Of a stretch of 64,000 bases of DNA, positions 1 through 64,000 are shown in pieces. Position 1 is the stretch's first letter. The number at the start of each line of letters is the position of its first letter. A program made the position numbers and the translations under genes. The notes beneath the pieces were generated by a model that did not search any database, was not told the DNA's origin, and saw only the letters and a program-made list of their open reading frames with translations. This stretch comes from Halicephalobus mephisto (lineage: Eukaryota > Nematoda > Chromadorea > Rhabditida > Panagrolaimidae), in assembly GCA_009193035.1 (NCBI GenBank), contig SWDT01000111.1, positions 62,001 to 126,000 on the forward strand, given 5' to 3'.

Positions 1-239
1 GAAGTTTTTTAATATTTTGGAATTAACAAATTTGAATTTTGGAAAATTTAAGATTCTGGAAATTGATGTCGAGAAAATTTCGCAATGAAGTTTTTTTTGT
101 GATAGTACGACAGAACAATTTGATTTTGGAGGATTATTTTGGTGTTGTGATTTCTGCAATGTTTATCGACATTGTCATATATGACTTTTTTAGGATAGAA
201 ACTGGATTTCAATAATCTTTACTAGAACAAGAAGACAGA

Positions 240-800
240 TGAAATTTACATATCCTCCTACACAAGACCACTGAGGGTCTTACTCATGTCCTACAGTATC
301 CCAGGTTTCCTGGCATTCGGGCAATCTCTTCAAATTTTCTTTTTCTAAGATAGTTTTTGTTTAAAAATCTGTATACAGTGGATTCGCGATAAGTGGAAGC
401 TCGATAAGTCGAAAAAAGCGTTAAATGAAACTCAAAAATGCCATTTGATGTTTAACGTTCCCTAAGTTGAACATTCGACAACTGAAAAATCGCCGTAAAT
501 GGAACGTTTTCCTGGTCCCTTCAAGTTCCGCTTACCGCAAGTCCACTGTAACAGGTTTCAACTCACAAAACAACCGGGAATCTCACTCATGTCCTACAGT
601 ATCCCTGGTTCCCTGATATCCCTACTGTCCCCTCAGGTTCTCTTCAGTCTAATTTCTCTCCCAACATCCACATAACAAATTTCAACTCACAGGACAATCG
701 AGAACTTCATTCACGCCTTACAGTACTCCAGATTCTTTGATATCCAGACTGTCTCTTCAAGTCCTCTCTAGTCTAGTTTCCGTCCCACAGACCCTTAATC
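240..800 (+). repeat. Dispersed repeat, about 3 copies of a ~128-bp unit
   Basis: Three imperfect head-to-tail copies share the core CTCATGTCCTACAGTATCC followed by a TGATATCC segment and a TCTAGTCTA-like segment; copies lie near 250-350, 557-690 and 692-800. The first and second copies are separated by the MITE at 376-548. The same family occurs in reverse orientation at 35210-35490. No coding potential was seen. Confidence 0.75.
376..548. mobile_element. MITE family 1, pogo/Tigger-like ends
   Basis: A 173-bp element is flanked by TA on both sides (374-375, 549-550). It starts CAGTGGATTCGCGATAAGTG and ends with an imperfect inverted copy (reverse complement CAGTGGACTTGCGGTAAGCG). TA target duplication and a CAGT terminus are typical of Tc1/mariner/pogo elements. 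It carries no transposase, so it would be non-autonomous. A truncated relative in the opposite orientation is at 46115-46244. Confidence 0.8.
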
Positions 801-1404
801 CTCGAAAGTAGATAGAGGGTTATGTACTCGTATACTCTAATCGAGAAGTTTCTAAATCTATCCACCCAGAATGTCGATTCCAAAAATCATAAAATCGCAA
901 AACAACTATCGTAGAAAATCGAAATTGTTACGTATTCTGATTTCTACAAAAATTTTAGAAATTTGCATTGGAAAAATTTCTTCAGGAAAATAATTTTAAA
1001 TTTTTCAAAATAATTTAATTTTGAAATTTTTAAAATAATTTAATTTTGAAATTTTTAAAATAATTTAATTTTTAATTTTTTTAAAAACTTTGAAATTTTT
1101 AAAGAACTTTTAAAAATTCGTCTCTGGGTGATTTTATTAAAAATTAAATTATTTAAAAAATTAAGAAATAATTTTTTTCAAAAATATTTTTATTCAAAAT
1201 CTCGTCATCTGAAGTTGCGATACGGTAATTTTCGATGTTTTGTTGATTTCATCAAAGATTGATTTGTTCCGCTAAACTTCACCGATGATAACCAGCTTTG
1301 TTTTCAGATTCCGGATTTAAGACCGTGATAAGGGTCTTTTTTGCAACAAAAACTTTCATTTTTTGACTTTTGTCCCGAAAAATCGGTCTTGTTTCTGTCC
1401 GAAA
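801..1404. other. AT-rich intergenic sequence upstream of asm
   Basis: Mostly A/T runs, with unique sequence at 1200-1400. A TTTTCAG at 1302-1308, about 97 nt before the asm start codon, could be the trans-splice acceptor of that gene. I see no gene here. Confidence 0.5.
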
Positions 1405-4400
1405 ATGGAGATGAATATTTTAAAATTCGTGATTCTGGGGATTCTGATGGTTCAATTTGTCGTCAGTCTTCCGTCGACTGAAAGCAGATTAGACATTAAA
1501 AAAGTTAGAAAATTTTATTTAAATTTAAAAATTTAAATTTAAATTTTATAAATTTTAATTTAAATTTTGAAAAATTATTTTTATTAAAATTTTGAAAAAT
1601 TGTTTTTATTCTAATTTAAATTTAAACATTTTAATTTAAATTTTATAAATTTTATTTTTATTTAAATTTTGAAAAATTGTTTTTATTCTAATTTAAATTT
1701 AAACATTTTTATTTAAATTTTATAAATTTTACTTTTATTTAAATTTTATTTTGAAAAATTATTTTTATTCTAATTTAAATTTTAAAATTTTTATTTAAAT
1801 TTAAACATTTTTATTTTAGAAAAAGTTTTATTTTAATTTTAATTTAAAAAGTTTTAAATCTAATTATTTAGGTTAGAGAAGCTTTGACGACGAATTCGGA
1901 GATTTCTTTGAGTTGCGACGTCTGTAAACTCCTTGTTGCAGGAATTCGGCTTCTGATTTCTCAAAATAAGACGGAAGAGGAAATCGACAAATACGTCATG
2001 TAAGTTAAAATCTAAAAAATTAAAGTTATTAAAAATTTAATAATTTTTTAATTTAAAAAAGTTGCTCAATTTTGGTCCTGACACAAAAATAGCCTTATTA
2101 CGGTAATATTATTTTTGAAATTACTTTTTTGCTAAAAATATAAAAATCAAAAAATTTGTGAAAAATGATATTACCGCAATAAAGTCATTTTTCGTGTCAG
2201 GACCAAAATTAAGCAATTTTAACAACTTTTGTTTTTTTTAATTTTTAAGTTTCTAAATTTTTAAATTTTTGAATTTTTAAGTTTTATTTTTTTTTAAATT
2301 TTTATTTTTTTTAATTTTTTCAGTGATGTCTGTATTAGATTCAAAGTTGAACAGCCGTATGTCTGTGAAATGATCGTGGAAGAATTCGGAAATGAACTTT
2401 ACTTCGTCCTTGAACATTCCTTCCTGGAACCTCATGAATTCTGCGGCATTATAATCAAAAACTGTTCTCAAGCAATAAATCCCTTCCATCAGCCTTGGCC
2501 TCTGGACATCCCACACGACAAGCCCCCAGTGCAGCCTTGGCCGAGTCCACAGGTAGGTCCTTCTTCGATAACAAAAGGGACTTTGATCAACTAGAGTCTG
2601 CTGATCAGATAAAAAATGATTCTTTATCTTCCAGAATGTAGGGGGACTGTGTTTTGAATAGACACGAATAAAGTCTCAGAAAGGAAAAAGAGATTTGAAA
2701 AAATTCTAGAAAAAACAAAGGTCAAAAAAGGGGGGTTTTAGAAACAACAAAGGTCCCGAAAAGAAAGATTTCAGGAGACAGTAGAGGTTTCATAACGAAA
2801 AAGATCGTAAAAGAGAAGGGATTTGAAAGTAGAGAATGGATTTTGGAAGAGAAGTGGGGATTGTGAAAGAAAGAATTTTTGAAAATGATTTTAAAAAAAA
2901 AATTTTTGTAAAGTTTTTCATTACAGCCTGGAAAACCGACATTGAGGGTTTTGCATCTGGCAGATATCCACGTTGATCGACAATATGCCGTCGGAAGTGA
3001 AGCAGATTGTACGAACGACGAACCTGTCAATACTTATGCCTTCTGTTGTCGGGATTATCCTCCTGGAAGAGACGTCACGACTCCGGCTGGACAATTTGGC
3101 ACAGCTAAGAGATGTGATATTCCTTTTGTAACTTTTGATAAAGCAATGCAACAAATTTCTCAACAAGAAAAATTGGATTATATCATCATCACAGGAGATC
3201 TGGAACCCCATGCTATCTGGGATTACACCCAAGAAACCACATCTGCGAACATCGTCAACATCACGCAGACGATTATGAAGTACTTTCCCAACACCCCTGT
3301 CTATCAAGCTGTAGGAAATCACGAAGGAGTCCCCATGGACGCCTTCGCTCCTCATGACATCAAGGAATACGACACCCGAGGACCCCAATGGCTCTACACC
3401 GTCCTGAAAGAACAATGGGGTCACTGGCTGCCGACCCAAGTCCAGGAAACTATCCAATAGCAAGTTCACAAATTTTAATCTTGTAATTTTATGGTTTTCA
3501 GCCGAGGAAGTTACTCCTTCAGACCTTTCAAAGGATTGAAGATAATTTCACTCAATACCGTATACTGTTCCCAATGGAATTTGTAAGTTTTTTGAAATTT
3601 TCGAAATACAGTAGAACTTGGATATCAAATACCCTCTTGAGATCGGCCAAAGTGTATGTTATAAAAAAGGACATATCATAGAAAGGGTAAATTTGAAAGT
3701 AGACTAACTAAACTCATTCAGACTGTATGTTATAACCCGAGATATCTTATAGCGGGGATATCTTATATCCAAGTTCCATTATACAGTAGAACTTTAATAT
3801 AAGATACCCTCTTGGGATTGGGCAAAGCATATGTTATAAAAAAGGATATATTATAGCAGGGGTAAATTTGAAAGCAGACTAACCAAATTTACCCACTCAT
3901 ACTGTATGCTATAATAAGAGATATGTTATAGCAGGGGTATCTTGTATCCAAGTTCTACTGTATAAATTATAATGTACTTTAATTCAAAATTTTTCAATTA
4001 TAATTTATAAAAATTTTTTTGATATAGGATTTTCTTGAAATACCTTGATTGAAAATTTTCAAAAAAAGATTCAGATTAATTCGGATTTTTTAACGAAATT
4101 CATCGAAATTCAAACTTTCTGGAATGATTTTTATCAAATTAGATTTAAAATTTCAAAAAATCTAAAATAAAACTTTCTAAAAATATTCAAATTGGATAGA
4201 ATTTTCTAAAAAGACATCAAACCAAACTAGGACTTTCCGAAACTTGTACTTCGTTTTATTAAAGTTGACGATCAAAGTTGGAATTTAAAATTTTCCATTT
4301 TAAAACTCAACTTACGAATCATATTTGAATTTAAAAAATTACTTAAATTTTAATTATGAATTTCGAAAAAACGTTTTTAAAAATCGAAATTTTAATTTCC

Positions 4401-6263
4401 AACTTTTGTAAACTAAAATACTGTACTTTATATTATTAAAGTTAAAATTTAAAATTTTTCACTTTAAAATTCAACTTACGAATCATATTTGAATTTTAAA
4501 AATTACTTAAATTTTAACTATGAATTTAGAAAAAATGTTTTTAAAATTTAAAAAATTATAAATTTAAGAAAAAAATTAAAATTTTAATTTCCAACTTTTG
4601 TAAACTAAAATATTGGTCTAAGAATATTTAAAAATCAAATTTCACAATCATTCAACGTTGTTTTAAATTTTTTAAATTTTATTTATTATTTATAAAAATC
4701 TCCATTTTTCTTTATTTATTCATTGCTGAATACTGTAATAAAAACATGTTTTAAGTTATCTCTACATCAACGCCACTGATCCTGATCAAACTCTGGAATG
4801 GCTCAAAAACGAACTTTGGGATTCTGAAAACAAAACAGAAAAAGTTCACATCATATCTCACATCCCCTCTGGCGACTCCTACTGCCTCTCGGGCTGGGGA
4901 TCCAATTACTACAAGTTAGTCAACAGATTCGAAAACACGATCGCTGCTCAATTCTTCGGTCACACTCATTACGATCATTTTTACGTAGGATTTTTGGAAT
5001 TTTTAAAGTTAAAATCCCGTAAAATTCTTAAAAATTATTAGAAAATTCTAAATTCTTTCAGAATCTAACGAAAACAAACATTTTTAGAATTTTTTAGAAC
5101 TTGATTAGTTTTTTAAAATTATGTAGAAATTTTTAAAATCACGTAAAAGTTTTTTAAAATCAAAAAGAAGATTTTTAAAATTATGTAGAAATTTTTTTAA
5201 ATCGTGTAGAAAGTTTTTAAAATTATGTAGAAATTTTAAAATCCCGTAAAAGTTTTTTAAAATCAAAAAGAAGATTTTTAAAATCACGGAGAACTTTTTT
5301 AAAATCACGTAGAAATTTTTTAAAATCATCACAACTTTTTTTTAATCGTGTAGAAAATTTTTAAAATCACGGAAAAACTTCTAATTGTTTTGAAATTTAG
5401 TAGAAATGTAGGATTTTTTAGAATTTCGTAGATTCCAAAAATCTCATAGAAACTTCCGAAATTCTGTAGAAGGTTTTGGAATTTTCAAGGACTTTCATGA
5501 AGGCTTCTGAATCCTTCAGAATTCCAATAAAAATCCTAAAAACCTCTAAAATTTTTCAGAATTTCGCAGAAAATTTTAGTTTTCGAAAAACTCAAAATTT
5601 TTGGAACTTTTTTGACTTCAATAAAAACTTCTGAAATTTTTCAGAATCTCATGAAAATTTCGAAATTTTCAAAATTCGATGAAAAATTTCAGAATTAACA
5701 TATTTTTCAGGATTTTTGGGAATTTTTGTCGAAACGATTCCCGAAATTTCGAAATTTTGTAATACGGTAATTTTCAGATGTACTATGACAACGAAGATCC
5801 GAAGAACAGACCCGCTCATGTGGCTTTCGTGGCTCCGTCCTTGACCACCTACAGCGACCTCAATCCCGCTTACAGAATCTACACCATTGACGGGAACTAC
5901 GACGGATCCAGCTTTACAGTACTCGATGAAGAAAACTACTGGGTGAACTTGACTGAAGCGAACGCGAGTGGAAAACTCAAATTCGAACTAGAATATAACA
6001 AAAAAGTAAAAAAAAAATTTTTTTTAATAATTTTTAATTTTTTTCAGACAACTTTCGGACTCAAAGATATGTCTCCAGCGTCCTTCAACGACCTTCTGCA
6101 GAGAATGCTGAAGGATGAGACTTTACTGGATAAGTACATCACTTACTTCTACAGAAACAACGTCCAGCTCCAGAACTGCGACGCGGCGTGCAAGAAGGAC
6201 TTCGTCTGCAAGGCCATGACCGGGGAAGGAGGCAAGGAAGACGTCTTCTGTGCTGGAATTTAA
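1405..6263 (+). CDS. asm: Acid sphingomyelinase (secreted/lysosomal)
   Basis: This enzyme hydrolyses sphingomyelin to ceramide and phosphocholine in lysosomes or outside the cell. Exons: 1405-1503, 1872-1999, 2324-2552, 2927-3459, 3502-3582, 4756-4984, 5778-6005 and 6048-6263. They join in frame to 580 aa, close to the family's usual length. Residues 1-22 form a signal peptide. A saposin-B domain with paired cysteines (CDVCKLL) covers about 35-130, followed by a Pro/Trp-rich linker. The metallophosphoesterase domain keeps every metal ligand: D165 and H167 (ADIHVD), D243 and H247 (GDLEPH), N283 and H284 (GNHE), H392 (SHIPSG), H426 and H428 (GHTHYD). Intron 4 is a 42-nt GC-AG intron (donor GCAAGT); without it the frame meets TAG at once. 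Intron 5 uses a TTTTAAG acceptor and holds two MITEs. Intron 7 (42 nt) has no stop and keeps frame. The family is certain; the numbered paralogue is not. Confidence 0.95.
3460..3501 (+). other. 42-nt GC-AG intron in asm
   Basis: The donor is GCAAGT, a perfect consensus apart from the GC, and the acceptor is TTTTCAG. Joining 3459 to 3502 gives TIQYRGSYSFRP, which fits the sphingomyelinase fold. The nearest GT does not restore this frame. Confidence 0.85.
3609..3960. mobile_element. Two tandem MITEs of family 2
   Basis: Two head-to-tail ~176-bp elements lie at 3609-3783 and 3784-3960 inside asm intron 5. Each begins CAGTAGAACTTGGATAT (or a close variant) and ends with the inverted form ATATCCAAGTTCTACTG. 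They abut at a shared TA, and TA also flanks the pair. There is no open reading frame. A third copy is at 49847-50022. Confidence 0.8.
4260..4620. repeat. Tandem duplication in asm intron 5
   Basis: Two copies of a ~170-bp AT-rich unit, recognisable by TTCAACTTACGAATCATATT at about 4310 and 4475. It is intronic and noncoding. Confidence 0.7.
5100..5400. repeat. AT-rich minisatellite in asm intron 6
   Basis: About eleven degenerate copies of a ~26-bp unit (TTTTTAAAATCACGTAGAAA-like). The open frame on the opposite strand is a by-product of the repeat and is not a gene. Confidence 0.7.
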
Positions 6264-6299
6264 CAAACGCAACTGTGCTGAAGTCTATGAAGAATCAAC

Positions 6300-6690
6300 A
6301 TCGAAATCCAATTTTGCAAGTACATTACAAATTTTTAGATATCCATATATGAAACTATTAATGTATTAATTTATTTATCCAAATCTTGCGAGGACATTAC
6401 AAATTTCGAAATATTCATATATGAAACTACCAACATACCAACTAAATTGTTCAAATATCACAAAGAAACTGCTCATTTTAAAATACTCATATATGAAACT
6501 ATTAATATATCAACTAAATTGTCCAAATGTCGCGAATACATCACAAAGTTTTAAACGTTCATATATGAAACTATTAATATATCAACTAAATTGTTCAAAT
6601 GTTGCAAATACATCACAAAGTTTTAAACATTCATATATGAAACTATTAATATATCAACTGATCTGTCCAAATGTCGCAAGCAAACTATAG
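6300..6690 (+). repeat. Minisatellite 3' of asm, ~72-bp unit
   Basis: About five copies of a unit containing TTCATATATGAAACTATTAA and ATCAACTAAATTGTTCAAAT. The unit length is a multiple of three, so an 89-codon open frame runs through it; I regard that as an artefact. It starts about 40 nt after the asm stop codon and may lie in the 3' UTR. Confidence 0.75.
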
Positions 6691-6879
6691 ATTTGATTTT
6701 GATTTTTATGTGGATTTCTTTGTAGATTTCAGCACTGAATAAATGAATGAGGTTATTGGAAAATAAAATAATAATTAATCAAACCAGTTTGGAAATTTAA
6801 AAATTATTTTAAAAAAGTGATTTTTAAAGAAAAATAAAATTTGAAAATTTAATGGTTATTCAAAAAATATTTTTTTTGG

Positions 6880-7573
6880 CGAAAAGTGAAACTTGAAAAT
6901 AGACGAGTTCGGTTGAAGTTATATCAACATTATTTTTCTCTTTTCCTATATATTCTGTTTTTTTAAATTTATTTTTGTATTATTTTAATTAATTACTTTA
7001 AAAATTAATAGTTCTTGGTGAAAAGTGAAACTTGAAAATGGACGAGTCCGCTTGAAGTTATATCAACATTATTTTTCTCTTTTTCTATATATTCTGTTTT
7101 TTTAAATTTATTTTTGTATTATTTTAAGTAATTACTTTAAAAATTAATAGTTCTTGGCGAAAAGTGAAATTTGAAGGTCGACGAGTTCGCTTGAAATTGA
7201 TCCATGAACATTATTTCTATTTTCAGTTTAATTTTTTAAATCTCTTTTAGGATAATTTTACTTATTTGAAAGATTTAATATTTACCTCCGAAAACCGAAA
7301 TTTAACAATTTAAATTTGGTCTTTGTTTGATATTGATCTATTTATATAATTTTAAAGTATTTTTTAAATAAATTTCACTTTTTATTATTTCTTTTATTAT
7401 ATAAATTGTCAAAATTATTCTAAATTTCGAAGATTGATCACATTCATATATAAATTGTTGATTTTACGGCGAGATTATTCGATATATATAATTTTAAAGA
7501 ACTTTATTATTTTTAAAACCTAAATTTTACTTTATAGTTTATTTTTATAATTAAATTAAGAATAATTTTCCAG
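6880..7573. repeat. Tandem ~136-bp repeat and AT-rich spacer before mrpl-10
   Basis: Two and a half copies of a ~136-bp unit begin at about 6879, 7016 and 7156 with GGCGAAAAGTGAAACTTGAA. The rest, 7230-7565, is AT-rich with nothing recognisable until the TTTTCCAG acceptor just before 7574. Confidence 0.7.
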
Positions 7574-8815
7574 ATGCTGCCCCAGAGGTTTCTATCTCCA
7601 GCACTTGCGGGTTGCACGACTGTGAGAGCCGTTTCCTCGAAGTACGTCAAACCCCATCCTCGGTCCTATCGTCGTCGTCTCTTCGAAGCCGCTGTGGCTC
7701 CTGTGATGCCGAAAGAACAAAAATCATGTAATTTAGCTCAGATTATTGAACAATTCCAGAAAGAATTCAATGAATACGCCGATATTGAACTGGCTGAAGT
7801 CAAAGAAATCAGAAGATGGATCAAGGAAAATGAGTTCAGATCGATGGCCATATGTCAATTCCTCTCTGTCAATGGTAGGAATCTGTGGCTGACGAGTAAT
7901 CAGTGAGTTATCTTTAGATATACATACTATCATACAAAAACTCCAAAAGTGTTTTTTACGAAACATTTCCGAAGTTTTTAAAATTTGAAGTAGTCTAAAA
8001 TTTTAATTTCGTGTGATTATTTCGTAACTAATATATCATAAAAATTCAAAATTAGCATTATTACAAAGTAAATTTTTGGAAATTGTTAGAATCTAAAGTA
8101 GCCTGAAATTTTTGTTTCGTGTGATTATTTCGTAACTAACATATAAAATTCAAAATTAAAATTTTTACGAACTTGTTTTGAGATGAACTTTTAGAAACTA
8201 AGGTGGTCTACGTGACGATTTTGATTACGAAATAATCACGAAAAACCGGTGTTTGAAGCTATTTTTGTTTAAGTAGAGTTAAAACTTTCTGGATTAAAGT
8301 TCCATAAAGTACGTAACTCTGTGTTTACTTTCTGAAGATTAAAGATTATTTATAAAAATACCAATAAACATCGGAAAAACCAGATTACTGTCCTTGTTTA
8401 ACTAATTTTTAATTTTAGGCTTAGATTGAAAGGACTAGAACTAAAACCTATCGAGAACAGAATTGGAAAAAAACTTTTTGAAAACACTGCATTTGCTTCT
8501 TTGGAACCACTCTGGGTCGGACATAATGCCCTCATATTTGGACGTGATATCGAATCTTTGAAGACGATCGTGACTGAGACAGATAAATTGAATTTTATTA
8601 TTCCTTTAGCCTTCACGTTCGACGACAGGATTTTCTCGATGAAAGAAGTGGAAGAATTGACCAAGTTACCTGATTTCGAGATGTTGAGGGCACAGACGGC
8701 TCATATCCTGGATCAGATCCCAGTTCAACTGACGGAAGCCCTAGATCATCATGGAAGGGAATTTTCGATGATTTTGAGCAATTTGGACACTAGGAAACCG
8801 GATGAAAGTGGATAG
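7574..8815 (+). CDS. mrpl-10: Mitochondrial large-subunit ribosomal protein L10 (uL10m)
   Basis: A component of the mitochondrial ribosomal stalk base. Two exons, 7574-7902 and 8419-8815, join in phase (CA + G gives Gln) to 241 aa. A basic, Arg/Ser-rich N-terminus (residues 1-40) is a plausible mitochondrial targeting region. The core shows family blocks: SMAICQFLSVNGRNLWL near 97-113, a PLWVGHNALIFG segment, and a LPDFEMLRAQTAHILDQIP region matching the end of animal MRPL10. The ATG directly follows TTTTCCAG, so the transcript is probably trans-spliced at 7573. The single intron contains a short tandem duplication. An AATAAA lies at 8859-8864. Assignment is by similarity remembered from the animal family. 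Confidence 0.9.
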
Positions 8816-9592
8816 GAATATTGTTGTTTGTTGGTTATTTTTAGGTAAAGAAATTTTGAATAAAGAATCGAGATTTAAGTGGTGATTTTGTGACTTTTGA
8901 ACTGCATAATATAAGTCAAACTAAAACGTGGAATTCTGCAAGAGTTCTGCAGATGATGTTTGTCGTCATCAACGTCGTTTTTTTTCGTTAAAAACGAACA
9001 AGTTGATTATGTTTAACTTTTGACATTTTTTAAAATTTAAAATACAAAATTTCGAATTTAAAAAAATATAAGTTTTAATTTTTTTAAAATGATATTAATT
9101 TAATTTTTTTGTTTTAAAAAAGTAATTTTTAATCATGTTTACTTTTGCCCACGTGTTTTTCGATTTTTTAAATGTTTTTAAATTTTTTTAAGAAGCTTAA
9201 ATTGAAAATTTTTGTTTTTTTCAAACTTTATTTTAAAAAAAATTAATTTTTTTAAATTTTAAATAATTTTAAAAATTAATTTTTTTTAGATTTTTTAAAA
9301 TTTTTTAAAATTAATTTTTTTTAAATTTGTTTTTTAAAATTTTTTAAATTAATTTTTTTATTTTTGAGAAATTAATTTTTTTTAGATTTTTTAAAATTTT
9401 TTAAAATTAATTTTTTTTAATTTGTTTTTTAAAATTTTTTAAAATTAATTTTTTTATTTTTGAGAAATTAATTTTTTTAAATTTGTTTTTTAAAATTTTT
9501 TAAAATTAATTTTTTTATTTTTGAGAAATTTTTGAATAATTATTATTTTTTAGTTTTTTTAGTTATTTTTCTAGAAAAATATACATGTTTAT
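8816..9592. other. AT-rich spacer after mrpl-10
   Basis: After the poly(A) signal the sequence decays into A/T runs; 9230-9540 is a short tandem array of TTTTTTAAAATTAATTTTTT-like units. No gene was seen. Confidence 0.6.
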
Positions 9593-9950
9593 TCATTTGA
9601 ACTTTGTGTGTTTAATTTTCCGCTCAAGATTAATAAAAATAGTTTCCGTATCAAAGGTACCTAAAGAAGAACCGGAAAACCTTTCCAGAAAAACGTTCCA
9701 GATTAGGTGTTTCCGGTTATTCCTGGCAAAAGGGAAAATCTGATCTAGTTTGTTGCTTGACTGTTCACGCATTCTTGCGCAATCAAATGGGACAAATTTT
9801 ACCCGTTTTGACAACTCAAGTCAAGGTCGACGGATCTGCTCTACTTTCATTTTCGGATTTGTAATTTTATTTGTTACAATCTTCCAAAAGGATTAAAGAG
9901 GATCTGACGGATATCCAAAATGGTGATAATTTCCATTTCCAAAAAGTTTT
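9593..9950. other. Mixed-composition island, no gene recognised
   Basis: About 9630-9850 is less AT-rich and not repetitive, unlike its surroundings. A 73-codon open frame on the minus strand shows no family features. It could be regulatory or a noncoding transcript; the sequence alone does not say. Confidence 0.3.
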
Positions 9951-9969
9951 AGATTTCAATAATTTTTAG

Positions 9970-11990
9970 ATTGCAGATGATTAAACTTCTAGAGTCTTCT
10001 AAAATCAAAAAAATATAAAATTTTACTTTTTTCGGTCCTGATTGGAAAATTTTGAAAATTCGTTTTGAGATTATTTTTTAGAATTTTATGTAAAAATTTT
10101 AATTTTATAAAATAATGTAATTTAAAAACTTCTAAAATGAAGAAAATATAAAATTTTACTTTTTTCGGTCCTGATTGGAAAAGTTTAAAAAATTCGTTTT
10201 GAGATTATTTTTTAGAATTTTATGTAAAAATTTTATTTTTAAAAATAATGTAATTTAAAAATTTCTAAAATTAGATAACTTTTAAATGTTACATTTTCGG
10301 TCTCAACTAGGAAGTTTTCAGAAATCATATTGAGACTAATTTTTGGAAATATTTGTTTTTTTGTAACAACATGATTCCGGACTTTTCAGAAGTATGCAAA
10401 CACGAAATTTTATAGTTTGGATTCTAACTAAAAATTTTACAGATTTTTGTTGATTTTTCTGAATTTTTAAATTTCAAAATTATACTTTTTAAAAAAATAT
10501 AATTTCGAAATTATACTTTTTAAAAAAATATAATTTCGAAATTATTTTGTATTTTAAAAATTTCCTAAAATCACGTAAATTTTGCATTTTTTGTCCTGAC
10601 TGGAAAATTTTAAAAATTCTTTTCGAGATCAATTTTCGAAATTTTATGTAAAATTTTTATTTTTTAAATAGTGTAATTTAGAAAAATTTGAAAACGAGAT
10701 TAATTTTTAATTTTTAATTATTTCTGGTCCTGACTGGAAAATTTTAAAAATTCTTTTCGAGATAAATTTTCAAAATTTTATATAAAATTTTTATTTTTTA
10801 AATAATGTAATTTAAAAAATTTAAAAATCAGTTTAATTTTTAATTTTTAATTATTTCTGGTCCTGACTGGAAAGTTTTAAAAATTTTTTTCGAGATCAAT
10901 TTTCGAAATTTTATGTAAAATTTCTATTTCTAAAAAAAAATATAATTTCGAATTTATTTTGTACTTTTAAAAGTTTTTTAAAATCACGTAAATTTTACAT
11001 TTTTTGGTCCTGACAAGAAATTTTTATTTTTTTTTAAATATAATTTCGAATTTGTATTTTAAAAAAATTTTAAAAATCTTTTAAATTAAAATTTTTTTAA
11101 CTGGAAAATTTTGAAATTATTTTTGGAATTTTAAACTTTTTTTGCCAGTAATTCAACAATCTACCGGATAGGTTTTTGAACTTTTTAAAAGCACAAAAAT
11201 TAAAATTCGTTTTTTTCGGTCTCAAGTGGAAAATTCTCAAAATTTTCGTTAAGATATTTTTTTCAATTTTCATCACCCAAATTTTTGTTTCCTACGGTAA
11301 CTTGGAAGTTTTTAGAATTGTGTAAACACAGCTTTCTGTATAGTTTGGTCTCGACTGGAAAATTCCGAAAATTCTTGTCGAGAGCATTTTGGATTTTTTT
11401 CGGTAAACATTTTTGAATTTTTTTCAAAGATATTTGAACTTTAAAAATATTAAAATCGAATTCTGTAATTTCTGGTCCTGAAAAGAAAATTTTTAAAATT
11501 CTTCTCAGGACCAAATTTAAGAATTTTAATCACTTTTTTTATTTTTTACGATGTTGCAATTTTGAAAATTCCAGAAGTATATCAATGTTGAATTCCACAA
11601 TTTTTAGTCTCAACTGGAAAATTTCAAAAATTCTTCTCAGAACCATTTTTTGATTATTATTGAAAATTTTAAAAATTTAGAAAATTCTAGAATTATGAAA
11701 ATTTATTTTTATTATTTTTGGTCTTAAATAGAAATTTTTAAATTTTTTCAAAATTACTATTTTTAATTTTTATGAAATTGAAATTTAAAAATTTTTAGAA
11801 TTATGAAAATTAATTTTCATTATTTTTGGTCTTAAATGGAAATTTTTAGATTTTTTCAAAATTACTATTTTTAATTTTTATAAAAAATTAGAAAATTCTA
11901 GAATCATGAAAATTTATTTTTACGATTTTTGGTCTTAAATGGAAAATTTCAAAAAACATTTTTAAAACAAATTTTTCGGGAATTTGATGA
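9970..11990. repeat. 2-kb degenerate minisatellite array, ~100-170-bp units
   Basis: At least ten copies recur around TCGGTCCTGATTGGAAAATT or TGGTCCTGACTGGAAAATTT, each followed by a TTTCGAGAT...TTTTATGTAAAAATTT segment. The units drift in sequence along the array. No coding content. Confidence 0.75.
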
Positions 11991-13560
11991 AAATGTTTCT
12001 GGTTTTTTATAAAATTAAAATTAACCTACATTAATTTGATGTTCTTTAATTTTTTCGAGAAGTTCATTTTCGTCCTTGTCTTTAATCCGAAATCCGAATT
12101 TTCCGATCACCCTTGAAAAATTTGATTTAATTAATGCTTTTTTAAAATCAAAAAATTTCAAATTTCTAAAAATTTGATTTTTAAAATTTAAAAATAATAA
12201 ATTTTTTTTAAAATTTAAAAATAATAATTTTTTTTTTTAAATTTAAAAATAATAAATTTTTTTTAAAATTTAAAAATAATAAATTTTTTTTTTAAATTTA
12301 AAAATAATAAATTTTTTTTTTAAATTTAAAAATAATAAATTTTTTTTTAAATTCAAAAATAATAAATTTTTTTAAAATTATTTATTTTTAAAAATTTCAA
12401 TTTTGTTCGAAATTTGTCTATTTGGAAAAATGGATTTGAACTTGTTTTAGAATTTTCATTTTTGGAAATCCAGTTTTGGCTTCAAATGATATCAGTTTCC
12501 GTTCTTTATTGATGTTCGTCTTTTACATTGATCAAAATTAATCTATTTTTTTGCAAACTTCTTTGGAAAGGTTTTGAACGATTCTGGATACTGTAGAAAA
12601 TTTGAGAAATTTTAGAGAGTATCATTGAAGCTTCTAGAATCTTCCAGAATCTACTAGAGGGCTCTGGAATCAGAAATTATAGAAAATTCTGAAAATTTTG
12701 AAAATTTCGAAACTTCTGAGAATTCTGAAAATTCTGAAAATTTTGAAAATTCTGAGAATTTTGTTGAAACTTTTAGAATTTTCTAAAATCCAAAAAAAGG
12801 TTTCTAGAATTCTCCAGAATTTACTAGAAAGTTGTAGAGTCAAAAATTTTAGAGATTTTAGAAGATTCTGAAACTTTTGAAGAACTTTATTGAAACTTCT
12901 GGAGTTCTCTGAAATCCTGTAGAAGGCTTATTTTGGAGCTTTTCGAAATTCATTAAAGTTCAGAAGTCGACATCTGGAATCAACAATTCTGGAAAATTTT
13001 AAAAAATTTGAAAACTTTGAAGCTTCTGGAATCCAATGGAAGGCTCTTTAAAACTTTCCAGAATCCTGTAGAAACTTGTCGAACTGGCATCTGAAGTCCA
13101 ATTTTCAATAAGATTTCGAAAATTTAATAAAATTTTCCGGAATTTCAAAAAATTTTCTGAAATTTTATAAAAAATCTAGTTGAAGATCCCGAAAAAATTT
13201 GAACTTTGTTGACATTTCTGAAATTTTTTAGGATCTTATAAAATTTTTTAGAGTTTTCCGGAATTTTCAGGATCTAGTGAAAAATTTAAACGAACATGTA
13301 AAACAAACATTTTTTTAATTTTTAAAAATTAATGATTTTAAATATAACTTTTTTTTAAATTTAAATTTTTAGAAAATTTATGATTTTAAATTTAATTTTT
13401 TTTTAAGTTAAATTTTAAAAATTAATAATTTTAAATATAATTTTTTTTAAATTAAATTTTAAAAATTAATGATTTTAAATTTAATTTTAAAAAATTAATA
13501 ATTTTAAATATAATTTTTTTTAAATTTAAATTTTTAGAAAATTTATGATGACCTTTCTTG
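11991..13560. repeat. Low-complexity arrays
   Basis: 12180-12370 is a ~32-bp tandem array of AAATTTAAAAATAATAAATT-like units. 12600-13300 is a run of degenerate GAAAATTCTGAAA / TCTAGAATCTTCCAGAAT words. 13310-13550 is a ~60-bp AT-rich tandem array. No gene was seen. Confidence 0.65.
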
Positions 13561-16134
13561 ACCTTTAGGATTGTTCAAAAACAGAAACCAGTTTTTCCAA
13601 AATTGAAACAACATCATCGGCGCCGTCTGAACCGTGTTTGTTTGGCTTAGAAATCTGGGTAATCAACTGATAACACATCCGTTTATTTGTCTTCTTTGCC
13701 TCTGGCGCCAATGATACCTCGAGACAAAAGAAACAAAAAAATTAAAAAACAAAAAAAAAATAAAAAAATACAGGCCAAAAAAAAATCAGATTTTCGATCA
13801 CTTGTTAATTTTTATTTTTATTTTTATTTTTTATAAGGTATTGTTTCATTCATTTTTGAAATTCAGTAAGTTATGTACATTAGCCGAAAATGGAGCTGAG
13901 CCGATTTTGCGCACTTCAAGTTTGGGTTCTTTGGTTTTATCCCTCACGGTCCCTATCGTTTTCTGGTTGTTTCTGTCTCTCTCAACCAGTTCAGTTTATT
14001 TCTTTATCGGTGTTTTTTCAAGGGGATTTCATATATCACGTTTTGTTTTCTAATCTCCTAGAAATTTAAAAATTTGGAAATTTAAAAATTATTAAAAATT
14101 TTAAAATTCTTAGAAATTTAAAAATCATTAAAAATCTAAAAATTTTTTAAATTTAAAAATTCTTAGAAATCAAAATTTTTAAAATCTAGTTGGAAGTTCT
14201 GGATTAGGATGGTAGACTTTTGAATTTTCAGATGATTTCGAAGGTTTTAAGTTTTAGAGGATTCTGGATTTTTTGAGAATTTCTTAGGCTGGTCTAGAAT
14301 TTATAAAAATTCTAGGAAATTCCGAAAAATCCCAGCAGATTCAAAAATTCTTACTAATCTTACAGAAGTTTTCAGAATTTTATGTACAGTACTCTAGATG
14401 TCTCTAAAATTTCTAAAAATTAAAAATTAAAAAAATTAAAAATTAAAAATTCTAAAAATTAAAAATTTCTAAAAATTAATAATTCCTAAAAATTCCTAAA
14501 AATTTCTAAAAATTCCTAAAATCCCTAAAAATTAAAAATTCTTTTGAAATAACTTCTTAATAAAATTAATTTTTATTTTTAAATATTTTAATTTCTGAAA
14601 ATAACTTCATATATGAGGTTCTATTTTATATTAAATATTTTGATTTTGAAAAACTTCACATATGAAGTTCTTTTTTAAAGTAGAATATAATTTTTCAAGT
14701 TTTTGATTTTCTACTTTTTAAGATTTCATATATGAAGTCTTAAATTTTTTAAATTTTTGTTTGAAAAAATTCCAAACATATTATTTTTTAATTTATATTG
14801 GAATATTGAAAATTAATAGTTATCTTATGACGTGTTTTCTTGGTTTCCAAATTTAAGTTTGGAAGTGTGTCTGTTTTTTGTTTTCCTGCGCAATCGATGG
14901 ATTCAACGTGATCGATTCCACCGTTAATATGTTGTTGATAATGAAGAAATCAGACACTAGAACATTCAGTCAAGTTTTGTTATGGTATGGAACTGTTCAC
15001 TGAACGTATATTAAGTGATTTATCATCGTTAACTGTGTTAAAACAGGAAAACTGTTTTGATAAACTTTTTTATTAATTTTAATTTTTGTACTTAAGTTGA
15101 TAAATGAATTACGTACGTATGGCGGGATTTTAAAAAATAACTAGGTAGGTTTAAAATCGAAAAAAGTTTAAAAAAAAGTAAAAAAGTTTAAAAAAGTTTA
15201 AAAAAATTAAAAAAAATTAAAGATTTTTCTTTGAAAAGAAACGCGAGTGGAATTCAGGGAAAATCGCGTCGAGACCCATGCACCGATTACGGTAGATAGT
15301 TGGTGGTTTCGTTACTGCCGGTTTAAGTATCGCCTTTATTAATTTATGAATTTTTTTAAAATTAAAATTTTGCGAATTTTTTTAAGGATTTTTTAGAATT
15401 TCATGAATGAGTAGAATATTTTAGAATTTTACGATGATTTTCGAAATCTTAAAATTTACAAATTTTCAAAACCATCTAAATTCGAAAATTCTGATATTTT
15501 CTAAAAAATACTCCAAATTCGCGTCGGGATACCTTCAGAAATGTTTCTATTTTTATTTCTTAAAGGTATGATTTTAGAAGTTCTATGAAAACGATCATTT
15601 TCATATTTGTGAAACAGTGATTTTTGGTTTTCTCATTTATTACAAATTGTGGCGATCTTAAGACAGCTAAAATCACGAAAATATAGTTTCCAAAAATTAA
15701 CTTTGGACATTTAGTCATAGATTACCGATTTTTATAAAATTTTTCTGATTTAAATTTCTTTAATTTTCTGATTTAAATTTTATAAATGTTTATATAATTT
15801 TTCTGATTTAAATTTTATAAATGTTTATATAATTTTTCTGATTTAAAATTTTTATTTTTAATTTCCAACAACCTCGAAAAAAGTCGTTTATTTTTGTCCC
15901 TAATTTTTGAAGAATTTCCTACTTCGAGATTTTAATTTTTCTCTGATCTACATTTTTAAATTCCCTACCAATGTGACAAATACGTAGATCACCTGTTTGT
16001 TCCGTTATCTGATTGTCAGACGGATCGTCGCCAAATGGTCCTTCAGGAATTTGATGTCTTAGGTATCAATGATGAATGTGATACCATTCCGAACGTGAAA
16101 CGAAAATAAATATTGTCGTAATTTCTATTTTCAG
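13561..16134. other. Gene-free AT-rich stretch with unique islands
   Basis: Islands of mixed sequence occur at 13620-13730 (including CTGATAACAC), 14830-15010, 15230-15340 and 15960-16100. Three near-palindromes close to ACTTCATATATGAAGT lie at about 14605, 14650 and 14720. 15730-15850 is a short tandem array. An 83-codon hydrophobic frame at 13802-14053 has no splice or coding support. Confidence 0.45.
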
Positions 16135-16237
16135 AAATATTTAAGTACAAGGCTCGTGATGACGGTCGATGGCTCGTCGTCAAGTGCTCTCGATTGCCAA
16201 GTCCCTGATTAATCCCGAAATTCCCATTCGAGACTTG
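16135..16237 (+). other. Weak candidate 5' exon
   Basis: A TTTTCAG acceptor (ends 16134) is followed by 103 nt and a GTCAGT donor at 16238. An ATG at 16169 opens 23 codons (MARRQVLSIAKSLINPEIPI...) up to the donor. It may be a 5' exon of the SLC17 gene 8.8 kb downstream or part of an unrecognised gene. Joined directly to 25016 it would run into a stop in the frame that overlaps the transporter start, so it would act as a leader with an upstream frame. Evidence is splice signals and composition only. Confidence 0.25.
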
Positions 16238-17030
16238 GTCAGTTTTTAATTTTTATAAAAAATAAAATATTTTTCAGGATAAATCAAAAAATTCCGAATG
16301 CAATTCGAATGTTTTTTATTTAAAAATAATCCTTAATTTTCTGGAGATTATTAAATTCTGGTTAAAAAAGTGAGTGAAATTAAAAAATTTTAATTTTATA
16401 AAAAATGATTTTTAACATTTAACTTTGAACATGGATGAATTTTGTATTTGTAAATTCTTTGAATTAGAGATTTTTGTATTTCAATGAGGAATTTTCGGAA
16501 TCAATATCTGCAATCCAAAGTTCTGAAAATTTGGAAATTTATAATCGAAAAAATTTGTAATAATTTTAATTTATTATTTTTGCAATAGTTTGGGAATCTC
16601 AATTGACAGTATTTTCACTTTGCCAAAGTTTAATCTTCCAACTTTAACTCTCAGAAGTATCCGGCAGTTTCTGAAATCAAAAATCTTGTTGAAGGTTCTG
16701 GAGTCTTCCGGGATACTGTAGATATATTCAGAGCATTTCAGAACCCTGTGGAAGTTTTTAGAATTCTCTGAAATTCTAGATATTTTTAGAATCTCACAAG
16801 TTCCAGAATCCATTAAAAATTTCCGGAACTTCTTAGAATCTCAGAAAATTCTGAAATCTTAGAATCCTCTAAATCTTCCAGAATCTCGTATAAATTTTCA
16901 TAATTCTTTTTTTTTAATTTACTTTTAATTTCTGTTTTTGATTTTTTACAATAATCAAAGTTGGTTATTTGGCAAGTTTTAAAATGATTTTTCGGGGAAT
17001 TCCGCTATATACCTGGCTCATCGACATCCC
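16238..17030. other. AT-rich spacer
   Basis: Degenerate GAATCT / TTCTAGAAT words (16640-16900) within A/T-rich sequence. No gene was seen. Confidence 0.5.
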
Positions 17031-17249
17031 TAAGGGAGCTTGTCTAAAATATATAAGGCTTATATGGCGCTTTTCTGGACCCCCCTCCCCCTGTAAACCT
17101 TACATATTTTAAGCAAACTCCTTAAATTTTAAAAAAGCTAAAATAACCCCTAAGGGAACTTGTCTAAAATATATAAGGCTTATATGGCGCTTTTCTGGAC
17201 CCCCCCCCCTTCCCCTGTAAGCCTTACATATTTTAAGCAAACTCCCTAA
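17031..17249. mobile_element. Two copies of MITE family 3
   Basis: Near-palindromic elements lie at 17031-17124 and 17151-17249. Each opens TAAGGGAGCTTGTCTAAAAT (or a close variant) and closes with the inverted form; the reverse complement of the right end reads TTAGGGAGTTTGCTTAAAAT. Between the arms is a C-rich segment after TGGCGCTTTTCTGG. A third copy is at 46008-46104. No coding capacity. Confidence 0.8.
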
Positions 17250-18160
17250 TCCTTTATCGGGAAATTATACGTTCCTGATCCTTGATTCTTATTGTGTCTG
17301 CACAAATAAGTAGTTCGAATTCAGGTTTTGTCAACATTACTTTTGAAAAGTACACTTACAAAAGGAATCCAGCATGACTTAAGTGCTAACGTGACTTTTT
17401 TTAAAAAATACTGTAAATAAAATAAATTTTGTAACTTTATGGAAAAAATTCAAAAAATAAATTTGTTTACTTTTTTCCTAAAGGAAGTTAATCAAGTACG
17501 TGTGAAACAAAAGTCGGATTTTTCGATTTTTTTATCCCGACGAAAAGGATTACTCGGTAAAAAACAAAAAATTTAAATCGGAAATTATCTAATACAATTT
17601 TTTGAAATCAGAATTTTACTTTTTGTGGTTTTTTCGAATATTTCTTCGACGATTACTTTGTAAAATTAAAAAGTAAGAAATATTTAAATTTTTTAAATGT
17701 TTTTTAAATTAGAATATTAAAAAATTTTACGAAAATTAAAAAAAAAGTTTTATAGAATTTGTGTCGAAATAATTTAATATTTTCGAAAATTGTAAAATTT
17801 TATAAATGAAATACTGTTGTTTTTAGAATTCCCCAAAATCTAATAAAAAAATTTTTAAATTTTGTAATTTTTTAAATTTTATAAATGGAATACTGTAGTT
17901 TTTAGAATTCCCCAAAATGTAATAAAAAAATTTTTTAATTTTGTAATTTTTTAAATTTTATAAATGGAATACTGTAGTTTTTGGAATTCCCCAAAATCTA
18001 ATAAAAAAATTTTTTAAAATTATAATTTTTAAAATTTTATAAATGGAATATTGTTGTTTTTAGAATTCTCCAAAATGTAATAGAAAAAAACTTTTAAATT
18101 TTGTAATTTTTTAAATTTTATAATACGAGTGATGGATGGTATAATAACAATTATAAAACA
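17250..18160. repeat. AT-rich spacer and ~110-bp tandem array
   Basis: 17790-18130 holds about four copies of a unit containing AAATGGAATACTGTAGTTTT and AGAATTCCCCAAAATCTAAT. Sequence before it is unique and AT-rich. No gene was seen. Confidence 0.65.
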
Positions 18161-18555
18161 ACACAGATGATTCATAATCGCTTTTAACTAAGCGTTATTG
18201 AACGTACTCGATTATACTCATTCTTCTACATAGGAATTAAAAACAAAAATGGAGAGATATGATTCTGTGGTCATTTTAAGTTTCATATATCCAATGAATA
18301 TGATCGAATGCGCTCAATTACAAGTAATTGTGGAATATCTGTGATATTTCATTCCAACACTGGTATCCTAGTGTATTACTATACAGATGACTCACAATCG
18401 CTTTTAACTAAGCGTTATTGAACGTACTCGATTGTGCTCATTCTTCTACATAGGAATTAAAAACAAAAATGAAGAGTTATGATCCCATGTTGATTTTAAG
18501 TTTCATATATTCAATGAATATAATCGAGTACGTTCAATTACAAGTAGTTGTGGAA
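18161..18555. repeat. Tandem pair of ~175-bp units with internal inverted repeats
   Basis: Two units start near 18163 and 18383. Each contains CGCTTTTAACTAAGCG, then ATTGAACGTACTCGATT, and about 100 nt later its inverse. In the second unit the arms (18417-18433 and 18522-18538) are perfect over 17 bp. The layout resembles a duplicated small inverted-repeat transposon. No coding. Confidence 0.75.
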
Positions 18556-21370
18556 GACTTGTAAACTGTCACAAAATCAACGCGCAGGTTACTGTAGTTC
18601 TCATTAGATCCCTGATATCCGTGTCGAGACAATTTCATTACAATGCCCATTTCTGTTCTTTTATAAAATAAAATGTAAGATTATGAACAGGATACTGTAG
18701 AATTTTCAAAAACTTAATAGAAAAAAGATTTAAAATCGAAAATTTTTAGGATATTCTAAAAATTTACATTGAGTAAATTTCGTAATTTTTTAAGTTTTTA
18801 TAATTTTGTAATTTTAAAGAAACTTTTAAAATCGGTGTAAATTTGATTTTAAATTTTTTTAAATTCAAAAATTTTTGAGATAATTTTACAATTATATCTA
18901 TTTTTGAAATTTTTATGATTTTTTGGAATTTTTTACTTTCAAAGAAACTTCTAAAATTGATGTAAAACTCGGATTTTGGAAATCCCTCAAAAATTCTAAA
19001 AATTATTCTCGAAAAAATTCCATAAATATATTTTTTTTTAAAATTTATAATGTTGTGATTGTGACTAACGGATCTGGACAATTGACGTCATCAAATGCCT
19101 CAAACTAGTACATCTTTAGAATTATTTTTTCGATCTTCCTGAAATCCTTCGAGATGAATAGAATCCACTCGATCGGTAAACCAGATCAATCAAACAATTT
19201 TGGCCAGACGCTCCTCCTCCACTCTGAATCGAGAATAAAATTTTTCCGAAAAATTAATTTTCGAAAGTAAAAAAATTTTTAATTATAAATTTGGAAAATT
19301 TAAAAATGAATCTTGAAACGAAAAAAATTCTACCGTTTCCTGCATGGATTTTACTGTAAGTTTTTTTTGGTTTTATTTTAGGTACTTAAAAGGACATTTG
19401 TGGAATTTTGATTGACATTATGGATTTTTGGAAATGGATACTTGAGCGACGAAAAAATGCATTTTTTAAACAAAAATTGCGGGGGTGAAATTTATTTCAA
19501 AATTTTGACGTTTTATAAGTCGTAATATTAAAAAATTTAAATAATTTTAATTTTAAAAAACATGAAAAAATTTTTCAAAATAATTTTTAGATAAAATCAA
19601 ATATTTTTTATTTAAAAATTATTTCAAAAAAAATTTTTTTTAATTATTTCAAAAAAAATTTTTTTTAAATTATTTTTTAAAAAATTTGGATTTTTGTTTT
19701 TTAATTTTTTTGGATTCTATTATTTTTTAGGAAATTCTGGATGAATTCAGAAGTTGATTAAGATTTTCGGAAATTTCTGGAGTTTTCATCGGATTTTGAA
19801 GAATTCTGAAAGTTTTTAAGAATTTTTATTCGATTGTAGAAGATTCTGAAAATTCCTCTTAGAATCTTCCGGAATCTCAAAGAAGCTTCAGAAATCTTAA
19901 AGGAATTTTACAAATATTCCAGATTCTAAAATATTCTACAAAATTCTAAAATCTTTAATATTTTCGAAAATTCTAGAATGTTTTACAAAATTCTTAAAAA
20001 TTTTAAAGTCTTTAATATTTTTGAAAATTCTTAAAAATTCTAGAATGTTCTACAAATTTCTTGAAGATACAAAAATTTCCTACAAAATTTTGGAGGATTC
20101 TAAAATCTTTGATATTTTTGAAAATTTTTTATTAAATTCCTAAAAATTCTAAAATCTACAAAATTCTCGAAAATTATTGATCATTTGAGAAACTTAAAAA
20201 ATTTCATATTGTGATTATAATTGTTGATTTTTAATTTATTTAATGGTGTGTGAATTTGTTAGTTTTTTTAAATTTTATTTTTGATTAAAATCGTGTACGA
20301 AATTCCTGAAATTTTTAATCAAACACACAAACAATAGATTTGAAAATTCTTTTGTAAACAGTTCTAAAAAAATTTAAATCTTAATGAATAATAAAACTAA
20401 TAAATAAAATTCTTTTTTTAGTTCAAAATTATAAAAAATTTCAAATATTTTTAAAATTTATTTTTGACTGATTTTGATGACTCAAAGATTAGTCAAAATT
20501 TATGTAAATTAAGATGATTAAATTTTTAAATATTATTAATTTTATTTTTTGCGAAATTTTAAAATATTTGAAATTCGAATTTTTTAAAATTTTTTAATTA
20601 AATTTTATTTAAATTTTTCGATGTTTAAAATTTTTTGATTAAATTTTATTTAAATTCAAATTTTTCGATTTTATTTAAATTTTTTGATTTTTAAAATTTT
20701 TGAATTAATTTAGTTTTGTTTAAATTTAAATTTTCTGAATTTAAATAATTTTAAAATAAATTAAAAATTTCGAAATTCGCAACTTTGAAGACTGTCTTAC
20801 TGTAGATAAGGACCTACCGTATTCATATAGTTTTGAGTAATTTTAATTTATAAAAATTAAATTTTTTATTTTTTATTTTTTATTTGATTAATCGTATTTT
20901 TTTAATTTTTGGTTTTTTCGACTCCATGATCTTTTTTGTTTGAACATCATAACCACTCATGTCCGTTGACGGATAAATGGATTTATTTTTTTTATAAAAG
21001 TAGAAATTCAGGGACAAAGAAGTTTTTTGCAATGTCCAGCAAGATTGCCTTTGGCTATTTTTCAATTTTTTAATAACTTTAAATTTTTAAAAATTTACTT
21101 TTTAATTTTCAATTGATCAAGAACGAATTTTTGATTTTTTTTTATAAAATTTTGAGGAATTTCCGAAAAGTTTGAGTAAACAATTTTTGATCAACCACGC
21201 TGTCAAGAAGTTGACCGTGTGGGTTTTAGGAATGTAGGCTGGACATATTGTAAACAGTGGGAATACAAAAGACAAAAATTAGTTACCGATTTACTGTTAA
21301 ATTCACAGTTGTTTTTGCCGAATAATCATTGTTGGAAAATTTTCTACAATATTTCAAAAAATTCTAAATT
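18556..21370. other. Gene-free AT-rich stretch
   Basis: Contains degenerate TTCTAGAA / GAAAATTCT words (19740-20170) and A/T runs. Short open frames here show no family signal or splice support. No gene was seen. Confidence 0.5.
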
Positions 21371-21374
21371 GCTC

Positions 21375-21850
21375 TAATTCAGTAAATATTAAGTAAGAAA
21401 ATTTTTAGATTACTGTAATTTAGGGAATATTGAACTTAAAAATTCTTAGATTACTGTAATCTAGGGAATATTAAATTTAAAAATTTTTAGATTACTGTAA
21501 TTTAGTCAATATTAAATTTAAGAATTTTTAGATTACTGTAATTTAGTCAATATTGAACTTAAAAATTCTTAGATTACTGTAATTTAGTCGATATTAAACT
21601 TAAAAATTTTCAGATTACTGTAATTTAGGGAATATTAAATTTAAAAATTTTTAGATTATTGTAATTTAGGGAATATTAAATTTAAAAATTTTCAGATTAC
21701 TGTAATTTAGAGAATATTGAACTTAAAAATTTTCAGATTACTGTAATTTAGGGAATATTAAATTTAAAAATTTTCAGATTACTGTAATTTAGTCAATATT
21801 AAATTTAAAAATTCTTAGATTACTGTAGTTCAGTAAATATTAAATAAATT
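21375..21850 (+). repeat. Minisatellite, ~42-bp unit, about 11 copies
   Basis: The unit reads AGATTACTGTAATTTAGGGA followed by ATATTAAATTTAAAAATTTT. Alternate copies carry TAGTCAATATT in place of TAGGGAATATT, so variant types are interspersed. TTTTTAG or TTTTCAG occurs in every unit, resembling serial splice acceptors. Confidence 0.85.
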
Positions 21851-22964
21851 TAAAAACACTTATTCATTTTCAATAATTTTTCGTATTTTACAATAAAGTA
21901 AAAATTTATAAAATATTTACTGAATTAAATTGTTTATAAATTTGGATTTATTTTTTTATTAAAGTATTTCGAATATTTAATGACGCATGACGTAAATAAA
22001 TCAGTTTTAAATACCGTAATCTGTTTGAATAACTTCTTTGACCAAAATAAAATAAAAGAGAAAATTAATTTTGATTTTTGATTTACGTAGTTAAATTTTA
22101 TAAATAAAATTTTAAAGTTTAAAGTTTTTTTATTTTTAAAATTAATTTTTTTATTTTAAATTTTTTTTACTTTTTAGATTTTTTTTAAATTTCTTAATTT
22201 TAAAATTTTTATTTTTTAGAATTTTTAGATTTTTAAAATTTTAAAATTTCTGAATTTTTAGATTTTTAAAATTTTTAGATTTCTGAATTTTTAGATTTTT
22301 AAAGTTTTTTATTTTTAAATTTTTTTATTTTTAAAGTTTTTATTTTTAAATTTTTTTAAATTGAAATATCTCCGTATTTTGCAGTTTTTGATTAGTTGCA
22401 ATTTATAAAAATCCTGACCCAAAACAAGCTTTTATTCACGAGATCCTAAATCAGATGTAACTTCCCCAATTTGCTTCGATATCTTCCTCCGATCTCTTTC
22501 ATGGAGTTTTTCCTGTCAGCGGATTACATAATCCATTGGGAGGGAAACGTTTCCTTGGAAGTGAACTGGTTTGGAATCTTGTAAATTTCGGATTTGGTCT
22601 TTCTTTCGACCATTCAGGCCACTTTAAACATCTCCAACTTTCGTTTATTGCATCATTGGATTTAATAACAATTAAAATTTTTTATAAAAGAAAGTTAATT
22701 TAATTATACTTTTTTAAAAATCAAGTTAATGTCCTGAGGCTGTTTTTTATTTTTGGCGGATTTCGGATTGGTTACGAATTGTTCGTTTTTCGTAGATTTA
22801 ACGTCTTCCACGTTTTTTTTAGGTTTTATTGATAGTTTTAAAAATTTGTTTATTTTACAGTAAACGCGTTTTAGAAACGGGGAGTTAAAGTAAAGAATTC
22901 CAATCATATTTTTTGCCAAATTTTGTTTTTCTTTCAGATTGTGCTTTGGTACCAATTCTCACTT
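21851..22964. other. AT-rich spacer with one mixed-composition island
   Basis: 22430-22650 is less AT-rich and non-repetitive. No gene was recognised; a distal regulatory region of the downstream transporter is possible but not shown. Confidence 0.4.
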
Positions 22965-23430
22965 ACGCTTGGGAATAAGCGACATTGTTGTGACCATCAG
23001 AGTTTTCGTGGCAGAAATTAATTTCATTTTTTTTAAATTCCTTGTGCGCTGGTAAATAAGCGACTTTATTTTTTTAAATTTTGTTTTTTTAATGTTAATT
23101 GTTACTTGCGCTGGGAAATAAGCAAATCCGACATAGTTATAGGTGACTTTATTTTTTTAATGTTAATTGTTACTTGCGCTGAGGAATAAGCAACTTCATT
23201 TTTTTAAATTTTGTTTTTTTTAATGTTAATTTCCACTTGCGCTGAGGAATAAGCGAATTCGACATAGTTATAAGCGACTTTATTTTTTTAAATTTTATTT
23301 TTTTAATGTTAATTGTCACTTTGCGCTGAGGAATAAGCGAATTCGACATGGTCATAAGCGATTTCGCTTTTTTTAATTTTGTTTTTTGGTATCAATTCTC
23401 ACTTGCGCTTGAGAAAAAACGAACTTGTTT
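22965..23430. repeat. Tandem repeats with core CTTGCGCTGAGGAATAAGCG
   Basis: About seven copies of the core, separated by T-rich ATTTTTTTAAATTTTG and AATGTTAATTGTTA segments, at roughly 60-80-bp spacing. Open frames on the minus strand are repeat artefacts. Confidence 0.75.
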
Positions 23431-25015
23431 TGACCCTCGAGAGTGTCTCGACAAAAGTTGATTTTTTGCGATACAACTTATGACATAAATTACAACTAAA
23501 AACATATTATCGTACTTTTTTAGTTTTACGATTTTGTCGGATCTGATTCATCGATCGTGATTTTGATTTCCGTTATTTTTTGAAAAAAACTCAAAACGAA
23601 AATTCGTGATCAAGTACCCCGGAATTTCCGCATGAATTTGAATAAACAATTGCACAAAAAGGTTAATTCCTTCTTGATCAAACAAGAACAACTTTAAAAA
23701 GTTCAGGATACATCTCACTAGGTCAAGAGAGTCTCATCTATGAATTTTGTTTTTTAATAAAAATGGATCAGTGAAAGTTTTAATTTTTTTCGTTTTTTTG
23801 GATAGAGATAAGCTTACTGTTTAGGACTCGTTTTATTCTGGTTCTGAAGGTCCCTGGTTCGTCTCCATTTTGGACAAGTTTCCTGGAAATCGGACTAGTG
23901 CATTTTTGTTTTTTTTTAAATTAATTCATTTATAAAGTTAATTTTAAAATTACTTTATTTTAAAATTATTTCATTTATAAAATTAATTTTTATTTTAAAA
24001 TTATTTCATTTTTTAAATTAATTTCAACTCTTAAATTATTTTAATTTTTAAATTCCTTTATTTTAAAATTATTTAATTTTTTAAATTATTTCATTTTTTA
24101 AATTAATTTTTATTTTAAAATTATTTTTATTTTTATTTTAAAATTCATTTTTTTTACCGTAATTGGATTGACAAATAATGTTCTTTTTTCGTCAATGTGT
24201 CCCATAAATACCTTTTATTTTTTATTTTTAAAGATGCGTGGTTTCAATGACCCCATTACACCTCCAAATAATTTTGACTATTTTTAATTTTCGAAAAATC
24301 GAAAATAAAAAATACTATTAAGTCTGTTTTTTAAAATTTCTGACGGTTTCTGATCTGGAGGATAATCTTGGATCATTGGGGATTTTTCGAGAACGGCAAT
24401 TGTGACCTCTATTTTTAAGGATTCTGAATGTGGAAGAAATTTGGAATTTTAAAAATCATTTTGAAATTGAGATTCTGTGGAATTTTATAGAAAATTTCAG
24501 AATCCAATAAAAATTTCGAAAATCATAAAAAATTTAATTTTTCAAAATTATTATTTTTAAAATAATTTTTACTTCTAATCGTACATCATCCAAAATGTAA
24601 TTAAAATTTATTTTTATTTTTTTATCAAATTTTTATTAAATTATTTTTTTTCAAAAATGTAATTAAAATCAACTTTATCTTTTTTTTATCAATTTTTTAT
24701 TTTTTTTTCAAAATATAATTAAAATTAATTTTTTTTCAAAAATATAATTAAAATCAATTTTTATTTTTTTTGGTCAATTTTTTATTTTTTTTAAAAATAT
24801 AATTAAAATTAATTTTTTTTATCAATTTTGTGTTAAATTAATTTTTTTTCAAAAATGTAATTAAAATCAATTTTTATCTTTTTTATCAATTTTGTGTTAA
24901 ATTAATTTTTTTTCAAAAATGTAATTAAAATCAACTTTTATCTTTTTTGGTCAATTTTTTATTTTTTTTTAAAATGTAATTAAAATCAATTTTGTATTAA
25001 ATTAATTTTTTTCAG
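23431..25015. other. Upstream region of the SLC17 gene
   Basis: Unique mixed sequence at 23440-23910 gives way to A/T arrays; 24590-25005 repeats an AAAATGTAATTAAAATCAAT unit. It ends in TTTTTTTCAG (25015), one base before the start codon of the next gene. Confidence 0.5.
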
Positions 25016-25016
25016 A

Positions 25017-28000
25017 ATGCCACGGATATCGCCAGCTTCATCAAAAATACCCCCGTCTTCGTCGCAAAAATGCATTGTTGAATTTGAAGGGGGTTCTTTC
25101 ACAACATTGGCTCCGATTCCTGAAATCCCAAATAATCCAAAACAACCAAAATCCAGAATTTTTCCTTCTTTGAGATTCTTCATGGCTTTGTTGTTGATGT
25201 TCTGCTATGTCGCCTTGGCCGTCTCCACTTCGAACATATCCGTCAGTATGGTCTGTATGATCCGGAAGGAATCAGACAAACCGGAGAACATTGTTCAAGA
25301 TTTGATCAGAATCAGAAGAAGCACAAATAGCTCTACAGTAGAGGAGTTCTTAGATCAAGAATTAGGGGTCCTTGTGAACACAACAAACATGAATGAGACA
25401 GAATCTGAATCCTTGACCAGTTGTGAATTGGCAAGACTACGGAGAAGGGCAATAGAGTTGGAGAAAAATCCAGAATTAATCGATGTTATCGAACAAGAAA
25501 CAGACGAAAACACGAATGTCGAAATCAAGAAATGCCAAGCAGGGGCAGAGTTGATGGAATGGTCCAGTACTGAACAAGGTAAGTCTTGAAATTTCCACAG
25601 ATTTAAATGCAACTTTTGGAACATTTTAGAATTTCGAAATTCGTGTTGAGGAAATATCGTAATAATATAAATTTCTAATTTTTATATCATAATCACCTAC
25701 AATTGAGAATTTTCATTTTCATATAAATTTGAAACATTTTTAATTTTTATATAAACTTAAAATACCTTTGATTTTTATATAAACTTAAAACTTACATCTT
25801 TAATTCTTATATAAACTTAAAATATTTTTAATTTTTATACAAATTTAAAACTTATGTCTTTAATTTTTATATATATTTCTAATTTTTATATGAATTTAAA
25901 ACTTGCATTTTTAGGTATCGTGTTCGCTGCTCAAAACGCCGGCTCTCTTGCCATGTTGGTTACTGGGGCTTTTGCTGATCGTCTGAATTCGAAATGGTGT
26001 ATCATCATCTCCCTGTCTCTCTTGATTATCTCGAATGCTTTAATCCCAGCCGTTTCATCGATCTCAGTTTGGTTCGTGATAATCCTACGAGTTTTCACCG
26101 GGTTCTCTGATGCTCTTCTTCAACCTTCTACGAATTCTATGATTACCCGGTGGTTTCCCCCTAAGGAAAGACCATTCGCGATAGGATTGATCACTGGAGG
26201 CAGACAGATAGGCACATTGATAATTTTGCCGACGGCAGGAGTGCTGTGTGAAAAAAAGAATTTCCTTGGAGGCTGGCCATCGATATTCTACGTTTCTGCT
26301 TTCATTGTGGCGACAATATTGATGTTGTGGATTTTGTTATCTGCAGATAAGCCTTCTAAACATTACTGTATAAGTAAAAAAGAACAAAATTTCGTCCAAG
26401 AGAAAATCCAAGAAGAAAACATCGGGAAAAGAAAAGAACGAAAATCCGTCCCATGGAAGTCCATCGTCACCTGTGTTCCGCTCTACGCAGGGGTTGCTGC
26501 CCTCATATGTCACGAGTACCCCCTAGTAATCATGCTACAACTGTTACCAAAGTACATGAGCGACGTTCTGAATCTAAGTAACGCCATGAACGGAGTAATA
26601 TCCGCCGTTCCCGTCGTCGTTTTGTTTGTCTCAAAAACGTTGAGTTCGTCGTTGGCTAGTCTCATCAACAGCAGAAAAAGAGGTGAGATTTTTAATTTCC
26701 ATTATTCCTAAAATCAGAAAAGTTTAAAAATATCAACATACCTTCGGTAAAAAAGTAGTTTTTTTTCTTGATCGTGGACGACCTGGGAATCAGTGTTCGT
26801 CAGTTTCGAATTCATATATCAATTTTCTTCGTCGATGAAATATTTCTTTTTTGAATACGAAATTTTTGATTTCGTTGAAATCCATTGAAAACTAGTTATA
26901 TATTTACAGTATTATTCTTCAATAATAATGTAGAAATAGTAGGTCGTAACTTAGAAACAATAATTAATAATCCATAGAATACTCCTGAACTAGACTCAAA
27001 AAATTGATTTCATTCTTAAGTAACGCGTTATTTTTTTAACTTTTCATATAAAAACAGAAATTTTCGTCGAGAAATCAACTAAATGTTCACTATTAAGAGG
27101 AATTTTTTCTTTCTATTCTTAGGTAACACATTATTTTTTTTAACTTTTCATATAAAAACAAAAATTCATGTCGAGAAATCAACTAAATGTTCACTATTAA
27201 GAGGAATTTTTTCTCTCTATTCTTAGGTAACACGTTATTTTTTTAACTTTTCATATAAAAACAGAAATTCATGTCGAGAAATCAACTAGATGTTCTTTAT
27301 CAATAATTTAATGTTTATTTTTAAATATTTTTTATCTTCTTATAAATGTGAAAACTTAAATTCAGATAGTTTAAATTAACCAAATTTGTACAATTGTAAA
27401 ACCTAGAAATGAATATTAATTACTAAAATTCGGTTTTTAGGAAGATTCCTCGTCTCCAGGACGACCTTGGTGAAGATTTTCAACGGCGTTGCTTCCTTAG
27501 GTCTGGGAATCTGCATCGGACTGGTTCCATTGATGAACGGGGACGGACACAGCACTTTGGCCATCGTTTTGCTCTGCTTAGCCAATGCTTTTGCCGGTAA
27601 GTTGAATTACAAAAAATACTTTAAATATATTCTAGGTTAAAATTCCATAGAAACTTCTAAAATAATTTTAAAATTTATCATTATACTAAAGAATCAGATT
27701 ATCATTATTGAAATAGAATAATTTTAGAAATTTAAAATTTATTATTTTAATAAAAAATCAGATTATTATTATTGAAATAGAATAATTTTAGAAATTTAAA
27801 ATTTCTTATTTTAGTAAAGAATCAGATTACTATTGTTGAAATAGGGTAATTTTGAAAATTTAAAATTTATTATTTTAGTAAGGAATCGAATTATTATTAT
27901 TGAAATAGGGTAATTTTGAAAATTTAAATTTCTTATTTTAGTAAAGAATCAGATTATTATTATTGAAATAGAATAATTTTAGAAATTTAAAATTTGTTTT

Positions 28001-28505
28001 AGGGATGCATACCCCCGGGGTCCAGACGGCCCTCCTCCAGCTGGCTCCTGCGTACTCTGGGATCGTCACCGGAATCGCCTTCGGATTTGTCGCTGTTTTT
28101 TCGATCTTGAATAAGATTATCTCCAGTACGATTCTGACTTCTGGAAGCCTCAAGGAATGGACTTTGGTTTTCGAAATCAGCGCAGTGATCGCTGTTTTGC
28201 CAGTTTTCTTCTTCACAATCTGGGGTTCTGCCGACAGACAACCATGGGCAAGTCAGAAAAAATCAAAAAGTAGAAAATCCAAAAAAAATTTCCAAAAAAT
28301 AATAACAATCGAAAAACCACAATTTACCGTAGGACTTGCGAAAGAAGACGACTACAGTATCGCAAACGGACTAAAATTTACGATGTTTTTGAACGACGCA
28401 GAAAGCATAGACGAAGTCGAAACAGACGACGATATTTCCGGCTCCAGAAGTCTCGACAGCGAAGAAACTGGAGCTACAGAACTCGATGACGAAGGCAAAT
28501 ATTAA
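25017..28505 (+). CDS. SLC17-family MFS transporter (phosphate/sialin/vesicular anion type)
   Basis: A multi-pass membrane transporter; SLC17 members move organic anions or phosphate across plasma, lysosomal or vesicle membranes. Exons 25017-25578, 25915-26682, 27441-27596 and 28003-28505 join through phase-1 introns (each rebuilds Gly) to 662 aa. TM1 is at about 53-76, followed by a long loop with N-glycosylation motifs (NSS, NTT, NET), as SLC17 members have. Then come IVFAAQNAGSLAMLVTGAFADRL (TM2 and loop), ITRWFPPKERPFAIG, a central basic loop with PWKSIVTCVPLYAG, and PGVQTALLQLAPAYSG in the last exon. The Ser/Lys then Asp/Glu-rich tail (about 575-662) is longer than usual. The ATG lies one base after TTTTCAG. 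AATAAA is at 29001-29006. Substrate cannot be deduced. Confidence 0.88.
27000..27300. repeat. Three ~110-bp tandem units in SLC17 intron 2
   Basis: Each unit contains TTAACTTTTCATATAAAAAC, GTCGAGAAATCAACTAAATG and ACTATTAAGAGGAATTTTTT. Intronic, noncoding. Confidence 0.75.
27650..27995. repeat. Five ~70-bp tandem units in SLC17 intron 3
   Basis: Units share AATCAGATTATTATTATTGA and AATAGAATAATTTTAGAAAT. The array nearly fills the intron up to its acceptor. Confidence 0.75.
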
Positions 28506-29115
28506 AATCCAAACCAGAATCCACCAAAACTTCCAGAATCAAGAATTCTAAAATTCCCAAAATTCCATTTTTTTAATTTTGTAATTTTAAATCGGGAAAA
28601 TTTCAAACATATCTAAACTCAAAATTTTTTTAAATTTTAAATTTTTTTTTTAAATTTTTGATTTTTTTTTTAATTTCAAATTTTTTTTTAATTTCTAAAA
28701 ATTCGTCTCGAGACAATTCCATAATAATGTGCATTTTAAAAATTTTATTTTAGTCTAATTCTAGTCGAAAAATGCTCATATTACAGTACTTGCATTTTTC
28801 TTTTTTTTATTTTACAATTTTTAATAATTTTTCTTTTGTGCAATATTCAAAAATTGGTCTTTTTTAAAAGCTTTAATTTGTTTGTAAATTTTAGTCTTTC
28901 CCTATTTAGGAATTCCTGGGAAAAATCAAACATTGTACTATAGGACTAATCTCGAAGCACCGGGTACCACTTGTGTTGCTTTAGTTTTTCAAAATTGTTC
29001 AATAAACAACTTCGCTTACCGTAATCAAGTTTATCTTCAAACATTACCACAAAGTTAAAACAGAAATACAGTTAAAAAATCCCATACAACATGAAAAATT
29101 AGTCGAATCCACAGA
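28506..29115. other. Convergent 3' intergenic region, SLC17 / mcm-6
   Basis: 610 bp between two stop codons facing each other. It holds AT-rich sequence and the plus-strand poly(A) signal at 29001-29006. No clear AATAAA for the minus-strand gene was seen. Confidence 0.5.
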
Positions 29116-32100
29116 TCAGATTTCGAAGTCAGGATTGTCCACCAGGAATGGTTCTCCATTTTCATCTTTGTCCATCGTAATCAGGACATTCTCCACATCA
29201 ACCAGACGCTTGATGACCAACTCCAGGACTTTCGTCTGTTTCGTAATGTCATCAACATTCTCGAGTTCATCTTCAATGAGATTCAGGTACCAATCAATGA
29301 GGTTCTTCTTCTTAACTCCTGTCCAGTTCTCATTTGTTTCCCTCTCGTCATCACGTCTAATATGAAGAACCAAAAGCTCACGAATTTTCACATAGTCATC
29401 GTACGAAATTTTAACCGGTTCGTGAGTTTGTTGACCTTGAGCTTTTTCAACAACAGGATCAGCATTCTCAGGTTGCATATTTTCATCCGTAACATCCATG
29501 TCCTGTCCAAAAGCAGAATCATTTCCGAAATCATCTTCATCAAGTTCGACTTCAGGTTGATCCAGTCGAACAAAGCACTTTGTCAAAAGTTTCGTTGCAG
29601 ATTCCACATGTTCAGGAGTGATTTCATTAACACATTGAAGTCTGGCCAGAGCTTCCGAGAGACGAATCAACGACTCCAATTGACGTACTGTAGAACGAGA
29701 ACTCATTTCAATCATCGAATTTCCTGTTCCAATCCGAAGTTTTTTATATTCCTCACGTAATCGATCTGCCGCTTGAGGAGAAATCTAAAAACAAATAAAA
29801 TACATTAAAAAAATTTTCAAAAATTGACTTACCGTAGGCATGAGATGTTTGACAAAAGAAATATACTTTCTGACGTCATCTACAGTATATTTCGGTTTTC
29901 TTTTTTCTGCAACGTAAGAATTCATAGCATTGTCGATAATTCTCTTCGCAATGGCGTAATCCAAAGTATCGTTACATTCATCAGTAAGAACAAAAAATAA
30001 ATCAAAACGCGACATGATTGGTTCACTCAATTGGATATTGTGACGAAGAGGTCTTGCTTTATCGTACCGACCACCCACAGGATTAGCTGCAGCAAGAATA
30101 GAAGCACGGGCATTCAAAGTCGCTTTAACTCCAGCCTTAGTGATCGAAATAGTTTGTTGTTCCATAGCTTCATGAATAGCAACTTGATCTTTTTGGTCCA
30201 TTTTATCAAATTCATCAATACAACAAACACCCTGAAAATAATCACATGAAATTTTTTCACAAAATTAAGTTGATACACATTTCTGAAAATTTTTAAATTC
30301 AAAAAAAAGTTAAAATTATAATTTTCCGGTGATTTTTGATTTTTCAAAACTATATTCAAAAAAAAATTTTAAATCGAGATTTTACAGAACACAATCACCT
30401 ACACTTACGTAAGTTTTTTACATATCAAAAGTATCCATGTTTCGGAAATCACAAAATTTAAATAACCTTCAAAACCTTTTAACTTTTTTAGTGTCAAATT
30501 ATAAAATTACGAAACTTACATTATCTGCCAACATCAGAGCTCCTGCTTCAATTACAAAATCCATTGATTCTTCGTCACGAACTACAGCAGCAGTCAAACC
30601 AGCTGCAGATGAGGCTTTACCGGAGGTGTAGACAGCTCTTGGAGAAAAATTCTCAACTGCTTTTAAAAACTGACTTTTCGCACACGAGGGATCACCGACG
30701 AGAAGCACGTTGATATCTCCTCTGAGAGTAGTTCCAGGAGATGATTTCTGGACTCCACCGCAAAGCATCAACAATATTCCCAATTTAACATCATCATTGC
30801 CGTAAATATTCGGGAATAAAGCTTCTCTCATATGACGGAAAAGTTCCTTATCTTGAGCCATTTCCATCAGCAGATTACGGTCAGCAGAAGACAACAGTTG
30901 CCAATGACTCTCGAAATCGGTACCAATGATCTTGAAATTGATGTCATCGAACATCTGGAGAGTTGGAGTAACACCAGTACAGAGAAAAGCCAATTTGTAG
31001 TTCAATTCACGAACTCCAAGAGACTTCAATCCCTGAAGACCACCAGCATCTCCTCCTCTTTGACCTTTTTGTTTCGATTTGTTGTTGGCCCGTTGTCCAG
31101 GAGCAGAAAGAACAGAAACATCAGGAATAGTGATCAACATGCCAGTGAAATCACAATGATCTCCAGGCTGAACTTTCTCAACTGCTTCTCCCCGAAGAAT
31201 CACGTCCACATTACGGGGAATACAACCACGCGGAAGCTCTTCTTGGACTTCCTGGATCCGAACACGTTGAAAGTCGACAAATTCGGATTCATAAAGATCC
31301 AAAGACCAACGAGTTCTGTTTTGACATTGAGGGTTGCTGCATTGACTTGGCTGCAAAGAGAATTTAAAAAAGCATGATATTAAAAATTAAAATTTTTGAA
31401 AAATGATCTCGGCGGGAATTTCCAGAAACATCTACAGGTCAAAGTAGATCCAAGTGATCTTTTTGAATTTACATAGTTTAATTCTGCTATTCCCTGATCA
31501 ATTTCTAAAAATATATCCTATCCATAGGGATCTGGAGGTTTAAACCAGGATTGTACAAATACAAAGTCTTGTCTACTCTCTGAGATTAATGCTGCTGAAT
31601 AAAAGTATCGAGAAATACTTAAAAACCATAACTAAGGTCAGATATCCCGTAAAAAATCAATCGTTATTCTATTGTGAAATAATAAAAACCAACCACAGTG
31701 TATCGGAAGTGTTGAACAACACCTCTGATCGTGACTCCGCACTCGTCACAGACGAAGGTTCCTCTCCACAACTCGGGATGAACGGGATGAGTTCTGACGA
31801 CTTGTCCGGAGATCTTAACCAAGGTTCCGACTTTGTAGGACTGCAGTTCTCGAACGGCTTCCTTGTTCGGGACGTCGGAGAAATTGACAAACAGCTGCTT
31901 CTGCTTCAGGAGACCTTGGCTTTCGGCGTCGTTGACCAATTCCAAAGCGATGTTACGGACGGCTTCGCAGAGGTAAGGGTAAAAACGGTAAAATTGGACA
32001 AGCAGAGCTTGAGAAAGCAGGTTGTCGTGTTCGTGAATGTGACGGAAACTGACTTGAAGGGTGTTCCGTTCGGGGGTAGCGAGGTTGCGGATCTCTTCCT

Positions 32101-32650
32101 CGTAAGCTACGGCGCCTTCTTCGGTGTAGCTGAAAATTCACGAAACTCACATTGTGTTTAAAAACCTCAAAATGAAATTTTTAAAAGTTAAAACAGCCTA
32201 TGTAATGACCGTTTTGTGCTCTTATAGGATTTCGCAACAGGTTATATCTCCTTTGTTGAGAAAATTACAAAACTAACGTCGCACGAATTTGGAACTTATT
32301 AAAAATTAAACATAAATGAAAATGTTTTTATACTTCAATTTTATAATTTTTACACGATTTTTTAACCAATTGTTAGAACTATGTTATACCTGAACGGACC
32401 TGGGGTACTTCTGGACCAGTTATGTGGAAATTTAAAAACATCCATTTCCGCAAGTTAATGATATATTAAAACCTCAACAGACATTCAAAGAATCATAATT
32501 GATGTCAAAGTATTTTATCAAAAATGATCAATTTTCTGTATGGAAAAAAACAAAATTCAAAACATACGTTCTCAAGAACTCTTCGAATTTCTGCTGAAAA
32601 AGAAGAGCATCGTCGTCTTTCACTTGACGTGCAGCAGGGACAGGATCCAT
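29116..32650 (-). CDS. mcm-6: DNA replication licensing factor MCM6
   Basis: One of six subunits of the MCM2-7 ring, the replicative helicase motor. Exons 32568-32650, 31694-32129, 30520-31350, 29833-30231 and 29116-29784 join to 805 aa, the family's usual length. The N-terminal domain has [17 protein letters not shown], diagnostic of MCM6 over MCM5, and a zinc finger split by intron 2 (CDECG...CSNPQC, about 150-181). [19 protein letters not shown] follows at about 195. The AAA+ core has Walker [10 protein letters not shown], Walker [12 protein letters not shown] (start of exon 4) and an arginine finger in MSRFD. The winged-helix end is acidic. A TTTCAG acceptor lies ten bases before the ATG, suggesting trans-splicing. 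It is divergent from mrps-9 across 413 bp with E2F-like sites. Confidence 0.95.
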
Positions 32651-32714
32651 TGGGGTTAGACTGAAATACAATATAACTATAAAAATTAAGAATAAAATAA
32701 AAACATCACGTTAT

Positions 32715-32980
32715 CAAAGAAGATCGAAAATTCAGCGCCACGAATTCCCGCGTTTTTAAAACTGAACTAAACAGGTCCAAAGTTTCCACTCAGGATACTG
32801 GTTTGGTAATTTTTAATTACTTTTTTCAGTAATTTAAATGTTAAAAAAGCCTTAAAAATAAAAAGTAAAATATGAAAATTGTCAGAGAAGACTGAATTTT
32901 GCGCCAGGATTTCCCGCGTATTTTTTAAAACGAAGACAAACCGGGCCAAATTTTTCCAGTTGAGACACTGGCTTGGACTT
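32715..32980. promoter_or_regulatory. Divergent mcm-6/mrps-9 promoter with duplicated E2F-like block
   Basis: Two imperfect ~80-bp copies, about 170 bp apart, share CAGCGCCACGAATTCCCGCG (32733-32752) and TTGCGCCAGGATTTCCCGCG (32899-32918), then a second common part ending near TACTGGTTTGG and CACTGGCTTGG. TTTCCCGC matches the E2F/DP consensus and GCGCCA resembles a reverse half-site. MCM genes are known E2F targets in animals, so this fits cell-cycle control. Binding is inferred. Confidence 0.55.
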
Positions 32981-33063
32981 CTTTGAGTTTTTCCGTCGTG
33001 ATCCCTGCTTTTTTGCTTCGTCTTTTTTCTTTTAAATTTATTTTATTTTTTTTCTTTCTTACT

Positions 33064-34673
33064 ATGTCCATGACCACCAGCTGGAACATCCTTTCGAAAC
33101 AGTTTTCAACGTTGAGGCTCCTGAATCCGACGAGTTCCGTCGTGCAGAATGTCATCAGAGGTAGCGTCTTAGAAATCATTCGTTTTTATATCAAAATTTA
33201 CCTTTTTCTCTTCAGGAACTCAATCAACAGCTCAAGAGACCTCGTCTGCTTCTCCAATCCAGCCTCATACTCAGTTGAAGTCCGTCAGTAGGGCTCTAGA
33301 AAGGTATTTGAAAAATGTTCGAGAATACGAAAAGATGATGGCCAAGGAACGGGCGGAATTTGAACTCGGCAAGCGATATCTGGCTAATATCATGGGATGG
33401 GATCCCACAACCCTCACTCAAGATGATATTGACAAGGCTATCGAGTATCTTTTCCCTTCCGGATTGACGGACAAGAAAGCCAGACCTGTGATGAAGCCTC
33501 CAGAAGAAATTCTTCCAAAATTCCACAAGTATGAATTCGACAAAGAGGGAAGACCGAAAAATTCATTGTTCTTCACTTTGAAACCTAAATTTTTCGGATT
33601 GTTATCGGTAAAGCGAGGATTTCAGTTTCAAATCCATAAACTTCAATTTTCAGGATATTGGGAGAAAAACCCAGTTCTTGGTCCGAGATTACGATCACCA
33701 GATTAGCAAAGGACTCAAACCAGACGTCGAGGAGCTAAACTTGACTGGATCTACTTGGATGAGTGCTGTGGATTTGCAGAAGAAATTTGGAGAGAAAATT
33801 TCCGATGAAATGGTTGGTTTACCTAAAAGTGACATGACTTTGTAATTTTGGAACTATTGGTTGTAATTTGTGAGGCAGACTTTAAGGATATCATGTACAG
33901 CTCAAGTTGTGGGACATATTCTGAGAACTTTACTAATATGCAGTATTTCTCTGTCTTTGTATAGTAACAGATTACATTCAATAGTTTTGAAACTAAGGAC
34001 CATAAAACTGTTCTATTCCTCCTTTTCAGTATGCTCAACTTGTCATTGCCTTTGAGTACCTGATCAGCCTCCCCATGGCCTCGAGGGAGAAGGATTTCAT
34101 CATGGAGTACAGAGTTCCTATCCTTGTTGGAAGTGGAAAGGCAGTTCTCTTTGGTCCCGAAATCCCATCTGTTGAGATCGATCCTGTTACAAATAGAAGA
34201 ATGGCGACTGTCAAAACTAGGTGCAAAGCTGTCTGGGTCGAGGTAACAGTACGAGATGCCGGAACAGGGAAATACACTGTCGATGGTCATCATTACGATG
34301 TTTTCAGATCACTCATGGCTAGGTGTGTTGTGTGTTAATTTCAAAAATTAACTAATTCCATTTACAGGGAGAATTTGATTGCTCCGTTATTAGTAACGGA
34401 CATGTACGGAAGGATAGACATTGAGGCCAAAGTCGTAGAAGGTCCTTATGGATTGTCCATTGTTCCCAGAGCCGTTAGACATGGAGCTTCGCTTGGAATT
34501 GCAGCATTGTTCCCTGAGACTGTAGAAAAATTGAGAGAATGTAAGTTATAAATTTAGCGATTTTTTGGAAAATACTTTCAGTGAACATGCTGACGATGGA
34601 GCCAAGGAGGAAAGAAAGAAGTAAGGTCAATCAACCTGGAGCTCGTGCTAAATGGATCTGGAAGAGGCGTTAG
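33064..34673 (+). CDS. mrps-9: Mitochondrial small-subunit ribosomal protein S9 (uS9m)
   Basis: A component of the mitochondrial small ribosomal subunit, near the decoding site. Exons 33064-33160, 33216-33607, 33654-33812, 34030-34322, 34368-34540 and 34582-34673 join to 401 aa, matching animal MRPS9 length. The N-terminus (about 1-33, Ser/Thr/Arg with few acids) suits a mitochondrial targeting peptide. Residues 60-165 are the MRPS9-specific N-terminal extension (GRPKNSLFFTLKPKFFGLL). The uS9 domain is C-terminal, with YGLSIVPRAVRHGASLGIAA and the typical basic end EPRRKERSKVNQPGARAKW...KRR that reaches toward the P-site tRNA in ribosomes. Most introns are 41-55 nt. The start is the in-frame ATG that gives a short leader; earlier in-frame codons read hydrophobic nonsense. 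Confidence 0.92.
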
Positions 34674-35209
34674 TTGAATATAGGAAATTTTAAGTTTGTT
34701 GTTATGCAAATTTGGGATAAATATCCTTCAAAAACTACTTTTTGCTAGAGAAGTATCTTCGGAGAACATCGTTGAAGATTTGAGCTTTGTTTATGAGGCG
34801 GATAATAGTGGTCCTGGAGATTTTTATAGAATGAAGCAGGTAGAAGATCTTTGTTTCGATCTTCTGGAAGTTTTGGATTTTTATGGTGATTGTGATATGA
34901 TAGGGGTACTCTGGGAAATGATGGGGGTTTGAAGAATTTTATTTTATTTCAATTTTTAAATGAAGTTTATTTTGGAAAATACTGTTTAAGCGGCAGTTAT
35001 CACTAGTATATGCTTTTTAAATTACAGTTTAATTTTAATAATACAAAAATCAAAAACGACAGTTATGCAAGCGAGGTGTAATTTCATATAAAGTTAATAA
35101 TTAATCCATAACATTATAGTTTAAAAATAATTTTTCATAATGGAATTGTTTTTTAAAAGTTTTGAAAATATTTGAATTATAAATTTGATATTGTTGGGAT
35201 GGAAATTAG
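34674..35209. other. Spacer after mrps-9
   Basis: A 78-codon open frame (34696-34932) follows the mrps-9 stop codon. It has no recognisable family, and I treat it as 3' UTR or spacer. The rest is AT-rich. Confidence 0.4.
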
Positions 35210-35490
35210 ACTGGAGTAGAGAGCATCTGAGGAGATAACCTGAATGTCAAAAAATATAGAATACTGTATGGGATGAGTGAGACCTGGTTGTCTTATTTTG
35301 GAACTTGTTATGTAGATGTTAGGACAGAAACTAGGCTAAAGAGCATTTAAAAAATAACCTGGATATCAGGGAACTTGGAACACTGTAGGGTATGAATGAG
35401 TAGGCTAGAGAACATTTGAAAAATAATTTGGATATCAGGAAACTTGGAATACTGTAGGGCACGAGTGAGAATCTCGGTTGTCTTGTGTTC
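35210..35490 (-). repeat. Inverted copy of the 240-800 dispersed repeat
   Basis: Three degenerate copies on the minus strand, recognised by AATACTGTAGGG and CTGGATATCAGGGAACTTGG, the reverse complements of the words at 240-800. Noncoding. Confidence 0.7.
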
Positions 35491-35717
35491 GAATTACGTT
35501 ATAAATTATATTCTTATTGTTCTAGTAAAGATTATTAATATACTTTTGATTTCTATCCTGATAGACATGAATGATGATTAATTTTATGATAGATTTAATG
35601 TTTTTTGAAGAACGAAATTCTGTTTTTAATGATTTTAACTAATGGTGAATTTGTGGGAAATGATGACAAAAGAACCTTCAAAAAACTACAAACAAAAGCT
35701 TCATAAAACAAATGTCA

Positions 35718-35970
35718 ACAGAACTGTCGCAGAAAGCGAGAAGACCCCTAGCATGAAAACCCTTAAAATCCAGGAACTCAATTTGCACGCCAAAGGACAG
35801 ACAGAAGCAGAGGAATACAGGAGCGACACCACGGCACCAGATTAGGTCGAGAAGAGTTGTTGTTAATTACTTTGTATTGTTGACTGCTGGAATAAAGCGA
35901 CCAGTTAACAACTGTCAATTAAAAAAAAGGTCAGATTTCTTTACAAGAACGAAATTGTCTGTTGAGATTA
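35718..35970 (+). repeat. Dispersed direct repeat, copy 1
   Basis: Shares AACTGTCGCAGAAAGCGAGA, TTTGTATTGTTGACTGCTGG and GCGACCAGTTAACAAC, in the same order, with 39376-39640. The part TGTTGACTGCTGGAATAAAG...CCAGTTAACA is a near-palindrome starting TG and ending CA, suggesting an LTR or solo element. The upstream part is open for 67 codons here but broken in the other copy. Confidence 0.6.
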
Positions 35971-36234
35971 CATCAGATGTTTCAATATTTTCGAAACTTT
36001 CAGTCGTGGATATCCATCTGGATTCCCGAAGAAATCCAAGAATTGTAATCAATCGTCGTTATATATCAACTTTATCCTAAAAAACAACACTCGGCGAACG
36101 ACAATAGTGCTTTAAGAAGTTTTTTCGTATTCTGATCACAAGACGTTTGACATTTAAAATAAAATTGGCATTAGTGGTCACAACACCAAGTGTTTAAAGT
36201 TACAGTAATAAAGATGGATGAATCTCAATCAGTA

Positions 36235-36399
36235 ACTACACAAAAAAGTAACTTTCAGCTCAGTAACAGATATAAATCGTCACTATTATTTTTTAATTTT
36301 CGTCACAAATGTCGAATATTAAAAAAGTGACGATTGTATTACATTTTTGTTACATTTCGCAATTGTTACAAAACCGAAAATTACTTTTTTGTGTGTAGT
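36235..36399. mobile_element. 165-bp MITE with ~22-bp terminal inverted repeats
   Basis: Starts ACTACACAAAAAAGTAACTT; the reverse complement of its right end is ACTACACACAAAAAAGTAAT. Inside, GTAACA...AATCGTCACT is mirrored by AGTGACGATTGTATTAC, so the whole element can fold on itself. No transposase. Confidence 0.75.
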
Positions 36400-36795
36400 C
36401 ATCTGCAATACTAGCTTCAAAAATTTCAAGAATAAACTAAAATAATAATTTCAGAGGAATTTGGAAATTTTTAAACAGTTCTTGGAAGACTTAAAATTGT
36501 ACTTTTTTGTAATTTCCTAGAATCTTCCAAAATCGATAAAAAATTTTATTATTATAAAACTTAATATTTTTGCGAAAGTTTCTCAACACGGATCTCCAGA
36601 ATTTCATAGAATTTAAAAAATTTTCAATATGTTGATGGTATAAAGTCGATATAGGTGGTTTTAGATTAATTTTCAACGACTCAATCGACTTGTTTCAATT
36701 GTGGAAAGAGATGTTTCTCTTTCAAAATAAATTTTTCCCGTTCCAAGTCTTCAATTTTCTCAATGCACAAACTACCAAGTAATTTTTGAGTTCAT
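36400..36795. other. Spacer between MITE and proline-rich gene A
   Basis: AT-rich sequence with no gene seen. AATAAA for gene A lies on the minus strand at 36796-36801. Confidence 0.5.
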
Positions 36796-36865
36796 TTTAT
36801 TCCAACACCAATCACAGCTTATAAAATTGGACCAAATTCAGGATCATTAAGGAAGAAGATCCAGT

Positions 36866-37270
36866 TTAGCCGCGACGTGGTGGAGAGCGTCTTCCGCCAA
36901 AAGGTGGTGGAGGGTGTCTTCCTCCGAAAGGTGGTGGGGGACGTTGTCCGTCACGTGGTGGTGGGGGACGATCTCCGTCACGTGGTGGGGGACGGTTTCC
37001 ATCATGTGGTGGTCGAGGATGATCTCCATTGTCACAAGGAGGACGACCTCCATCAGGAGGTGGAGGAGGGCGAGTTCCATCAGGAGGTGGAGGAGGGCGA
37101 GTTCCATCAGGGGGTGGAGGAGGACGAGTTCCATCAGGAGGTGGTGGAGGACGACTTCCATCAGGGGGTGGTGGAGGACGAGTTCCATCAGGTGGTGGAA
37201 GCTCACTAGTCTCGAATTGAGCATAAGCCACAACCACAAGCAAAGCCAGTCCAATGATGATCAACTTCAT
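36866..37270 (-). CDS. Secreted proline-rich repeat protein, paralogue A
   Basis: No known family recognised. A single exon encodes 134 aa. Residues 1-18 (MKLIIIGLALLVVVAYAQ) are a classic signal peptide ending near AYA-Q. The mature part is almost wholly tandem PPPPDGTR/PPPPPDGSR hexa- to nonapeptides, six before one conserved cysteine (GGRPPCDNGD) and variant DG/GG repeats after it, with a basic end (GGRRSPPRRG). That single Cys, shared by all three paralogues, could permit disulfide dimers. The start is the ATG after TCTCAAAG; an upstream extension would need a non-ATG codon. TATAAAAG lies about 50-60 bp upstream, with no splice acceptor near the ATG. AATAAA is at 36796-36801. The reverse frames are also open because repeat units are multiples of three. 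A cuticle, gland or antimicrobial role is possible but unproven. Confidence 0.85.
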   Translation of the reverse strand: MKLIIIGLALLVVVAYAQFETSELPPPDGTRPPPPPDGSRPPPPPDGTRPPPPPDGTRPPPPPDGTRPPPPPDGGRPPCDNGDHPRPPHDGNRPPPRDGDRPPPPRDGQRPPPPFGGRHPPPPFGGRRSPPRRG

Positions 37271-37460
37271 CTTTGAGAACAAATTTGTTCAAGTCACATC
37301 TTCCTCAATTTCAATTCCGCTTTTATATTCTTCGAATCAATTCCACTCTATTGTTCTATTAAGGATTAACCTTCAGACACATGAAAAATTGTTTCTCATG
37401 TTTGATCAGTCTCATATCCGCCCTCGTAAGTCAAATAATAATTCTGTTTTATTAGAAAAT
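37271..37460 (-). promoter_or_regulatory. Promoter of paralogue A
   Basis: TATAAAAG (plus-strand CTTTTATA at about 37320-37327) and the ~190 bp upstream are almost the same as the region before paralogue B (40265-40449, opposite strand). Shared words include GACTGATCAAACATG and AAGGTTAATCCTTAATAGAA. Strong noncoding conservation in an AT-rich genome marks it as the promoter block that was duplicated with the gene. Confidence 0.7.
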
Positions 37461-38300
37461 TATATTACCCTTTGTTTTCGGATTTTTGATACTTCCTGTG
37501 GATCAAAATTATGTCAATTGGATTCACTAAAAGTGCATTTATAACATTAGAATTCTATTTTTTAACATTTTCACAGGAGAATCATGATCAAGTTCGTTCT
37601 GAATATGCTTAAAAAATTACCTTAATTTATAAGAAATAATCTCGTACAGATGCACATCTAATTTTTATTTTTAACATTGTATGCAGTTTAATATCCATGA
37701 AACTTCAATTTTCAAAAATTAGAGAGAACATTGGTCAGTGAATCTACGAGTACTTTCCTCTATATCCTTTGTCTACATTTAGATGTGTTATCTGCCCAAG
37801 CTCTGAGCAAAAATGCTGTGCGCAAATATTATGTTTTCCTATTTCTTTATTTCGATCTAATTTTATACACAAAATAATTATACACATTACCGAAAAATCT
37901 AAAAACCATTATTTACAATAAAAATGGGATTTGAATAAGCATAAGTAATTTATTAAAGAATTGACTTTGTGAAATTAATCAACATGGCTCCGGCAGTTTA
38001 GAAAAATTGAAAATTGTCTCCACTCAAGATTATCTATCAGAAAAATATCCTTATGAAGCAAGATACGGTTTTTTTGACTTCGGTCATCTGTCAAAAAAGT
38101 GATGTCGGTTTTTGTAATGGATGGTTGTTTTTTATCAGAGCACTTGTATTATACTTAAAAGCATGTAAATGTTATATATCACTGTAGTGCTGGAACTCTG
38201 TTCTATTTGTTTTGTTCGTTTTTATCGTTCGATAAATTTGATTATTTTACAAACTTTGAAATTCGAAATGCAAAAATGAGATTCTAGACTGATTTTTTTA
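37461..38300. other. Spacer between promoter A and mariner remnant
   Basis: AT-rich unique sequence; a short open frame at 37254-37544 overlaps the promoter of gene A and is not credible. No gene was seen. Confidence 0.5.
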
Positions 38301-38319
38301 CGAAATCAGATTGGAACGG

Positions 38320-39270
38320 AATACCATTAACAAAGCAAAGAAAATTAACGAAACATTTAGTCAAATATCAGTTAACGAACACAAAATTCAACGCTGGTTC
38401 AGAAAATGTCATAATGAAGATAAGAATCTAGAAGATGGAACATACTAAGAACAATCCTCCGTTGTTGATGATGATATTCCGGAAACTAGTGGAAGCTGAT
38501 TCTCACACATCAATAAGAGAATTTACAGAAGAACTGGGAGTAAGCTATCAGATCATTGCTGACCACTTGAATATAATCGGAAAGAAAAAAGTCAAATAAA
38601 TGAATTCCTCATGAACTGTCGGATCGCAACTACACACAACACTACGAAGTCTGTTATACGTTACTGTTAGACAGTAAAAACGATCGTTTTCTGGAGCGAG
38701 TCATACCATGTGATGGAAAGTAGACCTTATATGTCGATCGTTGAAGCTCTCTATAATGAGTCGGTGATGATGAGATTCCGAAGTCAAAAATAAACTAGAA
38801 GGTTTTAATCACTGTTTGGTGTTTGTTGCGGGGATTATTTATAATAATTTCATAAAGCTTGGTGAAACAATTACGGCAGCAAAGTATTGCAAGGAATTAG
38901 AAAAACTGTACCAAAAGTTAGGCAAAATACAACTATCATTGATAGATGGAAAAATACTAGTTCTCCTACGCAGCAACACATGTCCATATATTTCATAAGT
39001 TACAATGCAAAAATTAAATGAGCTAAAATATGAAAGTTTACTTCATCCATCATACTCATCTAACCTATCACCGGCTGGTTCCTATTTTTAAGAATCTGGA
39101 TAACTTCCTATAAGAGAAAGGATTCAGCAATCAAAAAGTTACTGAAAATACCCTCAAAAAATCTATCAATTCTAGAAGTCTAGATTTTTACAGAACTGGG
39201 ATTGACGAATTAGTTCCATATTAGCAGAAATATGTTGATTCAGATAGTATTAGATTATCAAGAAAGTAAT
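38320..39270 (+). pseudogene. Dead mariner transposase
   Basis: Fragments in several frames follow the order of a mariner transposase: a helix-turn-helix part (NEHKIQRWFRKCHNEDKNLED), SSVVDDDIPETS, TSIREFTEELGVSYQIIADHL, a block near 38690-38720, GETITAAKYCKELEKLYQKL (38850-38920), a LHPSYSSNL-like stretch after 39040, and WISRNMLIQ-like sequence at the end. Stops and frameshifts interrupt it throughout. The catalytic motifs are not intact. Clear terminal inverted repeats were not identified. It sits between the diverging promoters of paralogues A and B. Confidence 0.8.
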
Positions 39271-40264
39271 ATCAAATTTCAACTACAAACTTAAAACGAT
39301 TATGATATAGTTAGGAAAAGCGACTTTTAATAAAAGTAAAAACTTATTATGCCATCTATTTGCGCCTGATTCTTGGATAAAGACTGTCGCAGAAAGCGAG
39401 AAGACTCTTAGCACGAAAACCCTTGAGAATCAGGAATTCAACTTGCGTATCAATCAGCTGGCAGAAGCGAAGGAATTCAGAAGCGAAGGAATTTGGAAGC
39501 GGAGGAATTCAGAAGCGACAACAGGGAACAAGACCAAGCTGCGAAGAGTTGTTCTTAACTATTTTGTATTGTTGACTGCTGGAATATAGCGACCAGTTAA
39601 CAACCGTCAATTAAGGGAATAGGTCAGATTCCCTTACAAAGACAACAATTGTATGGAATTATACTGCAAAAGTAAAAAAGTCCAGTGGAGTTACTAAAAC
39701 AGTACTAGAGAAGTATGTATAGTTTCTCATTGAAGATATACACTAGGAGTTCTTAAAATGTTACACTATAACCATATAATATTAAATTCAGCTAACGGTA
39801 TTTCGTGGAAATATCCGATATTTGTTTCTTATTTATGTAAATCTTGCTGAATACTTTCTAAAAATCAAAAGCATTTTTAAAATAATTTTATAAAGAGAAA
39901 TTCGTGTCACAAACTTGGGTAATTATGTATTAGGGATTTTACACAAGTCATTTTCGTTTTCATATCTCGGATCTTCGAAGGACATTCCGAAAATGCCAGA
40001 TGGTTTTTGAAACTTCTAGTCAAATGCACAAAATTGATCTGGTAATTCCCGCAGTAAAAATGTGCTTTTAAAAAATATTCTACATTTTCCACAAATAAAG
40101 GTCATTTTGTAAGCAAATTCAGAGTCAAATTGATGACAGATTTTACTGAAGAGATGCTAACGAGGAAGTACAATTCTATTGTTATAAATACATTTTTGAT
40201 CATTAAAACATCATAGTTCTGGTTCAAAAGAAGTATTAAACATTAGTAATCCTAAACATTTTTC
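39271..40264. other. Spacer holding dispersed repeat copy 2
   Basis: 39376-39640 is the second copy of the repeat at 35718-35970, same strand, with internal duplication of a GAAGCGAAGGAATTCAGAAG word. 39640-40264 is AT-rich with no gene. Confidence 0.6.
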
Positions 40265-40449
40265 GAGTAAAACAGAATTATTATTTGATCTACGAGGGCG
40301 GATATGAGACTGATCAAACATGGGAAAGCAATTTGCTAGGTGTCTGAAGGTTAATCCTTAATAGAACAATAGAGTGGAATTGATTCGAAGAATATAAAAG
40401 CGGAATTGAAATTGAGGAAGATGTGACTTGAACAAATTTGTTCTCAAAG
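40265..40449 (+). promoter_or_regulatory. Promoter of paralogue B
   Basis: Contains TATAAAAG at 40393-40400, about 50 bp before the ATG, in a block nearly identical to the paralogue A promoter. A partially similar block precedes paralogue C at 42314-42490. Confidence 0.7.
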
Positions 40450-40740
40450 ATGAAGCTGGTTATTATTGGACTGGTCTTGTTTGTGGCTGTGGCCTATGCT
40501 CAATTCGAGAATACTGAACTCCCACCACCTGATGGAACTCGTCCTCCACCACCCCCTGATGGAAGCCGTCCTCCACCTCCCGATGGAACTCGTCCTCCAC
40601 CTCCTGATGGAGGTCGTCCTCCATGTGACGATGGAGACCGTCCCCCACCACCACGTGATGGACAACGTCCTCCACCACGTGGTGGACAGCGCCCCTCACC
40701 ACCTCGTGGAGGAAGACGTCTTTCTCCACCACGCCATTAA
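40450..40740 (+). CDS. Secreted proline-rich repeat protein, paralogue B
   Basis: Single exon, 96 aa, the shortest of the three. The signal peptide (MKLVIIGLVLFVAVAYAQ) is followed by FENTELPPPDG, four PPP(P)DG repeats, the shared single cysteine (GGRPPCDDGD) and RGG-type repeats ending PPRH. Compared with A and C it lacks repeat units in both blocks, as expected from slippage or unequal exchange. ATG chosen as in paralogue A. AATAAA lies at 40805-40810. It points away from A, which is its closest match in the promoter; the two form an inverted pair 3.2 kb apart. Function unknown. Confidence 0.85.
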   Translation: MKLVIIGLVLFVAVAYAQFENTELPPPDGTRPPPPPDGSRPPPPDGTRPPPPDGGRPPCDDGDRPPPPRDGQRPPPRGGQRPSPPRGGRRLSPPRH

Positions 40741-41896
40741 ATTGGATCTTCTTGCCCAATGATCCCGAATTTTGTTTTATTTTATAACTGGTAATTGATT
40801 CTGGAATAAATTGGTGCTAAAAGTTATGTTTGATAACTTGTAAATTGAAAAATCAAAAAACTTCACTTTGTCTGAGAATTATGCTTTGTCATGGTTGAAT
40901 CACGGTGATTCATTTGTTCATAATTGAAATTTAACTTACTTCATTGATATTAAGATTACGCTGATTGTAATGAGCTTGTTATGTTAGTTTTTGTTCTTAT
41001 TTTTTCGTCACAAGATATAAAATAGAAGAAGTTTTACTCGGAGTAGTTTATCTGGATATATCACATATCACATCGAAACCGTTACAAGTGAATTCGGATT
41101 CGACCATCAAGTTTCATTAAATATCTTTTTGATACGAGGTAATTTGGAAGGTCCATGAATATAGATTTCTTTTTTATGTTTTTAATCATTATTTTCAAAA
41201 AAATAGAAATATGTAATCTATGTAGAAAATATATCTAATTATAAGAAATATTAAAGTCGATTAAAATACAATACGAACGTTACAAAAAGATCCTCGGAAG
41301 TTCGTTCCTAGATAAATAAACACATTTGTCTTTTTTCAGGATATGATTTGCACAACTTCACATGTTTATTTGATGTTCTCATTTCGGAAAGATCTCAAAG
41401 AAAACTCAATAATCGATTTTGAATATGTTGGGGACACATAGTCCCCATGACCAGAGATATTCAGAATACCGAAGTCTTAACAGTCCCTTCTCTTCAAGGA
41501 AAAGTATAAAAAAGAACACTTCGGTGTATCAGGAGTCCTCCCTGAGTGTAGCTCTGATGTTTAATAATATTGTTCCTATTCTTATATTTGTGTCTTATTG
41601 TTAAAGACGTAACAGAGTAAATATCCAATAAGCTAAAAAATTATATTATTCTAAAAGAATATTTTAAATAGAATAATTTTTTTGTCATTTTATAGTGGCG
41701 AAGAAAGTAAGAATGAAATTATGAAATTACTATGGCCAATTCAACGTTAATTTTGAACAAATCAAAAGATGGACGATCACAATTATAAATAAACGAGTTC
41801 ACTTGGTTCAATAGTGAAAAATTTTCATTCAAAGTGAATTTTTTCGTTCTTAGTTTTCTCAACTCGTATGTTATCAAACAAGTTTGCTAATTTTAC
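40741..41896. other. Spacer between paralogues B and C
   Basis: AT-rich unique sequence; a 61-codon open frame (41419-41604) has no support. AATAAA of paralogue C is on the minus strand at 41897-41902. Confidence 0.5.
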
Positions 41897-41959
41897 TTTA
41901 TTTTACCACCATTTATACAAATGAACCAAATTCAGGATCATTAAGGAAGAAGATCCAGT

Positions 41960-42313
41960 TTAACCGCGACGTGGTGGGGAGCGTCTTCCGCCAGAAGATG
42001 ATGAAGGTTGTCTTCCTCCAGAAGGTGGGGGAGGACGTTGTCCGTCACGTGGTGGTGGGGGGCGGTTTCCACCAGGGGGTGGTGGGGGACGATCTCCATC
42101 AGGAGGTGGTGGAGGGCGGTCTCCATTGTCACATGGAGGACGACCTCCATCAGGGGGTGGTGGGGGTTGAGTTCCATCGGGAGGTGGTGGAGGACGACTT
42201 CCATCAGGGGGTAGTGGAGGCTGGGTTCCATCAGGTGGTGGGAGTTCAGTATTCTCGAATTGAGCATAGGCCACAGCCACAAACAAGACCAGTCCAATAA
42301 TAATCAGCTTCAT
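41960..42313 (-). CDS. Secreted proline-rich repeat protein, paralogue C
   Basis: Single exon, 117 aa. The signal peptide (MKLIIIGLVLFVAVAYAQ) is closer to B than to A, but the 3' end and flank (CGCGGTTAAACTGGATCTTC region) match A. It is therefore a mosaic of the two, which suggests exchange between paralogues. Repeats are PPPPDG variants with Gln replacing Arg (DGTQPP), then GGRPPCDNGD, then PPPPPDGD and PPPPPGGN units and a Ser-rich SSSSGG stretch before the basic end. One cysteine is kept. TATA-like TATAAAAG lies about 55 bp upstream (plus strand 42362-42370). Function unknown. Confidence 0.85.
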   Translation of the reverse strand: MKLIIIGLVLFVAVAYAQFENTELPPPDGTQPPLPPDGSRPPPPPDGTQPPPPPDGGRPPCDNGDRPPPPPDGDRPPPPPGGNRPPPPRDGQRPPPPSGGRQPSSSSGGRRSPPRRG

Positions 42314-43078
42314 CCTTGAGAACAAGATTGTTCAAGTCATATCTTCCTCAATTTCAATTCCGCTTTTATAGTCCTCAGGTCAATTTCCACTCTATTGTCC
42401 AAATGAAAGGAAACCTTTGGACACGTAGCAAATTGCTTTCCATATTTGATCAGCTTGATGTCCGCTCTCGGAAATCAAATAATAATTTGTTTTATTTCAG
42501 AAAAAATTGCTTGTTTATTGGGGTTCAGTACGTCTTATGACCCTGAACAGTGATGTTTCAACTTTTTAAATTCTATTTCCTTTTCAAAATCTCGATGACA
42601 GAATTCACTATAAGTGCAGTTTTAAATTTGTTTAAAAAATAACCTTCATTTGTGAAGAAGAATCCGATTCGATTTCTGCCATCGTCCAGTTCCTTCTTCA
42701 GTGATTCTGAAGTTTTGAAATCTATCTAAACAGAATGTAGTTTCAAAACGCTGTTTACGAAATTTATGCAAAATCGAAATTTTCATATAAGTTACTGTAG
42801 TTTCTAAGAAATTCTAAAAATTCATATTGAAACATTTTCGTAAAATTTTATTTCGATTTTCATAATAGCGTGATTTCTATAAATTCCTATTAAGAGAGTT
42901 TTACAGTAATATTTCTGTTTATTTTTACAATAATAATTAAGGTGATTTTTAATCTATTAAAATAATGAGAATAATCTTAATTGATTTCGTTCAAAAAAAT
43001 GCTTTTATTTTCCTCATTATTGCTGATAAGGCGTTATAAAACTTGAACAAAATTAATTTTCATTGATTTTCTCAGAAA
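42314..43078. other. Intergenic region between paralogue C and the GH130 gene
   Basis: The first ~180 bp is the paralogue C promoter. The rest is AT-rich with no gene. TTTTCTCAG ends at 43075, three bases before the GH130 start codon. Confidence 0.5.
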
Positions 43079-44394
43079 ATGTTTCTAATTTGGTTGTTAT
43101 TTTTTGTATTTTTTCCACTTTTCTGTCAAGGAGTACCGCTTTACAAAGTAATCGCCCTGAGGCTGTCTAACGATACTGTAGTTTCGAAATTTCAAGGATC
43201 TGATTATGATTACAATTACAACGCTGCAATTTATCAAGAAAAAAACGGAAATTTCGGACTTTTAGTTCGATGTCAAAACCTCAAAAATGCAGGAATTCCT
43301 TTCGATGTCGGCCAATCTTACATAGTTTACTCAAATTTGATCATTAATCCCAATGGATCATCGATTTCAACTCCTCCAAAAATTTCCAAAGCTATTCCAA
43401 CAAAAAACGAAAATGGAGAATCATGCGGAACAGAAGATCCCCGGATATCCTTACTTGACGACACTTATTATCTTTTTTACACAGCTTACGACTGCAAACG
43501 GGCAATGTTGTCCGTCATGACCACCAAGACCCCCTCAGACCCTTCTAGTTGGACCAGAGGGGGTTTCGTACTCCCAGGAAGAAACTGGTCAAAATCAGGA
43601 GCTGTGCTATTCAAAACCAAAGATAACGGATTATCTCAGCATTATCTTTTTTGGGGAGATTCTTCTACTCCAAACGGAGGAATCGGAATCTGCGTTTCTT
43701 CCGATGGAAAAACCTGGAATGACACGGGAGAATATCTCTTAAAAATCAGAAATGGAACTAATCCATTTTTCGATTCTGATCTTGTGGAATCCGGTCCATC
43801 CCCGATCCAACTGAAAACAGGGGATTTTTTGTTCATCTACAACAGTGCCCAGAGGGGATTCCCAAGTGTCAAACCAAATTGGAATCTTCAGTACAATGTC
43901 GGCTATGCTATTTTAAACAAATCCGATCCCACTAATGTCATCCAAAGATCCAATAATCCGATACTAAGTCCAGCAACATCATGGGAAATCGGAAACGACA
44001 AAAGCACCAACTATTTGACTCCCAATGTTGTGTTTCTTGAAGGTAATTATCATTATCTTAATTTTTTTAGAATTAAATTTCAGGAATGATAAAAGATCCA
44101 AATGGATGTCCCAAAAACGTTGGAGATTTAATTGGATCTCAATTTGCAAACAATTCAGAATGTTTCATTGCGGTATACGGTGGATCCGATAGTGATCTTG
44201 GAGCAGTTAGAATCATCGCTAGCTATGTTGATCAACAAACCACAACTACAACTACAACTACGACTACAACAGCAGCCACAACTACGACTACAACAGCAGC
44301 CACAACCACAACTGCAACTGAGAACTTGCTACCTCGTGTGGTGATGATAATCAGTAGTTTTGTACTATTCACTGTCAATCGTTTTGGAATTTAA
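43079..44394 (+). CDS. GH130-like glycosidase/phosphorylase, cell-surface or secreted
   Basis: GH130 enzymes are five-bladed beta-propellers, mostly bacterial, that phosphorolyse or hydrolyse beta-mannosides. Exons 43079-44042 and 44084-44394, split by a 41-nt intron, join to 424 aa. Residues 1-19 are a signal peptide. Propeller blocks match the family: YNYNAAIYQEKNGNFGLLVR, GTEDPRISLLDDTYYLFYTA (EDPR at 119-122, the most diagnostic motif), KSGAVLF, ESGPSPI, GDFLFIYN, YNVGYAILNKSDPTNVIQRS with NNPILSP, and CFIAVYGGSDSDLGAVRIIA. A Thr-rich stalk follows, then a hydrophobic tail (MIISSFVLFTV), as in GPI-anchored or membrane-tethered proteins. The intron, acceptor before the ATG and AATAAA (44419-44424) show a host gene, not contamination. 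Whether it is active, and on what, is unknown. Transfer from microbes is inferred from family distribution. Confidence 0.8.
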
Positions 44395-44581
44395 CTCATA
44401 ACAATTTGTTGGAAGATTAATAAAAGTAGAAATTCGATTTCAAACTTATCCAAAAGAAAAATCCCAGAGAATCTTCTTTGATAAAACTTCAGGACAACTT
44501 TCTAAGGTAATTGAAAAACTAAATTCATCGAAATATTAGATAACAAGCAATAACAAAATCAACAATGAGGCAGGAGACTGT

Positions 44582-45413
44582 TCAATCGTCAAACTTGATT
44601 CGCTTGCCCTGGTTTGCTGAACCTCCGTCGAAGGGACGCTTGTTGTTTCCACGATCTCCGCGGCCACCTCGACCTCCTCGATCAAATCCTCCTCTGCCAC
44701 CACGGCCTCCTCGATCACCGCCTCGACCACCACGGCCTCCGCGATCGCCGAATCCACCTCCTCTTCCGCCTCGGCCTCCACGATCACCGAATCCACCACC
44801 TCGTCCTCCACGATCACCGCCTCGGCCTCCACGGTCACCGCCTCGTCCTCGGCCACCTGGAAACTCATTTGTAAACTCCGAATCATCCATGAAGCCCTTA
44901 CCTCTGTCTCCACCACGTCCACGACCACGACCTCCAGGACCAGGATTAGTAAACCTTTCGATAGGCATCAATTTGGCTGGATCGATGTAAACCTTCTGGT
45001 CCTTCTTGAATGAACTCGGTTTCAGACCTTCATTGAGCTTTACTGTGAATCCCTAAAGTGTTTCATATATCAACATCCTTCAGAAATTAATAATAGAGCA
45101 AACTTACACTATCATGAGGATTTCCAAAGATCTCATCAACTTTTCCGAGAGGCTCGATGTTTTCAAAGTAGATGACGGCATTGAAAAATGGAACTTTCCC
45201 GGAGCTATTGTTCACAACCAAGTCATTTTCGCACGGATGAGAAAAAACACCAACTTCTGGAAAGTAATTTATATATGAAAAAAAAATAAAAAGCTCACCA
45301 ACGACGTGGGAGGGAGGACCCTGATCGGCTCTATTGAAACCTCCTCTTCCGCCTCTGCCTCCACCACCGCCTCCACGGCCACCTCTATTACCTCCTCTAC
45401 CTCGGAATGACAT
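44582..45413 (-). CDS. gar-1: GAR1, H/ACA ribonucleoprotein subunit
   Basis: A core protein of H/ACA snoRNPs, which guide rRNA pseudouridylation and telomerase RNA stability in the nucleolus. Exons 45299-45413, 45108-45256 and 44582-45052 join to 244 aa, slightly longer than usual. An N-terminal RGG domain (1-28) is followed by the Gar1 core: [42 protein letters not shown], then [24 protein letters not shown]. After LMPIERF a long C-terminal RGG/FGDRGG domain (from about 130) ends in a basic NKRPF...KRIKFDD tail. TTTTTCAG lies five bases before the ATG. The antisense Pro/Arg-rich frames are an artefact of the GGN codon repeats. Confidence 0.95.
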
Positions 45414-46007
45414 TAAACCTGAAAAACAACACGTAAATAACGCAAAAAATAGGATTCTGAAGCAGAAACAAAACGAGGAGAAGTCGAACGAGGGAAATTG
45501 TTTCGCTGCGAGAGCACTTCAATGAAAGAAACAAACTTGACCGAGTGAACGAGCAAGCCAATTTTTCAAAGTGATAATTGGGATCTACAATCTAGCCTTT
45601 TCGTGTTAAGACTTGACTTTCATATTATTTTCTTTCTAACAAATATTTGAAACGTCCTCTGCTGAAAAAAATAGATAGCTTATTCTCTTTTCGGCAAAGT
45701 GAGATCCAAATCAAAAGACGTTTTTTGATTTTTTATTAAAAACCATAAAATTTCGTATTTCTTCTTCACAATACAGATTGATATGATGTTTTAAATTTTG
45801 CGAGTAATTTAATGAGTTTGATGGAAACACTCTTCACTTCTGGTTATTCTCGACCAATTCATAACTTCCTAAAGTATTCCATATATCAATAAACCAAAAT
45901 TCAGTGAGATGACAGCAGTTTAACCTTTATTAGACTGAATTATGAAGACAATTCTATGATAATGAAGTGAATATAAGGGAAAGTATTAAATGTAGCAACA
46001 ACACTGA
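45414..46007. other. Intergenic region upstream of gar-1
   Basis: Likely promoter of gar-1 near 45414-45560 (mixed composition), then AT-rich spacer. No gene was seen. Confidence 0.5.
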
Positions 46008-46104
46008 TTAGGAAGTTTGCCTAAAATATGTAAGGTTCAATATGGCGCTTTTCTGGGACCTTCTCCCCCTTATAAACCTTACATATTTTAGGCAAGTTCC
46101 CTAA
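46008..46104. mobile_element. MITE family 3, copy 3
   Basis: Starts TTAGGAAGTTTGCCTAAAAT and ends ATTTTAGGCAAGTTCCCTAA, an almost perfect inverted repeat, with TGGCGCTTTTCTGG in the middle as at 17031-17249. It directly abuts the truncated family 1 element. Confidence 0.8.
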
Positions 46105-46114
46105 GGGGAAATTC

Positions 46115-46244
46115 AAAGGACCAGGAAAACGTTCCATTTACGGCGATTTTTCAGTTATCGAATGTTCAACTTAGGGAACGTAAAGATCAAATGCCATTGA
46201 TGAGTTCTATTTAACGCGTTTTTCCACTTATCACAAGTCCACTG
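46115..46244 (-). mobile_element. Truncated MITE family 1
   Basis: Reverse-orientation relative of 376-548: shares AACGTTCCATTTACGGCGAT, AACTTAGGGAACGT and the CACTTATCACAAGTCCACTG terminus followed by TA. Its other terminus is missing where the family 3 element begins, suggesting that the latter inserted into or deleted it. Confidence 0.75.
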
Positions 46245-46721
46245 TATTTCAGTTAAGTAAAAAAATTAACCTAAAAAGAATTTCGAAATCAGTAAGAATT
46301 AAAAAGAAAAATATGAAGCAACTGTTGTACAATCCGTTTGGCGTTCTTGTCTCACTTTGCCAAAAAAAAATGGACTCTATTTTTTTGACAAAACGGTGAC
46401 GCTCTTTTTTTAACAACGAGATTAACTGTTCACTGCCCACTAGAACAAGAATTATTTGCCATTTTAAAAATATTTTAAAATTTTTCATTGTCAACTATGT
46501 CGTATTCAATGAAATTTGTTTAGATTTCTGACTTCCGATCGTTCAAACTATAGATGCACAGAAATTCCAATAAATATTTTCAGAATTTTCTTCTTATTTA
46601 CTCAGCTATACACGACTGATTTTTTATTCCACAAAGGAACAATTTAGATACATTAGAACAAAGCTTCAAATAAAATAAAAAAGATCACGATTATCCTTGC
46701 TCCACTCTCAGGCGCCCCCAA
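46245..46721. other. Spacer before tRNA
   Basis: AT-rich; an 81-codon minus-strand frame has no support. No gene was seen. Confidence 0.5.
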
Positions 46722-46792
46722 GCAACGATGGTTCAGTGGTAGAATGGCCGCCTGCCACGCGGTCGGCCCGGGTTCGATTCCCGGTCGTTGCA
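46722..46792 (+). tRNA. tRNA-Gly (anticodon GCC)
   Basis: A 71-nt cloverleaf: acceptor arms GCAACGA and TCGTTGC pair fully, with discriminator A. The D arm contains the A box TGGTTCAGTGG. The anticodon arm is GCCGC-CTGCCAC-GCGGT with anticodon GCC. The T arm is CCGGG-TTCGATT-CCCGG, holding the B box GGTTCGATTCC. A run of T after 46797 is a suitable Pol III terminator. There is no intron. Confidence 0.97.
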
Positions 46793-47260
46793 ATTCCTTT
46801 TTGCATTTCAAAACCCAATATTTCGTTTTTTTTCAACTTTTCCATTTTACCATAATCCTGTCCGAAAACATCTCCTATTTTAAATCTCTAACATTCCATC
46901 AGGTCCTGATTTTCAAATCAATCTTCGTAGTGACTTTTTGAACCTTCGATCCTCCGGTACGGTAAAATTTAGTCTTTCCAAAAATCCAATGAATCCATCT
47001 TTCATAATTACAAAATATCAAAAATACGAAATACAAAATACCCGATTCACTTTTACACTAACAAAGGCCTTGAGGTATCATCTCCATCTTCTTCAGACGG
47101 CAAATCCGGCGGATCTGCAGAAGACAACAAGGAATACCGTTCATTCCGTCTGTGTATCGGGAACGCGTATCCGTTACCTAAGCTGAAAAAATAAAATTAA
47201 TAAAAATCACCATCTATTTTGCAACCAAAGGAAAACTAACTAGTACCAAGTGCAAAAAAA
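46793..47260. other. Spacer between tRNA and DHHC gene
   Basis: Contains the Pol III T-run and unique sequence, with short open frames that show no family features. No gene was seen. Confidence 0.45.
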
Positions 47261-49125
47261 TTAGACATCTATCTTCAATCTAGGATCATCTCTGCTGTGC
47301 CCATTAGATACTGGATTGTTCGACGTCATTGCCATTCTTTCACCAGAATAACAAGCTGTATAGCAATAAGGAGAGAAGCAGAATTCAAACCCAGTGCCAA
47401 GGCTTAAACAAAAACAACATACAGTAAGAAAATAAAAAACAAACCTTGATTCAACAGGTAACGGCCATTTCCATATGTCGTTTCCGAAAACTTGTTTGAA
47501 ATTCTTCTTAATCCCCAAATCATAAGCCTTCTTGAATGGACCACATTCCAATATCGGAGGTCTTGCGAATTCTAAAAATAATGATTTTTATAAAAAGCAA
47601 CTTTTTAAGTAAAAAATGACATTTTAAAAACAACTTTATATATAAAAACCAATTTCTATAAATAAAAACTAATAGCTTTTTTATATTAAAAACAAACTTT
47701 ATATAAGAAATAATTTTTATGTACAAAAAGTAGTAATTTTTCATGTTAAAAAATCCCAAAACTCACCAACGGTAGACTGATTAGTTCCTAGTAAATATAT
47801 ATGGAAGCCTAATAACGCCACTAGGGATATTCCAAACATTCCGGCAAAGAAGAAGATTATTATAATTTGGATTTCTCCTCTTCTGACATTCCGATGGTTA
47901 ATCAAGTCGATGAAATTCGGCAAAATTGTCAAGGATCCGTAGAGACATAGGAGGAACCCGTAAAGTAAAAACAAAACAAAAAACTTGTAATTACAATAAT
48001 TGACGCAATTGTTGACCCATATACAGTGATGGTCATATTTTCTGTAATTGAATAATATAAAACCATAAATACACAACATGGGCCAGAATTTCGAAACTAG
48101 TGATTGTAATTTGTTTCAGATGTGGTAATTTCCGAATTAGAAACTTTAGGGATATCAGCGATAGGTTAAATTACAGATGATATTACAAGGATTGCAGTAG
48201 TCTACAGTACTCGGCTATTACTGTGTAACAAAGCAAAGTAAATCAATAATTCGGAAATTACCAACTACTTCGTCGTTTGACAAAGTACTATCAAAGCAAA
48301 GTAATACCATATGTCCTAGTTAAATGGATCTTTAAGCTATGTTTCATATTGCTCATTTTTTAGGATTTCATATAATCCATAATTTTAGAATTATTGAATG
48401 CATTTCAGACGTCCCAACTTCAGAAGCAGAAATTTTACACATGTCACCAATAGATCAAGCCACAGAACTTATCCTAAAGATCTAAGGAGCACAAATTACT
48501 TCCCTATTACTATATAATAAGCCTAATTGCAATCAATAGTTCCAAAACTACGGACTACATTGTGCAAAATTTGACTTACAAGATACACTGATCGCAAACA
48601 GAACAATGAGAAGCTCGGTCTGGCTTCACAGATCCGCATTTCTGGCAGTATCGGACATCTGAAAAGACAATAATCAAGGTTTACAAGATAAAAATAAAAC
48701 CGACATCCAGTTCTGTAATCGCAGGTTTTGACTGGAAGACCGTTTTCATGAGCGAATTTCCGCAATTGATCAACCGCGAAAGGTCCATCTATTCCTTGGC
48801 TCTCGATGACGTTCCTCAACTCATTCGGCAACTTGAACTGGTCCGGAGGTCTTCTTCGGGGCGTGAAAACTGTCTTCAAATACGACCACAAAAACAATAT
48901 AAAAATCAAATTAAAGAAAACTCCAAAAATTATCCTCGTTGATAAGTCATCTTTGTAACCTAGAAAGCAAAATTCATATATGAAATTAGTATAAAATAAC
49001 CAAATACCTAGTAGGAAAATTACATTATAAGCATAAAAAGAAAAAACACTTATTGCCAAAACGAAGATTACTGGTATCCATTTCCCGACATTTGTCACAA
49101 CCCGCAGGAAAGCCCTACATGCCAT
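47261..49125 (-). CDS. DHHC palmitoyltransferase, ZDHHC2/15/20-like
   Basis: A multi-pass membrane enzyme that attaches palmitate to protein cysteines through an acyl-enzyme on the DHHC cysteine, usually at Golgi or plasma membrane. Exons 49008-49125, 48705-48959, 48580-48658, 47767-48041, 47445-47571 and 47261-47402 join to 331 aa, close to the human relatives. TM1 (about 16-38) and TM2 (about 55-75) precede the cysteine-rich domain: RYCQKCGSVKPDRASHCSVC, then DHHC at 154-157. TM3 and TM4 follow, then STVEFARPP (the TTxE position) and NFKQVFGNDIWKWPLP. The residue after DHHC is Ile where Pro is usual. The final intron (42 nt, AAG acceptor) is stop-free and keeps frame. TTTTCAG lies just before ACC-ATG. 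The class is secure; the exact orthologue is not. Confidence 0.92.
48123..48263. mobile_element. Inverted-repeat element in DHHC intron 3
   Basis: TGGTAATTTCCGAATTA (48123-48139) and its exact reverse complement (48247-48263) bound a 141-bp segment inside the 538-bp intron, the longest of this gene. It resembles a small MITE. No target duplication was clear. Confidence 0.6.
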
Positions 49126-49846
49126 GGTCTGAAAAAAACTAACTTAAAAGTGAAATAAAAAGTAAAAAATTTAGAAGCAAAACGAAGCTAAAAGTCGTTA
49201 AAGTCAATGACTCATCTTAAATTTTTTCTCGGAACGAAACGCCAAAAATTTTCCCTCAGAACAAAACGCCAAAAACATTTAATTTTCCAGTAATTAATTT
49301 CCTGTTTTAAGTATATTTTTTATTTAGTTGGAAATTAAAGGATTTATTTCTAAAGAATCCACTTCGAATTCACTTTTGAGAATTACTGGATTGCGACCGC
49401 TGTCTTGTCTGGCTGTCTGTTCTGTCTTTGCTTCTTCTCTCGTCGAATTGGGATAACTAACGCCTTGGATAACTCGTCACGATTGTCGCTAAGAAGCCCA
49501 TCAGGTGGGTTTAAGTCCAACTAAAGGAAATTTATAGAAACTAAAATTGTTAAAAAATCTAAAAACAGCGAAAAAATTTGATAAAATTCAAATTTAAAAA
49601 TTTTAGAAATACTTTTTATTAATAAAAAATATATACTTTTTAGAACTTTATTTAAATTAAATTTTGGATTTTTGTAATTAATTGAAAATTATATCTTATT
49701 GAAAAAAATGATAAAAAACAAAAAATCAAAAATCTGTTTCAGCATTCGATTTTTATACATTTTAATGGATATTTTATTTTTTGTACGATATTGTAGTAGA
49801 ATATGCCTGATAATTTTGTTTAATCACTCAAATTTAAAATATACTA
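49126..49846. other. Upstream region of the DHHC gene
   Basis: Holds a short duplicated CGGAACGAAACGCCAAAAAT / AGAACAAAACGCCAAAAACA word near 49230-49280 and mixed-composition sequence at 49370-49510. No gene was seen. Confidence 0.45.
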
Positions 49847-50022
49847 CAGTCGAACTTGGATATAAGATACCTTTTTGAGATCAATCAAAGTGTATGTTAT
49901 AAGAAAGGATATATCATAGCGGGATGAATTTGAAGGCAGATTAACCAAGTTCACTCACTCATACCGTATGCTATAATAAGAGATATTTTATAACGGGGGT
50001 ATCTTATATCCAAGTTCTACTG
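49847..50022. mobile_element. MITE family 2, copy 3
   Basis: Begins CAGTCGAACTTGGATATAAG and ends CTTATATCCAAGTTCTACTG, with TA on both sides (49845-49846, 50023-50024). The interior matches the pair in asm intron 5 (GTATGTTATAA, GGATATATCATAGC). Confidence 0.85.
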
Positions 50023-51791
50023 TATTTGTAAGAACTCGGCGAACCAGTGTGGTTGCGTGAGTGATGAAAAATAAGTTTTTTGTTTATCAAAACAATAATA
50101 GGATTCAACACAATCATCACATATATTACTTAACAAATCAGCACTCAGTCCATTACATAGACAGTATGCCTACTGTGTAGCACATAGGGTGTTTCTTTCT
50201 GAGATATGGCTTGCTTACTCTATGACCACTTGACGCACCGATATAACACTTTTTAATTACAATAAATAATTTCTTTAATATGTATGTTTATATCTTTCAT
50301 CTCTTTATTAAGATTTAAGGAAATCTTCGTGACAATTAACTAGATGAAGATGTTGAATACTTTATCGTCAAGCAAATTTATGAGAACGAAGATACTCAAC
50401 ATGATTTTACTGTTGAAAGGAATAAAAATCTTCTTGTTCTCTATTACCGTAACCATGACTCTCACAAAGTTATCTTTGTCTATCGACGGAATTCAAATTT
50501 CTGACTCACTATTGTAGATGAACTATTTAAAAATTCCAAAGCTTATTTGAAGACAATGTTTAAGAGTTTAGTTTCCATCGAAACTTTGTCTACTGTTCCA
50601 AACGAATTCTGAAAATGGAAAAAGAATTTCGAACAAATTTCCTCTATCCAAAAGTATAGGAAATCCCAATTGACGTTGAATAGATTTCCGTGAACTTAGT
50701 GAGATTGGTGTATTTAACTGGATAAGCCGGTGGTTTTTTATTTAGATAATCCATCATCAACAAGGTTTGACAGAGCTCAAATACCCAAATCCCTTGGGGA
50801 AGTCAATGGAAGTTAAAGACACAATCCGATGAAACCCTCAACTTACAAAATCAATGTTTGCTTTTGTTATTTTTGAAGTCGTAACTTCGATTATTTTAAT
50901 GATGAAATTGAAGTTATTCAATCCAAAAAATATAAAAATAAGTAAAGAATTCTACTGGAAGGATGTAAAATTTCATTTAAAAGATTTTTTATTAGTTTAG
51001 AGCATGTACACACAAAAAGGTACGTGACATACAATGTAGCGAATATTGAAACGGATCTGATGTATCGGAAGTGTTACATTTTATGCACTGGTACATTGAA
51101 ACAATGTACCTATATATTGTGCTCAGCTTATGTACCGATACATTGCAACCGTTTTTTGCATAGGTTTATTGACTTTATACTGTCATTTCTGTTGATTTTC
51201 CAAAGTTATATCTAGGCAAATTCAAAAAGGTCATATTTTCTTGAAGAACAAACATTCTATACCACTACAGTAAAACAGTATTTTCCTTGACAAAATATAT
51301 CTTTTCATCTATGTGGAAGTTGTATATCTGTACTGTATTAACTGTGTATAAAATTGCTTCTTTTTTGGTGGAAAGTTTTTCTACTAATTTAAAAACTACA
51401 GTTTCTTATTGCATTGTTAACTTCTGATTATTATTTATTTCTCCTTTACAGTAATTGACATAAAGAATCCTCTTTTTAAAATTCATATATTTGATTTTTC
51501 GAAATTCCAGTTGATTAAACAATGATTTACGTTTTTACACAAAACTATAATAGAAACATTTTCATCCTTGATCGAGGTTAACTTTCATTCATGTTAAAAT
51601 TGGAAAAGAACTGAAAGTAATTGATGATTGTTAATGTAATAATAACCTGCACAGTAATTAAGAAAAACATATGATAACTCTTTTTTAGAATTGATGGCAG
51701 AGGTTCTTAAGATCCTGTTGAATTACAAAACACCACAGCTGTTTATAAACTATAGGATATGTTAAACCCCACCATCAATGTGCACATCAGT
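50023..51791. other. 1.8-kb spacer between MITE and the Hsp70 cluster
   Basis: Unique AT-rich sequence. 50250-50700 has somewhat higher coding-like composition but is broken by stops in all frames; it could be a decayed gene or repeat. 51010-51160 repeats GTACATTG / ATGTACC words. No intact gene was recognised. Confidence 0.4.
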
Positions 51792-53485
51792 CTAATCTGT
51801 AGTACTACATTGGAAAATAGTAGCATGAGCTATTTTTACTTCAATAGCATTGTTCGTTCCTTGTATTGCTGCCTGAACTTCCAGAATACCGTTGATATCT
51901 AGCCCTAAGGTCACAGTAACAGAAACTTCTCCAGCTTTCTTCAGGGGGATTCCTTTTAATTCAATTTCCCCAATATATTTATCTTCTTCGATGTTCTCAG
52001 AAAGCCCCTCGTAGATCTAAAAACAATTACAGTATGATTATTTTAAACTGAAATTAATACCGGAATTATTGCTGCTGTTTGATAATCCCCAGATGTTTGG
52101 AATGTCATAGTATTATAACCAGGGATTTCAGAATTGTTCTTCAAAATTGCATTAAATTTGTTTCCTGCAATTTCAATTCCTATAGACAACGGAAGGGCAT
52201 CTTGAATCTTAAGATTTCTAATTGCATAGGAATCTGAGACTTCTAAAAGTCTGGCTGCGTACATGGTGGCTCCTTTTGCAATACCTTCATCTCCACTAAT
52301 TGTGTTTGAAAATGTTGTTTCATTAGAGAAGATGCTTCGTAAAATACTTTGGACCATGTTCATTCTGGAAGCTCCACCAACGAGGATCACATGGTTGATG
52401 TCTTTTGCCTCAATTTTGGAATCACGAAGCGTGTCTACGCAGCATTTTTTGATTTTCTCCTGAAGATCTCGAGCGTTGTTTTCAAATTCTTCTCTTGTTA
52501 TTTCTTCATTTACAGCTTCAGAATAAATATCATCTAAGTTTGCTACTTCTTTGTCAGTTTCACTGAATGATTCTTTAACATCACGAGCTACTTTAATTAA
52601 TCTGTAACGATATTTCGGTTGAGCCATTAACTTATCCATTTTGGCATCTCCGAATTGTCTTCGAAGGCGTTTTTCAATCAATTTGGCAACTACTTGATCA
52701 AAGTCCCTTCCTCCTAGATGAGTGTCACCTCCTAAAGCAATGACTTTGTAGATCCCCTTGTCTATTTTCATAATGGTGACGTCAAAGGTTCCTCCACCGA
52801 GATCGAAGATGAAAACTGAGTCCCCGTCTTTTAACATGTCATTTCTTTTCTCAGCTTCTATCTCTTGTTGATATGCTATGGCAGCCGCCACAGGTTCGGA
52901 TAGAATTTGTTTAACGGTGATCCCTGCTGCTGTGGCTGCTTGTAATGTCGCTCTCTTCTGATCCATATTGAAATAAGCGGGTACTGTAATTACCGCTTCC
53001 ATATCACCTTTCGTTACTTCCATCCGTCGACAAACATCATTCAATAAAAATTTTAGAATGTCAGTCGAGACTTTCTCAGGCGGGATCAGAGTTCTCTCTT
53101 CTCCATGAGCACTAACAAAGTGGACCTTACCTTCTTTCTGGTCTGGATGACCAATAATAGTAAAGGGCCAAGTATTTATAAATTCTTCAAGCTTTTCAGA
53201 ATTACTTGTCTCTGCTAAGAGCCGTTTAGCATCAAAGAGAACATTTTTGGGGTCTGCCCCAGATTTTGCAACTGCCATCCTTCCTACGAAAATTTCGTAG
53301 GGAGAATAGTAGATACAGGAAGGGGTAATGCGTTTACCTGTAATAAATATTGAGAAATGATATTTTATGTTTAATAATAACTTACCTTCATTATTTTCCA
53401 CTAACTCAACTTTCTCATTATGCCAAATTCCAACGGCAGAATTGGTCGTACCGAGGTCGATTCCAATAGCTAATTTCTGTTTCAT
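51792..53485 (-). CDS. Lidless Hsp70-type chaperone, copy 1
   Basis: Cytosolic Hsp70 relative; no organelle signal is visible. Exons 53386-53485, 52061-53337 and 51792-52016 join to 533 aa. The ATPase domain is near canonical: GIDLGTTNSAVGI (phosphate 1), catalytic Lys in FDAKRLL, VITVPAYFNMDQKRAT, SEPVAAAIAY, DLGGGTFDVTIM (phosphate 2), VILVGGASRM (adenosine). A recognisable linker (QDALPLSIGIE) leads to a complete substrate-binding beta-sandwich through GLDINGILEVQA. The protein ends about 20 residues later, so the helical lid and EEVD tail of ordinary ~640-aa Hsp70s are missing. Intron 1 (48 nt) is stop-free and divisible by three. A CTGATAAG GATA-type site lies about 60 bp upstream. It is most similar to copy 2. 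It may bind ADP/ATP and clients with fast exchange, by inference from missing lid. Confidence 0.92.
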
Positions 53486-54108
53486 TTGGAAATAAATTTT
53501 AAGCTGCCAAATAAGTTATACAAGGGAAAAGAGTGTTTTTCACTTATCAGAACAATTAACTCATCGATTTTTTTATTGATAATCATGTGCATAAACTGAG
53601 TGAATAAGGCGGGAAATTTTATTTCAGAATTTAGCATTGCAATTCAATTTCAGCTATAAAGATCACTTCTTAGATGAATTTGTTTGGAAATAAAAATGAT
53701 AGGAATTTGTAAATTCATTAATTAACATTAAGTGATTTGTCCTATCGTTCTGAACAAATTTGTTACCGAAATATTAATTTTCTATAGAAATTGCTTCCCA
53801 CATCCTATTAACATTAAATAATAAAGATACAAAAGTAAAATGATTTTGCTCAAGATTAGTTTGGTAGTAAAAAGATCCGTATTTTAACGGAAATGTTCTG
53901 TGTACTCGATTTAACACTGTAGTTTCCTTTTGTAATCGGATATTCGAAATGCTCTTTATTTCTCCATTATATTTATTAAAAACAAAAAATATGGCTATTC
54001 TTGAGATTCGTTGGTTGAATTTGTGAAACCATAATCAACTAACAAGTGATTCGGATTTTGTCTCAGTTGTTGATTGGATTCGGTTCTGTTCTCCATCTTA
54101 TATTGGTG
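53486..54108. other. Intergenic, Hsp70 copies 1 and 2
   Basis: Promoter of copy 1 with GATA-type site (plus strand CTTATCAG, 53543-53550), then AT-rich spacer. The poly(A) signal of copy 2 is on the minus strand at 54109-54114, 14 nt after its stop codon. No clear heat-shock element (nGAAnnTTCnnGAAn) was seen. Confidence 0.5.
53540..53551 (-). promoter_or_regulatory. GATA-type site upstream of Hsp70 copy 1
   Basis: CTGATAAGTG on the gene strand, 57-65 bp before the ATG. Copy 2 has TGATAAGAG at about the same distance (55850-55857), copy 3 has TGATAA at ~78 bp, and copy 4 at ~95 bp. In nematodes TGATAA sites bind ELT GATA factors, often intestinal. Six-base motifs are common in AT-rich DNA, so only the shared position gives weight. 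Confidence 0.4.
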
Positions 54109-54127
54109 TTTATTTTGCAACCCCAGA

Positions 54128-55799
54128 TCAAAAATCTAATTTATAAACAATTTTAGCTTTCACTGGAATGTCTGACCCAAAGATCTTTGCTGTTGTGATT
54201 TCTAGGATACCGTTTATATCCAGTTTTAAGGTCAAAATTACGATAAATTGATTGCCTATCTCTGGTGGAATTTCCCTTATCTCAATATCTCCAATACATC
54301 TGTCTTCTGTGCTTTCCAGAAGTCCTTCATATATCTGAAATACTTATATTATAATGAATATTGAATAAAAGTCGTACAGGGATTTTCAGAACATTTTCAC
54401 CGTCATTATATGCTAATATTGTTATGCCATGAGAGCTTGGAATAGTAGAATTCCGGTTAAACATAAGAAAATATTTGTTTTTTGCTATTTCGATCCCAAT
54501 AGACGACGAAAGAATACCTTGAGTCTTAAGATTCTTAATCACATTGGAATCTGAGACTTCCAAAAGTCTGGCTGCGTACATTGTGGCTCCTTTTGCAATA
54601 CCTTCATCTCCACTAATTGTGTTTGAAAATGTTGTTTCATTAGAGAAGATGCTTCGTAAAATACTGTGAACCATGGTCATTCTGGAAGCTCCACCAACGA
54701 GGATCACATGGTTGATGTCGTTAGCATTGATATTGGAATCACGAAGTGTATCCAAGCAGCACTTTTTGATTTTCTCCTGAAGATCTCGAGTGTTATTTTC
54801 AAATTCTTCTCTCGTTATTTCTTCATTTACAGCTTCAGCATAAATATCATCTAAGTTTGCTACTTCTGCTTCACTTTCACTGAATGATTCCTTAACTTCA
54901 CGAGCTGCTTTAATTAATCTGTAACGATATTTCGGTTGAGCCATTAACTTATCAATTTGGGGATCTCCGAATTGTTTTCGAAGGCGTTTTTCAATCAATT
55001 TGGCAACGACTTGATCAAAGTCCCTTCCTCCTAGATGAGTGTCACCTCCTAAAGCAATGACTTTGTAGATCCCATTGTCTATTTTCATAATGGTGACGTC
55101 AAAAGTTCCTCCACCGAGATCGAAGATGAAAACTGAGTCCCCTTCTCTTAGTTGGACTCCTTTCTGTTCAGCCTCTATCTCTTGTTGATAGGCTATGGCA
55201 GCCGCCACAGGCTCAGACAGAATTTGTTTAACGGTGATCCCTGCCGCCTTGGCTGCTTGCAATGTCGCTCTCTTCTGATCCATATTGAAGTAAGCGGGCA
55301 CCGTAATCACTGCTTCAATATTATCTTTTGTTACTTCCATCCGTCGACAAACATCATTCAGTAAAAATTTTAGAATGTCAGTCGAGACTTTCTCAGGCGG
55401 GATCAGAGTTCTCTCTTCTCCATGAACACTAACAAAGTGGACCTTACCTTCTTTCTGGTCTGGATGACCAATAATAGTAAAGGGCCAAGTATTTCTAAAT
55501 TCTTCAAGATTTTCAGAATTAATTGTCTCTGCTAAGAGCCGTTTAGCATCGAAGAGAACATTTTTGGGGTCTGTACCAGATTTTACAGTTGCCATCCTTC
55601 CTATGAAAATTTCAGTGGGGGAATAGTAGATACAGGAAGGGGTAATGCGTTTGCCTGTAATAAATATTGAGAAATGGTATTTTGTATCATTTAATGAGCA
55701 CTCACCTTCTTGATTTTCTGCGAATTCGACTTTTGGAGCAATTCCAACGGCAGAATTGGTCGTGCCGAGGTCGATTCCAATAGCTAATTTCTGTTTCAT
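54128..55799 (-). CDS. Lidless Hsp70-type chaperone, copy 2
   Basis: Exons 55706-55799, 54378-55654 and 54128-54334 join to 525 aa, with the same intron positions as copy 1. The ATPase domain keeps GIDLGTTNSAVGI, DLGGGTFDVTIM and ILVGGASRM and is almost identical to copy 1 over long stretches, at DNA level too. From the interdomain linker onward it departs sharply: QDALPLSIGIE of copy 1 becomes TQGILSSSIGIE, and the last exon (IYEGLLESTEDRCIG...VYKLDF) shares only about half its residues. The linker change would be expected to weaken coupling between ATPase and substrate domains. The lid is absent. Intron 1 (51 nt) is stop-free and in frame. The ATG at 55799 is used; the longer frame starts with a non-ATG codon. 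A TGATAAG site lies about 55 bp upstream. Confidence 0.92.
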
Positions 55800-57392
55800 T
55801 TGATGAGAGTTCAACAACGATTAAACACTTTGCACATTCGAACAATTTCTCTTATCAAAGTCCTTATTGATTTTTTGTAGATAATCATTGAGAATTTAAC
55901 TAGTGCAACAGAGCGTTGAATTCTGCTTAAGATGTTATCAGCACAATACAATTCAAGCAATAGAAATCACATTTTTGTAGAATTGATTTGGTTCTCTGAT
56001 TTTAAAATAAATAGAACTTTAAATATTCCAAACTCATGGAACTACATCCAATCATTGTTTCAACATAAATTTGTTGGAACGTTCATTTCCCGTAAAAACA
56101 TCTTAAATTGGCTCTCATCAAAAGTAAATAATAATTCAAAGTATCAACAGAAAAAGAAGCTTTAGGGTGAAGTATTTTCAGTACAAAATTGATAATAACA
56201 ACGATATGCAGTTACAGAGAGTAGTAATGACTCAAAATAACAAACAAACAATGACGAAAACTTCGTATTCCCGGTTTTGTAGTAATAATTTTAAAACTGT
56301 GTACATGCTCTCGTTTTTACTTTTGAGTTTTTTTATTTCCGATTACGGCAACAGCAACAACAAAAGTAAAATGGATTTGATCAATATTGAATTTGTAGTG
56401 AAACAGATAAGTGCTTCACATGTGTGAGGATGGCAGATTGCTACTATATGAGCAACATTTGATGTTTCAAGTACAATTAAAACAGAGGTCAACTATCCGA
56501 GACCTGTTCGTTACCAACTGAACGATATTGTGGTTTTTTGAGACCAGTAAAATGGCATTCAATATTTATTTCTGTCCTTACAAGGCTACAGATACCGCTG
56601 ATAGTTGTCAAATCGAGGCTCTCTATCACATAACAAAACGACACTATCGCATCGTAAGCTTTAAACCAAATTACTGTCCGGATCACGAATAGACATATCA
56701 GCATTTCTAACAAGTTCAACCAAGATAACTCCTAATTCGAGCACGGCTTGTTCCAAAAGCCGTAAGGTGTTTTCTAGTGCAATAAGTGATTTACTCCGAC
56801 TGCACAACCGTTCTCTTGCTTGCACGATATTTTTCCTCCAGGACAAGTCAATCTAGTCCAACACTTCCAAAGTAGTGCTGCAGAAATTCAATTTTATCCG
56901 TAATGTAGATTTTCCAATTGTGCTTTTTCATATGCCGACTTTATGAAAGTATACAATACTCAATAAAGAACAAATTGCACAACCACATTCTTGACTAACA
57001 TCAACAACAACCCAACAAACACTGTAACATCGTCGAAACCTTCATAGTTTACCTTCAACAAATCTAAATTGCTTTCGGCAGTAATAAACCTGAATTTTAT
57101 CAAGCATTAAGACATTAGTTTGTAATAATTATGGCTTTTAGAACGGCTGGTGGATCTGTGAGAGAATCCGAGTTAATTATGCTTCTACTTGTTTTGGACT
57201 TTGTTGCAATGTGTTGACAACTTGAGAATCTATTTTATAACAAAAGCATTTTCAAGAATATTTGATAATAAATAAAACTCATAAGAATTTACTAAACAAA
57301 CCAAATTCTAGATAAATTTTTGTTTGAATCGGGTTGGATTAAAGTTAAGTGAAAGCTATTTGTCCATGAAAGTTCTTTAAACACTCATTAAT
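55800..57392. other. 1.6-kb spacer between Hsp70 copies 2 and 3
   Basis: Starts with the copy 2 promoter (CTTATCAAAG at 55851). Plus-strand open frames at 55932-56165 and 56167-56427 and minus-strand frames at 56489-56846 have no recognisable domain or splice support. Could hold a decayed gene; nothing certain. Confidence 0.4.
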
Positions 57393-59141
57393 TCAATATT
57401 CCGTCACTTTTATGATCCCAAAGCTGTATTCTAGTTGAAAATCAATCTGCGTTATTACTTTATATGGAACCCCTTCGATTATGGCAAGTGTTTCAGATTG
57501 TAGAGCACAGTTATCATCAATCATCATTGTTATTTCCAAAGTGACTTCTCCAGCCTTCATAGGAGGAATTTCACTAATCTCGAGTGTTCCGATGAAGGTG
57601 TTTTCCTTCAAATTTTCTGAAAGGCCTTCGTAGATCTGAAAATACTTAATTATTACAGTATAATCATGTAATCACAACCGGAATTCGTGCTTCTGTCTGT
57701 CTATTCTCCGTTGTCTTTAATTCCTTCATCTTTTTACACGGAATAGGTGTGTTGTGTTCTAAAAGAACTTCAAATCTGTTCCCAGCAGCTTCTATCCCGA
57801 TGGATAATGGAAGAGCATCTTGGAAAGTCCTTTCACCAGATTCCAGAAGTTTGAAAGAAAGCAGCGCAGCACCTTTGGCAATGGCTTCGTCTGCACTCAG
57901 TGCCTTGGAGAGCTTTTTGTCTTTCCCGAATATTTCATTCATGAGTGTGGTTACTTTCCTCATCTTGGAAGAACCACCGACGAGAATAACGTGGTTAATT
58001 TGATCGGGCTTTAGCTTCGCATCTCTTACTGTGTCAACGCAACATTTGGATATTTTGTCCCACAAATCTTTCGAATTATTCTCGAAATCCTCTCGTAGCA
58101 TCTGTCCCGTGGTTGCTTCGGGAATGATGTCACTTAATATGACAGTTTCTTCATCGGCTTGACTGAGAGTTTCTTTCGTTCCTTGGGAGACTTCTGTCAG
58201 TCGGTGGCGATACTTTGCTTGTTGCATCTTTTTATCAACTACAGCTGGGTCAAGTTTTTGTTTCAGTAATTCCACAATCATTTTGGAAATTACGTTATCG
58301 AAATCTCTACCTCCCAAATGAGAATCCCCTCCAAGAGCAATTACATCGTATGAATTCTTCCCAACTTTCATGATTGTGACATCGAAGGTCCCTCCACCAA
58401 GATCAAAAACGAAAACAATATCTCCTTCTTTCAATTTGTCCTTTTCATTTTCACTTTGATTCTGATTAGTCTGATTTTCTTTGATTTGATTGTTCTCAGC
58501 CTCCATTTCATGCTGATAGGCTATGGCAGCAGCTACAGGCTCAGAAAGAAGCCGTTTAACCTGAATCCCGGCATTTCTTGCAGCTTCAATCGTCGCTCTT
58601 TTCTGGTTCATATTGAAGTAAGCAGGCACAGTGATCACGGCTTGTATCTTCTCACTTGGAATGCTGAACTTTCTACAGACATCCTCCAGCATAGATTTTA
58701 ATATATCACTGGAGACTTTTTCTGGAGGAATCAGATTGTATTCTTTACTGTCTGCTTTGTAAGTACGGTAGAACGCTTTTTCGATAAAGATATCACCTTC
58801 TTTCCCAGATACCTCAAATGGCCAAAATTGTCTAAACTCCTTAACTTTGTTTGAATTCATAGTTTCAGCAAGCAATCGCTTAGAATCGAAAAACACGTTT
58901 GCAGGATCAGTTCCTCCTTTTGCCCGTGCCATTCGCCCAATTAATTCAGCATTTTCATAGTAAGCATAACTCGGGTTGATTCGATGCCCTGAACTCAAAA
59001 AGTAGAAACTTTAGACTAAGCAATTTGCTTACCTTCTCTGTTTTCAGTCAATTCCAAAAATTTAGAAGTAGTTACTGCTATAACTGAATTAGTGGTACCT
59101 AAATCGATCCCCACGGATAATTGGTAAATAGCTTCTGACAT
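57393..59141 (-). CDS. Lidless Hsp70-type chaperone, copy 3, with Asn/Gln/Glu-rich insert
   Basis: Exons 59033-59141, 57679-58988 and 57393-57635 join to 553 aa, intron positions as in copies 1 and 2. Signature motifs are present: VGIDLGTTNSVIAV, DSKRLLAE (catalytic Lys), VITVPAYFNMNQKRAT, DLGGGTFDVTIM, VILVGGSSKM and the linker QDALPLSIGIEAAGNRF. An insert of about 20 residues rich in Asn, Gln and Glu (AENNQIKENQTNQNQSENEK) sits between the SEPVAAAIAYQHE segment and the phosphate-2 strand, where copies 1 and 2 have a short loop. The beta-sandwich is followed by about 35 extra residues but no helical lid or EEVD. It is clearly diverged from copies 1 and 2 throughout. The donor of intron 2 is GTTGTG, weak but required by frame. 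A TGATAA site lies about 80 bp upstream. Confidence 0.9.
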
Positions 59142-59527
59142 TGAGAATTAAAAATAACTATGAAATGCATGCACTGGCTTGCAGGGAACTGTTGTATATC
59201 AATTCAGGTGAGGCAGTGATAAAAGCTGTGTTATGAAAGTAGAAAATCAATCAGCAATTGGAATTAGACATGCATTTCTTAATGGAAAATTTGAAACGCT
59301 TCTCTCCAGTATTGGAATTCGTCGAAAACACTAAATCGTAATGGCGAAACTAATCATGACGAGCTAAATGCCGATGTTTTCCCCTATTTAGAATTGTAAG
59401 TCAACAAATGAGTTTAAACATTTCACTTATCAGTTCAATCGATATTTTATGGCTAATACACACTGGCAGCATTATCGAACACACCTATAATTCCTTGCTA
59501 TTGTTTCTCTTTGTATTTTCATTACCG
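59142..59527. other. Intergenic, Hsp70 copies 3 and 4
   Basis: 386 bp. Contains TGATAA at 59217-59222 and CTTATCAG near 59425. An overlapping plus-strand frame is not credible. No gene was seen. Confidence 0.5.
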
Positions 59528-61088
59528 CTAGTCAAACTGATATCTGTAATTGATTCGGCTTGTCAGTTCCTGTTTTTCTTCCATTTCTGCCTTGACGTGT
59601 AAGATCCCACTTTCATCCAGCGAAAAGTTAATTATAACGATCCCCATTTGTCCTTTTGGAATTTCTATCACAAGATCGGCGATAGGCGTATTGTCCGACA
59701 TTGCTGGTAATATGCCTTCATAGATCTAAAATGAATTGTAAGTAACTTCGTTTAAAACTAAAGTACCGGAATGACAAGGTGATCGTTGTCGATGACTTCA
59801 CATTCAACGGAAATTTTACTCGGCAATGGAAGATTTCTTCCAAAGATAACCTGAATCTCCTTATTGGGAAGCTCGATTCCAATAGAATAGTAAATTATGT
59901 TGTTTGTGTTGAATAAGGGGGAAAGCGCAGCTCCTCTTGCGAAATCTTGTCTCATGCTTGTTGATTTATGGATATCGATCTTAGTTCCAAGGATATCTTG
60001 TATCATATTCTTAACAAATGTCATGTTCGAAGCCATTCCAAACAAAACACCTTCATTGATTGTTATTTTAGCGTTATTAGCTTCGCTTACTGTAAGTTGG
60101 CAAATTTCTCGAATCCGTTGAACAAGATTTTCGCTCCTTTGATCGAATTCTAAGCTCGTAATTTCATCATCTTCAAAATTTTCATCAATGTCACTCAATG
60201 GAAGAGTCTCGGTTTCTGTTGTACTCAATGCTTCTTTGATTTCTGAAGCTACTTTGAGAATCTTGAATCGGACTTTTGACTTTTGCCTTATCTTTTGAAA
60301 ATCTTCAGAACCTAGTTGACTGATTAGTTTTTCCTGTATGATCTTGGCGATAACAAGATCAAAATCTCTCCCACCTAGCGTAGAATCTCCATTTGAAACC
60401 AAAACTTGATAAGTTTTTGAAGAATGAAAATATTTGATGACAGCGGTTTCTACAGCTCCTGCTCCAAAAATAAAAACAAACTTGGTTGTATCTTTGATGG
60501 GTTTCACAGCATCGTGATAGGACATCATCCCAGCAATTGCTCTTGGAACTAGTATTAGCTTATCAATTTTAATGCTTGCTTTTTCTACAGCTTTCATTAG
60601 AGCCAGCTTTTGGGTAAGAGTGAAATTCGAAGGATAGGCAATGGTAGTTGGATTTTCGGATTTGTCTTTGAGGGCTGGTTCCAACAAATCTCCAATAACT
60701 TTTATCGGACAGATCGGTTCTCCATCGCTGTTTCTGTAGTACACTTTTCTAAATTGATCATCAGGTTTGCAGTCAATGGAGAACGGCCAGTGATTCACAT
60801 AATCTTTAATTAATTGGGAATTTATATCTTGACCAATCATTCGCTTAGTGTCGAAGAAAAGATACTCGTAATTAGATGTAACATTATCTTTAGCTTTTTT
60901 ACCACATTTGTCAACAACTTGGCCTCGATAATGAGTATAAGCAGGGATAACGACTGGAAATTGGGTTTGGATTGTATAGGAAAAAAATGTAACTTACTTT
61001 CACTCTTGTTGTTTAAAATCCCAAAACCGAGTTGAACAATAACGAATTTCTCAGTTCCAATATGCATCCCGAACGAGTGCAGATCCAT
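59528..61088 (-). CDS. Degenerate Hsp70 relative, copy 4 (probable pseudo-ATPase)
   Basis: Exons 60998-61088, 59767-60953 and 59528-59725 join to 491 aa. Intron positions match the other three copies, so it belongs to the same family. The fold can be followed (FFDTKRMIGQDIN for FDAKRLLAE, NGDSTLGGRDFDLVIAKII, IYEGILPA at the last exon), yet the nucleotide loops are lost. Phosphate 1 is FGMHIGTEKFVIV instead of GIDLGTTNSAVGI. Phosphate 2 is IFGAGAVETAV instead of DLGGGTFDVTI. ITVPAYF is IAYPSNF, and the adenosine strand is LFGMASNM. The aspartates that coordinate Mg-ATP are gone, though the Lys in FDTKR remains. The reading frame is intact over 1,476 coding bases with good splice sites, so it is not an ordinary pseudogene. 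It also lacks a lid. TTTTAG precedes the ATG by 11 bases. Confidence 0.85.
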
Positions 61089-61759
61089 TTCAGATGACTA
61101 AAATGATCAAACATCAGTACTTTTGTAATTTTGTTTTTTATTTATTTACACTAAAATTAGCTATATATTTTTTAGATTTTTGAAATGATAATAACAATAG
61201 ATATTGTTACCACAAAGTAAGAGCTTAAGTATCAAAGATTAATAGGATGAAGGGAGAAATGAAACTTCTAAAATGTTATTAATCAAAGTTGTGGTTGAAG
61301 AATAAAGCATCATTGATGCCAGAACTACCACTTGGAACTTGTCTTTTTAAAAACTAATATTGAAAACAGCTGAATAAAACGATGTTAGGTTTACTATCAG
61401 AAATGCTTGATTCCTACTCAACCACAATCTTGGTTATTGGATTTTTAGCAATCTTCTATGAGATATTACATGAGTACTGATTTCTAGAAATAACTCAAAA
61501 TGGCAGTAATTAATTTTGTAAATTTGTAGTAAAGTAGATTCAGTGTGGAATAGTATTCCTTATTGGTACGAAGATTGTAGGTTCCTACTGTACTACCAAG
61601 TACTAACTAATCTTTATATCTTCTCTAACATAGTTAAGACAAAAAAGGGCTATTTATGAGTTGTTGGTTAAAATTCTTGAATTTTTTCTGACTAGGTAGT
61701 GTTTGGAGTGATGTGCAAACTGTCAGATGGGTTGATCTCCATCTTTTGTACTGGCAACG
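61089..61759. other. Spacer upstream of Hsp70 copy 4
   Basis: Promoter of copy 4 at the left end (TGATAA at 61183-61188), then AT-rich unique sequence with no gene. Confidence 0.45.
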
Positions 61760-62230
61760 AAATAAGTGGAGTATTGAGTTAGGAGAGAAAGAACTTGCCG
61801 TGGACTTGAAAGAGCGCTCGTCCGAGTCAGTCGCCATCAACAGTGGACGCAGAGATGGAATAATGAACACATAAGGCAGCTATCAGGAGTTACCGACGTC
61901 GCCGATTACATCTACCGAGGAAAGCACCGATGGGCTGGTCACGTCATGAGGAGAAAAGACGATCGTTGGACATGGAGAATAACAGAATGGACAGTGCGAG
62001 ACAAGACAAGACCACGCGGAAGACCACCCACTCGCTGGAGCGACTCTCTTCGCCCCCTATCCCTCCAGCCCATCACACTGCCCCGTACCGCCACCACTCG
62101 CCCGACAAGAACCCCATTCACCCACTGGTCGACGAGGACACAAAACCGAAGTGAATGGAAGCGAAGTGATCCACGCGGCAAACCCGCTTGAGGATGGATC
62201 TCCTATGTATCCTATGTATGAGTTAGGAGG
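61760..62230 (+). mobile_element. RTE-clade LINE remnant (3' end of reverse-transcriptase ORF)
   Basis: A frame from about 61850 reads WNNEHIRQLSGVTDVADYIY then RGKHRWAGHVMRRKDDRWTW, RITEWTVRDKTRPRGRPPTRW and SDSLR, the C-terminal tail of RTE-type non-LTR retrotransposon polyproteins. It continues to a stop codon at about 62189-62191. A short tandem CTATGTATC repeat follows at about 62205-62219, as at RTE 3' ends. The segment is much more GC-rich than its surroundings. It is strongly 5'-truncated, as usual for LINE insertions. The reverse transcriptase core is absent. Confidence 0.85.
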
Positions 62231-63921
62231 CTCACAATTGTTAGTTTTTGTTCTATATTTTACTATCTCGAATTTTAAAATATCACAAAGATTATAAAAG
62301 ATTAAAAATATCAAATCAAATGATCTTTTAATTTTTAATAATTGATAATGATCAAAATTCATTAAAAATTAAACATACTTTTGTTAGTTGTTCGCATCTA
62401 TATCCTTGGGTCCACGGTAATTTAACAGAAACTAATGAAACATTAGATAATTTTTAGTATCAGACGGTATTTCTTAATAATAATTCCGGCTCAAGACAAA
62501 TTAAACTTTTTTATAAAAAATATTCACCAGAAATTTTCTCTACAGTTTCACTTTTCGTCAGCAAACACCGAATTAGTCATACAAAATTACTTGCGGTTTC
62601 TATGTATGAAAAATTTGCGTTATCAATGAATCATTGTGTGACGAAAGATCGAAAAAAATTATCTGTTCAAAAAGCATATAGATGTCATTGTTCGCTTCTC
62701 GTGAGAAATTTTGACTAAATGACTTCAAATAACTGATAAAGAATACGTTTGGTCTTTGATGACGTAAATATTTATTTATAAAAATTCTTTGCAACAAAAT
62801 TGAGTATCCGAAAAGACCAAGATATCCTCTTCCGACGTTGGCAATAATTTTTAATTCAAAATTAGAACTATAATCCTGATGTAAAAATTACTGTATCTGC
62901 AAGTTGATTCTGTTGTTGACACATTTGATTGAGATTTGTAGAAAATTACTTTTGTATAACCTATCGTTACTTTTGGCGCAATTACTTTTTAAATAGATTA
63001 TTTATAATTTCGAAGCTCATTGGATATTTATTCAACGTTCATTATACATTTTTATTGAAAAGTTTTCCGAAGCGATAAGATTACAAAAAGAAAATTGATG
63101 ATAAATTACGAAAACTTAAAAACGATGTAAAAAAGACAAAGATCAAAACAACACCAAAAATTTGAAAAAAGTCTTTAAAATTCAAAAATGATTACGAAAG
63201 ATTGATATATATACTTTATGTCGATAATCAAATATCCTAAATAACTTCAAGATTTTAAATCTGTCAATGTCAACTACTATATTTTAGAAAACAAAAAAGT
63301 GAAATAAAATAATTAACTGAAGTCAGTAGGAAGAACGAAATAGAAGAAAATCAATCTGAAAACAACAATATTCATTAAAGTTTGAAAAAAGTTTATTAAT
63401 TAATAATTATCAAATCTCTATTCTTTACTTTTATTAAAATTCAAAGATTTCGAGATATCAGATTTCCTCACCATCTTCCCATAGAAAAGCAAAAAAATAT
63501 ATTCCGGCAAAGGTGAAATTGAATCATCCGGTTTTACTTAAAAACAGTATTAATTGACAAAAAGAAAAATAGTTAGGAATTTAGCAATTTTAAAGAAGTA
63601 CAAAGTTTGTGATTCAAAAAAGAATCAATCACCATTTGTGTCAAAACCATCACTCAAGATTTATTTTTAGAAAACAAAAAAATCATTAAAAATTGGTTTT
63701 TTCGCAGTCAACGCTTATAGGATCACCATTCAAGCTAACAGAAAAAAATTTTTAAAAATATTATTTGCAACAATATTATTGTTTAAAATATATTTTTATA
63801 AAACAAAAACAAAGAAATTAATGAATAAAATTCCACTAGTTCTATCACAAATAATGCTTAATTTTATCTTTAACAACAAAGTTGTCTGGTATATTTTTAG
63901 CTTTTTTCTAGTTGAATCTAA
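62231..63921. other. AT-rich intergenic region
   Basis: No gene, RNA or clear repeat was recognised in these 1.7 kb. Composition is uniformly AT-rich and short open frames lack support. Confidence 0.5.
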
Positions 63922-64000
63922 TTAAGCAGATGGAAGATCCTTAAATCCGATGGGGGCACAATTTTTCTGAACATTTCCAGAAACGACTTCGTTGATCATA
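63922..64000 (-). CDS. Probable last exon of a gene running off the right edge
   Basis: On the minus strand the final 78 bases encode MINEVVSGNVQKNCAPIGFK and then DLPSA before TAA at 63922-63924, with no stop to the window edge. Base composition is coding-like compared with the preceding 1.7 kb. The family cannot be told from 25 residues; the Met may be internal. Confidence 0.4.
   Translation of the reverse strand, partial: MINEVVSGNVQKNCAPIGFKDLPSA

What the first reader, a model, noticed from the sequence alone, without database searches (positions are those of the whole stretch)
51792..61088. Tandem cluster of four lidless Hsp70 genes
Seen: four minus-strand Hsp70 relatives with the same two intron positions (phase 1 after the ENxEG/KR region, phase 0 before IYEG), and each ends right after the substrate-binding beta-sandwich at 491-553 aa. 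Known: the C-terminal helical lid and EEVD tail of cytosolic Hsp70s control client retention and co-chaperone docking. Inference: loss of the lid preceded the duplications, so this is a distinct lineage-specific Hsp70 subfamily that may act as a fast-exchange chaperone, a regulator of ordinary Hsp70, or in stress or immunity.
Basis: partly seen in the sequence, partly recalled or inferred. Interest (0 to 1): 0.75.

Follow-up and report, generated by a model that had tools for sequence, protein, structure and literature searches.

The report
Cluster of naturally lidless Hsp70 genes
A nematode carries a tandem set of Hsp70-like chaperone genes that lost the flap which normally traps client proteins; the loss is old and shared with related worms, and two neighbouring copies have nearly the same motor but very different client-binding halves.

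Summary
In detail: four minus-strand genes (491, 553, 525, 533 aa) share two introns, end right after the Hsp70 beta-sandwich, and no lid sequence was found in or beside them. They belong to a family of at least ten copies in this genome. Relatives from Panagrolaimus and metagenomes are lidless too; with them the copies form one clade against all lid-bearing Hsp70s in the tree (100/100). So one old lid loss preceded the duplications, but it is not confined to this lineage, and the introns also occur in lid-bearing paralogues.

New here: (i) B, C and D keep the ATPase residues, A has lost them; (ii) C and D have similar ATPase domains but strongly diverged client-binding domains, with the switch at the interdomain linker (synonymous difference 0.17 versus 0.69); (iii) the sandwich ends in a signature I-x-[YFH]-x-x-x-[FY] in 15 of 15 rows listed; (iv) unlike three canonical Hsp70 genes of this genome, they lack heat-shock elements.

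Most likely role: ATP-switched, fast-exchanging client binders without refolding power, assisting full-length Hsp70 (inference). Lidless Hsp70s are known (Ssz1, some plant Hsp70s), so this is a new variant of a known kind.

The parts
59528..61088 (-). Gene A: 491-aa lidless Hsp70 relative; exons 61088-60998, 60953-59767, 59725-59528. Nucleotide-binding residues lost (pseudo-ATPase by sequence).
   Evidence: model; Pfam HSP70 4e-35; D10>H, T14>E, E175>V, phosphate-2 loop DLGGGT replaced, GG>GM; exon 2 model, pLDDT 86.3
57393..59141 (-). Gene B: 553-aa lidless Hsp70, catalytic residues kept, DnaK R167 equivalent kept; exons 59141-59033, 58988-57679, 57635-57393
54128..55799 (-). Gene C: 525-aa lidless Hsp70, catalytic residues kept; ATPase domain similar to D, client-binding domain highly diverged, linker Asp lost; exons 55799-55706, 55654-54378, 54334-54128
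51792..53485 (-). Gene D: 533-aa lidless Hsp70, catalytic residues and linker Asp kept; exons 53485-53386, 53337-52061, 52016-51792
59726..59766 (-). Phase-0 intron 2 of gene A before IYEG (41 nt; counterparts in B 57636-57678, C 54335-54377, D 52017-52060)
   Evidence: same position in lid-bearing L019 and L021
60954..60997 (-). Phase-1 intron 1 of gene A (counterparts in B 58989-59032, C 55655-55705, D 53338-53385)
   Evidence: same position in L018, L019, L021

Best explanation
The locus is a tandem array from an old clade of Hsp70s, present in Halicephalobus-like and Panagrolaimus nematodes, that lost the helical lid and EEVD tail once, before the copies multiplied. Shown by sequence: B, C and D have intact ATPase residues, a complete substrate-binding beta-sandwich, and a conserved short end (I-x-[YFH]-x-x-x-[FY]) where the lid would begin. 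A has lost the nucleotide site but its second exon is still predicted to fold as an Hsp70 ATPase domain. Between C and D the ATPase half is alike and the client-binding half diverged, with the switch at the linker; gene conversion between copies is the likely cause. Inferred mechanism: ATP opens and closes the sandwich as in other Hsp70s, but with no lid to trap the client, binding is weak and fast. The proteins therefore act as holdases or client scouts that pass clients to full-length Hsp70, rather than refolding them. They probably use altered J-protein contacts (DnaK R167 equivalent is Gln in C and D) and are not driven by the heat-shock factor. A is a non-hydrolysing member, possibly a regulatory partner.
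For: Gene models and lid absence. Monophyly. Lidless relatives in Panagrolaimus and metagenomes. Residues. Purifying selection: pairwise dN/dS 0.22-0.41 among C, D, E, F and 0.30 for B-H. Domain-wise synonymous divergence and runs of identity. Fold of the relative P0003: complete beta-sandwich, no lid, pLDDT 89.7, TM 0.88 to AMPylated BiP. Published lid deletions: C. elegans Hsc70 cut at 512 keeps ATPase, binds DNJ-13 more strongly and loses all refolding (PMC3315512, abstract and passages); lidless DnaK has 10-100 times faster on and off rates (stated in PMC7083937, passages). No heat-shock elements.
Against: No transcript or protein data were available. The client-scout role is not shown. 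The groove-contact residues are not more variable than the rest of the domain (0.506 versus 0.462, p = 0.34), so selection for new client specificity is not demonstrated. Change of the R167 equivalent argues against a simple J-protein-driven cycle in C and D. C has lost the linker Asp and A the whole linker motif, so their two halves may be uncoupled. The domain-wise divergence is not seen in all pairs (D-E p = 0.16, B-H p = 0.16). The run test shuffles columns and ignores rate differences between domains, so its p values are rough.
Confidence: 0.6

Rival explanations
1. Ssz1/HSPA14-like regulators: the lidless proteins act mainly as non-folding partners of particular J-proteins, for example at the ribosome, and not as client binders.
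For: Same domain layout as Ssz1, which lacks the lid and has a complete beta-sandwich (PMC7083937, passages). Gene A has lost ATPase residues. The R167 equivalent is changed in A, C and D.
Against: B, C and D keep the catalytic residues, whereas Ssz1 binds but does not hydrolyse ATP. The best solved-structure match of D is HSPA1A. Ten copies, mostly in small arrays, do not look like a single ribosome factor. No HSPA14 or Ssz1 sequence was in hand for the tree.
Confidence: 0.15
2. Decaying family: the lid was lost by accident and the copies are on their way to pseudogenes, kept open only by recent duplication and gene conversion.
For: Two of ten copies (C239, C90) have broken frames in this assembly. 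Gene A is very divergent (branch 2.65). Exchange between copies is likely.
Against: Seven of ten copies are open to a stop, and H is open up to the contig end. dN/dS is 0.22-0.41. The end signature is conserved in 15 of 15 rows, several from other species. Gene A is open over 491 codons despite extreme divergence.
Confidence: 0.15
3. Ordinary heat-adaptive Hsp70 dosage: these are simply part of the published Halicephalobus Hsp70 expansion and add refolding capacity under heat.
For: The genome shows both expansions reported for H. mephisto, Hsp70 and AIG1; the paper reports heat induction of the expanded Hsp70s (PMC6872716, abstract).
Against: Without a lid refolding is lost in C. elegans Hsc70. 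Eight lidless upstream regions have 1 near-match to a heat-shock element in total against about 1.3 expected, while three canonical Hsp70 genes have 5, 2 and 14.
Confidence: 0.1

Closest known systems
Canonical cytosolic Hsp70 (human HSPA1A; here L001, L002, L006)
   Same: ATPase motifs, linker region and beta-sandwich; D aligns to human HSPA1A over 3-522
   Different: No helical lid, no Gly-rich tail, no EEVD; linker LLL is KIQ in D; DnaK V436 equivalent is Ala in B, D, E, F, G and Leu in A and C; no heat-shock elements upstream
Ssz1 / HSPA14 (Hsp70L1)
   Same: ATPase domain plus beta-sandwich without the lid (Ssz1: passages)
   Different: B, C, D keep ATPase residues; multicopy family; orthology not tested
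HSPA13/STCH
   Same: C-terminally shortened Hsp70
Plant truncated cytosolic Hsp70 T1, type III (lidless)
   Same: Lidless, proposed holdase (PMC10687569, passages)
   Different: Plant lineage; independent origin presumed, not tested
Paralogues of this genome on C202 and C244 (L018, L019, L021)
   Same: Share the intron-1 position (all three) and the intron-2 position (L019, L021)
   Different: L019 and L021 keep a lid in the last exon and have one more intron; in L018 the last exon was not found

Membership tests
Hsp70 superfamily (Pfam PF00012) | Match to the HSP70 profile over ATPase domain and SBD-beta | tested here: met
   4 of 4 genes above cut-off, to profile position 479-499 of 599
Canonical cytosolic Hsp70 | Helical lid after the beta-sandwich | tested here: not met
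   tblastn with five lids: none in window 49000-62000 or in the six loci of the other members; controls found
Canonical cytosolic Hsp70 | C-terminal EEVD | tested here: not met
   The four proteins end QFD, TEY, LDF, TTD; L001 and L006 end EEVD
Canonical cytosolic Hsp70 | Catalytic residues D10, K71, E175, D199, T204 (positions recalled) | tested here: met
   Met for B, C, D and for E-H; not met for A, which keeps only Lys71 (alignment blocks)
Ssz1/HSPA14 | ATPase domain plus SBD-beta, no lid | tested here: met
Ssz1/HSPA14 | ATPase domain that does not hydrolyse ATP | tested here: inconclusive
   Residues intact in B-D, lost in A; no activity measured
Ssz1/HSPA14 | Grouping with HSPA14/Ssz1 in a tree | not tested
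   No row named HSPA14 or Ssz1 was shown or 67 (capped lists), so none was in the tree
Ssz1/HSPA14 | Stable complex with Zuo1/MPP11 | not testable with these tools
   needs biochemistry
HSPA13/STCH | No substrate-binding domain | tested here: not met
   Complete beta-sandwich in the model of P0003 and in the alignment
Plant Hsp70T1 type III | Grouping with plant truncated Hsp70s | not tested
   Only one plant row, lettuce P0092 (610 aa), was in the trees; it falls outside the lidless clade. No type III sequence was included.

The most novel reading that the evidence does not exclude
Panagrolaimid nematodes run a chaperone repertoire built from one conserved ATP motor and many divergent, lidless client-binding halves. 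Gene conversion keeps the motor uniform up to the linker while the binding halves drift or are selected apart, and in some relatives units are fused head to tail in one protein or joined to other domains.
Probability: 0.2. Interest if true: 0.7.

Novelty: new variant of a known kind. Interest (0 to 1): 0.5.

Why it matters
Lidless Hsp70 has often been studied as an engineered mutant. Here evolution has kept such proteins, with intact ATPase sites, across related nematodes. They offer natural material for asking what an Hsp70 can do without trapping its client. They also warn that counts of Hsp70 genes in stress-tolerant nematodes cannot be read as refolding capacity, since a whole sub-family lacks the lid and at least one other gene looked at here (L023) lacks the entire substrate-binding domain.

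Tried and rejected
Heat-shock control: scanned 500 bp (386 bp for B) upstream of 8 lidless genes (A-H) for three-unit heat-shock elements with at most 1 mismatch; 1 hit (A, 1 mismatch) against a summed expectation of about 1.3 from single-base shuffles; the controls L001, L002 and L006 had 5, 2 and 14 hits, and L003, L009, L021 and L019 had 1, 1, 0 and 0. So ordinary heat-factor control was rejected for this cluster.

Selection on the client groove: 12 contact positions (numbering recalled) vary 0.506 against 0.462 elsewhere in the domain, p = 0.34; loops 0.533, p = 0.24 (six paralogues). Not supported.

Client-binding domain alone as a tree (22 rows): poorly resolved inside the lidless group; C stands alone on a branch of 1.38, not beside D; the split of the four lid-bearing rows from the 18 others has 98/94. 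A tree of the ATPase domain alone was not built.

Allelic or misassembled copies: B and H differ at 11% of synonymous sites, too much for the 1.15% heterozygosity published for H. mephisto (passages), so taken as paralogues; the short contigs C306 and C239 remain a caution, and H runs off its contig, so its end is not seen.

Gene A elsewhere: 72 weak matches among 5681 candidates, all at 28% identity or less; their sequences were not read; no likely orthologue.

Solved structures: Ssz1 was not among the rows shown; this excludes nothing. The model of gene A was not searched against structures.

Fusion of a long N-terminal part to lidless Hsp70 (P0121): I wanted to look for that part in this genome; the genome server did not answer.

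Literature: the listings (titles and abstract starts) showed no paper on naturally lidless Hsp70 in nematodes; most subscription journals are not held. In PMC6872716 the words truncat, lid and substrate-binding do not occur in the main text, and its Hsp70 section (read) does not describe domain loss; its supplements were not read.
Full report
WHERE IT IS. The window is contig C45:62001-126000 of a 59.9 Mb, 331-contig genome with 31% G+C in the window. Hsp70 (74 profile matches, counted exon by exon) and AIG1 (59 matches) are both expanded. That pair of expansions, the size and the G+C match Halicephalobus mephisto (61.4 Mb, 32.1% G+C, 112 Hsp70 and 63 AIG1 loci; PMC6872716, passages) or a close relative. 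The species is my inference; no call names it.

THE OBSERVATION. Four genes lie head to tail on the minus strand: A (491 aa), B (553), C (525) and D (533), each with three exons and GT-AG introns of 41-51 nt, phase 1 then phase 0. Pfam HSP70 covers the proteins up to profile position 479-499 of 599. Five lid regions from this genome's own lid-bearing Hsp70s find no lid in window 49000-62000 or in the six loci of the other family members, although each finds its own gene.

THE FAMILY. Searching the genome with D and with its last exon and reading the loci gives ten lidless copies: A-D on C45, E and G on C311, F and H on C306 (H is cut by the contig end in its last exon), and two with broken frames, I on C239 and J on C90. 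The count is a lower bound by the tool's own statement. In the protein collection, relatives include P0003 (full length) and P0004 (N-terminus missing) from metagenomes, proteins from Panagrolaimus sp. JU765 (529 aa, 46% identity over 99% of D) and PS1159 (515 aa, 40%), and one from sp. ES5 that lacks its N-terminus (436 aa, P0023); all five end after the sandwich. The metagenomic frames P0006, P0007, P0008 and P0010 all stop shortly after the second intron position, and P0007 and P0010 start just before the end of the first, as unspliced genomic frames would.

ORIGIN. In a 38-row tree the 21 rows of the lidless group are split from 17 others with 100/100 support. Of those 21 rows, 12 show the protein ending after the sandwich, 2 (P0001 unit 1, P0002) run on into a second Hsp70 unit and not into a lid, H is cut by its contig, and 6 are fragments. 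In a 28-row tree without gene A, the fragments and two distant rows (10 rows dropped), the 13 rows of the group form a clade at 100/100. The client-binding domain alone separates the same two groups with 98/94 but is otherwise poorly resolved (22 rows). Lid loss is therefore best read as a single old event that precedes the duplications seen here. The paralogues L018, L019 and L021 have the first intron in the same place and phase, and L019 and L021 the second; the last exons of L019 and L021 run on into a lid. So the introns mark a wider group, and the lid probably disappeared by an early stop within the last exon.

DOMAIN-WISE DIVERGENCE. C and D differ at 16.8% of synonymous sites in the ATPase domain but 68.6% in the client-binding domain (Fisher p = 1.5e-17); D-F, C-F, C-E and E-F show the same direction (p = 9e-06, 1.1e-06, 5.5e-05, 0.026), D-E and B-H do not differ significantly (both 0.16; B-H leans the other way). 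The C-D switch lies at the interdomain linker. Runs of shared polymorphic sites are longer than in 5000 column shuffles in all six pairs among C, D, E and F (p 0.0002 to 0.001), with a 90-site run in D and E from the end of exon 2 through most of the last exon. Synonymous sites are hardly held alike by protein selection, so this points to gene conversion between copies. The client-contact positions are not more variable than the rest of the domain (p = 0.34), so diversifying selection is not shown.

REGULATION. Eight lidless upstream regions hold 1 near-match to a heat-shock element where about 1.3 are expected; three canonical Hsp70 genes hold 5, 2 and 14, of which 2, 2 and 8 are exact. The cluster is unlikely to be under ordinary heat-shock-factor control. 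The published heat induction (PMC6872716, abstract) was for the expanded family; I could not tell which of its genes these are.

HOW IT MAY WORK. Published truncations give the best guide. C. elegans Hsc70 cut at residue 512 still hydrolyses ATP, binds DNJ-13 more strongly and has no refolding activity (PMC3315512, abstract and passages). Lidless DnaK exchanges substrate 10-100 times faster (PMC7083937, passages). Ssz1 is a natural lidless Hsp70 (same passages), and lidless plant Hsp70s are proposed holdases (PMC10687569, passages). From these I infer ATP-switched, weak and fast client binding without refolding, in support of full-length Hsp70, with altered J-protein contacts in C and D. This step is inference.

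NOVELTY. Lidless Hsp70s are known, so the kind is known. A multicopy clade shared by related nematodes, with intact ATPase sites, a conserved new end and an ATPase half kept alike up to the linker, was not described in the listings and passages seen. PMC6889759 reports Hsp70 domains among those enriched in cryptobiotic Panagrolaimus (passages), but the paper uses JU765 as an outgroup to the cryptobionts, so lidlessness is not tied to cryptobiosis.

Noticed in passing
L023 (C217:59578-63432), 703-2710 +: A two-exon gene with about 265 aa of unknown N-terminal sequence (start codon not settled) and an Hsp70 ATPase domain that stops right after it: no substrate-binding domain at all. 34 further matches (24, 10 more) share the pattern of a 546-585 aa open frame matched only over the first part of the ATPase domain; none was checked one by one, as the genome server was busy.
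   Followed up: partly
P0001 (780 aa) and P0002 (576 aa), metagenome proteins: Each continues in frame from the end of one lidless Hsp70 unit, through a linker of about 15 residues, into the start of a second unit: possible head-to-tail poly-Hsp70. The contigs could not be read.
   Followed up: partly
P0121 (1111 aa), metagenome protein: About 560 aa of N-terminal sequence, by eye with three repeats and a charged stretch, without Pfam match, in front of a lidless Hsp70.
   Followed up: partly
window 43067-44089 +: Single open frame with a hydrophobic start and a GH130-type glycoside phosphorylase match (E 7.9e-20); a candidate for horizontal transfer, origin not tested.
   Followed up: no
window 36866-37288 - and 41960-42331 -: Related short secreted-looking proteins made of PPPPDG repeats; a third similar stretch near 40463-40816.
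   Followed up: no
window 61692-62297 +: Overlapping frames resembling a retroelement fragment beside gene A; one frame was tested and has no Pfam match. The resemblance is recalled.
   Followed up: partly
C306 (18.6 kb) and C239 (21 kb) contigs, loci L013, L016, L027: Short contigs carrying further lidless copies; H is 96% identical to B in its second exon at protein level, so recent exchange or duplication between contigs is likely.
   Followed up: partly
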